DNA of 64,000 nucleotides from Tubiluchus corallicola (taxonomy: Eukaryota; Priapulida; Priapulimorpha; Priapulimorphida; Tubiluchidae): assembly GCA_030141605.1 (NCBI GenBank), contig JAQGDQ010000469.1, forward strand, positions 1 through 64,000, in the 5' to 3' direction. A model generated the notes under the pieces. The model saw nothing but the letters and a program-made list of their open reading frames with translations. It was not told where the DNA came from and did no database searches. Numbering within the stretch: the stretch's first letter is position 1; every line of letters starts with the position of its first letter. A program made the translations under genes and the position numbers. This document shows, piece by piece, positions 1 through 64,000 of the stretch.

Positions 1-1574
1 AACACAGAAGTACAGCAAATAAAACACACAAGGCAGAAACACAAAAGTACAGCAAACAAAACACAGAAGTACAGCAAATAAAACACACAAGGGAGAAACA
101 CAGAAGTACAGCAAATAAAACACACAAGGCAGAAACACAAAAGTACAGCAAACAAAACACAGAAGTACAGCAAATAAAACACACAAGGGAGAAACACAGA
201 AGTACAGCAAATAAAACACACAAGGCAGAAACACAGAAGTTCTAGGCACATTCACAGAACAGAAACCAATATGAATCTCTTCGCTGAAATATAGCTTTAA
301 CAGAAACGTTTTAACTTTGCAAATGGAAATATAAAATATATATAATTATACATAAAATTCTTTATTGCCATTGTTATACATACACAGGTATCATATATGC
401 AAGTAAAATGATTATGCAAAACAAGTTAAAAAACAACTGATGTTTGCAATAGTGTTAAAAACAAAATACAAAGTGACATCAAATACAAACATTTCAATAT
501 AAAACTCATCCACGTATTACGAATAATATCAAGCAACCAGCAGTGCATATAAATACATAATACAAATTCAAACGACACAAAGACATAAAAGCATACTTTT
601 CAACATAACAGCCAATACACATAATCTAAAACCAATTGAACCCTACAACATACATAAACATCACGTTAATCGTAATGCAACACACATATTTACATAACTA
701 TTTAAAAACCAATTAAAACTAGTTGTGATTCAAGAAAAAAGAAAGTTTAATGTCAGTTACCTAGATGGCATATGAAACCCACATTGCTATTTACTTCGTC
801 TCCTTTGTTGACCGGTCTGTTATAATTTTATGTAACTTTTTTCAACGAAGTTTGAAAAAACTAGAAATGCAAGTTAGTAGAAATGAGTTTAGATATTATC
901 TGTAGTCTGTAAGATACATAAATACTGATTCAATGATTGTATGCGTGAGCATTGACAAGGTGACATTGCATGTACGTGACATACGATCACAATGAAACGG
1001 AATATGGCGACAATATTTACAACGACCTTACATGCAAATCATCTTATACGTGTATAATATTGCACTTAAGCAATATTATATTTTTGTTACAGTACAAGTT
1101 GGGTTTCTATACTAACATAAAAGCAGTAATGCAGTAATCAATATTTAGGTCCGCCATTATAATGGTGCAGTAACCTTACAATAACTCTGTTTAATGAACG
1201 TATACAGAACCCTGCAGCACTATAATATCCACAAAACATATATGATAGTATGTCAACATGGTAACCACAACACTGCACAATGTATGCTAGCTTTCACAAA
1301 GAAAACTCGGTGAAGCTGTGTACAGGCAGTCGTGGTTGGATTGATATGAATATTTTAACAGGTAATGGCTCTGGAAAGCAAGGACTCACTAATATTTCTA
1401 GTGTGTTGTCATTAGCATTCAGCAAGCACTTAAGGTTTTCAGTGACTTCGTACAGATCACTGGAGCCTTTCACAAAATCCTACGTCGTGTCGTTCCCCTT
1501 GGTATACTTGATTTCCTCGACTCCTCCCGTAAGTGGTAATTATTTGTAACAATTATGGAACTTTTTAGTTAAAA
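1..1574 (+). repeat. Left arm of a long, almost perfect inverted repeat
   Basis: This arm is the reverse complement of 3954-5527. Paired positions always add to 5528 at every place checked (for example 1280/4248, 1549/3979, 1558/3970), so there are no indels. The only mismatch I noticed is 20/5508, in the outer tandem-repeat part. Homology stops sharply at 1574/3954. Positions 1-240 are a minisatellite (cacagaagtacagcaaat-type units) continuing past the window edge, so the arm is truncated here. Long inverted arms with tandem repeats at the outer ends resemble foldback elements such as Drosophila FB and sea-urchin TU; that comparison is inference. An assembly artefact or recent gene conversion could also explain the near-identity. 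Confidence 0.95.
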
Positions 1575-1595
1575 AAACAAAGAAAGGGTTTAAAG

Positions 1596-2858
1596 ATGTC
1601 CTCATATGAAAAAGTTGTACTGTGCGTTGCAAAATTAAATAACATAAAAAACGTTGTTGTTGGGAAAGCCAAAAGCGCTTCATTAAACGCCGCCAAAAGA
1701 AGACAAAGCACAATAACGAAGAGCTCGTTTTGTCATGCAAAAAGTGCATTAACGAAGAGCTCGTTTTATCATTCAAAGGGTACAATAACGAAGAGCTCGT
1801 TTTGTCATGCAAAAAGTGCAATAACGAAGAGCTCGTTTTATCATTCAAAGGGTACAATAACGAAGAGCTCGTTTTGTCATGCAAAAAGTGCAATAACGAA
1901 GAGCTCGTTTTGTCATGCAAAAAGTGCAATAACGAAGAGCTCGTTTTGTCATGCAAAAAATGCAATAATGAAGAGTTCGTTTTGTCATGCAAAAAGTATA
2001 ATAACGAAGAGCTCGTTTTGTCATGCAAAAAGTGCAATAACGAAGAGCTCGTTTTGTCATGCAAAAGGTACAATAACGAAGAGCTCGTTTTGTCCTGCAA
2101 AAAGTACAATAACGAAGAGCTCGTTTTGTCATGCAAAAAGTACAATTAGGAAGAGCTCGTTTTGTCATGCAAAGAGTGCAATAAGGAAGAGCTCGTTTTG
2201 TCATGCAAAAAGTACAACAGCGAGCAGCTCGTTTTGTCATGCAAAAAGTACAATAAGGAAGAGCTCGTTTTGTCATGCAAAAAGCACAATAAGGAAGAGT
2301 TCGTTTTGTCATGCAAAATTTACAATAAAGAAGAGCTCGTTTTGTCATGCAAAAGTTACAATAAGGAAGAGCTCGTTTTGTTATGCAAAAAGTACAATAA
2401 GGAAGACCTCGTTTTGTCATGCAAAAAGTACAATAACGAAGAGTTCGTTTTGTCGTGCAAAAAGTACAATTAGGAAGAGCTCGTTTTGTCATGCAAAAAG
2501 TACAATAACGAAGAGCTCGTTTTGTCATGCAAAAGGTACAATAACGAAGAGCTCGTTTTGTCATGCAAAAAGTACAATAACAAAGAGCTCGTTTTGTCAT
2601 GCAAAAAGTACAATAACGAAGAGCTCGTTTTGTCATGCAAAAAGTACAATAACGAAGAGCTCGTTTTGTCATGCAAAAGGTACAATAACGAAGAGCTCGT
2701 TTTGTCATGCAAAAAGTACAATAACAAAGAGCTCATTTTGTCATGTAAAAAGTACAATAACGAAGAGCTCGTTTTGTCATGCAAAAAGTACAATAACGAA
2801 GAGCTCGTTTTGTCATGCATATGCAGAGAAAATAACTTGCAAAGTTATTCTAAAATAA
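1596..2858 (+). repeat. 36-bp tandem array in the loop of the inverted repeat
   Basis: About 31 units of 36 bp run from about 1705 to 2820, each with the core gaagagctcgttttgtcatg followed by caaaaagtacaataac or variants. Units abut directly with no spacers. Because 36 is a multiple of 3, one plus-strand frame stays open for 420 codons (1596-2858), giving a 12-residue repeat of the type KSSFCHAKSTIT. The other two plus frames are each closed by stops (aattag at about 2145 and 2470). The non-repeat N-terminus is about 30 residues and basic. I know no protein of this kind, and an open frame is easily kept by a stop-free unit, so I treat it as a minisatellite and coding as unproven. Confidence 0.9.
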
Positions 2859-3279
2859 CAAAGTACTACAAACGCTATTTTCCTCCTTATTAAAAATCTT
2901 TATTTGTCAATTTAAGAAACAGGTGAAAACAATAAAATCATCTGAAGTTCATCATTCAGTGATAATGATTAAAACCAACACTGGTTAAGTGTTGAGTAAT
3001 TGAATAATTAGCTTGGAAAGTTAATTAACGGCAAACGAACACAGCTATCGCTTATGTCACAAACTAACCACAGTTTGTGCAATGGTAGGCATCCACCCTG
3101 CGCGTCAAGCACGTTTGTGTAAGCGAAAATTGCTTCACAAACGAACACGGCAGGTCATGACCATGCTTATCATGGCACAGCGCCTATTTGTCGGCCACGC
3201 GAATGTGACATAAAGGCGCCATTGCCAGTCTTAGTGGATTCGCTGAGCCGCTCATAGCTTTGAAAGTTTTAAAAGGCAA

Positions 3280-3905
3280 GAAAAGTGGTACCTGAAGTAC
3301 GTTTCAGAAAAATCGCCTTACTTCGCAGCAATTTTATGCGTATTTTATGTACTCGCGTTGAAAGGATTTTCGTTTGTTTTCATTTTAAATCTCCCGCAAT
3401 ACTGCTCCGACCGTGCCATTACATGACGTCATGTAGGTAAAACGTAAATCAGGGGAAGAAAAGTACATGTTAAACTATGTCCCAAAAAACTTTCCCTGCA
3501 AAATTACTTAGCATTTCACTTACCTGCTTGAAAGACTTACGTAACTAGAAGAAAAATTAATTATTGGAAATGCTTTCACCAATTGGTAAAATGTCGCTGA
3601 CTCACCCTCCAGGGTGCACCACTCGCTAACCAAAAACGTATTTTAATCTCAGCGACAAGATACAGTAATTTTAAATTTTATTTAGTTAGTGACGTGTGCG
3701 CAACGAATGCTTGATTATTTTTTCAAACTTTACACAATGTTATCTAAAGTCATTTCAAATGAACTGTCGTCAAAATGACCGTCTAACGGTCATCGTGTGA
3801 ATTTAAATTTACATGTTTTATACAGCGTTATTACCGACGCAAGTCTAATATGCAGAAAGGCAGTATGTAAGTGGTAACAAATTTCAAAACGATTTTTTAT
3901 GTTTT
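3280..3905 (+). repeat. Dispersed ~600-bp repeat family, copy 1
   Basis: This sequence recurs at about 29284-29890 (reversed), 35147-35940 and 51785-52640. Shared landmarks in order are gtggtacctgaagtacgttt, gcgttgaaaggattttcgttt, a segment around attacatgacgtcatgtagg, aaactttccctgcaaa, caccactcgctaaccaaaaa, acaagatacagtaattttaaa, and finally gtaagtggtaacaaatttca. The first and last landmarks both contain AAGTGGTAC. I see no coding frame, so it looks like a non-autonomous element. Its position inside the loop of the inverted repeat suggests it was captured or inserted there. Confidence 0.8.
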
Positions 3906-3953
3906 AGAACATACTTTATTTTGAACTAATGTCTACACAATCGTCCGGTTTTC

Positions 3954-5527
3954 TTTTAACTAAAAAGTTCCATAATTGTTACAAATAATTACCACTTACG
4001 GGAGGAGTCGAGGAAATCAAGTATACCAAGGGGAACGACACGACGTAGGATTTTGTGAAAGGCTCCAGTGATCTGTACGAAGTCACTGAAAACCTTAAGT
4101 GCTTGCTGAATGCTAATGACAACACACTAGAAATATTAGTGAGTCCTTGCTTTCCAGAGCCATTACCTGTTAAAATATTCATATCAATCCAACCACGACT
4201 GCCTGTACACAGCTTCACCGAGTTTTCTTTGTGAAAGCTAGCATACATTGTGCAGTGTTGTGGTTACCATGTTGACATACTATCATATATGTTTTGTGGA
4301 TATTATAGTGCTGCAGGGTTCTGTATACGTTCATTAAACAGAGTTATTGTAAGGTTACTGCACCATTATAATGGCGGACCTAAATATTGATTACTGCATT
4401 ACTGCTTTTATGTTAGTATAGAAACCCAACTTGTACTGTAACAAAAATATAATATTGCTTAAGTGCAATATTATACACGTATAAGATGATTTGCATGTAA
4501 GGTCGTTGTAAATATTGTCGCCATATTCCGTTTCATTGTGATCGTATGTCACGTACATGCAATGTCACCTTGTCAATGCTCACGCATACAATCATTGAAT
4601 CAGTATTTATGTATCTTACAGACTACAGATAATATCTAAACTCATTTCTACTAACTTGCATTTCTAGTTTTTTCAAACTTCGTTGAAAAAAGTTACATAA
4701 AATTATAACAGACCGGTCAACAAAGGAGACGAAGTAAATAGCAATGTGGGTTTCATATGCCATCTAGGTAACTGACATTAAACTTTCTTTTTTCTTGAAT
4801 CACAACTAGTTTTAATTGGTTTTTAAATAGTTATGTAAATATGTGTGTTGCATTACGATTAACGTGATGTTTATGTATGTTGTAGGGTTCAATTGGTTTT
4901 AGATTATGTGTATTGGCTGTTATGTTGAAAAGTATGCTTTTATGTCTTTGTGTCGTTTGAATTTGTATTATGTATTTATATGCACTGCTGGTTGCTTGAT
5001 ATTATTCGTAATACGTGGATGAGTTTTATATTGAAATGTTTGTATTTGATGTCACTTTGTATTTTGTTTTTAACACTATTGCAAACATCAGTTGTTTTTT
5101 AACTTGTTTTGCATAATCATTTTACTTGCATATATGATACCTGTGTATGTATAACAATGGCAATAAAGAATTTTATGTATAATTATATATATTTTATATT
5201 TCCATTTGCAAAGTTAAAACGTTTCTGTTAAAGCTATATTTCAGCGAAGAGATTCATATTGGTTTCTGTTCTGTGAATGTGCCTAGAACTTCTGTGTTTC
5301 TGCCTTGTGTGTTTTATTTGCTGTACTTCTGTGTTTCTCCCTTGTGTGTTTTATTTGCTGTACTTCTGTGTTTTGTTTGCTGTACTTTTGTGTTTCTGCC
5401 TTGTGTGTTTTATTTGCTGTACTTCTGTGTTTCTCCCTTGTGTGTTTTATTTGCTGTACTTCTGTGTTTTGTTTGCTGTACTTTTGTGTTTCTGCCTTGT
5501 GTGTTTTGTTTGCTGTACTTCTGTGTT
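3954..5527 (-). repeat. Right arm of the long inverted repeat
   Basis: Mirror copy of 1-1574. It ends outward in the same minisatellite that begins the left arm. On the plus strand, 4049-4231 is a stop-free stretch of 61 codons containing DLYEVTENLKCLLNAND and SPCFPEPLPVKIFI, which looks more protein-like than its opposite-strand 89-codon frame (3979-4248). It is bounded by TAG at 4046 and TGA at 4232, and an identical copy lies in the left arm on the minus strand. I do not recognise the product; a captured gene fragment is possible. Confidence 0.95.
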
Positions 5528-5845
5528 TTATTTGCTGTACATCTGTGTTTCTTCCTTGTGTGTTTTATTTGCTGTACATCTGTGTTTCTCCGGTGTGTGT
5601 TTTTTTGCTGTGCCTTTTGTGTTTCTCCCTCGTGTGTTTTATTTCCCGTACTTCTGTGTTTCACCCTTGTGTGCTTTATTTGCTGTACTTCTGTGTTTTT
5701 GTTATGTGTGTTTTTTGCTGTATTTCTGTGTTTCTCTCGTGTGAGTTTTATTTGCCTGACTTCCGTGTTTTTCGTTTGTGTGTTTTATTAGCCATATTTC
5801 TGTGTTTTTACAAGCTTGTACCCTTTTTTGCGATATCTTTATGTG
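5288..5845 (+). repeat. Minisatellite: TGTGTTTCTCCCTTGTGTGT-type units
   Basis: Tandem units of two alternating lengths are built from ctgtacttctgtgtttc and ccttgtgtgttttatttg, degenerating toward 5840. The part up to 5527 belongs to the inverted repeat arm; the rest would pair with sequence left of the window. All three plus frames are open for over 150 codons (VFYLLYFCVSPLCVLF-like), which reflects the repeat unit rather than a gene. Confidence 0.9.
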
Positions 5846-5896
5846 TGTTAGTAATACAAAAAAACTCCTGAAAATAATTTGGTAGTTTTATTAATT

Positions 5897-6130
5897 CCTT
5901 GTGATTTTTTCTCTTTTTGCTTTTTTCTTCACCAAAGAAGAACTTCGGTGGTAGTTTGAAACGTCGTACCCTTTCTTTCTCTTTCTACATTGCTTAGCAT
6001 GTATATACATCAGAATAGGGCTAAGCCACTCATGCTGTTCTCGACTCTCAACATTGTTTTTTTTAATTGTGGGATTTTTGTAATTCATTGTCACTATTCT
6101 TGTTATTAAGATTTAATCATTGTAATATTT
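5897..6130 (+). repeat. Dispersed element arm carrying one inverted 64-bp satellite monomer
   Basis: Positions 5897-5985 and 6055-6130 match the right arm of the inverted element at 34527-34690 (cttgtgattttttctctttt, ggtggtagtttgaaacgtcg, ttttttttaattgtgggatt). Between them, 5988-6054 is one monomer of the satellite that forms the array at 6405-7670, in opposite orientation. The copy at 34.5 kb lacks the monomer. From 6130 to 6400 I see only AT-rich sequence with no gene. Confidence 0.7.
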
Positions 6131-6404
6131 TAGTATTAAAAAGTTTTGTGTTATTAATTATAAACACTCTTTTTTACAATAACCTACTAGACCGGCACTT
6201 GGTGCTTTTTTAGTCTCTAATTTTAATAATTTGTATTAATTTTGTAAATATGTGATGTCATTTGTATGTAGACTATCGCTCAAATATATTTGCACCTCTT
6301 TTATACTTTGTTTATTTTGTATTTCACTTGTATTGATCAGATTACGATTTAAATTAATAAATAAAAACAAGTAATTCTTTAAGATGTGACACTGATCCTG
6401 CATG

Positions 6405-7672
6405 TGTGGCGTGGCCCTATTCTGATGTATATACATAAGCAATGTAGAGAGTCGAGAACAGCATGTGTGGCTTAGCCCTGTTCTGATGTACATACATGCT
6501 AAGCAATGTAGAGAGTCGAGAACAGCATGTGTGACTTGGCCATGTTCTGATGTATATACATTCTAAGCAATGTAGAGAGTCGAGAACAGCATGTGTGGCT
6601 TAGCCCTGTTCTGATGTATATACATTCTAAGCAATGTAGAGAGTCGAGAACAGCATGTGTGGCTTAGCCCTGTTCTGATGTACATACATGCTAAGCAATG
6701 TAGAGAGTCGAGAACAGCATGTGTGACTTGGTCCTGTTCTGATGTATATACATGCTAAACAATGTAGAGAGTCGAGAACAGCATGTGTGTTTTGGCCCTG
6801 TTCTGATGTATACACATGCCAAGCAATGTAGAGAGTCGAGAACAGCATGTGTGGCTTGGCCATGTTCTGATGTATATACATGCTAAGCAATGTAGAAAGT
6901 CGAGAACAGCATGTGTGGCTTGGTCCTGTTCTGATGTATATACAAGCTAAGCAATGTAGAGAGTCGAGAACAGCATGTGTGGCTTGGCCCTGTTCTGATG
7001 TATATACATGGTAAGCAATGTAGAGAGTCGAGAACAGCATGAGTGGCTTGGCCCTGTTCTGATGTATATAATGTAGAGAGTCGAGAACAGCATGTGTGTT
7101 TTGGCCCTGTTCTGATGTATACACATGCCAAGCAATGTAGAGAGTCGAGAACAGCATGTGTGGCTTGGCAATGTTCTGATGTATATACATGCTAAGCAAT
7201 GTGGAAAGTCGAGAACAGCATGTGTGGCTTGGTCCTGTTCTGATGTATATACAAGCTAAGCAATGTAGAGAGTCGAGAACAGCATGTGTGGCTTGGCCAT
7301 GTTCTGATGTATATACACGCTATGCAATGTAGAGAGTCGAGAACAGCATGTGTGACTTGGTCCTATTCTGGTGTATATACATGCTAAACAATGTAGAGAG
7401 TCGAGAACAGCATGTGTGTCTTAGCCCTATTCTGATGCATATACATGCTAAGCAATGTAGAGAGTCGAGAACAGCATGTGTGGCTTGGCAATGTTCTGAT
7501 GTATATACATGCTAAGCAATGTGGAAAGTCTAGAACAGCATGTGTGGCTTGGCCCTAATCTGATGTATATACATGCTATGCAATGTAGCGAGTCGAGAAC
7601 AGCGTGTGTGGCTTGGCCATGTTCTGATGTACATACATGCTAAGCAATGTAGAGAGTCGAGAACAGCATGGC
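6405..7672 (-). repeat. 64-bp satellite array, about 20 monomers
   Basis: The monomer contains aagcaatgtagagagtcgag, aacagcatgtgtggcttggc and ctgttctgatgtatatacat. The phrase gtcgag recurs at 6451, 6515, 6579 and 6643, so the period is 64. Variants differ at the word after 'gtgtg' (gcttggccc, acttggtcc, ttttggccc, tcttagccc), and one monomer near 7070 is shortened. Minus-strand open frames such as YTSEQGQATHAVLDSLH are by-products. Confidence 0.95.
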
Positions 7673-8060
7673 AGGCAGATATACATTTGCTTATACAGAC
7701 CCTTGCTGACCTTCGGTATTAATCTGTCGGCGAATTCCGCCCTTCCCTCACCAAACACGTTTATTTATTTGGTTTATTATTTGTCTTTGTTTATGTATTT
7801 GACTTATTATTTTGCTCACTGACAGCTGACGTTCATGCTGAAAATCAATACTTAATGCTTGCCGAGCTGCTTGGTTTGCTTCCACTGAGGCCTCTATGAC
7901 ATGATCGTAAAACTTTAATAGTTCCACCGTTTGCTTGTGATTCAAATCAAAGTTTGTGCTTAAATAGGTTTATTGGCTTCAAACGGAAAACAAACTGCCA
8001 TAAATTTACAAGTGGTTTGATAAAGGATGATTTTAGTGCATTTGATAATAGGTGTGTAAT

Positions 8061-8134
8061 AATGATGATGACGATGACGATGATGCTGACGATGATGATC
8101 TTTATTTAAAGTCGGCTTTTGGCTGAAAGATAAT

Positions 8135-8195
<61 letters not shown>

Positions 8196-8405
8196 GCTAC
8201 CACTACCACTACCACTACTACACTACATAAAAGAGACTATTAACTCGCTTTAACCCTAAATATCTGTCGCGAGGTTGGGCAACAGCAGGTACCATTTTTA
8301 AAGTCTTTTGCATGACCGGGCTCAGTATCGAACTCACAACCTTCCGGACGATTCCATTTGATGACTTTACGATAAGTGCATGCTTCAGAGATCTTGAGTA
8401 GCCTT
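8061..8405 (-). mobile_element. tRNA-derived SINE, minus-strand copy, with internal TAC expansion
   Basis: Read on the minus strand this matches the SINE at 33425-33705. It has a tRNA-like part with B box GTTCGATAC (complement near 8330), a body (actttaaaaatggtacctgc, gttgcccaacctcgcgac), then the tail phrase gccgactttaaataaag and a (CATCGT/CAT)n end. A (TAC)n microsatellite at about 8133-8225, roughly 90 bp, separates the body from the tail; the other copy has nothing there. The B box and the CAT-repeat tail suggest RNA polymerase III transcription and LINE-dependent mobility. Confidence 0.75.
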
Positions 8406-8756
8406 AAGCCACAATAATAATATTACAGTAAAGCTTTCGTTATATCTGGAGTCACACGTAGGCTTATAGTTTCAACTTACATGGGAAATTTCGCGGAAAG
8501 AAATAAGAATCTTGAGTATTGTATAACAGGAAAGCCTTAATGACTATGGTAAATTTTGTGTCGTTTCTTTGAAAACAAATAAGTAGTTATAGGTAGCGTG
8601 ACTAAAACGACGCCTCTCTCTCATTAGGATATTATCCTTGCAATGTTCAGCCATTAACCTCGTTTCGCTGTGCTATTATTAGTTGAAAACACTTTTCATT
8701 TACCTAAATTTCGTACTCTCTGAAAGACCACTGTCTGAATGAACTACACTGTTAAA

Positions 8757-9170
8757 AATAACGGGTTTTTAAAGAGATTGAAAAGGGTTTGCTAGCACAA
8801 AAACCCTTTTCTTGCAAAAAATCTTTAAAAAACCTGTTGTCTTTACTGAGTATTTAAAATAATGGGCTTTTAGAGTTTGAAAAGGGTTTGTGGTTTGCTA
8901 CCACAAAAACCCATTTCTTGCAAAAAAAATTGTAAAAAACCTGTTGTTTTTACAGAGTATTTAAATTAATGGGTTTTTAAAGAGTTTGAAAAGGGTTTGC
9001 TACCACAAAAACCCATTTCTTGCAAAAAAAATTGTAAAAAAAAAACCTGTTGCTTTTACAGAGTATTTAAAATAATGGTTTTTTAAAGAGTTTGAAAAGG
9101 GTTTGCTACCACAAAAACCCTTTTCTTGCAAAAAAATCTTTAAAAAACCTATTGCTTTTACAGAGTATGC
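8757..9170 (+). repeat. Four tandem ~105-bp units with an internal hairpin
   Basis: Each unit contains gaaaagggtttgctaccac, aaaaacccttttcttgcaaa and aaaaacctgttgcttttaca, followed by gagtatttaaaataatggg. GAAAAGGGTTT and AAACCCTTTTC can pair across a loop of about 10 bases, so every unit can fold into a hairpin. The first two units are more diverged than the last two. No coding frame is convincing. Confidence 0.85.
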
Positions 9171-9547
9171 TTTCTTTGTAAACCGACAATGATTATACAT
9201 CTAACAGAAAACCTAAAGTTTTACTGTCAGAAATGTGAAGAAATGCCTGTAGTTTGAATATTTTTTATAATTTCGCTTGATGTTTGTAGTTTGACTATAA
9301 AAATTAAGTCGATTGCAATTCTGGTGTAATCAAGCCGCAACTGTCAAGTTTCAGGGTGTCAGGAATAATAGTAGCATTAACCATATTTGGCAAAAACTGG
9401 AAAAAAGAGATAAAAACGAAAATGAAATGAATTTCGATTTTCTTTTCTACGACTGGGAAATTACCAACCGGTTGGCGTAAGGCTGCGCGTAGGCCAGCTT
9501 CCCACCCTGGAGGTCGCGGGGTCAACTGTCAACCGAGTAGTCCCAAA

Positions 9548-9670
<123 letters not shown>

Positions 9671-9768
9671 TGTTGTTGTGTTGTTGTCGTCGCCGTCATC
9701 ATCCGAAACATAATTAAACTTACCATTGTCTCTTAGCGTAACGATTTGGATTTTAAACAATAATTATA

Positions 9769-10012
9769 GGTTTTACACGTCAAATGTACACACAGGAAAG
9801 TTCAAATGTGACTTAGGTAAGTCAAATGTAGACATAGGACATTTGACTTGACATGTGTCTACATTTGACTTACCAAAAACGCTTAAGATTTGTTGAAAAC
9901 CATTGTTAACACATTTGAACTACCTAAGTCTACATTTGAGTTACCAAGACACATTTGAATTACCTAAATCTACATTTGCGTTAACGCAGGTCTACATTTG
10001 ACGTGTAAAACC
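9769..10012. mobile_element. MITE, 244 bp, TA-flanked, 20-bp perfect terminal inverted repeats
   Basis: The ends are GGTTTTACACGTCAAATGTA (9769-9788) and its exact complement (9993-10012). Both ends are bordered by TA (9767-9768 and 10013-10014), the target-site duplication expected of Tc1/mariner-type transposases. The interior repeats motifs such as tctacatttgacttacc in both orientations and has no coding capacity. Family assignment to mariner rests only on the TA duplication. Confidence 0.85.
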
Positions 10013-10051
10013 TATATAATAATTATAATTATTATAATTAACAATAATAAA

Positions 10052-10167
<116 letters not shown>

Positions 10168-10681
10168 GACCAGTAACAATGGCTCACACTATCGCCCCAC
10201 ACTGCCTCCTACAGACAGCCCCTACAGCCCTAACATATCCTTCCTTTATATCAATTTCTGTTATTGTTGAAAATAACTTTTAAAAAGACAGTAAATTTGT
10301 TAAACGTTTAAATATTGTTTTTTTTTTAGTTTTTGGGAACACCGTACAAAATTGATGGTGGACTCAGTACTTGGAGCCGCGTTACAGTATACTACAAGGT
10401 CATGAAATTTTGAGGTTTCGACGTGCTTACAGCCTCAACATCACTGAGTCTGTTTCCTAGCTCCCGTCTGTTTTACACCAAGAATAGTCAATGATAAAAT
10501 GGTGATTCAGTAACCAGCAATAACACTACTTATAACGTTACTACCTCGGAGACTTGTTCTTTCCACTATCTGCTACATTTCTGGCGAACACGCCCGGGAA
10601 TAAATGTCGCATACTACCATTGCTCTACTCTGGGATACGTGTGCATACAGGCCTGGCGCATACATCAGTGTGCGTTTAATA

Positions 10682-11617
10682 ATGACTGATTTTTTCTGGT
10701 CAATTGTGCTAAATGGGTCAGGTCAGCTGTACGGCTGGCAAGTGATTATAGAGACGCTTATTGTCATCATTGTGACGCTTGGCATCATCATTGGCAATAT
10801 TCTAGTAATAGCTGTCATGATGACGACACACGGACTCAATGACGTCATCGGCTACTACATCGTCTCGCTATCAGCTGCTGATTTATTGTGTGGCATATTC
10901 GTTACACCGCTATCAGTATACCCTGCTATAGTACAACGTTGGGTATATGGAGAACTGATCTGCAAGGCGGAATCGTTCTTGCAGATTGTTTTGTGGAGTG
11001 TAAGTGTTTACACGTTTATGTGGGTTAGTGTAGATCGGTACCTCGCCACGAGAAAACCATCAAAATACGAAGCTACTTCCACAATTCAGAGGTGTAAGTG
11101 TTGGATAGCGTTTACCTGGTTGACATCCATTATACTGTGTTGCCCACCGTTGTTTGGTTACTCAAGAGCTATGTATTATACTGAAGCATCAATTTGCTTG
11201 CTAGACTGGGGTTTTATACCAGCATACTCAATAACATTAGGTTTTTTAGTTGTAACCCCTAGTTTAATAACAGTCGTGTATTCATACTGTTTCATCTATT
11301 CAAAGTTGCACGAGTATAAGTGCATGAATGATGAAGAAAAGAAGGCGTGTGATTGGGCGCCCGTTAATGAACCGCCCTATGGCAATGCTGATCACAACTT
11401 GTGCTTTGTGCTAACTTTAGTTTACGTGCTTAGTTGGTTGCCGTGGTTATGTTTGCAGGCGTACGAGGGCGCCAATGGGGCAGTGAGTAATCCACTACTT
11501 CATTTTTTCACTATGTGGGCTGCTCTGACTGGCTGTTTCTGGAAATTCGTTGTCCTGCTAGCAATGAACTCAAAATTTCGCAAAGGGTTAAAATATCTAT
11601 GTGAGAATGACAGCTAA
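10682..11617 (+). CDS. Class A (rhodopsin-family) G-protein-coupled receptor, orphan GPR21/52-like
   Basis: Single-exon gene. Translated from 10682 it has 311 residues and seven hydrophobic segments. Visible landmarks are an N-glycosylation site (N11-G-S), GN in TM1 (37-38), D67 in TM2 (LSAADLL), C94 at the top of TM3 and C172 in loop 2 (disulphide pair), DRY at 118-120 (SVDRYLA), and SWLP in TM6 (251-254). TM7 ends WKFVVLLAMNSKFRKG, so the usual NPxxY is missing. The third intracellular loop and C-tail are short. An in-frame ATG at 10604 would add 26 residues, but its context is poor and it is not kept in the degenerate copy at 12.5 kb, whereas the ATG at 10682 is. The resemblance to GPR21/52 orphan receptors is from memory; the ligand is unknown. 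Confidence 0.85.
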   Translation: MTDFFWSIVLNGSGQLYGWQVIIETLIVIIVTLGIIIGNILVIAVMMTTHGLNDVIGYYIVSLSAADLLCGIFVTPLSVYPAIVQRWVYGELICKAESFLQIVLWSVSVYTFMWVSVDRYLATRKPSKYEATSTIQRCKCWIAFTWLTSIILCCPPLFGYSRAMYYTEASICLLDWGFIPAYSITLGFLVVTPSLITVVYSYCFIYSKLHEYKCMNDEEKKACDWAPVNEPPYGNADHNLCFVLTLVYVLSWLPWLCLQAYEGANGAVSNPLLHFFTMWAALTGCFWKFVVLLAMNSKFRKGLKYLCENDS

Positions 11618-12435
11618 CCTGACACTGTGTGACGCTAAAAAACATCATCATCATCATACGCCCGTCACGTCTATTGTAGACATTGGGCAGACAGAATTCT
11701 AAAATAAAAGAAATCTGCCTTCGGACAGGTAAACGCGGCAGTAATCCAGCAAAAAAACTAGACACTGCGGAGTTATTGTTGTTAGGCAACATGGGCAATC
11801 ATTTTTCAAGTGTACATGGGGAGCTTTGTAACTGCTGCAGTAATGGAGAATTTGAAGTGTTTACTGCTTCAGTTCGAGTAAAAGTATTTACTTCTACTCT
11901 CTCTTAAATTCATTTTCATTTTTGAAGCTTTTTAGGTAAGGGTCTAATACTAGCCATTGATATGAAGAGCAATAAGACATTCTTACTGACACAAACAATC
12001 ATTACTGCTTATCTTCTATGTAGGCAGAAGTTTTTTTTAGGTAGGACGTTAACATCAGTTAAATTTCTATGGCCGTTTCTCTCCCCACTATTTAAATAAA
12101 TGTGTTATTGTTACTATTAATTGTGTGTCTGTAAAAATAGATTGGTTTTTAATGATTATTGCTGTCTAGTTTCATAGGCACTTTAGGAAAGTAAATAAAA
12201 TATAAATAAATTATTTAAAAACTGTGCGCATGCGATTTGAAATCATTTTTGTTGTTGTTATTGTTTCTACGGATGTAGAGTTAGTAAAAATTTATCCATT
12301 TCGAGTCCCAGTCACAATAGGACATATTATAAGTGTTACATATGATAAGCTACAAACAAAAATACGCTACAGGAATGATAATAAATAGCTTTAAATCACT
12401 GATTTCTATATTAACGGCAACGTCAATGCAGCAAC
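11618..12435 (+). other. 3' flank of the GPCR gene, no other gene
   Basis: AT-rich sequence with a CATCATCAT run at 11643. A stretch at about 12030-12090 (gttaacatcagttaaatttc, tatggccgtttctctcccc) resembles 13480-13545, suggesting that the 3' flank was duplicated together with the 5' part of the gene. An AATAAA-like motif occurs near 12094. I see no further coding region. Confidence 0.5.
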
Positions 12436-12439
12436 ATAC

Positions 12440-12735
12440 AAGACCTAATAACCAACAATAATGCTACTAATAACATTGCTACCACAGTGAATTCTTTCTA
12501 TCACCTGCTACATTTCTGATCAACATGCTCGGGAATAAATATTACGTGCCACCATTTCTCTACCCTGGGATACATGTGCATGGAAGAGACCGGGCACGTT
12601 TAATAATGACTGATTTTTTCCTGGTCAGTAGTGGTAAATAGGTCAGAGGTCCACTCTACGGCTGGCAAGTGATTATGGAGACCTTATTGTCATCTCTGCG
12701 TCGCTTTATATCAGCATTGTCATGCCAGGGAATTG
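12440..12735 (+). pseudogene. Truncated tandem copy of the GPCR 5' end
   Basis: This matches 10500-10800: ctgctacatttctg, cccgggaataaat/ctcgggaataaat, accattgctctactctggga/accatttctctaccctggga, then aataatgactgatttttt and tacggctggcaagtgattat. The start ATG at 12606 is kept, but one inserted C after five codons shifts the frame and brings an early TAG. Homology stops at about 12735, where a minus-strand LINE tail begins. It is therefore a dead partial duplicate covering the 5' flank and roughly the first 35-40 codons. Confidence 0.85.
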
Positions 12736-13432
12736 ATGATGATGATAAATCTTTATTTGCACAATATATACATATATAAACATGCAAGCCCTCTATTTGC
12801 AGGCCAATAATTCTGCACTGAATGATGTAAGAGTATATATACAACACTGTCAATTATAATTATATCCTTAACAAACGTACCACAAACTTGCTTATGAAAC
12901 GTTTGGCAATTATTTATAATTAATATCCATCATAACAGAATTCATTCATTGGGATTATTTTGATTACACTATTGGGAAAGTATTAAAAATAATAAACTTT
13001 TCTACATGCTCGCTTTACTTACAAATATATAAGAATAAAGACTTTTGCTAAAATTTACGATAAAACCAGGATAAATTTTGCCTGAATTATACGTACATGT
13101 ATTTAAATATGTATATAAATATTAAATATTTATTGTATTATGCATTTAACCCTTCTACGTCCCTTTACAAACAGATAACATCAAACCGTCTTTCGCAAAA
13201 TTAACTACAGCTTTATTTAATGCTTCTTCTTTTTTAAGAAAACACTGGTTATGTTTACCCCCTGTAGAGTTTCTAATGGGTATTTTCTTCGGTTAGCGTC
13301 TACTTTGTTGCATCTGAATATTAGGTGTTCAGGTGCTTGAATTTCGGTGCCGCATTCACATGTGCTATTATCCGTTAGTCCTAAACTATATAAACATTGC
13401 TTGAAGTTTCCCTGTCCATGCGATGGAAGAGA
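12736..13432 (-). mobile_element. 3' end of a jockey/CR1-like non-LTR retrotransposon, minus strand
   Basis: On the minus strand 13432-13155 translates to a reverse-transcriptase C-terminal region with HGQGNFKQCLYSLGL, CECGTEIQAPEHLIFRCN and a terminal stop. This is the H-x-C-x-C-G...EHL-x-x-C pattern typical of LINE tails. The element ends at 12736 with aataaagatttatc followed by a short CAT repeat. It is 5'-truncated and inserted in the GPCR pseudocopy. Beyond it, 13440-13560 resembles the GPCR 3' flank. Confidence 0.65.
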
Positions 13433-13559
13433 AATAAAACAGTTTCACTGACGGTTACGTTATTTGGAGATAAGAGTTCTTTTTAGACCACACTTCAACG
13501 TCAGTTAATTTCAATGGCTACTTCTGAGCCTGCTACTTTGTCCATTCAAAGTTTAGGCA

Positions 13560-14088
13560 TTATAGTTTACAGTCTGAACAGAATATATTACAAACTACAA
13601 GTTACAAAAAATACATTACAGTGATAGCAATAGATGAACTACGAGTTAAGACTTTTTAACTAACCAACAACCGCTTTAATTACCAACAATAAAAGCGACG
13701 TCAAAGGTGATCAAAACAACGGCGACAGCGACATCAACTATAACAAATAGTTTATAATATTCAGACATTAAAACATTTTTGTTAGGTCGTGGAACACTGG
13801 AAAAATAAAAGGATTACTGGAAAATTTCTTTTTTGTTCAACACGTGTTTGTTACAGACCATTAATATAAAGTATGCTGATCAACTTCTACACTGCATTGC
13901 TCGCTTAATATTACGGAGACGCAGGGCTTCTAATTGCTATTGCACGCGAATTAATACAAGACTTGGTTTCAAAGCAGCCTTAGTTTCTCATTAGGATCAG
14001 ATTAGGCTAATCTTTTGCTAATCTCGGTTTTACTACACACATTTTTTGAAATGGTATACAAACTTTACAAAGTGTCCCCAAGTTTTTA

Positions 14089-14131
<43 letters not shown>

Positions 14132-16200
14132 GTGTTTATGAATTCTGTTCTATATATTACATCGGCTAGGACATATGACCTAAGGTTTTGTCTAGCTTAA
14201 ATTTTAGCACATCCGCAAGATCGGTGCGCTGAACACTTTAGTAGCAGGACATTTTGATGCCGGTGACAATCATACGTCGTCCTACACCATTTTATTTAAA
14301 TACCATTATAATTGCAATCAGGCAAAATATTTATATAAATTCTATCACTGCTCACAAAAGCTCGACGAATCCGAATTGTATTTTTTAATTATAATTAATA
14401 ATGTTCTTCTTAATAATGTTCGAAAAAACTTCATACGAGTGTTCCGTTAAAAAAAAGTAAATTAGCAGTACTATAAAATTCCGGAACTAAACGCGAAATA
14501 TTTAATTTGAAAGAATTCAGAACAAATCATCACTTCGGAAGCAATTCAATAGCAAAAAATGCCGTCCAGCTCTGGAACTTTTGAAATTAAACGTATTTTA
14601 AAAATCATTAACCGATTCAAAACTGAATTAAAAGCACCAATGGTGTCCAGATTTGAATGCCCAACATATCAACTTGACAACTTACACAGTAATGAATAAT
14701 TCATTTACCCCAGGCAATATTAAACTGTTTAACCTGATAGTCAGTTTGTAAATAGGTAAATATTAAGTCTAAAGTTTCATTTTATTTTTTCGCCTGCAGC
14801 TTAGATTTACACTGATGCATTTGCCACAACACTGAGTTTTTAAACTTTCCCTGATTTGAGATTCTTAATAAGATTCTTAATAATTATTGTTATGGTAAAT
14901 AAAGACGTTATTTTGCTTACTTACTTGCGTGAGAAAATCGACATTTTATCTAATAGCGCATCACGGATCTAGGAAAACTCGTGGCTGCTGATTTTCCAAA
15001 GTGTTAAAATTTTTCACTTCTTAAAAACGTTGAATCGCAAATGCAGAACGCTAGAGTTATGAAATTTACAGGATAGATGCCCGGGAAGGGCCTTGAAAAT
15101 GATGCTGGTTGTTAACGGTGCCTCCGTGTTACAGTGACAGCACTTCAATGCTAATAGATATGAATCAATGCTTTCAATTCCATTTAATTTATATCGACTC
15201 TTGGGGCTTAAGTCTTGTCAAAGTTAATCAAATCACGAAATACTCGACATGAAATAATTCTTTATCGGGTGAGATTACTAGCTTACGCTCAGCAATAATG
15301 GCGTGTCCATTAGCCAAGTCCATTACAAATAAATAGTTTCTGCAGTAGTATTATCATATTACTTTATGCCAGCCAGCCGCCATGTCAGTTCAACAGTGAT
15401 AATGGTAACACAGCATAAACAGGTAGGAGTACGATTTGTTAAATTTACAATTAGATATCTAAAATTCAGTCACAAATTAAATTACAGTTCAGATGTTATA
15501 ATCGGTCAGTTTCTCAATTGCCACTCGAACTCCACCTAAGACATCGAGTTAAATTCAATTTCTATTAAATCATAAAGTTATAACCTATCTAAATTATAAA
15601 CTATCAAGTTAATTTTTATAAATATGTAGGTATTGGAGTTTAATCTATGTGCTTTTAATTCGCGAGCAACACGAACAACAAGAGAACTTAATATTAGGCA
15701 TCCACCACAGAGTATGCATGAGATATCGACATGAGTTAACCACGCTCTACCAGATATAGTCAGTTGCTATGCTCGTGGGTTTGGATCTCAGTCATTCAGT
15801 CTTGTTATTTTGCAGATTTTAACTGAATAGATTAAAATCGCTTTGCCTTAGTGAATGCCTCGTTTTGATAAATTTCCAGGTTTATCTCCTCAATAATGTT
15901 GTTGCGCCATCTGTCGACAGTTGTACGAGTTCATTTAAAACGCGTACAAGTAAACACCAAGCTTGAAGTTGCATAGTTGTTTATTCTAAAAGAAAAAAAC
16001 AAGATAAAGAATTAATAACAATCTCAATGAGATAAACTGTCGAAATCAAAATTATCACACTGTGGACAAAACGTGCTTACAACAATTTACACAGAAAATC
16101 CAGAGTAAATGTGCTTTCAATTATTAAACATACTGTCAATATATTAGCCTAATGAATACATGTACAGCGTCACTCTACAATGTTATTGGGAAACAATAAT
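13560..16200. other. AT-rich stretch without a recognisable gene
   Basis: I find no coding region with good splice or start context here. A (TTA)n microsatellite runs from about 14089 to 14130. The rest is unique-looking AT-rich DNA with short stop-riddled frames. Confidence 0.6.
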
Positions 16201-16210
16201 ATATAATATA

Positions 16211-16347
<137 letters not shown>

Positions 16348-16419
16348 ATAAATCTAATTTATATCTGCATTTGCAGAAGTACAATACATTTTTTACACAT
16401 AAATACACTACAGGCGTAA

Positions 16420-17860
16420 TATATGGAATATAGCAACAATCATCACAGTTAATTACATTATAATAACATTATATAATAGTGTGCATAAAAGTTATCTGTG
16501 TTTTTCAATAAATGCTCTCTAATGTATACTGTGCATTATAGCAGCTGATACAAATGTCTGCAAAATAAATACTATAAATATTATTTAAAATTTAAAACCA
16601 AACTAATAGTGTAAATTGTACGATGCTAGGGTTAAATTTATAAAAACTACATGTATAAATTAACTGCTACAATTATTATCAACAGTTTTCTATTAGACTT
16701 AATTATTCTCAAGTGTATAGCAACTGGTTTGCTCAATTATGTATATCATGTTATTATGAACTAGTTCCCGTATGATACTGATGTACAACTTAAGAGTAGA
16801 CTCTATATATTGTATTTATATCCATTCTGTCTAGTTTCGTTGTGAGTAATTCGCTATTGCTAGTATTATTATTATTATTACTATTATTATTATTATTATT
16901 ATTTACACAAGTACAATCAAAGATTAAATTGTTGACGTCATTATTACATTAACACATTGCAATATCACTAACCCCAATACTATATTTAAAAGCATTACAG
17001 CCTCTGCCAAGTAATAAACTAAAATCACTAGTTTCAATAAGTTTGTCATATTTTCCTAGATGTAACATTAAAGGGGCGTTGAAAATAGGGACCGTTTCCC
17101 GAGGCAGAACAGCTAACTGATTACCATGCTGCAATTTTCTGTGCCACAGAGTTTCAACAAATTTCTTATTTCCTGACTTACTATATTTGACGTTTAGTAG
17201 ATTAGCAATAAATTTTTTCCTCACGACCGCTACATGAACAGAAAATCTCAGATATGTCCTCAGGCCCTGATGTTTTTATGGTAAAAAACCAGTTCACTGC
17301 AGATTTGACCTGTTGTGTTAAAATAAAATGTATTTTCCAAATAGCATCGATACTTTTACTGTGCAGTCTGACTGAAGTTTTTTAGTTTTGTGATATCTAT
17401 ATTGGCAAAACAGTGTTAAGTACATTTACAGTTTCTTTTGAATTTACTAGTAGCATAATAATTGTTAGTAACCCCCAAAAATTTGAACTTGTTGGGTAGC
17501 ATAGTTGATCAATTTTACATTAATAATATTATTTCAGCTTGTCCAGGTTATTTGGAGCATATGCATTGGAGTATGATCGCTTTTTGTAGTTTCTTTTACC
17601 TGATATAATTTGAAGTGAAAGTTTTATACTGATTAACTATAACGCTTTATTTCTCAAAAAGGTTTATATTTATGTGTGTTAATTTAGAATAAACTGGAAA
17701 GTGCACACGAAACAAATTACGCTTCATCAGGGTCAGTATAGTGTGTAAAATTTAAAGTAAAATTAAGTTAAAATAAAAATTTAAATCAATCCACTTAAAT
17801 CATATAAAGTATATATTATAAAGCTATATATATAATTTAAAGCAAATTTTTCTGACATTT
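16420..17860. other. AT-rich stretch, one unrecognised minus-strand open frame
   Basis: The only long frame is 17224-16949 on the minus strand, 91 codons, with ETLWHRKLQHGNQLAVLP and a C-terminal GVSDIAMC. I do not recognise it, and it has no obvious splice sites or neighbours that support it. It may be part of a decayed retroelement. The remainder holds nothing I can name. Confidence 0.4.
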
Positions 17861-17864
17861 AAAT

Positions 17865-19200
17865 AATTGACGTGGGTGTGCCACAGGGGTCCATATTAGG
17901 ACCTCCGTTTTTTCTTTTATATATCAATAATATGTATCTCCTAGTGGACCAGATTTTATCTCAGTTTGTAATGTGTTTGCCGACGACTCAATGTTCTCAT
18001 GTTCTAGTAAAAGTGTCATCCAGTTAGACGAAAACTAGAACAAGATCTTTTTAATACTGCTAACCGGCGCTGGGCAAACCGTATGTCACGTTATATACTT
18101 ATTTATACACAAACCCTACATACTGGTAAAACAAAAACCATGCTATAGCTAATTGTCAGAAAAAATCTATTGGCAAACAAGAGTATCAATATTACCTGCA
18201 ACGAGACTCCTATTTAATGTGTGTGAAGGCATAAAATACTTGGTGTCGTAGTTCAAGCTAATCTAACTTGGTCCAATCAATTGATAAAATCAATCAGGAA
18301 ATTAATTAGCAGTAAATTGTTCCTGTTAAGTCGTTTGAAATATATTTTTTTCAATTTCAGCCCGTAGACAATTCTATAATAGTTTCATTTTGTCACATTT
18401 CGATTATTGATCTAATGTTTGGGGTTTTTATTCTAAGGATTATTTTGATTAGATTTAAGTCTTTATTGAAAACTCTAGGTTCATATAATCAAAAATACAT
18501 TCCCGATAAAAACATTTATAAATATTTATCATTGATATTGACATGAATGATATGGTTGACATTGATATTTCAAATCGCTTTATTTCTAAATAGGTTTTCT
18601 GTAGACTACCGAATTAAATTCAATATCTATCCTTGTTTACAAAGCAGTAAACAATTTGATACCAGTATTTACAAAATAACAGTATTCGCTAATTAAAGAG
18701 TATGTACTTTCTTTACTCTGGATTACTTAATTATATAGCAAATGTCATAACTTTAAAATTATTAATGTTTCCTAAATTAAACTGATAACATTAATGCCCA
18801 CCAGTGTCTAAAAATCATTTCATCTATATTCGGTAAAGGATAGCAAACTAGGTGACTTTATAGTCTTTTCGCTATCCTTTCAATAGTTCTAGATCTATCT
18901 ATTCATTTTAACCATTCTTCAAAACTTATTAACGATTCTTTTATTAATCATGTTTTACTGTAGTATTATAAAGAGATAAATAAATTACAATTGAATTGAA
19001 TAATTGAATTGAATTGAAACAGAGAGCACGCGCAGTGTTAGAACGGGTGAATTGCATGTTCCTTGCGCAAAATTAACCTGTATAAATATTCCTTCCAGTT
19101 TATGGAGCAAAATCTATTCAAGAAGCTCCAACAGTCGTGAGTTTTAAAAATGGTGTTCAATATAGTTCAAGTACTATATTGAAGAATTCTTCTCGAAATT
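17865..19200 (+). pseudogene. Decayed jockey/CR1-like LINE reverse transcriptase
   Basis: Broken frames still show RT motifs in order: VGVPQGSILGPP and FLLYINN (17875-17935), FADDS-like tttgccgacgactca (17978), LEQDLFNTANRRW, then GIKYLGVVVQANLTWSNQL (18230-18290), RQFYNSFILSHFDY and NVWGFYS (18365-18440), and a tail-like GAKSIQEAPTVVSFKNG (19100). Several frameshifts and stops separate them, so the element is dead. The 3' flank may extend to the TTACC repeat at 19580-19640, a plausible LINE tail. Confidence 0.75.
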
Positions 19201-19579
19201 TACAAATTAACTTCTGACATAGTTTAATAAGGAATGTATTTGTTTCTAAACTTGTAAATTTACAGTATTGCGAGTCTAATAATATTGTAAGCTTGTATAC
19301 TTTTACATATGAATTTTTTTACATCTACTGCTGCATTTCGTGTTTTAATCATTTTGCGTTTATTTTATCGCTTGAATTCTAACCTCAAAATCTTTTATTT
19401 ATTGGATAATTTTGACTTTTTATTATTGTGTAACTGCATGGAAAATTTAGTTTTAAGTTCAATTTCATATTTCGTTTTTCTTTTATATTTATCTATATTT
19501 TGTATTGTTTCAGTACATTTGCCTTGGATGTAAAGGAGCCTATGGTTCATTCTAGCTATGAAGTTTAAAAGACATTTTC

Positions 19580-19640
19580 TTACCTTCCCTTACTTGACCT
19601 TAACTTACCTTACCTTACCTTACCTTATCTTATATTATCT
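19580..19640. repeat. (TTACC)n-type microsatellite
   Basis: Imperfect cttacctta repeats grading into cttatatta. They may mark the 3' end of the LINE upstream. Confidence 0.7.
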
Positions 19641-19664
19641 TATTGTTGTTATTAAGTTGATTGG

Positions 19665-20660
19665 AGCGTGGTAGAAATGACACAGGAAAAAATGGCACAG
19701 GAAAAATAGCACAAATGGCAAAGTATGTAAAATTACACAGAAAAAAATGACACAAATGGAAAAGTAGGAAAGAATGGCACATGTGTTTTTGATGCAATTA
19801 ATTTTTAGAATGCGCTCAGTAGAAAGCAGATTTCTCCCAAAGCTGAACAATCCTAAAATTATTCGTCTGATTCTTTTGATTAAAAAAATTAACGCAAAGA
19901 TAAACAAGCAAACATTCAAAAATGTACCTGTGTTGGTACTGTATAGACTAGCAAAAGACTTGCAAACTATTTGGTCATTAAATAAATTTATAATCAATAA
20001 TGCACGAATGTTTCACATATTGTTTATCTACCTTTTTAAATAAACGAAGTTATAGACAGCGTTGCATAGTTTTATAAGCGAGAAATTCTTGAAGTGGAAC
20101 CTGGAAGTAACTCGTAGTTGTTTGTCCAGACAGAGATAACAAAAAAGAAGTGCTAAACACTCCCTGTGAGACCTCCATGAAGTGTTTTTTTGTACTTGGT
20201 TTTTCGGTCAAGTGTAACAAAAAAAAAGAACTGGCGAAAACATTCCCATTTTGGTACCCTATACCCGCCTTTCTTCACAAAGTTTCTTGGATATTTGTTA
20301 CACAGTTTTTGCGTAGTAGGCTTAGTGTCATAATAGACACAACCAACTGACAAGCAAGTAAACAAACAAACAAACAAACAAACAAACAAACAAATGACGT
20401 TGAAGCATTCCTAGGCAGAGGACAAATTCCTTGGCAGAGCGAAAAAAAACTGAAATAAATATTCCCCTACCGTAATCCTAACCCTAAACACATATTATAC
20501 TAAGTGTGCCATTTCTACTTCTGCCATTTTTCCTGTGCAATTTTTTGCTGTGCCACTTTTACTATGCCATTTTTCCTGTGGCATTTTTACCTGTGTCACC
20601 TTTGCCTACTTTTTCACTTGTGCCTTTTTTCCTGTGCAATTTTACGCACAAGTTGATTAG
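19665..20660. mobile_element. Foldback-like element with CACAGGAAAA minisatellite arms
   Basis: The left arm (about 19670-19790) has repeated atggcacaggaaaaa-type units. The right arm (about 20505-20650) has the complement, tttttcctgtgcc. The arms are imperfect inverted copies about 130-150 bp long. The interior contains an unrelated SINE-like repeat (20060-20395), apparently nested. Compact relatives occur at 44765-44885 and 50985-51190. The outer flanks both contain aagttgatt. There is no transposase. Confidence 0.6.
20060..20395 (+). mobile_element. SINE-like dispersed repeat with (AAAC)n tail, copy 1
   Basis: This matches 62765-63060: ataagcgagaaattcttgaa, taactcgtagttgtttgtcc, agacctccatgaa, accctatacccgcct, tcacaaagtttcttgg, gcgtagtaggctta, then an AAAC repeat. 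The shared start, internal homology and simple-repeat tail are what SINEs show. I could not find a convincing tRNA B box, so the promoter class is open. Confidence 0.7.
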
Positions 20661-21119
20661 TCAAGTCTTTGAACAAATTGTTCAGGTTTTCGATAAATGC
20701 AGTTTCATAAAAAAATTCATATTCCATACTGCTATTGGTTAAGATTTTTGTTAAATAGAGTGTGAAGTGTAAAATTCTGCAGAGAATATAAAAATTTATT
20801 ATTAAACTCTTACAATGTAAATTAAACTCACAGTTTAGTTTACAGTTTCGTCATACTTAAATTATTAGAGTAAAATAGCAAAAATAGTTTCTTAGCTCGT
20901 TATTTGTACAGTAATTTTTGAAGTCCAAATTCCGCTAAGTATTGAACTATGCTATGTGCAGAGTTTTGTCTGCTTATTACAAACTTTTTTATTTGGTTTT
21001 TGTTTTTCTTATAACAATATTTTGTTTTTGTTCTGTCATTTTTTCAGCAGGAACTTTATTATTCGCTTTTATTTTGATATGTAAATGCTTTATAAGTTGC
21101 TTTTATTTTGTTGTTCAGA

Positions 21120-23335
21120 GTCACAATTTTTAGTATAGTTCTCAATAAAGAACTATTAGTAGATCTCAATAATGAACTGTTAGTAGTTCTCAGTAATGAA
21201 TTATCAGTAGTTGTCAATAATGGACTATTAGTAATTGTCAATGATGAACTATTAGTAGTTCTCAATAATGAACTATTAGTAGTTGTCAATAATGGACTAT
21301 TACTAGTTCTCAATAAAAACTATTAGTAGTTCTCAATAATAAACTATTAGTAGTTCTCAATAATGAACTATTAGTAGTTGCCAATAATAAACTATTAGTA
21401 GTTATCAATAATAAACTATTAGTAATTCTCAATAACGAACTATTAGTATTTCTCAATAATGAACTATTAGTAGTTGTCAACAAAGAACTATTAGTAGTTG
21501 TCAACAAAGAACTATTAGTAGTTGTCAACAAAGAACTATTAGTAGTTGTAAACAAAGAACTATTAGTAGTTGTCAATAATGAACTATTAGTAGTTCTCAA
21601 TAATGAATTTATAGCAGTTCTCAATAATAAACTATTAGTAGTTCTTAATAATGAACTATTAGTAGTTCTTAATAATGAACTATTAGTAGTTCCCAATAAT
21701 GAATTATTAGCAGTTCTCAATAACGAACTTTTAGTAGTTGCCAATAATGAAGTATTAGTATTTCTCAACAATGAACTATTAGTAGTTGTCAACAAAGAGC
21801 TATTAGTAGTTGTCAACAAAGAACTATTAGTAGTTGTAAACAACGAACTATTAGTAGTTATCAATAATGAACTATTAGTAGTTCTTAATAATGAAACGTT
21901 AGTAGTTGTCAATAATGAATTATTAGCAGTTCTCAATAAAAAAACTATTAGTAGTTGTCAACAAAGAACTATTAGTAGTTGTCAACAAAGAACTATTAGT
22001 AGTTGTAAACAAAGAACTATTAGTAGTTGTCAATAATGAACTATTAGTAGTTCTCAATAATGAATTTATAGCAGTTCTCAATAATGAACTATTAGTAGTT
22101 CTTAATAATGAACTATTAGTAGTTCTTAATAATGAACTATTAGTAGTTCCCAATAATGAATTATTAGCAGTTCTCAATAACGAACTTTTAGTAGTTGCCA
22201 ATAATGAAGTATTAGTATTTCTCAACAATGAACTATTAGTAGTTGTCAACAAAGAACTATTAGTAGTTGTAAACAACGAACTATTAGTAGTTATCAATAA
22301 TGAACTATTAGTAGTTCTTAATAATGAAACGTTAGTAGTTGTCAATAATGAATTATTAGCAGTTCTCAATAAAAAAACTATTAGTAGTTGTCAATAATGA
22401 ACTGTTAGTAGTTCTCAATAGTGAACTGTTAGCAGTTCTCAGTAACGAACTATTAGTAGTTGTCAATAATGGACTATTAGCAATTGTCAATAATGAACTA
22501 TTAGTAGTTCTCAATAATGAACTATTAGTAGTTGTCAATAATGGACTATAACTAGTTCTCAATTAAAAACTATTAGTAGTTGTCAATAATAAACTATTAG
22601 CAGTTGTGTATCACGAACTATTAGTAGGTCTTAATAATGAACTATTAGTAGGTCTCAGTAATGAACTATAAGTAGTTGTCAATAATGAACTATTAGTAGT
22701 TGCCAATAATGAACTATTAGTAGTTGTCAATAATGAACTATTAGTAGTTCTCAATAAAGAACTGTTAGTAGTTCTCAATAAAGAACTATTAGTAGTTCTC
22801 AATAAGGAACTACTAGTAGTTATCAGTAACGAACTATTAGTAGTTCTCAATAATGAACTATTAGTAGTTCTCAACAACGAACTACTAGTAGTTGTCAATA
22901 AGGAACTATTAGTAATTGTCAATAATGAACTATTAGTAGTTCTCAATAATGAACTGTTAGTAGTTGTCCCCTATTGAGCTACTAGTAGTTGTCAATAATG
23001 AACTATTAGTAGTTCTCAATAATGAACTATTAGTAGTTCTTAATAATGAATTATTAGTAGTTCTCAATAATGAATTATTAGCAGTTCTCAATAAAGAACT
23101 ATTACTAGTTGTCAATAATGAATTGTTAATAGTTCTCAATAAAGAGCTTTTAGTAGTTGTCAATAATAAACTATTAGTAGTTGTCAGTAATGAACTATTA
23201 CTAGTTGTCAATAATGAACTGTTAGTAGTTCTCAATAAAGAGCTTTTTGTAGTTGTCAATAATAAACTATTAGTAGTTGTCAGTATGAACTATTAGTAGT
23301 TGTCAATAATGAACTATTAGTAGTTGCCAATAATG
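21120..23335 (-). repeat. 24-bp minisatellite, about 2.2 kb, with a 433-bp higher-order repeat
   Basis: The unit is ctattagtagttctcaataatgaa with many single-base variants (gttgtcaa, gttatcaa, gttgtaaacaa). The stretch ending at the marked unit gaaacgttagtagtt recurs: that marker lies at 21893 and again at 22326, 433 bp apart (18 units plus the extra A of caataaaaaaac). So a block of about 18 units was duplicated as a whole. Minus-strand frames reading LLRTTNSS are produced by the unit. Confidence 0.95.
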
Positions 23336-23582
23336 CACGCACATGCACACGCGCACATATGCATTCACCCCCACAAAATACATTCAAGTGTTGTCTAATC
23401 ATAACAGATAGATTTAAAATTAAACGCAAAGGAAGAAAAACTGCAGACTAATATCCATGACCTTACCTTTAAATATACAAGGTGCCTAATTTTTTGATGT
23501 CGTTATATTGAGTACACGTTTTAATCTTTCTTCTGCTCTGGTTGTAGGAATGAGTGGAAAATTCTATTAATGTGACCTATCA

Positions 23583-23820
23583 TTGTTTGTTCATGTAACA
23601 TCATTGTTTATATTATTGTTTGTTCATGTAACATCATTGTTTATATTATTGTTTGTTCATGTAACATCTTTGTTTATATTGTTGTTTGTTCATGTAACAT
23701 CATTGTTTATATTATTGTTTGTTCATGTAACATCATTGTTTATATTATTGTTTGTTCATGTAACATCATTGTTTATATTATTGTTTGTTCATGTAACATC
23801 ATTGTTTATATTATTGTTTA
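23583..23820 (+). repeat. 33-bp tandem repeat, seven units
   Basis: Seven nearly identical units of tgtttgttcatgtaacatca plus ttgtttatattat. The low divergence suggests recent expansion. The array is followed by an aaaaactcct motif also found after the minisatellite at 5845. Confidence 0.97.
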
Positions 23821-23879
23821 CTAATATAAATAAAAAACTCCTAGAAAAATTAGTTTGTTAGTTTTAGTAGTTTTCAGTG

Positions 23880-24145
23880 CTTCCCCCCCCCCCCCGGTTA
23901 AGGTTAAGTTAACTTTTTTAACTAAGTTTAAGTTTAGTTCATTATTAGTTAACTTTAAGTTTAGTTCATTATTAGTTAAGTTTGAGTTTAGTTTTAGTTT
24001 ATTAATAGCTAAGTTTGAGTTTAGTTCATTAATGGTTGAGTTTAAGTTTAGTTCAATATTAGTTGAGTTTAAGTTTAGTTCAATATTAGTTGAGTTTAAG
24101 TTTAGTTTATTATTAGATAAGTTTAAGTTTAGTTTATTGTTTCTC
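23880..24145 (+). repeat. Poly-C tract and 24-27-bp GTTTAAGTTTAGTT minisatellite
   Basis: A run of 13-14 C at 23882-23896 is followed by repeats of gttgagtttaagtttagttc with aatatta or attatta spacers up to about 24145. Confidence 0.85.
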
Positions 24146-24189
24146 ACAAAAAGAAATGTACATATAACGACACGTAACAAACAATAACA

Positions 24190-25000
24190 AATTGGCATAC
24201 CAAAAAACTAATTTTTGTAACTAAAATGCTCCAATGTGTGCGGAAAAAATATCGTAAGTACAACATTGATAAGGGAAGGGGTTGGACAAGAAAAGGAAAG
24301 GCATAATATTGTGTGTATAGAGATGAATTCGGTTAGAGGTGCAAGTTAGTCAAGCGAGGATAATTAAATAAAATGAACACAATATGCAAGAAATCTCGTG
24401 AGGTTAAATCCATTGCATTATTTTATACCGACATTATACACATATTATACCTTAAAACACTACTTGTCAAAATACGTGTCACATAAAAAAAGATATGACA
24501 ATGTCAAGACACCGTCAAGCACATGATGAATTGACAGTGAGAATTAATATGCCAAGCACCCTAATCTTGTGCGTCTTATGCACCTTATATACTTTATGTA
24601 CCACATACATACATACATATTGTACGTACAAGCACAATGATTAAAATATTTGTTTTTCAGAAAGAATTTTTTTTGTGTTTTTTTTCATGAAATTATACAC
24701 ACTGATTGTCGTTCGTGCACGTCCATCACCACACACTGTCCTCATGCATGAGGCCAGACACATCCAATCGTGGTGGCACAATTAGTCAAAAATTTAAAGT
24801 AATCAATCCAGAACACGTATTATGAATAATACTGTCTACCACATGTAAACATAATATATATTATATATTAAACTTCGCTGAACAAAATATACACGAAAAC
24901 AGATAACGTGTCGAGTAATACTATGGAGTTGACCAAACTGTCAAAGTTTATAGAAATATATTTACAAATAGCAAGTATATCTGTCAGATTCCGAGATATT
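24190..25000. other. AT-rich stretch without a recognisable gene
   Basis: Only short frames and a few acat repeats (24604) are visible. Confidence 0.5.
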
Positions 25001-25009
25001 AATAATTGC

Positions 25010-25200
25010 TCAACAAATAACTTTCATTTCTTTCTCAAATTTGTAAATTGAGCGAGCTTATTTTACATCTACTGGGAGGGAGGAGGGAATTCCAGATTTT
25101 AGATGCAATCATGCTTATAAAGTGTTTCATTGTATGGTTCTACAGGGCCGTATAACGTTTTATGGGTTTTTACATAAAGATACTAATGTTGCAAGGCACG
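25010..25200 (-). pseudogene. LINE reverse-transcriptase C-terminal remnant
   Basis: On the minus strand the sequence reads IASKIWNSLPPSRCKISSLN and a degenerate lysine-rich end. This matches the usual LINE tail (WNSLP then a lysine-rich helix). It is short, broken and not linked to other RT motifs. Confidence 0.5.
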
Positions 25201-26008
25201 AGATCGTCAACTATATAAATCCGGTAGCCTAGAAACAGCTGTGTCAAAGCAGCATTTAATTCTCACGGAGTACGGAGTTGGTTTAAGTCAGTTAAGTGCG
25301 TTTTGCCCGAGAAAATATTACAGTAGCTAAAACTAGCAAAAATACATATTTACTGCAATTACGCTGCTATTTTTGATGCATCATTCGCCCTCCAAAACAA
25401 CGCTAAATAAACTTGACTGCTGTTTCTCAGACGTTAAAATCAAACTAAACCCTCACTGTAATATAAGCTTTTATAACATTATGTTTCTACTCTCATTATG
25501 GATATTCAATTTATTTTATTATAAACTTACAGCAAAACTTGTTTCTTTTAATTTTTCATCACTTTGTTGTTAGAGATGAATTTGAAGAACCGCTATTTTT
25601 CGTTGGGCAAGATTTTATGACGTTATGAGTACAGTGACGAGATCACCAAAGATCTGTAAACAAACATCAGTAACCAAAGACTCTTTGTGCACCGCGTACG
25701 TCATTCTCGCTCACTCGTCCCAAAGACGTGAAACATGGCGATCTTCACAGCAACGCACGCATTCGAAATTCGCCAGTAAAAGATAAGCCATTTAATTTAT
25801 AAGTTTCTTTTGTTTAGTAATTACTATAACTTCTTTGTGTAATCATAATAATGCTTTGAAAAAACTTCAATGACTGTCATGATTATATAGGCCTTTAAGG
25901 ACTTTTGTGTATATGGCACTTTGAAATAGCAAATACTTATTTAAACCAATCGCGTGATGGTAATGCAATCCATCTCATAATCAGTGCAGATTTCATACTA
26001 TATTTCAG
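25200..26008 (+). other. Upstream flank / intron of the sulfotransferase gene
   Basis: It ends in a splice acceptor, tatatttcag, at 26008. No upstream coding exon is certain. A 66-codon frame at 25373-25573 contains a hydrophobic stretch (YNIMFLLSLWIFNLFYY) that could be a membrane anchor, but it has no clear donor site and I do not assign it. Confidence 0.4.
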
Positions 26009-26991
26009 GGTACCCAAGAAGTGGTTCTACATTTGTCGGTGACATTTTCAGCAACCATCCCGAAGTGTTTTATATATTTGAACCTGCTTGGTTTGAAGAA
26101 GCCCAGATTTTTGGTCCAGGAGATGGGAAAGGACGACGTAGTGGACCCTTAACAGTGATGACCCAGAAGTTGATAGGAAATCTTGCCACGTGCAATTATA
26201 CTGGCGAACACATGTTGAATTTTATACGCTATAACGAGAAAAGACGTAAAACCTATCATTCTCGAGCACTTGCTAAGGAAAAAGGGTGTGATGACGAAAA
26301 CTTCGGAAGCAGAGTAAACAATTGCTGGGCAGCTCCACGTTCTGGCGATTTACATCTTTCTCCACTAGAGTGGACAAAAGTTTGCCAAAATTACAGTACC
26401 CATGTCTACAAAGTTTTTCGCCTGCGTGTAGTAGACGTCTTGACGTTACTGAATCTTCCTGGATATAACGTAAAAGTTTTATACATGATTCGAGATCCAA
26501 GGGCAATTATAAAATCTAGAATGCAGTTAGGGTGGCTGAAAAATCTCACTGGTGAGGCATATGGTCAGGATAATCCATCCACACTATGCTATGACATGAT
26601 GGATGACTATGAGAGTGCACTAAGATTAAATTTACCCAGTGACGTAATGAAAATTATAAAATATGAGGATATAGCATACGACCCTATTACAAAAGTAAAG
26701 GAACTTTTTGAATTTGTTGGACTTAATTATACAGAAAATATTGACAAATACCTTAAGAAGAATGCCCTAGCAAAGACAGGCGGAGCAGGTGGAATTGGTA
26801 CAAGTAGTAAGAACTCTACAAAAACAGCAAACGCTTGGAAGGACAAACTAACTGAGTCAGAAATAGTCATGATTGAAAAACAATGTGGAGAATTCTTAAA
26901 TCGTGCTGGTTACAAATTTATGCACATGAAAGGCAAATCCTACATATCACTTTTGCGAAATTTAAAAATAGCAAATGGTTATATTCGGTAA
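26009..26991 (+). CDS. Carbohydrate (GlcNAc/Gal/GalNAc 6-O-type) sulfotransferase, 3' exon
   Basis: This exon encodes about 328 residues and ends in TAA at 26989. It transfers sulfate from PAPS to sugar hydroxyls and is expected in the Golgi lumen. The 5'-phosphosulfate loop is YPRSGSTF right after the splice site. The 3'-phosphate site is IRDPRAIIKSRM (26488-26523). Family landmarks KYEDIAYDP and AWKDKLTESE...EKQC follow. There are several NxS/T sites (NYT, NYS, NLT, NYT, NST), as in a lumenal enzyme. The exon opens with GG after AG, so the intron is phase 1. The N-terminal cytoplasmic tail and membrane anchor must lie in an upstream exon that I cannot identify. No internal stop or frameshift is seen, so the gene looks functional. 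The exact sugar specificity cannot be told. Confidence 0.88.
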
Positions 26992-27072
26992 ATCTGCCTG
27001 CTAGCCTATTACCATCAGAGAAGCAATCAGCAAAACTATGTAGAATGTTCGTGAGTTATTGACCATTTATAG

Positions 27073-27600
27073 ATGGGTCTAAGAGCTTCTGTTATAACAA
27101 ACAGTTTCAACTTTGTGCAAAATATTTTGCAAGGTTTTGCTATGATGCTGTGCTGTTGGTGTTGGTGTTGCAGTTGTTGTTGTAGGTATCGTCAATGTTG
27201 TCGCCATCATCGTCATAATCACTATTTTATGAGGTGGGTTTGGTGTACTGGGTTAGCTGAGTGGTGAGTGTTCTTTGGATGGTGTGGTGCAATGGGTATT
27301 CTGCGGTGTGGTGGTGGTGATTTGCTGTGGGTGTTGTGCTGTTAATGGTGTGGTGGGGAGGTAGGGTGTGTGTAGTGTTGGTGGATGGCGTGGTAGGTGT
27401 GGCGTAGTGTGGTTTGAGTGGTGCGGTGTGGTATTGATGGTGTGGTGTGAGTGATGTGGTGTTGATAATGTTGGAGGGGTTGTAGGGTGTGGGTGGTGTG
27501 GTGGAGAGTGGTGTGGTATGGGTGGTGGGTGTGGTGTGGTGTGGCGTGCTGTTGTGGTATGGTCTTTTGCGGGGTTTGGCTAGTACTTTATTATTATTAT
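27073..27600 (+). repeat. GTGGT-rich dispersed minisatellite element, copy 1
   Basis: It opens with acagtttcaactttgtg, tgctgtgctgttggtg and gtcgccatcatcgtcat, then carries degenerate GTGGTGTGGGT repeats, and ends with cttttgcggggtttggctag. The same order occurs at 37430-38270 and 39085-39747. It lies about 80 bp downstream of the sulfotransferase stop codon. Confidence 0.75.
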
Positions 27601-27659
27601 TACAGTTTGTAAACATTCGATTAATATACATTGCTTCTGCATTTTTCATTGTAAATGTT

Positions 27660-28300
27660 CTTTTTGGTTGACATCTTTGAAATCCTGTGTTGTTTCATCA
27701 CATTAAGTTATATATTATATATATATCATTATATATATATTATATGTATTGTTATACATATATTAATATATATTTTACGTTACATGATTCTTTCATTTGA
27801 GTAGTAGCCATGCAATTTTGCATTTTTCTCTTTTCTACTTAATGTTTTTGCGCATCCTTGTTAATGTTTGTTAAGCTAAATTTTATTTTTCAATGTATGG
27901 ATGCTATTACAAGTCTTCATTTTCAGTTTAAATATCGTTTTTTCAAATGTATTGTAAATTTGTAAATACACTATTTTTGTATTTACAGTTTTTGCAATTA
28001 TTCTGCATAAATTTATATTATATAAACACCCAAATTATGTACAATCAGTAATATACTATTTTAAAATTAATTAATAGCATAATTAGATTAATTGTTACTA
28101 AATTTAAGGCTGTGGGACAATATAAGCATTAACAAGCTTAACGAGATGTTTATTGACATTTCTGTATTGACGAAATTAACACAGTAATAAAGTAGTAAAT
28201 CTGTATAATATTCAGTAATAGTCTGTATGATAATTAAGAACCATTAAATTTAGTATCGTGAGAAAATAAAAATTGTCAGCAGTCCTATGATAATCATGTA
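27660..28300. other. AT-rich stretch without a gene
   Basis: An (AT)n-like run at 27715-27770 and otherwise low-complexity AT-rich DNA. Confidence 0.6.
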
Positions 28301-28311
28301 AATATTTTGGG

Positions 28312-28597
28312 GTATTCTAGGTTGACTAGTGAGTTTTCTCTCTGACGGCAAGCTCGCAAGTGTGAACTGTTTTGCGAGTTATTGTCGGCAAGTTAATATA
28401 CAAACAGTTGATTTCCTGCGCGTCACACTGTCTGGTGTGAACGCCACGGCGAGTTACACTTGACAACACTCGCAGAAGGGAGTGTTGACGAGCTCCCGCT
28501 TACTGTCAGAGAGTAACTCGCAGCAAATTTTGCTCTAGTCTGAATACGCTTGCGAGTTACTTTGCGAGTTAACTAGCGAGTTTGAACGCGCCATTTT
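28312..28597. mobile_element. GCGAGTT-rich MITE, copy 1
   Basis: It begins gactagtgagttttctctc and ends actagcgagtttgaacgcgc. The interior is full of gcgagtt and aactcgc in both orientations, so it can fold extensively. Related copies are at 45757-45905 (left part only) and 50595-50793, which share gttcagactagcgag and gtttgaacgcgccat ends. No coding capacity. A hAT-like or other cut-and-paste origin is possible but unproven. Confidence 0.65.
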
Positions 28598-28799
28598 GTT
28601 ATTAGCAGACGAACACTTACTGGATTTAACGCTTTAATAGCTAGTAAAGCAATATGCCTGTTGAACATAATGTTAATGTTTGATCGGCGACAGTTAACCA
28701 CAGTTTACCATAGACCTGTGTTTTAGAACTAAAGGTTAAGAACAACGTTTATGACACCAAAATAACAGCGACCTAAACATATTAGTATAAACTTGTTTA

Positions 28800-28884
<85 letters not shown>
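28800..28884. repeat. (AAT)n microsatellite
   Basis: About 28 uninterrupted TAA triplets. Confidence 0.97.
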
Positions 28885-28886
<2 letters not shown>

Positions 28887-29283
28887 GGCGCCAGAAGTAC
28901 TTTATGACTAGGTGAAAATTAAGTTACCAAATCACAAGATGTAGTAACCATAAATACATGCATAGCTAATACACTACAAGTCATTGTAGGAAAAGTCGTA
29001 CACGAAAAAATCTTGTCATTGCATGTTGTGAAAACGGATATAGGTGGTTGGCCCGAGATTGGTTGACCCTGACCTAAGCTAGGTCACGGGGTCGAAATGT
29101 CAGAAGATGTGATTTGATGGACATAAAATGCAATTCTTAGGTACCCAAGCATGGCGAATTCACTAATAGCGAAATTGTGATCTTGAGACCAAGATCAAGT
29201 CAGCAGAACCCTCCTGACTCAGCTCTTGCAGTTTTAATCAAATTGCAGAATCTTAAAGCACAAGAAAACCCGTCATAAACATA

Positions 29284-29890
29284 AAGCTTAAAAAATTCGT
29301 CTCGAAATTTTATACCACTTACGTACTGCCTTTTTACATACAGGACTTCAATCGGTAATCACGCTGTATAAAACATGTAAATTTAAACTCCCGCGATGAC
29401 CGTTAGACGCAGCCATTTTGACAACAGAACATTTGAAACACGTTCAGATAACAGTGTGTGTGAAGGTTGAAAAATTAACCAAAGCATTCGTAGCACACAC
29501 GTTACTAACTGAGTAAAATTTTAAATTACTGTATCTTGTCAATAAGATTAAAAATACGTTTTTGGTCAATGAGTGGTGCAGCCTGAAGGATGAGTTAGCG
29601 ACGTTTTACCAATTGGTGAAAACATGTTAAAATATTTAAAAAAAATTCTTTTCCAGTTACATAAGTCTTTCCAGCAGGCAAGCGAAATGCTAAGTAATAT
29701 AGATTTGCACGGAAAGTTTTTTTTTGGGTCATAATTTAACATTGCCTTTTCTTCCCCTGATTACGTTTGCGTAGTGACGTCATGTAATGGCGGCTTCTGA
29801 ACAGATTTGCGAGAGATTTAAAATGGAGACAAACGAAAATTCCTTTCAATGCGAGTACGATATATGCGCAAAATTGCTATAAAGTAATGT
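29284..29890 (-). repeat. Dispersed ~600-bp repeat family, copy 2
   Basis: Reverse-oriented copy of the family described at 3280. Landmarks on this strand are ataccacttacgtactgcct, gtaaatttaaactcccgcga, actgtatcttgtcaataaga, ttggtcaatgagtggtgcag and gtgacgtcatgtaatggcgg. It is full-length apart from the gtggtacctgaag end. Confidence 0.8.
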
Positions 29891-30347
29891 AAGTTTATAA
29901 CACTGAACTGAACTTCAGCGATCTGCACGAATTTTTCAATGGAAACCCAAAGTCATATTGTGAATTTGTAAATAACTGTTTAGCGATTTTTGGATAGTAA
30001 TGATCATGTTATGTGATCATACGTGTTTATCGTGAATTTGTAAATAACCCTTGAGCTGTTTTTGGACAGTAATGATGTTAAGTGATCGTAAGTGTGTAGT
30101 GAGAATTTGTAAATAATTCTTTAGCTATTTTTGGACAGAATTTTTGCGTATAAAAACGCTCTAAACACCAAGCTAACATAAACAAATGAGCATTATTGTT
30201 AATTACAAAATTGTTGGAAAGGCTTTTTTATTTAAACTGTTTAGTATTTATATAAATCACATAATTATTATATATTTGTAGAGCAAAATAGTAACGAGTA
30301 GGGTCAAACGGACTAATGTTGTACATCGGCTAATGTCAAGCAAATGC

Positions 30348-30635
30348 TCAGGTTTTACTGAAAATAACATAGATCATGTTTTACTGAAAATAACATAGAT
30401 GATGTTTTACTGAAAATAACATAGATGATGTTTTACTGAAAATAACATAGATGATGTTTTACTGAAAATAAAATAGATGATGTTATACTGAAAATAACAT
30501 AGATGATGTTTTACTGAAAATAACATAGATGATGTTTTACTGAAAATAACATAGATGATGTTTTACTGAAAATAACATAGACGATGTTTTACTGAAAATA
30601 ACATAGACGATGTTTTACTGAAAATAACATAGATG
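30348..30635 (+). repeat. 26-bp tandem repeat, about 11 units
   Basis: The unit is gatgttttactgaaaataacatagat with very few changes, so it is probably young. Confidence 0.97.
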
Positions 30636-30937
30636 CCGTTTTAACAAAGTAGTGTATTGCCCATAAAAGGGAAGAAAGTTCATTTCAAGTTCATTTATTC
30701 ATTCATTGGTTTATTTATCACTAAAACACTCGATCGGCTGACTGTTAGATTTTTAGTAAACTTGTCGTCCTGTCGTTGATTGACATATAGTCTCTCCATC
30801 GATGTGCTAATGACTTAGTAACTTAATAGATTCAACATGAAGATATAACCATTACATATGTACTTATAACTAGGACATTCTTGAAAATAGGAGGCCTTAC
30901 TTCGTTTTAAATGATTACATGTTTGTGTAATTTATAG

Positions 30938-31126
30938 CTGGAAGGGATGCCACTGGGCAAGAGTGATTACACCATACCAAAGGAAGCACTTTCTGCGACC
31001 CTAACATACTCCTATGTAGACGGAGCCAGATTAGAAAATTCTAATTTTGGATGGCGTATGTATGTTGGAGCCGTGCTAACTGTACAACTAGGAGGACCTC
31101 GAATCGTCACCGGAATTACTACCCAC
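30938..31126 (+). CDS. F5/8 type C (discoidin) domain exon, N-terminal half
   Basis: This is a single 189-bp exon, 63 codons, with acceptor tgtaatttatag before it and donor CAC|GTATGT after it, phase 0 at the 3' side. The translation LEGMPLGKSDYTIPKEALSA ... NSNFGWRM ... VLTVQLGGPRIVTGITTH follows the F5/8C pattern: GM-PLG opening, I-x-x-x-A-xSA, a conserved W, L-x-V-x-LG, and V-TGI-T-x-H/Q. Such domains bind membranes or sugars in secreted and adhesive proteins. The second half of the domain is not identifiable downstream, so this is either one exon of a gene with distant exons or an isolated remnant. Confidence 0.72.
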
Positions 31127-31189
31127 GTATGTTTTTGGCACAACAGTAGGCTCACGAGTGCCATCACGAATGTAGGGAGGTTTGGTACA

Positions 31190-31470
31190 GGTAAAATTGG
31201 TATGGTGAAAGTTTGATACTGGCAAAATTTGGTACTGTGAAGTTTTAGTACGTGGTAATTATGGTAGAGGTAAACTTGGTACAATCATTTTTAGGTACAA
31301 GGAATTTTTGGTACTAGAAAAACGTGGTACGTGGAATGTTTGGTACGATGAAAATAAGTATGGTACCAGAATTGTTTAGCACTAGGAAATACTGGTAAAA
31401 GAAAGTTTTGGTACTGGGAAAATATGGTACTGGAAAATTTGGTACTGGAAAATTTGGTACAGGACTGGGG
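31190..31470 (+). repeat. Degenerate TTGGTACTGGAAAA minisatellite
   Basis: Short units of variable length around ttggtac, gaaaatttggtactgg and gtaaaattggta start just after the F5/8C exon. Older and more diverged than the neighbouring 26-bp array. Confidence 0.85.
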
Positions 31471-31479
31471 CAATTACTG

Positions 31480-33420
31480 GACTTTATAAATTGCCCAGTT
31501 TCAGAATTAAGTGATTTTTACTTATCGTATTTTTGGCAATACGTGGAAGATTGTATTTGATTATTTGTAGTTGTGCACTTTTGTTAAATACAGCTTAAAG
31601 TAGTAGTTGTTAGGAAATTCATTTGTAATCTTGATGAAGCCAGTTGTTCGGCAAATTACTAAAGCGATACGTTGTTAATCCATTGTTACATTATATTTCG
31701 AACCAAGTTTGGATTCCGATTGTTTACTGATGTTTGGCAATTCTGAATCCTGAATTTTGGCAACTGTTAATGAAAGCGATAGCGTTAACTATAACCGTGA
31801 GCTCACTTAAAGATTATGGCAATTCCGTAAGTAACGGATCAGGCACGGAACTTTCTCCCACTGAAAAGGCTTATTGCGCAGCAGTGCTAGAAAACGACAG
31901 AGAGATAAAGATCTATTTCACAGCGTATTTAATGGTTCAAGGTCTATCACGGATTCATCATTACCGTTTTGACTAGGATAAACTCTCGTAGTCGGGGACT
32001 AATTAATTGATTAATTGCCTAATTAGCAGACCAGTACTACCGTTGTACAACATAATTAACAGTGCGTGGCAGCCAAAATTTTATTGGTGATTATTCACCC
32101 ATATAGACGCATGTGAGAATCTTTCTTCAAAATTCTGAAAGGTCTCCAACTCACCATGCAAAATTGTATTTCGGGTCCACAGTATTATGTAAAAACCATT
32201 CTGTCTGATAGCCTAGTACTGCAGCTGCTGGCAGTGGCGACGTTCATTATGTAATGTTGTCATGATGCTGTTATCGGCAGCAGAGGTAGTGGCAGAGATG
32301 GCGTATCATCATCAAAATCATAGAGCTCACCATTATTGAAATTGCCACTATTTCTTGGTAATGTATTATTGACTGCGAAATTTACTGACGTGTCTGTTAC
32401 ATTAACCATGCTGCAATAATAAAACTGCGCAGTGCGAGATTCCAGTGACGTCACGCTAAAACTTTTGCACGCTGTAATTTTTTTCATCCATCGCAAATAG
32501 TGGATTGAAGTAACTGAGGACCAAGTTATGATCTGAGTTTAACGTTAAAATGGTTTCTGCCTGTTTTAAGAATAAGTAGTCGCTGTTGTCCATTTACCTA
32601 CCTATGGTTGAGAGCGTGCAACAGCAGGCGCAACAATGAAATATAAAAGAAACTGGTCTTCTACAGCAATAAGATTTTTAATAAAAATCATTCTTTAAAA
32701 GCGGGACTGTTCCTTTAAACATTTTACAGTTTAGATTATAATTTCATTATTGTTAACACCATTTATATTCGACCACTCCTAAATGCAGTCTAAATAGTTG
32801 TGTTTATTTCTAAGTTTCTGTTACTGTACTACATGAATGTTAGTACTATTTTAAGTAAAAGCATGGAAAAGTAACGATTAAAGTATTAAATATTCAATTT
32901 TTAGGGTTATCAATCAGTATGTGTTGCTGGCAAGTGAGTTACACAAAACAACGTTATCATACAGCAAATCAAGTAATTGAACTTCTTGACAAGATTATCT
33001 TACAAACGATGCATCCACGGTAAGTTGCATTTATAGACTGCTGACAGTGCAGCTGAGCGATCGAAATTGGCTGTTTCTGTAGTTCTTTTAGTCAGTCATG
33101 TAATCTGCTATGCATCTTTCGTTATTAGTAATGCCTAGATTATTCACAAGTCAATGTAAATTCGTGCAATGATAAGAAAGAACACATATCTACAACTGCT
33201 TGATATTCCCATTTGAATCTATAAAAACCTGTGGTAAAATACAATAAAAATCTTTAAAACCAAACATTCAGTTTTAAAAACTTTTCATACGGGTATTTCT
33301 AATATGCGAATTTCATTTGTACAAAGACTTCCTACTCTCTAAGCGCAGGCCCAATTCTGCTAGTGAACTATACTTGGAAGCAACTAAAAACCAGCATTTC
33401 AAAGAAATTGGCAAAAGTAA
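31480..33420. other. Stretch with no secure gene
   Basis: A plus-strand frame at 31734-31976 (80 codons, with NGSGTELSPTEKAYCAAVLE) is somewhat protein-like but lacks clear splice support and I do not recognise it. Short splice-like patches at 32905 are too small to judge. Confidence 0.35.
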
Positions 33421-33424
33421 AAAA

Positions 33425-33705
33425 AACGTGTAACGCACGTGTGCTTAAACATGTAATAAAGCGTTCGCTTTCCGTCTAGGAGGTCGTGAGTTCGATACTG
33501 CGGGCAGGATCGTACAAAAAACTTTAATAATGATATCCGCTGTTGCCCTGCCTGTTGCGCGGAATTTAGGGTAAAGGCGGGGTATTAATAATCTCTGTTA
33601 TGTAAGTTTAGTTTGTTACTTACGGTCCGCGATAAAAGCCTCGTGTTAGGACTGTTAAATTTAAAGCCGACTTTAAATAAAGTTTATCATCATCATCATC
33701 ACACC
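33425..33705 (+). mobile_element. tRNA-derived SINE with CAT-repeat tail
   Basis: The tRNA-like head contains gcgttcgctttccgtctagg and B box GTTCGATAC (33490). A body follows (gttgccctgcctgttgcg, ggcggggtattaataatctc), then gccgactttaaataaag and (CAT)n. The tail phrase is shared with the copy at 8061-8405. The usual poly-III A box is not clear. Confidence 0.78.
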
Positions 33706-34311
33706 AGCCATATCCACTGCCTTCGTCACCGCCACCGCCACCAACACCACCTCAATTCGTAAAATATTCCGCTATACAACGGTTCTCTTAACAGAATTAA
33801 GTGCGGAGAGTTAGAGATCATCGTGCAATTGAAGTAGGCCCACTACAAATGCCCTATTGAAAAATCATTAAAATCTAGTAGTTTTTAATTTTTAATTTGA
33901 TTTTAAAGCATTTTTTGGGTTTTACAACGAACTTTAGAATGTTTTTGTTATGGGAATGTTGAACATCTATAAAACTCACAGCCTAGCATACCAAAAGATA
34001 ACCTAACAAATATATATATCCGCAAATAAAAAATGGTTATAATTTAGTCCAAATACTCTTCCAAAAAGTTGACAATAGTGAAATCCACAGAAATAGGATA
34101 AACTGCAAGGGTAAATTGTAGTGCATCTTTTCACTTATCAACTTGGATAGCAAAAATCCGATGGCAGAACAGATTTCTCATGCATCTGCACTTTCCATAA
34201 ATCTCCTATCTCGTAGATGTATTCCAGTTCACGCTTCTTCTTTTTCTTGCATTTTATTCTGCTCTCAGATCCTGGAAACATCTAAAGACGTAAGGCAATC
34301 AGGCTGAAATT

Positions 34312-34700
34312 TTATATAACCACAATATTGGTCAGTGAAATGAAATGGAAAATCATGAGAAAGAGCACAAAAGTCCCACAATTAAAAAACAAGGAAAGGG
34401 AAAGAAATGGCACTATGATTCTTACAACACATGTAGTACTTCTTCGGGTGACGAGAAAAGGACAACAAAGAAAAAAATCACAAGGAATTACTAGATCTAC
34501 AGAGCTAGTTAGATTACTGGAACTGCTTGTGATTTTTTTCTCTTTTCCATCCTTTTTTAGTTTACCAGAAGAAAAACTGTCGTGGTAGTTCGAAACATTG
34601 TGACCTTTCATTCCTTTTTCTTGTTTTTTAATTGTAGAATTTTTTTATTTGTTACTATTCTTGTGATTGTTAATTAATTAGTATTTTCACAGGATAGAAT
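34312..34700. mobile_element. Small inverted-repeat (foldback) element
   Basis: The arms 34374-34486 and 34527-34640 are imperfect inverted copies: cttgtgatttttttct, cttttctcgtcacccgaaga / ccatccttttttagtttacc, and ccttgttttttaattgt. The loop is about 40 bp. The right arm matches 5897-6130. Frames on either strand come from the arms. Nothing codes for a transposase. Confidence 0.6.
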
Positions 34701-35146
34701 AAACAGGACACGTTAACCATAATTTGTGTGTAAAGTGTCCTGCTTGTTCTGTCCCGTGATAACAGGAGACGGAAATCGCATTCATGTGGTTGGCATTAAT
34801 GATAATCTGCAAATTGGATCACTAAGCCTGGAATTATATGGCTGTTTTATGTAGGCATTATCATTCACGCACAATTTGTAGTAGTTTTATTTATCTTTTA
34901 CGTAAGCCTACTTGTTGCGGGTGCTAAGGTTACAGGCCCAGAATAAAATATCCACGCCAATGCATTATTTCAGTATAAGTATCTTTTTACACCTTTTTAC
35001 AGGAAGAAAAACACAGTGCATAAAACGATAATATGATACAAAGTAACAAAATTATTATGATGATTAATTTATCTGAAATATGATGATAGACTGATTGGTG
35101 AAAGGGCGGCGAAGAACTTCGTATCATCAAGTTTCGATAAAGGACA

Positions 35147-35940
35147 AGAAAAGTGGTACCTAAAGTAGGTTTCAGAAAAATTTTCGTAAAAAATTATATA
35201 ATGTGGAAGTTGGAATTATACATTGTAGTTACGTGCTGCCATCTATGTACTAATCTTGTTATAATTGTATGGTCCAGTGACTACATATACGCTGGTCCTC
35301 TCCCTATCTAAAATTAATGGTTGTTGTGAAGCCTGTGCAAGTCTATACAAGTATTACTTTATAGCAATTTTATGCGTATATCATACTCGCATTGAAAGGA
35401 TTTTTTGTTTGTTTTCATTTTAAATCTCCCGCAATACTGTGCCGACCCCACCGTTACATGACTTCTTATCATCAGAGGAAGAAAAGGAAATGTCATACTG
35501 TGTACCAAAGAAAATTCCATGCAAAGTTATATTACTTAGCATATCGCTTACCTGCTTGAAAGAATTGTGTAATTAGAAAAAGAAAGTTATTAATTATTTA
35601 AAATGCCTTCTCTAAAATGGCAAAATGTGGTTGACACACCTAGAGGGTGCACCACTCACTAACCAAAAAATGTATTTTTAATCTTTTCGACAAGATACGG
35701 TAATTTAAAATTTTATTTAGTTAGTGACGTGTGCGCTACGAATACTCTGATCATTTTTTCAAACTTTACTCAGTGTTATCTGAACGTGTTTCAAATCACT
35801 TATCGTCAAAATGGCTACGTCTAACGGCCACTTCGGGAGTTTAAATTTACATGTTTTGTACAGCTTTACTGCCGACGCAAGCACTGTATGCAAAAAGGCA
35901 GTATATAAGTGGTACAAAATTTCAATAGAATTTTTTTAAG
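35147..35940 (+). repeat. Dispersed ~600-bp repeat family, copy 3
   Basis: It starts gtggtacctaaagtaggttt like copy 1, but has about 170 extra bases (35185-35355, including tggttgttgtgaagcc) before gcaattttatgcgtat. It continues colinearly to gtggtacaaaatttcaatag. The extra block is absent from copy 1, so it is an insertion here or a deletion there. Confidence 0.8.
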
Positions 35941-36090
35941 TTTCATGTAAGTGAAGGTGAAATGGATACAAAACACCAGTTTCACGTGTTGATAAAAAGT
36001 TTCTTTATTCTGAAGTAGATTATTAACATTTAGTTTAGTTTGCATTGAGTAGAAGAGAATTAGTTGCATGATTAACTCCATGACTGTAAC

Positions 36091-36615
36091 CGTTCAGCGG
36101 TGGGTGTCATAGGCCTATTTAGAATTCGCGAGAGGGCCACGGCGCCCCGCAACGGGCGTTTTCCCGGACCCAACTCGCGATTTTTTCGAAATTTTGATCA
36201 AACAGCCTGCGGAAAAAACGTTCTAGCGGCGCCTGGTGGGTCTCTCGGAAGCAGATATACGGCTCATCAGAAAGAGGAAGAACGGGGCTATACGATGATG
36301 TGGGCTATATGTTGGGATACGTCCACTGAGAGGAGTATTGACGAGTTAATTAGATGTTCTATTTTTCGCAATTTTCGCTTAGAAAACTGCTGACGCAAAG
36401 CCATTGTTCTGACGTCATCCATTGTATTCTGCTGTAATCTTATAACTTTAATTCAGCAAAAAGCTGCCTGCTACGGGTTTGCGTTAGATAAACAGACATA
36501 CAGTAGGCAGGATGTTACGGGCTTTGTGTTATAAATGAGAGGACTAGGTAGGATGTTCGCGTACTATCGATTATACGTGTGTTTATACGCAAAATTTTTT
36601 ACGGGGCCTTTGCTA
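36091..36615 (+). repeat. GC-rich composite repeat, block A copy 1
   Basis: Begins ccgttcagcggtgggtgtca and runs through aattcgcgagagggccacgg, caacgggcgttttcccggac and gcaaaattttttacggggcc, ending tttgctag. Much richer in GC and CpG than the flanks. It contains an open frame (36100-36393) repeated in copies 2 and 3, but most differences between copies change the residue, so I do not call it a gene. This copy joins block B directly. Confidence 0.85.
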
Positions 36616-36908
36616 GTCCCTTATATTAATATTCTTGGTATCTTAATATATTTATATATATATATATAAGATTCGAGGCTACAACTTCGACGACGGCACC
36701 ATTTGCGGCGATCTATATATCAAACGAAAGGTCTCGATCTAGTGTCTTCTCATTGATGGTTTATTTTTCGAATCGGGCCCACCGGGAGGAGGGGGAGGCG
36801 AAAAACCCCCAAAAATGGCCCTTTTTCGGCCGTTTTTTGCAAAAGTTATACGGCTGAGATGTAGAGAACGGAAACGGGCCGAGGGTGGTGCTGGGTATGG
36901 ATAGATAG
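36616..36908 (+). repeat. Composite repeat, block B copy 1
   Basis: It runs from tcccttatattaatattctt through an (AT)n run, attcgaggctacaacttcga, ggcgatctatatatcaaacg and gaaaaacccccaaaaatggc to tggatagatag. It is repeated at 38271-38564 with few changes. Confidence 0.88.
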
Positions 36909-38270
36909 CCCGTTCAGCGGTGGGTGTCATACGCCTATTTAGAATTCGCGAGAGGGCCACGGCGCCCCGCAACGGGCGTTTTCCCGGACCCAACTCGCGA
37001 TTTTTTCGAAATTTTGATCAAACAGCCTGCGGAAAAAACGTTCTAGCGGCGCCCGGTGGGACTCTCGGAAGCAGATATACGGCTCATCAGAAAGAGGAAG
37101 AATGGGGCTATACGATGATGTGGGCTATATGTTGGGACACGTCCACCGAGAGGAGTATCAACGAGTTAATTAGGAGTTCTATTTTCGGCAATTTTCACTT
37201 AGAAAACTGCTGACGCAATGCCATTGTTCTGACGTCATCCATTGTACTCTACTCCGCTTATAACTTTAATTCAGCAAAAAGCTGCCTGCTACGGGTTTGC
37301 GTTAGATAAACAAACAGTAGGCATGATGTTACGGGCTTTGTGTTATAAATGAGGACTAGGTAGGATGTTCGCGTATTATTGATTACATGTGGTTTTTTAC
37401 GCAAAATCTTTTGCGGGGCCTTTGCTATTTATTATATTATAGCACATAGTTTCAACTTTGTGAAAAATGTTTGGAATGGTTTTGTTGTAATGCTGTGCTG
37501 TTGGTGCTTGTGCTATAGGTGTCGTCATCATTTCCATCACCATCATCATCATCATCAACATCATGATCACCACGTGAGGTGGTGGATTTGATGTGGTGTG
37601 GTAGTGGTGTGCTTTGTGTGTTGTGCTATGGATGGTGTGGTGGGGTGATAGGGTGTGTGGGGTGTGGTGTGGGTAGTGTGGTATGGAGTGGGTGGCGTGG
37701 TGTGTGGGTGGGTGTGTGTGGTGCAGTGGTATGGTGTGGTGCAGTGTGGTGTGATGTGGTGGAGTCGTATGGTGTGGGTGGTGCAGTGTGGTGTGGTGCA
37801 GTGGTATGGTGTGGTGCAGTGTGGTGTGATGTGGTGGAGTCGTATGGTGTGGGTGGTGTGGTGTGTGGGTGGGTGGTGCGGTGTGCTGCAGTGGTATGGT
37901 GTGGTGCGGTGTGGTGTGTGGGTGGTGCAGTGGTATTGTGTGGTGCAGTGTGGTGGAGTGGTATGGTGTGGGTGGTGTGGTGTGGTGCTGTGCGGTGTGA
38001 TGTGGTGGAGTATTATGGTGTGGGTGGTGTGGTGTGGTGTGTGGGTGGTGCAGTGGTATGGTGTGGTGCAGTGTGGTGTGATGTGGTGGAGTGGTATGGT
38101 GTGGGTGGTTTGGTGTGGTGCACTGCGGTGTGGTGGTATTGTGTGGTGCAGTGTGGTGCGATGAGGTGGAGTGGTATGGTGTGGTGCAGTGTGGTGTGAT
38201 GAGGTGGAGTGGTGCGGTGTGGGTTGTGTGTTGATTTGTGCACAAAATTCTTTTTGTGGGGTTTGGCTAG
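36909..38270 (+). repeat. Composite repeat, block A copy 2 with GTGGT minisatellite
   Basis: Block A as at 36091, followed after gcggggcctttgcta by about 840 bp of tttattatattatagcaca, tttgtgaaaaatgtttgg, catcatcatcatc and then GTGGTGTGG repeats, ending ttctttttgtggggtttggctag. The minisatellite is bordered on both sides by related motifs (gcaaaatcttttgcggggcc / cacaaaattctttttgtggg). Block A copy 1 has only one such motif and no minisatellite. Long frames on both strands (VVQCGVMWWS, HHTTPPHHTT) are repeat by-products. Confidence 0.85.
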
Positions 38271-38564
38271 TCCCTTATATTAATATTCTTGGTATCTTAA
38301 TATATTTATATATATATATATATAAGATTCGAGGCTACAGCCCGGACGAGGGCACCATTTGCGGCGATCTATATATCAAACGAAAGGTCTCGATCTAGTG
38401 TCTTCTCATTGATGGTTTATTTTTGGTTACTTATCACCGGGAGGAACGGGGGGCGAAAAACCTCCAAAAATGGCCCTTTTTCGGCCGTTTTTTGCAAAAG
38501 TTATACGGCTGAGATGTAGAGAACGGGAATGGGCCGAGGGTGGTGCTGGGTACGGATAGATAGC
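38271..38564 (+). repeat. Composite repeat, block B copy 2
   Basis: Near-copy of 36616-36908; it differs where aatcgggcccaccgggagga became ggttacttatcaccgggagg. Confidence 0.88.
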
Positions 38565-39747
38565 CCGTTCAGCGGTGGGTGTAGTAGGCATATTTAGAAT
38601 TCCCGAGAGGGCCAGGGCGCCCCGCAACGGGCGTTTTCCCGGACCCAACTCGCGATTTTTTCGAAATTTTGACCAAATAGCCTGCGGGAAAAACGTTCTA
38701 GCGTCGCCCGGTGGGACTCTAGGAAGGAGATATGGGGCTCTTTACAAAGAGGAAGAACGGGGCTACACGATGGTGTGGGCTATATGTTAGGGCAGGTCCA
38801 CCGAGAGGAGTATTGGCGAGTTAATTAGGAGTTCTATTTTCGGCAATTTTCGCTTAGAAAACTGTTGACGCAAAGGCATTGTTGTGACGTCATCCATTGT
38901 ACTCTGCTGTAATCTTATAACTTTAATTCAGCAAAAAGCTGCCTGCTACGGGTTTGCGTTAGTTAAACAAACGGTAGGCAGGATGTTACGGGCGTTGTGT
39001 TATAAATGAGGACTGTGTAGGACGTTCGCGTATTATTGATTACACGTGGTTTTTTATGCAAAATCTTTTGCGGGGCCTTTGCTATTTATTATATTATAGC
39101 ACATAGTTTCAACTTTGTGAAAAATGTTTGGAATGGTTTTGTTGCAATGCTGTGCTGTTGGTGCTTGTGCTATAGGTGTCGTCATCGTTGCCACCACCAT
39201 CATCATCATCATCAACATCACGATCACCACGTGAGGTGGTGGATTTGATGTGGTGTGGTGGTGGTGTGCTTTGTGTGTTGTGCTATGGATGGTGTGGTGG
39301 GGTGGTAGGGTGTGTGGGGTGTGGTGTGGGTGGCGTGGTGTGGTGTGTGGGTGGGCGGGTGTTGTGGTGCAGTGTGGTGTTATGGTGTGGTGCTGTGCAG
39401 TGTGATGTGGTGGAGTCGTATGGTGTGGGTGGTGCAGTGTGGTGTGGTGCAGTGGTATGGTGCGGTGTGCTGCAGTGGTATGGTGTGGTGCAGTGTGGTG
39501 TGATGTGGTGGAGTGGTATGGTGTGGGTGGTGTGGTGTGTAGGTGGGTGGGTGGTGTGGTGCAGTGTGGTGTTATGGTGTGGTGCTGTGCGGTGTGATGT
39601 GGTGGAGTATTATGGTGTGGGTGGTGTGGTGTGTGGGTGGTGCAGTGGTATGGTGTGGTGCAGTGTGGTGTGATGTGGTGGAGTGGTATGGTGTGGGTTG
39701 TGTGTTGATTTGTGCACAAAATTCTTTTTGTGGGGTTTGGCTAGTTT
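38565..39747 (+). repeat. Composite repeat, block A copy 3 with GTGGT minisatellite
   Basis: Same structure as 36909-38270 with a shorter GTGGT array (about 650 bp). It ends ttctttttgtggggtttggctag and then leaves the composite repeat (tttaatattatc instead of block B). Confidence 0.85.
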
Positions 39748-40080
39748 AATATTATCTTAATAATAGCATTGTTTCTTTTAAGTGTTACTGTGCGTTATAA
39801 ATTTGTTTGTATTGTTGCTCAAGCAGTATATGTTGTCAGTTGTCACGTGTTTAAAAACCGTATATGGGCATAATCTTAAACTGAGACAATTTAGGCTATT
39901 AGCAAGCAAAAAATATTTCTTTTGTTTAGAATTTTATCAAGTTTATGTATTAATTTTCGTATGTCTGTTTGTTTAAAATTACAACTACAACATTAAATTT
40001 GCACATGTTTGTTTCGTTTTGCACAGTATTAAAAGTGTGGCTTAAAATTTTTTAACTTTGCAGCACCCCACTAATGTTAG

Positions 40081-40232
40081 CTATGAACCACCACTGTGCA
40101 TTTTGCTTTTGAGAATGCGCATTTTGAACACAAACAGAGCTTCATGGCCGTCATTGCAGTCACAAGTGTATCTATTAACTAGATTGTGAAACGTGCCATT
40201 ATGACAAGGTTCTGGTGAGTATTCATCGATGT
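40081..40232 (-). pseudogene. Degenerate calcium-binding EGF domain exon
   Basis: On the minus strand an acceptor (gaatttttag) is followed by AC-ATC-GAT-GAA, the usual phase-1 entry of an EGF_CA exon. The translation DIDEYSPEPCHNGTFHNLVN and RYTCDCNDGHE keeps the DIDE calcium motif, NG, Y-x-C-x-C and the glycine. It has Tyr for Cys1, Phe for Cys3 and no Cys6 before a stop at 40081. A normal EGF fold with three disulphides could not form, so it is a decaying exon or a highly modified one. It lies downstream of the exon at 40905-41057 on the same strand. Confidence 0.55.
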
Positions 40233-40904
40233 CTAAAAATTCAAAACACACAATTAGTGGTTTTTTTGTAAAAAATAACAGTCTTTACAATCGTTAAAGT
40301 TTGCAAATGGCAATCAAATGCCATTTTATTACAAATGGCCGGTCTTAGTCACATATAACTAGAACTAGTAGCATAAATAAAAGCAGAAATAAAGATGAAG
40401 TTGCCAATAATTATGCTGTAAAAACAAAAAAAGTTGAAATATTTGCCAAATTACAAAATTGTATTAGGGATACCCATTGTATGTGCCAGTTCAGGAAATT
40501 TGTCTATCAAAACCTCGGACGATAGTGTTTCTATATAATTATAAATACATTATTTCAAAAAAATGCTGCAAATTGTTTTTATGATATTAATCTAGCAACC
40601 TACGACACTTACAGGTAATCTGAAGCACCATATTCCTTGGGGATAATGCAAAAACAAAATATGGGTAGTCGGACGAGTCCTAAGATGAAATAAATAGATG
40701 ATATGAATTACACTATGAGGAATTGATTGATTCCTATATGAACACCATCTAATGTTAATCGAGTGCGAGAGTTTTTTTATGAACGAAGTAAAGATTAGTT
40801 ACCAATTACTCTCGACTACTGACATACGGCATTTAATAAGGTATAATCTTTATCCATGGACTTTCATTTTTAATGAAATATAATTATTCTTAATGGCAAC
40901 TTAC

Positions 40905-41057
40905 AGTTGAAAAACGAGAAGTTATCTTGTGATTGTGCTATGAATTTGACCTTCTCAATATTTAAGAGAAAGATCTCTCCGGGTAGAATTTCTCCAATAT
41001 TCGCACCATGCCCAGCATGGCAAAAGGGGTGAGACGACGGACGAAGATGACGGTATC
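40905..41057 (-). CDS. Putative 153-bp symmetric phase 1-1 exon, domain unrecognised
   Basis: Minus strand. The acceptor is cttttgtttacag, the donor AACT|GTAAGT, and the 51 codons are open. The translation includes YRHLRPSSHPFCHAGHGAN and GEILPGEIFLLNIEKV. Phase 1-1 exons are the kind shuffled among extracellular proteins, which fits the EGF-like exon about 670 bp downstream with the same phase. I do not recognise the domain. Splice sites are the main evidence. Confidence 0.45.
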
Positions 41058-41190
41058 CTGTAAACAAAAGGGAAAGGTTATAAAAGCTTATCATCAATTA
41101 TAATTTATACTCGTAAACTAGCATCGTTCATCAAAACTTACGCCTTCTTTGGGAACCCTCCCATAGATCAACTAAAACTTCATCAGCTGT

Positions 41191-41611
41191 TAATGGCGTT
41201 AATTGACTTTGTTCACTAGGAGAAAAAGGGGCTCGCAAAGGGGAAAACGTGATATCTTTAGGAGAAGGTAACTGGTATCGTAATATGAAGTGGTATTTAA
41301 AGGTTCTGGGTTAGGAGAAATTTGTCGGCGGACTAAATCGAAATTTATAATCGTAGCTCTCATGGACCTTTTGAATTACAGTGGAGATTATATCTTCCGA
41401 TTAGTGCAAAAGAAGGAAAGAATAAAAGGAAATTTTCTTTTCTTTATTATAGCCTTGATTGTGTATCTGAACAAATTTTTCCTAAACCAGAACTTTCAAA
41501 TACCACTTCGCCTCCATATTATGATACCAGTTTACCAACTCATAAAGATACCACGCTTTCCCCTTTGCGAACCCCTTTTTCTCCTAGTGAATAAAGTCAA
41601 TTAACGCCACT
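41191..41611. repeat. Inverted duplication of a coding-like segment
   Basis: 41191-41325 is the imperfect inverted copy of 41471-41611 (cctagtgaayaaagtcaatt, cccctttgcgarcccctttt, ccagaacytt). Read in the plus sense of the right arm, both encode versions of SPLRxPFSPSExSQLTPLTADE. The loop is about 145 bp. The segment looks like a piece of a degenerate polyprotein that was inserted or duplicated head to head. Confidence 0.65.
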
Positions 41612-42509
41612 AACTGCTGACGAGTTCTTCGCGTTTCTAACTGCCTCACCTCCACCTTTGAGTACCCTACTATATGTAAATTATTAACTTCGAAGACAGC
41701 GTCAGAGTTAGGGTTGCACATTAAATCTGTGTGAGTTGCGGCCGAAACAGTCCAACACCATAAGGTCAGCCGAGTTATCTCCAGGTATGCTCACATTTAT
41801 GGCATGCTTGACGTCCTATAAAAAGAGAAAAATTTCATGTCATGTCAACTACTTGGCAATTCTTGACTTCTTGACGGTTGAGGAAGGCTAATAGGAAGGT
41901 CAACCGCGGGAAAGTCAACTCGTCTCCGACCGCCTCAAACCATGCTTTTTGAATTTGTTGTCGCGGTGATACATTAGGGCAGCAGATTCAGTTCTTGCTG
42001 AACTTTCTTTTCGTTTCTGCCAAAAGGTAATGTTTAATTAGTTTATAACTAACATACAATTTATTATTTAATTCGGAGAAAGCTGATTATAAGCGTTCAG
42101 AGCGCAGACGCTAGTTTAATGATGGATTATGACCAAATAAGGGTGACTCAGTTGTCCATGCGCAGAGTCTTTTTCGACATGAACCCGGTGTTTTCATAGG
42201 TGGTTATGCTGCTGTTAACGAACAACGAACGGAGGGGTATCGATCATGCTGGCTTCTACCATCAATTGTGTTGGTGTACCTCATGCCGCATCTCTCTACC
42301 ATAAGTAATGTACGAATTCCTTGCCTGTCTTACATTAATAAACCTTCCTGCATGTGTCAGAGAGTGTAAGAAAGCAGTTACTTAAAATTTAAATACTAAT
42401 ATATTGGGTGGTTCTAAATACACTTTTGTTAAAATTGTAAATTGCGATGAGTTGTGTAAATGTCTTAATTTGCTTTTTTAATTTTGATTTAGCAGAGTCA
42501 CAATTCTAA

Positions 42510-43465
42510 TTACTTGAACTTTTTTATGGGCTATCCCATTAGCAGATCAAATTTCTGTAGCATCAAGAATTAATAAACAGGGAAAGAAAATAGGTGGCTT
42601 GCGACGAGCAAACGAATTTTTACATGACCTAGGTTCACACTTAAAAAGACACTCAAACGTTAACTCTTTAACAAACGTCAGCCCAGCAGATCCAACATTT
42701 GCCAAAGTTTTTTGGGCGAACTTGGTACCCTGAAATACCTTGGTTGGGTTGATAATATCGAATAATCTTTAACTTTAACGCCAACTTCACTTGCTTCTAG
42801 AGAGATAGCATACAAACATTGAATATTAGGAACCTTCTCCGGCGCAGCCGCTCAGTTTCTTACTAAGTTACTTTCTTACTTGAAAACAGCCTTTAATGAT
42901 TCGTATGCTAACAGGTTAGAAATTAATAAGGATTTATTGGATTAACCGTGCTTGACAACACAAGGGCGAGACCATTCAGGCTTTGGGGATAGGATAATGA
43001 AATCGGAAATGCAATCATATACCCAACATTTCAGTGATTTTTGGTTCAATTATTTACGTTATGTGTAAGAGTAGACCAAGTTATACAGTATTTAATTAGA
43101 GAATTCCCACGACCCTAACTCTTGCCATTACGGAAGCAGCAAATCGGGGAGCCCCTGTTGAAACGTATTAGTACCTTAGATCCTGTTTCCCAGATAATTC
43201 AGAACCAATGGAAATTGGTTTGGCTTCACAAGACACTACTTTTAAACACGTTACATTTATTTGCAGATTCCTTATTACAACAAGGGCAGGTTTTAACTGC
43301 TGTACAGGACTCAGTAAAAACTTTAAATAAAACGGCGGCTTCTTTAACCCAATCAAAAACTCCAGCTCGAGTGATTCGTGGCAAACAATTTACATCTCCT
43401 CATTTTAATAATAACCCGGACTATATAATAAAAATCGGACTTTTCCAAATGCTTCTTTTTTAAAT
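42510..43465 (+). pseudogene. Retroelement-like coding debris (gag-like, tentative)
   Basis: Two patches are protein-like. 42520-42735 reads WAIPLADQISVASRINKQGK and GLRRANEFLHDLGSHLKRHS. 43095-43300 reads TLAITEAANRGAPVE and, after a stop, DNSEPMEIGLASQD; the PMEI motif is common near the end of retroelement gag. The alternative frame at 43122-43463 (FADSLLQQGQVLTAVQDSVK) is equally smooth, so a frameshift may lie between. I cannot name the family. Confidence 0.35.
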
Positions 43466-43469
43466 AACG

Positions 43470-44760
43470 TTTCGACACTAATAAGATAAACCCCTATAAG
43501 TTTTTGCAACGAGCCCCTATCAAAGGGAATCTGCCGCATTTCAAATAGAGACTTGGTCGTGAAGATACGCTGTAGCCAAGATAAAGATTGTAAAACAGCA
43601 TTTTCTTCTACTACATTTTAAAGAAAATAATGCATGCATAACTAGTTTTTAATTATTATTATTATTATTATTTACAGGTAGGTCGATCACGGGGGAAGAG
43701 AGATGGCGATGCGATAATAATGATGCGAGAAAGGAGGGCAACGAATTGCAGATGTCGATACTCGTGAGGGGGGAGGGATAAAGAAATTCTGGCATACTTC
43801 GGATGAGAGCTATTGCAACGTAAACTGTTGCTGCACTGACAAATATAATAAAATTCTAGAGAAGAGGCAGAATCTTCCAAACAGATGAGGATGTCAATCA
43901 ACATCCAACATGACGTAAGAGATGTGCTAATAATTCTATGTATGTAATTCTATGTATCAGTTCGAATTCGAATCGCATAGAATTTCCTGCTAGATCAATA
44001 CCTGTTGCCAAAGCTTCTAAAAAATAATCCCCATAAATATTTCATGTATTCGAGCAAAGATGGAAATAACAAACGCATTAAATGCCTGTATAATACTGTA
44101 TTGTTATGGAAACAATTTGATAATCTGTATTTTGTTGCGCGGTGCTATGATTAATATTTTTTTAGACTTTTAGACTTTTAGACTTTAGTATCTATGTAGC
44201 AGAAAGTGTTAGCATTTTAGGGAGGTGCTGCCATCTTTTGGTTGTTTGCCTATAAAAATAATTTACCAAGTTCTTAAGTTCTTTACTGTACTATCTATTT
44301 GCATACCATTTAGGGGGTTTCAACTAGAGTTAATGAGGTGTAACAGGAGTCCTGGCTGTTGTATGTTGAGCAGTGGTAGTTCAGGTTTCATACTCTGCTG
44401 GTAAAGTTCAGATTTCAAATTTCACAACGTAGTTTGTTAAGGCATGTTTGCTTCAAATTATATTTTGTGGTTTTTTGATTTACCTAAACTGAGGTTAGTG
44501 TTTTAAATTTAATTTTTGTTGTAGTGTGTTAAACCTAAGTGAATTATTAAGTTCTAAATGTTGCTTTTTATTTTTATTATTTCAGACTGCAATTTATGTT
44601 GAAACCCACTCCCCTCTACACCGCCTTCACTTCTTTTTTTTAAGCACGGTAATAGAGGAAATCAACCTGTACCAAAGTGGTCACCATTTTTATTGAGGTT
44701 ATGGGTTACAACATGCAGACAGACAAACTGGTCAAAACAATTTTGCTGTGAGTGATGACC
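43470..44760. other. No recognisable gene
   Basis: Short (ATT)n at 43653-43672 and a tandem gactttta at 44165. A minus-strand frame at 43904-43668 is unrecognised and lacks support. Confidence 0.5.
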
Positions 44761-44764
44761 GGCA

Positions 44765-44885
44765 ATAAAGTCACGGAAAAAAGTCACAATTATTTTTGGC
44801 TAGAATTAGAGTTATTTCTTTTTTCCTGTGCCTTTTTTTCTGTGACTTTTTCTGTGACTTTTTCACCTGTGACTTTTTACCGGAA
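44765..44885. mobile_element. Compact foldback element, GTGACTTTTT family
   Basis: gaccggcaataaagtcac at the left and gtgactttttaccgg at the right are inverted copies, with more gtgacttttt units inside. It is close in design and sequence to the elements at 19665 and 50985. Confidence 0.55.
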
Positions 44886-45539
44886 ATCTCTTCTTCTTAA
44901 AAAACAGAATCATGAACAATAGCTGACCACCTCTTCTTGTACATGTACAGTGCAAGTGTAGAAATCTCAATTAATATATTACATTGTTACTTTATACAGT
45001 GTCGTATATTCAAATTTGAAAAAATACAAAACTTAGGACAGTCAGCGCATTTTTAATTAATTTTTGAAAGCATCTGGTTTTTCATGATGCTTCGTCTATT
45101 GGCAACATTCATCTATCTTTCTTATCTAAGTAAAAATAACGTAATCATGTATAAACTCACTTACGCAATATATATGGTATGTTTAAGTATAATTTGCACG
45201 CATGCGCTGTGCTGCTTGTAAGTTTTGAGTACCGGAGCAGCTAGCCAGCTAGAGCCCTGATTGGCCATTGCGAGGTTCACTCCCCCTGGTTGATTGGTGC
45301 TTCCAACTTTGCAAGTTATATAAAAACAACTATTTGATTAAGTTTAAAAAAGGTACAAATTATCCTAACGAGGTTATCTTTTGTACACTTTTATTCTTTT
45401 AATCAGAATGTCAACTTTTACTTGCTTTTACTGCCTTTAAATTTTGATAATTAATAGACAATTGAAATATTGGACATACAAGTCTGTAATGACTTCAAAC
45501 CCTTTTTTCCAGCTTTAATAATTTTATAATTTTTAATAT

Positions 45540-45640
45540 AATGTAAAATATGTATTATATTTCATAATGTGTCTATACGTGAATATGATAATAATTTTTA
45601 AATATGAATATATTTAAAAAAATAAAAAATTAAGGTTAGC
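45540..45640 (+). repeat. Direct repeat, copy 1 of 2
   Basis: gtattatatttcataatgtg, tgaatatgataataattttt and gaatatatttaaaaaaataa recur at 47165-47270, about 1.6 kb away. Confidence 0.75.
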
Positions 45641-45756
45641 CCGATCAAAATATATCCTATTAAAATCACATTACATGCTTAAATTAGTTTGGTTATTCTA
45701 GCATTATTATATGTTTTCACTTTTGCTTCAACATATAACACTGTAGTAATCTTATT

Positions 45757-45905
45757 GCACGTTCAGACTAGCGAGTTTTCTCTCGGAGAGTAAACTCGCA
45801 AGTGTGAACGGATTTGCGAATTCTGTTGGCAAGGCTAGTTTTTGCAGACTCTCCCTGAGTTGTGCGTGAGTTGACACTCAGTAAAACTAGCGATAGCTAT
45901 CGTGT
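45757..45905. mobile_element. GCGAGTT-rich MITE, copy 2, incomplete
   Basis: Starts gttcagactagcgagttttc and contains aactcgcaagtgtgaacgg like copy 1, but the conserved right end is not seen. Confidence 0.55.
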
Positions 45906-45909
45906 AAGC

Positions 45910-47160
45910 ATATATGCACTCGTGAATTTTACACACCCAAAAGGACTTTTAATACGAAAGTTAAACTTAGATAGAAAAACTGGCTGGCTATCTTCATAAT
46001 TTGCCTACAGCAATTATAACTAATCTTTTTCTTTAAAATGTGCATTTATCCGTATTATGGGGAAGGAATAAATACAATTCAATACAAAACGAACGCTGAA
46101 GAGACAGTATTCAACCACAATCTCGTGTGGGTAAACTGGATGATTTATCACTAGGTTTTTGTGTAACACATATTACTAGGTTAGTTCATCACTTCATTAT
46201 TCTAACGACGAAACGATTGCAAGCAAATGTAGTGTTAAAAGAGTTTGTGGGTCACTTGTTTTTAAAATTCGTTAAAAGCTCTGTTTCCATTGCAGGAATT
46301 TAACATTTTTGTGATTAATATCGTTGATATCACATTATAGTTGTTTATCTCAGCAACTTATGATGGCTTCAGGATTGAGTAACAAACTGGTAAGTCTATT
46401 GCAGGTAGGAGGATCATTTACTTCAATGTTTTAAAGTTGCACTAAAGTAAAGTAATCAGTGAAACATTAATGATAGCTGGCTACGTTTAGATGATAAAAA
46501 CTGCAATTGCACTTAGACTTGTTTGAACTTGGAATTGTTGAGCTTGGAATGTGTTTTAGCTTCAGCAGATCTTGATGGAAATAAGGGACGAGCTGATCAT
46601 TCTCGTTCATTTGTGACGTTTTACAGCAGTTTGCTGGAATGAATTGCTCTTATGTGCATGTCGTAAAAGCACAATGTTTTTTCTTTGCATTAGTTTTCCG
46701 CCTGCATAATGTCTAATCCAATGGTTCCTAACCTTTTACTAGCCAAGTACGCTTTAGAAATTCAGCGATCTGCCGCGTGCTCCTTAACATTGTTTAGCAA
46801 TATGAGTTTCAAGAAAACATTTTTACTACTATGATTTAACTATACAAGCGTGATTTAATTGTACAAGCAAAACCGATAAACGAAACACCAAATTCAAGAA
46901 CAAAATACAAGAAAAAAGACGATCGGATGTCAAATCAGAAGACAAACTTGCAGTCGAACTTTGAAGTAGCTTCAATGGCCGCCTCATTGATGCGCTTTTC
47001 CGAAAACCGCCTACCCCGCCTCCGCCATCCGTCAACGCATTTGTTGTGCCAAACGTCTATCTTACATAATAAATTAACCCCGTTATAACGACAGGTAGTG
47101 CGCAGTGAATTACACAAAAAATGCTGTTGTGTGGCAAAAATAATGACCTTTTAAAAATAC
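45910..47160. other. No secure gene; possible hAT-type end at 46725
   Basis: caatggttcctaacctttt at 46718-46737 resembles the ends of hAT-derived repeats (CAGNGGTTCNCAACCTTT). No transposase is visible, and the rest is AT-rich. Confidence 0.35.
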
Positions 47161-47164
47161 AAAC

Positions 47165-47270
47165 AAATATGTAAAATAAGTATTATATTGCATAGTGTGT
47201 CTATATGTGAATATGAAAATAATTTTTGAATATGAATATATTTAAAAAAATAAAAAAATAAAGGTTAGGC
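47165..47270 (+). repeat. Direct repeat, copy 2 of 2
   Basis: Partner of 45540-45640, about 85-90% alike by eye. Confidence 0.75.
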
Positions 47271-47840
47271 AAATCATATGATGCTGCTAAATTCAGACTA
47301 CATTATGGTTTGTGAATTTTTGATTCATGAAAGATTAGATTGTAGTTACTAGTAGTTTTTTCAACGTTTATTTTTCTAAGAAAACATGAACGTTGGTTGC
47401 ACAATTGAACAAAGAATGCATTATCAATTTTGGCTGCTTTTTAAATTAAAGTAAAAAATCAGTTGTTTTTCACTTTCGCAAATCAGACCATTGCTTTGGT
47501 GGAGTTTATATTCGAGCAATTAAAACTGAATTAAAAAGTTGTTTATGTGTTGCTGAACAGGCCTACTTACTTGTTTATGTTTATGTCGTGAATAAATTTA
47601 TAAATCAATAGTTTGGTGATAAATCTCATGCCTCCCTGATTTCATAAGATAAATTTATTGCTTGATAGAGAAACTCACCCTGCTGATAAGCACGGATTTA
47701 ATGCGATGCAAATTATTCCACAGGTGTGTTTTTTATCGTTTACTGAAGGTAAACAGGTGTCTGTTTAAGTGAGGACATTATTATTCTTTATAGCCGTATG
47801 CAGAGTTGCACTTAATTAACAAAAAGTCGGCAATAGGCAA

Positions 47841-48257
47841 ATGTCTTTTGAAGATGACTTTATGGCCATCACCAAAGCCTCTACCTGCGCTCGAAGACAT
47901 CGGATGAAGAGAAGTTCTAAAGAGTCGTCGACGACGGGGAAAGATCCCACAGAGCAAAAGAATTCGAAGGCCACCTTGCTGATCGTAAATCGCATGGCAG
48001 GGGATACCATGGATCCAGGGATGTCACCTGTTGCCTGTTTACCGACTGGCGCGAATTTCGCAAGGTCAGCTCTTCAGGATATAAGCTCTGAGTTTTGGGA
48101 ACACGAGTCAGTCACGAAGTCACACACGCATCAGAGAGGAGAATGTGACAGAGAATCTGAGACAGCATCGTTTGACACCAGCGTGGAGAGTTCTGCGTTC
48201 TCAGCAATAGACTGGGCACTGGATCAACGAGAGTCTCATAACACTATCTGGAGTTGA
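47841..48257 (+). CDS. Small unrecognised protein, 138 residues
   Basis: An uninterrupted frame from MSFEDDFMAITKASTCARRH to SHNTIWS, hydrophilic, rich in Ser, Thr, Glu, Arg and Lys, with no membrane segment or signal peptide. Base composition is higher in GC than the flanks. A polyadenylation signal AATAAA lies at 48503. The whole 1.25-kb segment (47590-48850) is duplicated at 49141-50425, where the frame is broken. That makes a real transcribed unit plausible, though the frame itself could be incidental. I know no family. Confidence 0.45.
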   Translation: MSFEDDFMAITKASTCARRHRMKRSSKESSTTGKDPTEQKNSKATLLIVNRMAGDTMDPGMSPVACLPTGANFARSALQDISSEFWEHESVTKSHTHQRGECDRESETASFDTSVESSAFSAIDWALDQRESHNTIWS

Positions 48258-48502
48258 CCAAGTGTACTGGGTGCATTGTGGTCAGTCCACCAAGTTAAGT
48301 GATCTTAACACATTTGTATCTGAGAGTAACTCTGCATAACTGTAGTTCACATTGTATTAAGCACCATAAGTGCAGCATACTGAATAATTGTCAAGTGAAT
48401 TGCATGAGCATCTTTCTGGAGCTATACATTAATTGTAAACGCCTACAAGCATATAAGGGCAAATCTTGTACAGCAATCTAGATAGAGTAAATTCTGTAAA
48501 TG

Positions 48503-48508
48503 AATAAA
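48503..48508 (+). promoter_or_regulatory. Polyadenylation signal AATAAA
   Basis: AATAAA about 245 bp after the stop of the 138-residue frame. The same place in the duplicate has AATAAA at 50068, so the signal was present before duplication. Confidence 0.5.
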
Positions 48509-49140
48509 GTCGATTCACTTTGACACGTTAAATAACGAGTTCTTGTATGATTAAGAGCGTTCAAAGTAAAGCAACACTAAATCCGAGATACGAACTTGAG
48601 AGATTCGCAGTGTATTAATTAACTTAAGCTCAACTGCGGGAGTGACGCTCGATAGCTTGAGGGAAGAAGACCTTCACTCACAACGCAAGGTCAAAGTAAC
48701 AGTCTTGAAGGACAGTATCATTGCCTGATAGACTTAACTAAAGTCCTCGGAGCCAGGTGATAAAATCACCTTGTAGTGAACAAACAAAAAGCGAATCTGT
48801 TAAATCAATATACAATCTATAGATATAAATCACGATTACACTATACGATAAGAAGCAACGTGATATTTATGTTTGTGCTTATTTGTTTACGTTTATACAG
48901 TTTATACGTTTATAAGTCTGCCAGAGCTTCCACTGGCACTACATATTCTATCAGACACAAAAATTACAAAAATTGACGAAATTTAAACTTCTAAATCTGC
49001 ACCCTGACAATATGCTGTTTATTGTTTTAGGTCATTTTTAGTTGATCAATTTTCAACTAGTCCCGGGGATTTACCTGCAGCAGCTGGTTCGTGTTGAGTA
49101 TTTGGACAATTACAGGATGATCCAGGCGTCATAATGTGGT

Positions 49141-50425
49141 GAATAAATTTATAAATCGATGATTTTCGATATTTTGGTATGAAATCGCATGCCTCCCTGA
49201 TTTCATGAATAAATTTACAAATGGTGCAAGAACTCACTCAGCTGGCAAGCCCGAATTTAATGAGCTGTGAAAGCGTAGGATCCATGCAAGAAGTAAGATT
49301 TATCGTTTACTTAAGGACACCAGGATGCTCAGGATAATTAGCTAATATTAGGTTGAGACGGATGTACCATTTATTATAGCTATATGCACAAGTTACTCGT
49401 AATTAACGAAAACTCTGCGAGGTCACTGTTTTTTGATGAAAAGAGGACTAATGGTCTTTACGGGTTACGATGACTTCAAGGATGAGAGTTTCTAAAGAAG
49501 AGTCACAAACCTAAAGAAATTTGATGTCCTCCCTGTTGACCATAAAATAACTATTGCGTGCGACGTTGAAATCATACGAGGTTACTTTGTTAAGATATAA
49601 GCTCTGAGTTTTAATAACCCGGCGCTCTTTCCATCCTATCGCACTGGAAGAGAGACACGTGTGTGTGTGTGCGACGAAACACACGGAGGGCGACCTGACA
49701 CAGGAGATTGGGACAGCTTGAGAAGTTCAGCGTAGACATCTTTCTGCGTTCCTAGGATAATCTAGGCACTGGACAACGAGAGTCTCATATCAACTATTGG
49801 AGTTGGCCAAGTGTACGGGGTACATTGTGGTCAATCCGCAGAGTTAAGTAATCTTAACACATTTGTAAACTGAGAGTAACTGTGCATATCTGTAGTTCGC
49901 ATAAGTTCACATTGTACTATATGATAAGTGTAAAGAACACCTTAGGTGATAGAATTGAAGAATTGTTCAGGGAGATACTTTTGGGAGCTATACACTAGTT
50001 GTACGCGTCAAAAGCGCATAAGAACAAATCTTGTAAGCTACCTAGAAGCAGTAACTATTGTAAAATCAATAAAGCAATTCTCTTTGACATTTAACGATAG
50101 AGTTAATGTATAATATCAGGGTGTTCAACTCAAGCAACACTATTTCCGATATACGAATCTGATTGGTTCGCTTTAAACTAACTAGCGCTCATATTGCGGG
50201 AGCGGAGCTAGAAAGCTTGAGGGAAGTAGACCTTTTCTCACAACGCGAAGGTCAAGGTGAAGTCTAGATAAGACACGATCATTGCTTGCTAGACTAATAT
50301 CTAAAGCCCTCGGAGCCAGGTGAAGAATTCGCCTTATAGCAATTAGAAATTAAGCGAACATATTAAATTAAAATTCAATCTATACGATATATAGATTTAA
50401 GTCACCTTGCACTATACGATCAAGA
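49141..50425 (+). pseudogene. Tandem duplicate of the 47.6-48.85 kb unit, frame destroyed
   Basis: It is colinear with 47590-48850: gaataaatttataaat, catgcctccctgatttcat, gatataagctctgagtttt, aacgagagtctcata, ttggccaagtgtacggggta, AATAAA at 50068, gagggaagtagacctt, ccctcggagccaggtgaa and cactatacgatca. The region matching the 138-codon frame (about 49416-49815) has several indels and stops. The two copies are about 290 bp apart, head to tail. They are not LTR-like, as no TG...CA ends or internal region exist. Confidence 0.75.
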
Positions 50426-50594
50426 TTAACGGAAACATTAGGTATTAAAAACGGGAAGGTGATAATAACATCTGGATTCAGTTTTGTAGGCATGATCACT
50501 GGCATTACGATTGCTGACAGCAAACTAGATGCAGACGCAATAAGTACGTGACTTTTGATAATTTTTCAGATCATTTGTAATCGATATAACCTAC

Positions 50595-50793
50595 CGGCGT
50601 GTTGATACTAGAGACTCTTCTCGCGAGACTTCTCTCTTAGAACTAGCATGTACGAACGGCTTTGCGAGTTCTCTCGGTAAATTACTGCTAAGTATCTCAG
50701 AGTTGCTGAGAGTTTTCCTGCCAATTTCTTGCAGACAAGCTCTACTCACTGCGAGAACTCTCCAGAGAGAACTCTCAAGTTTGAACGCGCCAT
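50595..50793. mobile_element. GCGAGTT-rich MITE, copy 3
   Basis: Begins tactagagactcttctcgcg and ends aactctcaagtttgaacgcg, with the gcgagttctctcgg motif inside. It shares the outer gtttgaacgcgccat end with copy 1. Confidence 0.6.
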
Positions 50794-50984
50794 AATATCA
50801 ATCTCACGGTTCCAGCAGAAGAAGTAACAGAATTCTTTAATTGCCTTGAAACATTGGCAAAATTAATTAGTTAAACGACATAATTCTGTTTTTGTCTAAA
50901 TGGATCATTTCTCTTCATGTTAGTTAAAACGCAGTAATGTCTTTTAAGAAGAGCGAACTTAACTGATCTAAACAAGAGGGGACA

Positions 50985-51190
50985 CAGCAAAAACATTTCA
51001 AAAAATAACACAGAAAATAAATAAAAAAGATGACCTTTCAGCCCACCTCTAGAGACAATTTCTTTCTGATGGAGCCAAATTTTTAATGATGTTTTGTGCT
51101 TTCTTCTTGTGCTTTTTGTCCTGTGTATTCCTGTTTCTTAATGATTGTGTTAGTTGTTTTTCATACTTTTTTGCTGTGCTTTTTGTATGA
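50985..51190. mobile_element. Foldback-like element, CACAG(C/A)AAAA family
   Basis: Left gacacagcaaaaacat and aacacagaaaataa; right tgtgctttttgtcctgtgta and gctgtgctttttgt. These are inverted arms around a short centre. Third member of the family at 19665 and 44765. Confidence 0.5.
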
Positions 51191-51263
51191 CAGAGTGTTC
51201 ATTGCATAAGTCTTGAAGACGTGCTACTATTACCACACTCTAGAAAGTAGTTTGTTTTTTCAG

Positions 51264-51568
51264 ACATGCTGAGGATGTCCTGCTTAAATAGTGACCAATC
51301 TCATCTCTTCAACTGGGGAGATGCTGGTACGGTGCTTGTAGGAGGACTAGTCGAGATGCCGTCTACATGCCCGTTTCCAGAAACAGAAACCCGTAGAGTT
51401 TGTACGCTCACCGAGGAGCAAATTAACAAACTTGTTAACTTTATTGTCGATTCAGATGAACAAACAGATTTACTCTTTTACTTAGTATTTAAGAAACTGG
51501 AACAATTAAAGTATTATGACTCTAGTAGAGCTTACTACGGCAATAGGTGTGATAACAGGCAGAGTTAA
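51264..51568 (+). CDS. Possible terminal exon, unrecognised
   Basis: A strong acceptor (gtttgttttttcag) is followed by a 100-codon open frame ending at 51568. It includes FNWGDAGTVLVGGLVEMPST and CTLTEEQINKLVNFIVDSDE, with balanced composition, which looks coded. It lies 1.2 kb upstream of the pentraxin-like exon array, but I see no domain link and no upstream exon. Confidence 0.4.
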
Positions 51569-51784
51569 ATTTTTGTATACCACCTCACGTAGGTTACTTA
51601 CTCCAAGTAACCCCGCGCCAAGTACTTACTGGCATTCTTCGTCTTGTTCTTGTCGTATCAAGATCAGATCTGGCAGGTAGGGTACGCTGTGAGGGGGGGG
51701 GCGTTAGGCGGTGTTTGCAAAGTTAGCAGCGTTGAGCCTTGTTCTATTCAACGCAGGATTTGTATGGTGTATGACTAATTAAGG

Positions 51785-52640
51785 GTTGAGAAAAGGGAAT
51801 TTTACAACATGTCTCAAAGAAAAACATGTCTTAAAGTTATACAAGTTAGCTTACGCTTAGCTGTTTGAAAGACTCGTGAAAATGGAAAAGAAAGTTCTTA
51901 ATAATTTAAAATATTTGTGCTCAGGGGTGCATCAAGACTTTATGACGCCACACATCTCTATTGTGAACTTATATTTCGGCTTATGTAATGAGCAGATTAA
52001 ACGATGGTGTATTAGAAACACTATTAACCTAGTCCCTCCATCTCATTAATAATTACATGTATTTGCATAGCCCTTATGGTCAAGCAGGCTGCGCAATTGC
52101 TTGTTGTGTAATAGCTTGCACATGTTCGTCATGTGGTACTTATATAAAAGCTGAACTGAGTAACTGCCTGTGGTGTATTATAAAATGCATCTTTACAAGA
52201 ATACGAATATGAAAAGACATACATTTTCCGAGGAGAATAAGAATTTTTTCTAAACGTCCCTCAAACTTTAGGGCCCTTACTATAACCTAGTTAACCTATT
52301 GGTTAATTCCCTCTTGTTCCCGCTACCTGGTAAAACAGCCCTGCATCGCCATTCCATTTTGCACCATTTCTTCACCAAAAACACATTATTGATCTTATTG
52401 ACAAAAATAAAGTAATTTGTACTTTAGCTTAGCTATTGAAGAGTGTGCTATTAATGCTCTGATTATTCTTTCGAATTTTACATAATGTCATCTAAACTTG
52501 TAGTAAACGACTTGCCATTACAATGGTTGCGCCAAAATTTACGTGTTTTATTATAGAGCATTGCTGTTAACGCAAGTTTTGTATCCAATAAGAAAGCATG
52601 TAAGTGGTACAAAATTTCAAGACGAATTTAAGCTTTATCC
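51785..52640 (+). repeat. Dispersed ~600-bp repeat family, copy 4 (interrupted)
   Basis: Diverged copy of the family at 3280. 51785-51950 matches the middle and 52320-52640 the right half, ending gtaagtggtacaaaatttca. About 370 unrelated bases lie between. Confidence 0.6.
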
Positions 52641-52958
52641 ATGAAGTGTGTTTTCTTGCACTTTTTAAAACACAAACTAGCAAATTAACATGTGATCAGA
52701 TTAAAGTAAGCAGAATGAAAGAATAATAGCTGCTTTTTACGGATGAGAAATCTTGTTATGGATGAGAAAATCCGGCACAGTTTGTGTTTAACATGGAAAT
52801 CAGGAGGAGAGATGAAAATCTTCTTCCACAGAGTGCTGTTAGGTAAGTGACGAAAAAAACAAGTGAATGTACTATTTCTTCAGCGTGCTTACATATAGTG
52901 TTATTCTATACACTAACTCGTTACATATTCCTTCTGAACTGAAACCAATGATTTACAG

Positions 52959-53072
52959 AGTTAATACCTGGATTTATCAATCTTGTTATGGGTGAAAAAA
53001 TCTGGCAAAGTTCGTGTTTAATATGGAAATCAGGAGGAGAGCTGAAAATCTTCTTAGACAGAGTGTTGTTAG
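52959..53072 (+). CDS. Pentraxin-like mini-exon, unit 2 (open)
   Basis: 114 bp, phase 1 at both ends, 37 full codons with no stop. It has EKIWQSSCLIWKSGG and KIFLDRVLL, so the Trp is intact and DG has become DR. The donor is GC type (AG|GCAAGT). Confidence 0.5.
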
Positions 53073-53880
53073 GCAAGTGACGAAAAAACAAATGAACGTG
53101 CTATTTCTTCAACGTGTTTATATATAGTGTTATTCTACACAATAACTCATTATATATTCCTTCTGAACTGAAACCAGTGACTTACAGAATAATACCTGGA
53201 TTTATCAATCTTGTTATGGATGAGAAAATCTAGCAAAGTTTGTGTTTAATAAGGAAATCAGGAGGAGAGATGAAAATGTTTTTAGACGGAGTGTTGTTAG
53301 GTAAGTGACGAAAAAAAACAAACAAATGAACGAGCTATTTCTTCAACGTGCTTACATATAGTGTTATTCTATACAATAACTCGTTATATATTCCTTCTGA
53401 ACTGAAACCAATGATTTACAGAGTTAATACCTGGATTTATTAAACTTGTTATGGATGAGAAAATCTAGCACAGTTTGTGTTTAACATGGAAATCAGGAGG
53501 AGACACGAAAGTGTATTTAGATGGAGTGTTGTTAGGTAAGACACGAAAAAAACAAATGAACGTGCCATTTCTTCAACGTGTTTATACATAGAGTTATTCT
53601 ACACAATAACTCGTTATATATTCCTTCTGAACTGAAACCAATGATTTACAGAGTTAATACCTAGATTTATCAATCTTGTTATGGATGAGAAAATCTAGCA
53701 CAGTTTGTGTTTAACATGGAAATCAGGAGGAGATATGAAAATGTTTTTAGATGGAGTGTTGTTAGGCAAGTGACGAAAAAACAAATGAACATGCTATTTC
53801 TTCAACGTGTTTATAGATAGAGTTATTCTATGCAATAACTCGTTATATATTCCTTCTGAACTGCAACCAGTGACTTACAG

Positions 53881-53993
53881 AATAATACCTGGATTTTTTA
53901 ATCTTGTTATGGGTGAAAAAATCTGGCAAAGTTTGTATTTAATATGGAAATCAGGAGGAGAACTGAAAATCTTCTTCCACAGAGTGTTGTTAG
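53881..53993 (+). CDS. Pentraxin-like mini-exon, unit 6 (open)
   Basis: 113 bp, one base shorter at the 5' end (acag|aataatacc instead of acag|agttaatacc), so its entry phase differs from units 2 and 9. The frame is open with EKIWQSLYLIWKSGG and FFHRVLL; the DG pair is HR. GC donor. Because of the phase difference it could not replace unit 2 or 9 in the same transcript without a frameshift. Confidence 0.4.
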
Positions 53994-54567
53994 GCAAGTG
54001 ACGAAAAAACAAATGAACGTGCTATTTCTTCAACGTGTTTATATATAGTGTTATTCTACACAATAACTCGTTATATATTCCTTCTGAACTGCAACCAGTG
54101 ACTTACAGAATAATACCTGGATTTATCAATCTCGTTATGGATGAGAAAATCTAGCACAGTTTGTGTTTAACATGGAAATCAGGAGGAGACATGAAAGTGT
54201 ATTTAGATGGAGTGTTGTTAGGTAAGACATGAAAAAAACAAATGAACGTGCTATTTCTTCAACGTGTTTATAGATAGAGTTATTCTATGCAATAACTCCT
54301 TATATATTCCTTCTGAACTGAAACCAATGATTTACAGAGTTAATACCTGGATTTATAAATCTCGTTATGGATGAGAAAATCTAGCACAGTTTGTGTTTAA
54401 CATGGAAATCAGGAGGAGATATGAAAATGTTCTTAGACGGAGTGTTGTTAGGTAAGTGACGAAAAAAACAAGTGAATGTACTATTTCTTCAACGTGCTTA
54501 CATATAGTGTTATTCTATACACTAACTCGTTACATATTCCTTTTGAACTGAAACCAATGATTTACAG

Positions 54568-54681
54568 AGTTAATACCTGGATTTATAAATCTCGTTATGG
54601 GTGAAAAAATCTGGCAAAGTTTGTGTTTAACATGGAAATCAGGAGGAGACATGAAAGTATATTTAGATGGAGTGTTGTTAG
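54568..54681 (+). CDS. Pentraxin-like mini-exon, unit 9 (open, best match)
   Basis: 114 bp, symmetric phase 1-1, acceptor atgatttacag, donor AG|GTAAGA. The open translation has EKIWQSLCLTWKSGGD and MKVYLDGVLL, keeping W, C-x-T-W-x-S and Y-x-DG of the pentraxin/LamG core. Of all units this is the one most likely still usable. Confidence 0.55.
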
Positions 54682-56199
54682 GTAAGACACGAAAAAAACA
54701 AATGAACGTGCTATTTCTTCAACGTGTTTATAGATAGAGTTATTCTATGCAATAACTCCTTATATATTCCTTCTGAACTGAAACCAATGATTTACAGAGT
54801 TAATACCTAGATTTTTCAATCTTGTTATGGATGAGAAAATCTAGCAAAGTTTGTGTTTAACATGGAAATCAGGAGGAGAGATGAAAATGTTTCTAGATGG
54901 AGTGTTGTTAGGTAAGTGACGAAAAAACAAATGAACGTGCTATTTCTTCAACGTGTTTATATATAGTGTTATTCTACACAATAACTCGTTATATATTCCT
55001 TCTGAACTGAAACCAGTGACTTACAGAATAATACCTGGATTTTTCAATCTTGTTATGGATGAGAAAATCTAGCACAGTTTGTGTTTAATATGGAAATCAG
55101 GAGGAGAGATGAAAATCTTCTTCCACAGAAGTGTTGTTAGGCAAGTGACGAAAAAACAAATGAACGTGCTATTTCTTCAACGTGTTTATATATAGTGTTA
55201 TTCTATACACTAACCCGTTACATATTCCTTCTGAACTGAAACCAGTGACTTACAGAATAATACCTGGATTTTTCAATCTTGTTATGGATGAGAAAATCTA
55301 GCAAAGTTTGTGTTTAACATGGAAATCAGGAGGAGAACTGAAAATCTTCTTCCACAGAGTGTTGTTAGGCAAGTGACGAAAAAACAAATGAACGTGCTAT
55401 TTCTTCAACGTGTTTATATATAGTGTTATTCTATACAATAACTCGTTATATATTCCTTCTGAACTGAAACCAATGATTTACGGAATAATACCTGGATTTA
55501 TCAATCTTGTTATGGATGAGAAAATGTGGCACAGTTTGTTTTAACATGGAAATCAGGAGGAGACATGAAAATGTTCTTAGACGGAGTGTTGTTAGGTAAG
55601 TGTCGAAAAAAAACAAGTGAACAAGCTATTTCTTCAACGTGTTTATATATAGAGTTATTCTACACAATAACTCGTTATATATTCCTTTTGAACTGAAACC
55701 AATGATTTACAGAGTTAATACCTGGATTTATCAATCTCGTTATGGATGAGAAAATCTAGCACAGTCTGTGTTTAACATGGAAATCAGGAGACATGAAAAT
55801 TTTTTTAGACGGAGTGTTGTTAGGTAAGTGACGAAAAAAACAAATGAACGAGCTATTTCTTCAACGTGCTTACATATAGTGTTATTCTATACAATAACTC
55901 GTTATATATTCCCTCTGAACTGAAACCAATGATTTACAGAGTTAATACCTGGATTTATCAATCTTGTTATGGATGAGAAAATCTAGCACAGTTTGTGTTT
56001 AACATCGAAATCAGGAGAGAGATGAAAATCTTCTTCCACAGAGTGTTGTTAGGCAAGTGACGAAAAAGCAAATGAACGTGCTATTTCTTCAACGTGTTTA
56101 TATATAGAGTTATTCTACACAATAACTCGTTATATATTCCTTCTGAAGTGAAACCAATGATTTACAGAGTTAATACCTGGATTTATCAATCTTGTAATT

Positions 56200-57800
56200 G
56201 ATTCAGTAACTCGTGGAAAAGATACCTTATATTTGAGATGCAACTTTATTGCAATTACTTGCTGAAATGCCTCATGTTCATTACAAATTACATTTTGATA
56301 ATGTTATGAGTTGGAGTTGGTTACAAAAACACGATGAACAAACGAAGATGCATTTGCGACATTACTCCTTTTTTATTGCCAGTGAACAAAAAATGACAAA
56401 ACAAACATCGACATTACTTCCACCTCTATAACAACTAAGTAACTAGGTCAAAATCAAGTTACAGCATACAGGTGAAAAGCCAAGCTGGCGCATAATTAGA
56501 ATCGGCAGGCGGGCTATAACAATAATCTGTTGACATCACTGACTCCTTTGAAAAGACTTGGAGATATACAAGAATGGGTAGAGCAAAATAGGCAACTGCC
56601 ATTTGTAAGATCAGAAAGATTAAAAAGAAAAAGCTCGGGGCAGTTTTGAAGACAAATAGTGTGAAAACAGTGGACCTCTTCTGGTATGATGGTATGATAG
56701 CTTTGTCAACGTTGCACCTAACAGTAGTGAAACTAGGCCACTAAACAAAGCAGAAAGATTGTCATTGGCTGCTAAATGATCAGCCTATAGTGATTAGTGA
56801 ACATTATCGTGGAAAGGTTGGCACTGATTTTGCCATGGATCAGCTTCAGCAGTGCTCCGACATTTGTGCCGCATTAACTCGCTCAGTGGAAGGGCCAGTG
56901 GAATTGTATATTCAACGATCATTCACACACAAATACCGTGTTCATTCTGATGGATATGAGCGTATCGTGGGTATGTTGCAGACACTTTTTTTAGTCATTT
57001 GAGAAGCAGAGTCGGGTTTCCTCCACTTCAGACCCAATATCTATATTCGCCGTCTGACTCTCCTGCCCTTGAATCAGCGACGATTATGCTCATGACTACA
57101 CAGACATCCCCCGACGTCCTGTACAATGGGTTGGTGTTTGAACCGCGTTACAAAGCCGGAAACATATATACTGTAATGGGTGTGCCAATTGTAATTTCAC
57201 TAGTCTGTTTACACTCACTGTGTGTAGGTATTACCTAATTTAACTATATATAGTACATCAGGAAATCAGAAGAATTTACAGCAGTTGGTGTCTGTAGCCT
57301 GCAACATGGGTCAAATTGTTCCGGTTACCAGAAGATTGTCTTTCTCTATGTCTATGAATTCTGGGGTGTGTGAATAATATATATATATAAAGAGGAGGAA
57401 CTGATGGAAAAATAAAAGAGGCATAGGAACAATCCATAAATTAAGGTCACTTTGAATAATGCAAGTATTACTTGGTAGCCAACCAGAGGTACCTTGTGAA
57501 ATTGCGAATGTATACTGGATGTTTTAAGATTCGCCAACACAGGAAGAAAGGCTCTTTGGTCTGGAAAACCAGTAATTTGACGCATCCATCGTATTGGGCA
57601 CAAGTCCTAAAAAACATTTGCTCACGCTTTACACTGTTAATGAAAGCTTGGAACTGTGTACTGTTTAAGGCTAGTATGGATCAGCAGAATGGTATTGAAA
57701 AATTAAGAATTCAAAGTAGGAGGAAAAAGATAGTTATGTTCACCTTTGGTTAGATAAGAGGCTTACCCTAGCCGCCCATTTTACTGAAAGTTCTTTAGCC
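56200..57800 (+). other. Unrecognised, partly protein-like patches
   Basis: After the array, broken frames look coded in places: 56249-56431 (MPHVHYKLHFDNVMSWSWLQ), 56770-57002 (NDQPIVISEHYRGKVGTDFA, then MDQLQQCSDICAALTRSVEG) and 57003-57170 (PSDSPALESATIMLMTTQTS). Frames shift between patches. They may be remnants of one gene or mobile element; I recognise no family. Confidence 0.35.
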
Positions 57801-59700
57801 TGCTGGTTCGAGTTGACAAGGACAAACCATGACCGTTACAATGTATTGGCCCTTACTACTACTGCTGCTACTATTACTACTACTACTACTGTGACCGGTG
57901 TTGGAGGGATGAAAACACTTATTTTCAACGATGAAGACGTAGTGGTAATGGTACGACGGATGACGGCAACTACCGATTGTGAGCTGGGTTCAAATTCACA
58001 TTGACTTTTCGAATTCTGGTCGAATCTTAGCAAACGAAGGATGACGACTAGTGATTATGAAGTGTGTTCAAATTAATGTGCACGCTTAAGACACACATTA
58101 TGGCAGCAAAGCAAGATTGTATATTTAATTGTAGTTCAAAAGTATATGACCCTAGGTTTACCCTTCTACTAGCGCCGTGAACTGCACGTGTCTCGGGAAG
58201 TAGGCTTTTGACAGACGCACTGGGATCGTTCTCCATTTATTTTAAATAAAATTTATAAAAATTTGAATAATTTTAAAATGAATCCAGATAATGAACAACC
58301 ACATGCCGCCGCACAAGGGCATGATCATCGTCAGATAGCAGGAGTTGCCGGTGAAAAAAACGTCCAAAACCTCATAACGCTAGCCACATGTTTACAGACT
58401 TTATCCATTGAAAATGTATCAATCAATATCATCAAGTATTGGTATTAAGGGCACACAAATATATTATATATTGAGACCACTGAGATATTCTTTGATAGTA
58501 GTTCTCCGTAGTAAATCTTAAAAACACAATTAGATATAAATCACATTTTTTTCTCCTTTGGCAGCCAAGACTGACTGTGGCACCCCAAAATATCAGAATA
58601 CAGAAGTTTGTACGTTTAGATGTTCAGTTACATATCCTCATTATATCTGCAGTCTGCGCCCCATTAGATACCTTTTCTAAACCAAAACACAGAGTTTAAT
58701 AAAATATTTGAGTTCTGATTGGATAAGTGATTAAGCTGACAGTTATCTTTTCCTGGCAATCACCTTGTGCGTTTTTCATTAGTACATTTAAATTTGTTAA
58801 TAGGTGTTCATGGAAGACAAAGGATGACAGTAATGCGGGTTGTAAGGATTTTAGGTATTTTTAGACAAAAAGCATAAAGTGATAATTAACAATGGTGTTA
58901 AGTCCAAGAATCTTTAATCCCACAATGTGTAAATTAACCATTTATTAACAGTAATGAATGTAGATTTTTGAAACGAGTTTTTAGCTCCTGGATTATGTGG
59001 CTTGTCTTGCCTCATGTTAATCACTTACTTTTTCTATAAAGTAGCTATACAGAATATACTGCACTTACCAATAACAGTTTTTTATTGTTTAGAAGATTTT
59101 CCACAACAGCTTAGCCAGCAGTTGCTACAACAACGATGGAGATATTCTAGCTTGGGACAAACATTCAATTGAAACAAATGGTGAAATGAGTTTTAACAGT
59201 CCAACTGGTTGTCCACATAGTGGAGAAACTCCAGGGATGTGTGTATCGAGGGATCGAGGGAGTCTTTCTTTGATGTGGTAAACTTATTGGCATCTTTGGC
59301 AAATTACATCCTGCCAAATAGCGATTTCACTCATCGTAAGATAGACCGGGTCAGAGGTGGTCCAAAGAAGATAAAAGAAAAGGCTTGTTTCTCAAGAAGG
59401 GGATAGACTACATGATTCTGTTTTCGATAAGCTGTCACAAGCAAAGAACAAGCGGGGATTACGCATGCGTGAGTAATATGGTTGACGCGGAATTTTATTT
59501 CTTCCCATAAGCATGTCAAAAAATTGTTGTTCTTGAGGACTAGAATGTTTTGCAATTTATTTTTGAAATTTGTATTTGCTATGTGTTACTCTGTGTTTAC
59601 AGTCTTTGTTAAGTTAGAGCTGAGTGTTTGAAACTTGAGCTTTCCAACGTTTTTCGTTTGTGACAAATTTGTAATATTTCTATTGTTTCTAATGCTTTCA
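57800..59700. other. Mostly non-coding; small frame at 58278
   Basis: A tact microsatellite (57850-57890) and two diverged direct copies of a ~75-bp unit (57955-58075) with ggttcaaattc, which resembles a poly-III B box. A start codon at 58278 opens MNPDNEQPHAAAQGHDHRQI for 57 codons; unrecognised. 59100-59340 may be the decayed 5' part of the LINE that follows. Confidence 0.35.
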
Positions 59701-61312
59701 AAATGAGATACATGCTTATCTTTTAATGGATATGTTGATTAATAACTACAGAGTTACACTTGGAAATATTTATGGTCCCAATAATGATAAGCCAAGTTTT
59801 TTCTCAAATATTTCCAAAGAACTAGAACGTTTTGAGAACTTAAGTATAATACTGTGTGATGATTGGAACTGCGTTCAAAACTGTAGGCTTGATACAGCAG
59901 GATACATTCATGAAAATAATAATAGAGCCAGGCAAAAATATTTGGAACTAATGAATATGTATGAGCCAACAGATATTTGGAGATTCTACTGTCCTGGAAT
60001 AAGGAAATATATTTGATTTAGGAAAAATCCAGTCAAGCAAGGCCACCTGGATTATTTTATAGTTTCAAATCATCACCAGTCATGTACTGAAATACCAGAA
60101 ACAACTATTTTACCTGGCTATAGGTCAGATCATTGGCCTGTATTGGATTGAAAATGTATGAAGAAAAACGTGGCAAAGGCTTTTGGAAATTTAACAGTTC
60201 TCTGCTAAAGGACTCTGTGTATGTAGAAAAAATCAAACAATGTATAACTGATACAATTTGTGAGTATTCTTGTAATAGATCAAGTGCCACAGAAAATCAG
60301 CAGGAAGTACCATTTAAAATAAGTGACCAATTATTTTTCGAATTATTAAAATTAAAAATTAAAGGAGAAACCATTTCCTATTCAGCTTTCAAAAAGCAGC
60401 AATTACTAAGTGAAGAAGGGGAACTAGAGGCCCAAATAAGTGAACATTACAGCCAAGAACCATTATCATTAGATGATATGAATAAATTAAATGAATTAGA
60501 AAAAAAAATAAAAGTTATTGCGTGAGCAGAAAGTAAGAGGCGTTATGATAAAGTCCAGAGCAAGACGGGGTCGAATTCAGAAAAAAGCCTTCAAGTTTTT
60601 TCTAGGTTTAGAAAAAAAGAAATTATGTAAATAAATGCATTTCAAAGTTAACAACAGCCAATAATATAGAGAACTAATAAAATGCAGTGATATTTTAGAA
60701 GAGCAAAAATCATTTTTTCTTCACTTTATACGAGCCAATTAAATGACGATCAGTTCGAAAATAAATATGATTTATTCGGAGAAAATATGACGAGATGAAC
60801 TAGTGAACAAGCTTGTTCATGTGAAGGGCCCTTAACTATTGATGAATTGTGGAACGCTTTAAAATCAATGAAAACGAACAAATTGCCTGGGACGGATGAG
60901 TTTACTCCTGAATTTTACAGTTCCTTTTGGAAAGACATATATATTTTTCTTTTAAGATCTCTTAATGAAACATTTACTGTCGGAGAACTAAGTAGTGATA
61001 ACTTAAAAAAGTTCTTAAAAAAATTGGAGACCTATTTTTTTATTTAATACGGACTACAAAATTCTCACTAACTGCTTAGCCCAACTTTTAAAAACGTTAT
61101 TGACGTGTTAATCACTGGCACTCAAACAGGTTTTTTTAAAAGGTCGATACATAGCTGAAAACACAAGACTGTTGTACGACTTATTTATTAGTTTACGCAG
61201 AAAAAAGAGACATTCCCGAGACATATTGTTCTTAATTGATTTTGAAAAGACGTTTGACACACTAGAGTGGAAATTTATACACGAAGTCTTAAACTTTTTA
61301 AATTTTTAAATT

Positions 61313-62242
61313 TTGGTGATAATTTTCAAAAATGGATCAGAATTTGTCATAATAATATTGAAAGTTGTGTACTTAACAACGGGTCGTACAGTAGCTTCTT
61401 CAAATTGGGGCACTATGCTGGGTGACCCCATCTCATCATACATTTTCATATTGTGCGTGGAGTTTTTAGCTAATGCGATTAAAATATGTAAGGATGTTAA
61501 AGGTACTGATGTAAATAACAACGAAATAGTCTTAAGCCAATATGCGGATGATACCGCAGTTATTCTCAATGGTTCATCTGCTTCACAATTTGCAGCCCAT
61601 CGCATAGTAAATAATTTTGGTAAAGTTTCTCGGTTAAAAATGAATTCTAATAAAACAAAGGCAATTTGGTTTGGTGCCTTAAGGGGTTCCCAAGCACTTA
61701 TTTGTAAAAATTTACAGTTGAACTGGGCGAATGATATCTTTACAGTCTTGCGAATAAAATTTGATCTGCCCAATTTGGAAAATATTTTTGATCTGAATTT
61801 GAAAGATAAACTTGTGGAAATTCGAAATCTTATAAAAGTTTGGTCCTGGCGATCACTTACGATCTTTGGGCGGATAACTGTTTTTAAATCATTAATATTG
61901 TCAAAAATAATCCACTTGTTGTCATCCCTCCCAATTGTGAATTACGAAAAATTGAAATCCACCGAAAAATTTGCATATAAGTTTGTATGGGGTGGTAAAC
62001 GAGAAAAAGTTAAACGAAAAACACTCATGTCCGAAATTTCAGAAGGCGGTGCAAATATGGTGGATTTGGAGTCGTTTGCCAAATCCTTGAAATATAAGTG
62101 GACTCACAGGTTAATGACAACAGATGGAACTTGGCAAGAGGTAGCAAAAATATTCTTAGAAAAACTGGATAGAATGCCATTTTGGAAAATGGAAAAAACT
62201 TTTTTAGTAGAGAAGAGTGTAATGCTTGGGAATCCCTTCTAG
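61313..62242 (+). pseudogene. Reverse-transcriptase and C-terminal part of the L1/Tx1-like LINE
   Basis: 309 open codons. The first 35 are in a shifted frame; the true frame upstream reads FGDNFQKWIRICHNNIESC and NNGSYSSFFKLG, and a small deletion around 61415 removes the expected RGVRQ before GDP. After it come GDPISSYIFILCVEFLANAI, SQYADDTAVILNGS (catalytic Asp pair kept), KTKAIWFGA, LTIFGRITVFKSLILSK and the conserved WGGKREKVKRKTLMSE...GGANMVDLESF block. Catalysis would fail because the polyprotein is broken upstream. Confidence 0.85.
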
Positions 62243-62764
62243 CAAGAAGTAATTATATGCTGGTGTGAAATATTAAGAAATCCGATGACTCTAACGGATT
62301 ATTTAAAGCAGGCATTGTGGTATAATAATAATATAAAGGGAATATTTCAAACAATGGTGGGCGCAAAATACAAGTAATGTTGTGATTTTTGGAAAGTTTC
62401 CGTGTAAAAATTTCCTATGTTTAAATAAGACCATTTTAATAGTAAAATATTGTATGTGGTGTACTCGAAGCAAATTACAATCACTGAATTTTAGTCATGT
62501 AGTGAGCTGTATTAAATATATGTGTAAGCTGGAGAAATATGCAGGTGCCAACCTTGAGATGCTTGAAAAAGGGAGTACTACATAGTATTAATATAATACA
62601 GAGAAAAGGGAGCAGCAACGAAGGCAAAACACCTATAGGTATTTCACAAGTTCCACAAGTGTTTATCTACCTTTTTAACAGTTAATATTAGTGATGCTAA
62701 TAGACTGACAAATGTATACGTATCAAGTCATTTTATAAGGCTATACAAACTAATAAGCAAATGT

Positions 62765-63060
62765 TACTGACAGTGTTACAAGCGAGAATTTCTCGAAACG
62801 GAACTGCAACTAACTCGTGGTTATTTGTTCAGGTGGCGATAACAAAAAAGTACTAATCACTCGCTCTGAGACCTCTATGAACTGCTTCACGAATGTTCTT
62901 TTTTGTACGTGGTGCCTGATCAAGTTTTGCCAAAAAAGAACCGGGAATAAGATTCCGATTTGGCACTCTATACCCGCCTTCACAAAGTTTCTTGAAAATT
63001 TGTTAGATGATTTATGCGTAATAGGCTTACTGCCATAAGAGACAAAAACAAACAAACAAA
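62765..63060 (+). mobile_element. SINE-like dispersed repeat with (AAAC)n tail, copy 2
   Basis: Matches 20060-20395 (caagcgagaatttctcgaaa, taactcgtggttatttgttc, agacctctatgaa, ctatacccgcctt, tcacaaagtttcttga, gcgtaataggctta, acaaacaaacaaac). It lies within the insertion that splits the LINE. Confidence 0.72.
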
Positions 63061-63326
63061 CTGTCTTATGAAATTTTAACGGTTTTTTGTCACGCTGTCA
63101 TGTCTAAGTCATGTCACGGCTACTAATTTCTCTAACGAGGTCAGTGTGTTGGTGCTCCAAAGCCCGCAAGTTATGGACCAAACGACAGACACTATTCCAA
63201 AAGAACATAAACCCTACATCTGCAGGGGCATAAGAAGAAAGCGCATACATATCAAGTCGTACGACATAATAATTTTGTGACCAATTTCCTGATTTAAAAC
63301 GAACCACTGTGCATTCGAAAACATAG

Positions 63327-63470
63327 AATAGTAAAATATTATATATGGTGTACTCGAAGCAAATTACAAACACTGAATTTTAAAAGTGCAGTGAGCTGTA
63401 TTAAATATATGTATAAGGTGGAGAAATATGAAGGTGGAGACAACCTTGGGATGCTAGAAAAAATTGAAGC
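63327..63470 (+). repeat. Second copy of a ~140-bp LINE 3' segment
   Basis: atagtaaaatattatatatg, ggtgtactcgaagcaaatta and gtgagctgtattaaatatat match 62438-62575. The second copy continues into the natural LINE C-terminus (EKIEASWLPL), whereas the first is cut off. Confidence 0.8.
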
Positions 63471-64000
63471 TAGTTGGTTACCCTTGAAATATATATTCTA
63501 ATGATTTACTGAACAACCAAAATTGCCAGAGTGTAGTCAAAGCAAATTTACTGATTGCAACTAATTGCATTCATTCATTTCCTTACATTCAGTTAATGCT
63601 AATATTTATTTATGTTATTCTAAATGTCTTGGTTTTCGTAATTTGTAAAGTATGTTTTGTATTAAATAAAATGTCAAATAAAAAAGAAGAAACGATATAA
63701 ATAATTGTACGTAAAGCGAATTTGAGAGTTTGAAGAGCAGAGATGCTATCGGCATCGGTGCAGCTAACAACATTTCAATTTATGAACACAAAGTTCTCTT
63801 TCAACATACTTCTTATTAGAATTCTTTGGATATTATCATATTTAATTTGTTGTTGAATTGGTTGGTATTGGTCTCGTTTGTAATCATTTATTATTAATAT
63901 AACGTTGGTGCTGGTAGTTGTTTTTATTTTAATCTAAGTGTCATTACACTGTTATTATGTGTTAAAATCTAACCTGCGTTTGGTTGAAGATTCTCGCCAA

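Follow-up and report, generated by a model that had tools for sequence, protein, structure and literature searches.

When a stretch of DNA holds many head-to-tail copies of what looks like one exon, the question arises whether a gene draws on the copies as alternatives or whether the exon has been multiplied as a repeat. The question is raised here by 15 tandem units of about 229 bp, made of a segment that we call exon X and an intron, at 52748..56195 on the forward strand of the Tubiluchus corallicola sequence analysed (the window, 64,000 nt). The original prediction, made from the letters of the DNA, left two options: a source of variable recognition surfaces, or a satellite that grew out of a single exon. 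Our analysis upholds the second and makes the first, judged from sequence, unlikely, since the array is very probably an exon-derived tandem repeat of single origin that is now most likely neutral. A literature search returned no paper dealing with this locus or with an exon X array.

Structure of the array and condition of its exons

A single array was called by TRF at 52749-56202, with a period of 230, 15.1 copies, 90% matches and 1% indels, in agreement with the predicted number and size of the units, which stand head to tail at one length. The array was also confirmed to begin and end at the same point within the exon. Among units 2-15, the exons differ by 9.8% on average and the introns by 7.5%; therefore, the units are not echoes of one copy.

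The exon ends were anchored on acceptor-like and donor-like patterns restricted to AG or GG and to GT or GC, respectively; within these bounds the acceptors of the array read AG in 14/15 and GG in 1/15, and the donors GT in 9/15 and GC in 6/15. The sequence AGGCAAGT is a good GC donor. The 14 complete exons measure 114 nt (seven), 113 nt (five), 112 nt (one) and 111 nt (one), and unit 1 (52748..52842, GT donor) is truncated at its 5' end, the first part of the exon and the acceptor being missing. The predicted exon of 113-114 bp, with an acceptor and a donor in each unit, was thus right as regards exon-like segments and too uniform as regards their lengths, the truncated first unit, the GG acceptor and the GC donors.

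At the Trp codon, TAG stands in 10 of the 15 units, TGG in four (2, 6, 9 and 13) and CGG in unit 1. Read in the frame anchored at the exon ends, only units 2, 6 and 9 and the truncated unit 1 are open. As predicted, units 2 (52959..53072, GC donor) and 9 (54568..54681, AG/GT) are both open and 114 nt long, with phase 1-1; unit 9 is the best preserved and equals the usual family exon plus one base. Unit 6 (53881..53993) is open at 113 nt, the usual length in the family, and has a GC donor, Tyr for the conserved Cys and His-Arg for Asp-Gly. Unit 13 (55484..55595), with a one-base deletion, is 112 nt long and carries the GG acceptor. All of these exons lie on the forward strand.

The parent exon and its gene family

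Searches of the genome (G000, 343,548,820 bases in 2344 contigs) related the array to exons elsewhere. A two-unit query gave 22 matches, eight in the array and the others at 14 places on 13 contigs (15 first-look candidates, all scored), and a single-unit query matched 11 other places, with DNA E values down to 5.6e-35. Exon X is present once per read stretch at all 14 other places (L009-L022), with a length of 113 nt in 12, 116 nt in one and 110 nt in one, which is 2 mod 3 in 14/14. Twelve of these 14 relatives are open, stops being found in L011 and L017, and the aligned splice-site columns show AG and GT in 14/14; L016 is open, but it has Leu at the Trp codon. Beyond the exon itself, the array and the relatives match over about 11 bp on the acceptor side and 47 bp of the donor intron. 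Each unit is thereby a homologue of an exon that, elsewhere in the genome, occurs singly between introns and is open in most cases. The family loci are alike over kilobases (comparisons of L012 and L014), as in a duplicated gene family, and their protein comparison yields an upstream exon, X, an exon X+1 and a terminal exon.

Concerning the fold, Laminin_G_3 (PF13385) matched unit 9 at E=0.14 with 12.7 bits, against a curated cut-off of 27.6, and gave no match to unit 2. Exon X of the single-copy relative L014 matched positions 75-101 of the same profile at E=1.6e-4 with 22.3 bits, again below 27.6; no exon tested reached the cut-off, which a 37-aa segment can hardly reach. The Pentaxin profile, which was included in the Pfam scan, gave no match at E up to 10. 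Of the pentraxin-type or LamG fold originally proposed, the LamG-like identity of exon X is supported by the single-copy relatives, the pentraxin side found no match, and for the array units themselves such a fold is weakly suggested by profile. The relatives resemble genes with the concanavalin A-like LamG_3 domain in matching profile positions of about 75-101, whereas the array holds one segment and no whole domain. In the whole genome, at least 111 matches to PF13385 were found at E up to 1 among 120 candidates scored, and some of these places exceed the curated cut-off. No place on the contig of the window is among them, a silence that means little because only C162 of the 14 exon X places appears. 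Taken from sequence similarity, the picture points to a large family of LamG_3-type genes here.

In the parent exon X, one base completes a codon at the start and one begins a codon at the end (phase 2-1). As the exon is asymmetric (2 mod 3), joined copies would therefore shift the frame. The 114-nt units are symmetric, mismatched to the family phase and mixed with 113-nt units. The proposal that any number of units could be included without a frameshift consequently fails, given the asymmetry of all 14 relatives, the unit lengths of 111-114 nt and the stops in 10/15 units.

An asymmetric exon would suit the choice of exactly one unit per transcript, namely a working arrayed-exon system with mutually exclusive splicing and variable LamG surfaces. 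In one comparison given in PMC5740500, 20 genes (71%) with validated mutually exclusive exons had frames incompatible on joint inclusion. Such clusters (PMC5740500; Dscam, PMC4835542) resemble the array in having tandem homologous exons with splice sites and in the asymmetry of the parent exon, and the exon-like units here mostly keep AG and GT or GC, with units 2, 6 and 9 open. They differ from the array in that the units here mostly have stops or changed length and share no phase, and in that no gene using the units was found. With TAG at the Trp codon in 10/15 units and complete exons of 111-114 nt, the shared open frame of a mutually exclusive cluster is absent, and the 113- and 114-nt units would require different upstream phases. 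Only unit 6 is both of the usual length and open, yet it has a GC donor and an altered Cys and Asp-Gly; the X+1 exon was also not found in the window by family profiles, a weak point considered below. We therefore regard a working system of this kind as very improbable. It is hardly to be expected, either, that splicing still uses units 2, 6 and 9, as alternative or terminal exons that would vary the recognition surface of a LamG-family protein, the units with stops serving to switch to short forms.

The stops and length changes speak for an exon free of coding constraint; measures of diversity and selection leave the question undecided. In the array, exon diversity is 1.31 times that of the intron (bootstrap 0.78-2.18). 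In a family control of 12 loci, the mean difference in exon X was 20.9% versus 10.5% in the intron over 90 bp upstream and 12.4% over 250 bp downstream, and exon X differed more than the downstream intron in 60 of the 66 pairs. Since the exon excess is also found in the mostly intact family, the ratio in the array is no argument for neutrality. The comparison of dN/dS among units, which had been proposed as a check, does not decide the matter: pN/pS fails to separate the array, at 0.58 (0.32-1.41, a wide interval), from 10 of the 14 family loci, at 0.63 (0.44-0.91). Within the family (45 pairs, 10 loci), pN is 0.243 and pS 0.387, both above the intron value of 0.124. That exon X has diverged more than the introns may reflect an exchange of introns among the copies; selection favouring differences between the exons is possible as well. 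The case against a cassette system is built on the stops, the exon lengths and the splice sites.

Surroundings and origin of the array

Beyond the array, the window holds long open frames for a rhodopsin-type receptor at 10604-11617 (PF00001, E 5e-37) and a sulfotransferase at 25981-26991 (PF00685, E 1.6e-17), and a reverse transcriptase match at 61310-62242 (PF00078, E 2.4e-8) that is part of a retroelement. Other tandem arrays lie at 1705-2819, 6400-7670 and 21136-23335, with periods of 36, 64 and 24 bp, respectively; the first of these sits within a 429-aa open frame. Rfam at gathering scores gave no match in the whole window, and ARAGORN reported no tRNA.

Dispersed repeats stand near the array on both sides. 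On the left they cover 51953-52305 and 52316-52665 (genome search; 1653 first-look candidates for query 51900-52400 and 2501 for query 52306-52760, 40 scored for each), and on the right 56302..56521 (231 first-look candidates, 40 scored). The stretch 51953-52305 had been considered as a family intron, and this was rejected because it is one of the dispersed repeats. The right repeat splits a fragment (56255-56302 and 56522-56817) that is common to C716. This contig was rejected as an empty site of the array, as only two right-flank fragments are common to it and the window at 45000-64000; exon X was not found in C716, where the best profile match had an E of 0.015 over 12 positions.

Repeats on both sides would be consistent with a tandem repeat that forms the core of a mobile element, and oyster Helentrons do carry tandem-repeat cores (PMC7492417). 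The arrays borne by Helentrons in Crassostrea gigas, as described there, are likewise short, have monomers of a few hundred bp and lie among dispersed repeats; the monomer here, in contrast, is an exon of a host family with its intron, at one locus, and no carrier element was found. All 15 close matches of the 231-nt unit query lie at the array itself, and the four short pairs of inverted repeats detected in 51500-57300 do not bracket it. The array and its flanks are not repeated together in the genome, high-identity units occurring only here and the flanking repeats elsewhere (40 candidates scored for each). A mobile-element core is thus an unlikely explanation, and the exon-derived repeat remains the preferred one.

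Upstream of the array, a gene of the LamG family ends in an open terminal exon at 51263..51568 (forward strand, start approximate). This exon gave 66 matches at E<=0.1 including itself, among which some contigs look like mutual repeats; 11 of the 66 have the same open-frame length and lie directly beside a LamG_3 match (C1821, C1813, C16, C43, C1023, C2286, C1468 twice, C876, C548 and C2085). A paralogous stretch on C1813 (L025) corresponds to four blocks within 45541-51546 of the window at 82-92% DNA identity.

About 2.9 kb downstream of the array, a relic of a family terminal exon lies on the forward strand at 59093..59278 (profile E 2.8e-13), its frame broken after about 59248. Its closest relative is on C828 (61%), followed by C2102 (49%), and the L009-L022 group reaches at most 46%; at the DNA level it matches L027 and L028 and none of L009-L022 at E 0.01. 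C828 (L027) was rejected as the parent locus, since the exon X profile gives there only a 7-residue match with an E of 0.36 in 9.9 kb. Family profiles of the upstream exon and of X+1, which are of low reach, gave best E values of 0.37 and 0.11 in the window, and they found nothing convincing in the upstream LamG-family gene or in its paralogue L025 either. Because the profiles miss that gene, the absence of an upstream exon and of X+1 is weak evidence, and diverged exons may be missed.

The relationships among the copies were examined in an unrooted tree of exon and donor intron (14 units and 14 loci, 27 different rows), in which units 2-15 stand on one side of one branch (support 99/97). A 128-nt, mostly intron query matched elsewhere only through positions up to 41-47. 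Based on this branch, on the confinement of close matches to this locus and on the intron query, we infer one origin followed by local multiplication. The donor copy of the array may have been lost, may have diverged or may lie outside the genome sequence searched.

The relic and the array lie on the same strand and in order, as would be expected if the array had arisen in place, by exon duplication in a local gene whose terminal exon survives at 59093, and not by insertion. The two flanks should then contain the missing halves of the exon, which was assessed with 500 shuffles and three references. Resemblance to the exon start is weak in the left flank, whose score was reached by 13, 43 and 121 of the 500 shuffles (the third reference aligned elsewhere); in the right flank, with 225, 123 and 222 of 500, no resemblance to the remainder of the exon is seen. 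The array, moreover, starts and ends in mid-exon. The relic is nearest to C828, and the DNA of C828 and C2102 matches the relic and not the array; the array DNA finds L009-L022 and not L027 or L028, the loci to which the terminal exon downstream is most similar. As the flanks lack convincing missing halves, insertion of a multimer would be at least as likely as duplication in place. The latter, a sub-case whose odds overlap those of the preferred reading, is possible though doubtful.

For the exon-derived repeat, the following course is proposed. The 229-bp unit would have formed from a single exon X together with intron on either side, about 47 bp of it on the donor side, and may then have been multiplied locally to 15, either through unequal exchange or because a multimer was inserted. 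Subsequently, the units would have drifted, with variants shared among them, such as TAG at the Trp codon, the GC donors and a one-nucleotide difference at the exon start, possibly through exchange between units. At present, the array is most likely neutral and probably has no function.

Tandem multiplication within the family

A second tandem array was found on contig C34 at 121000-130900 (L029), made of another piece of the family, in which X+1 and parts of the terminal exon recur. A 300-nt reference occurs there in seven copies, which are 64-100% identical and spaced 974-1595 bp apart; TRF with a period limit of 500 did not call this array. Each of the six C34 rows compared contains one stop. 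Together, the C34 array and the exon X array indicate that pieces of the family have been multiplied in tandem more than once.

These data show that a tandem repeat can mimic a cassette-exon system by eye, because it inherits both its splice sites and its fold motifs from the exon of which it was made. They also point to a large LamG family in which exon X is more divergent between members than the introns are, and pieces of which have been tandem-multiplied at least twice.
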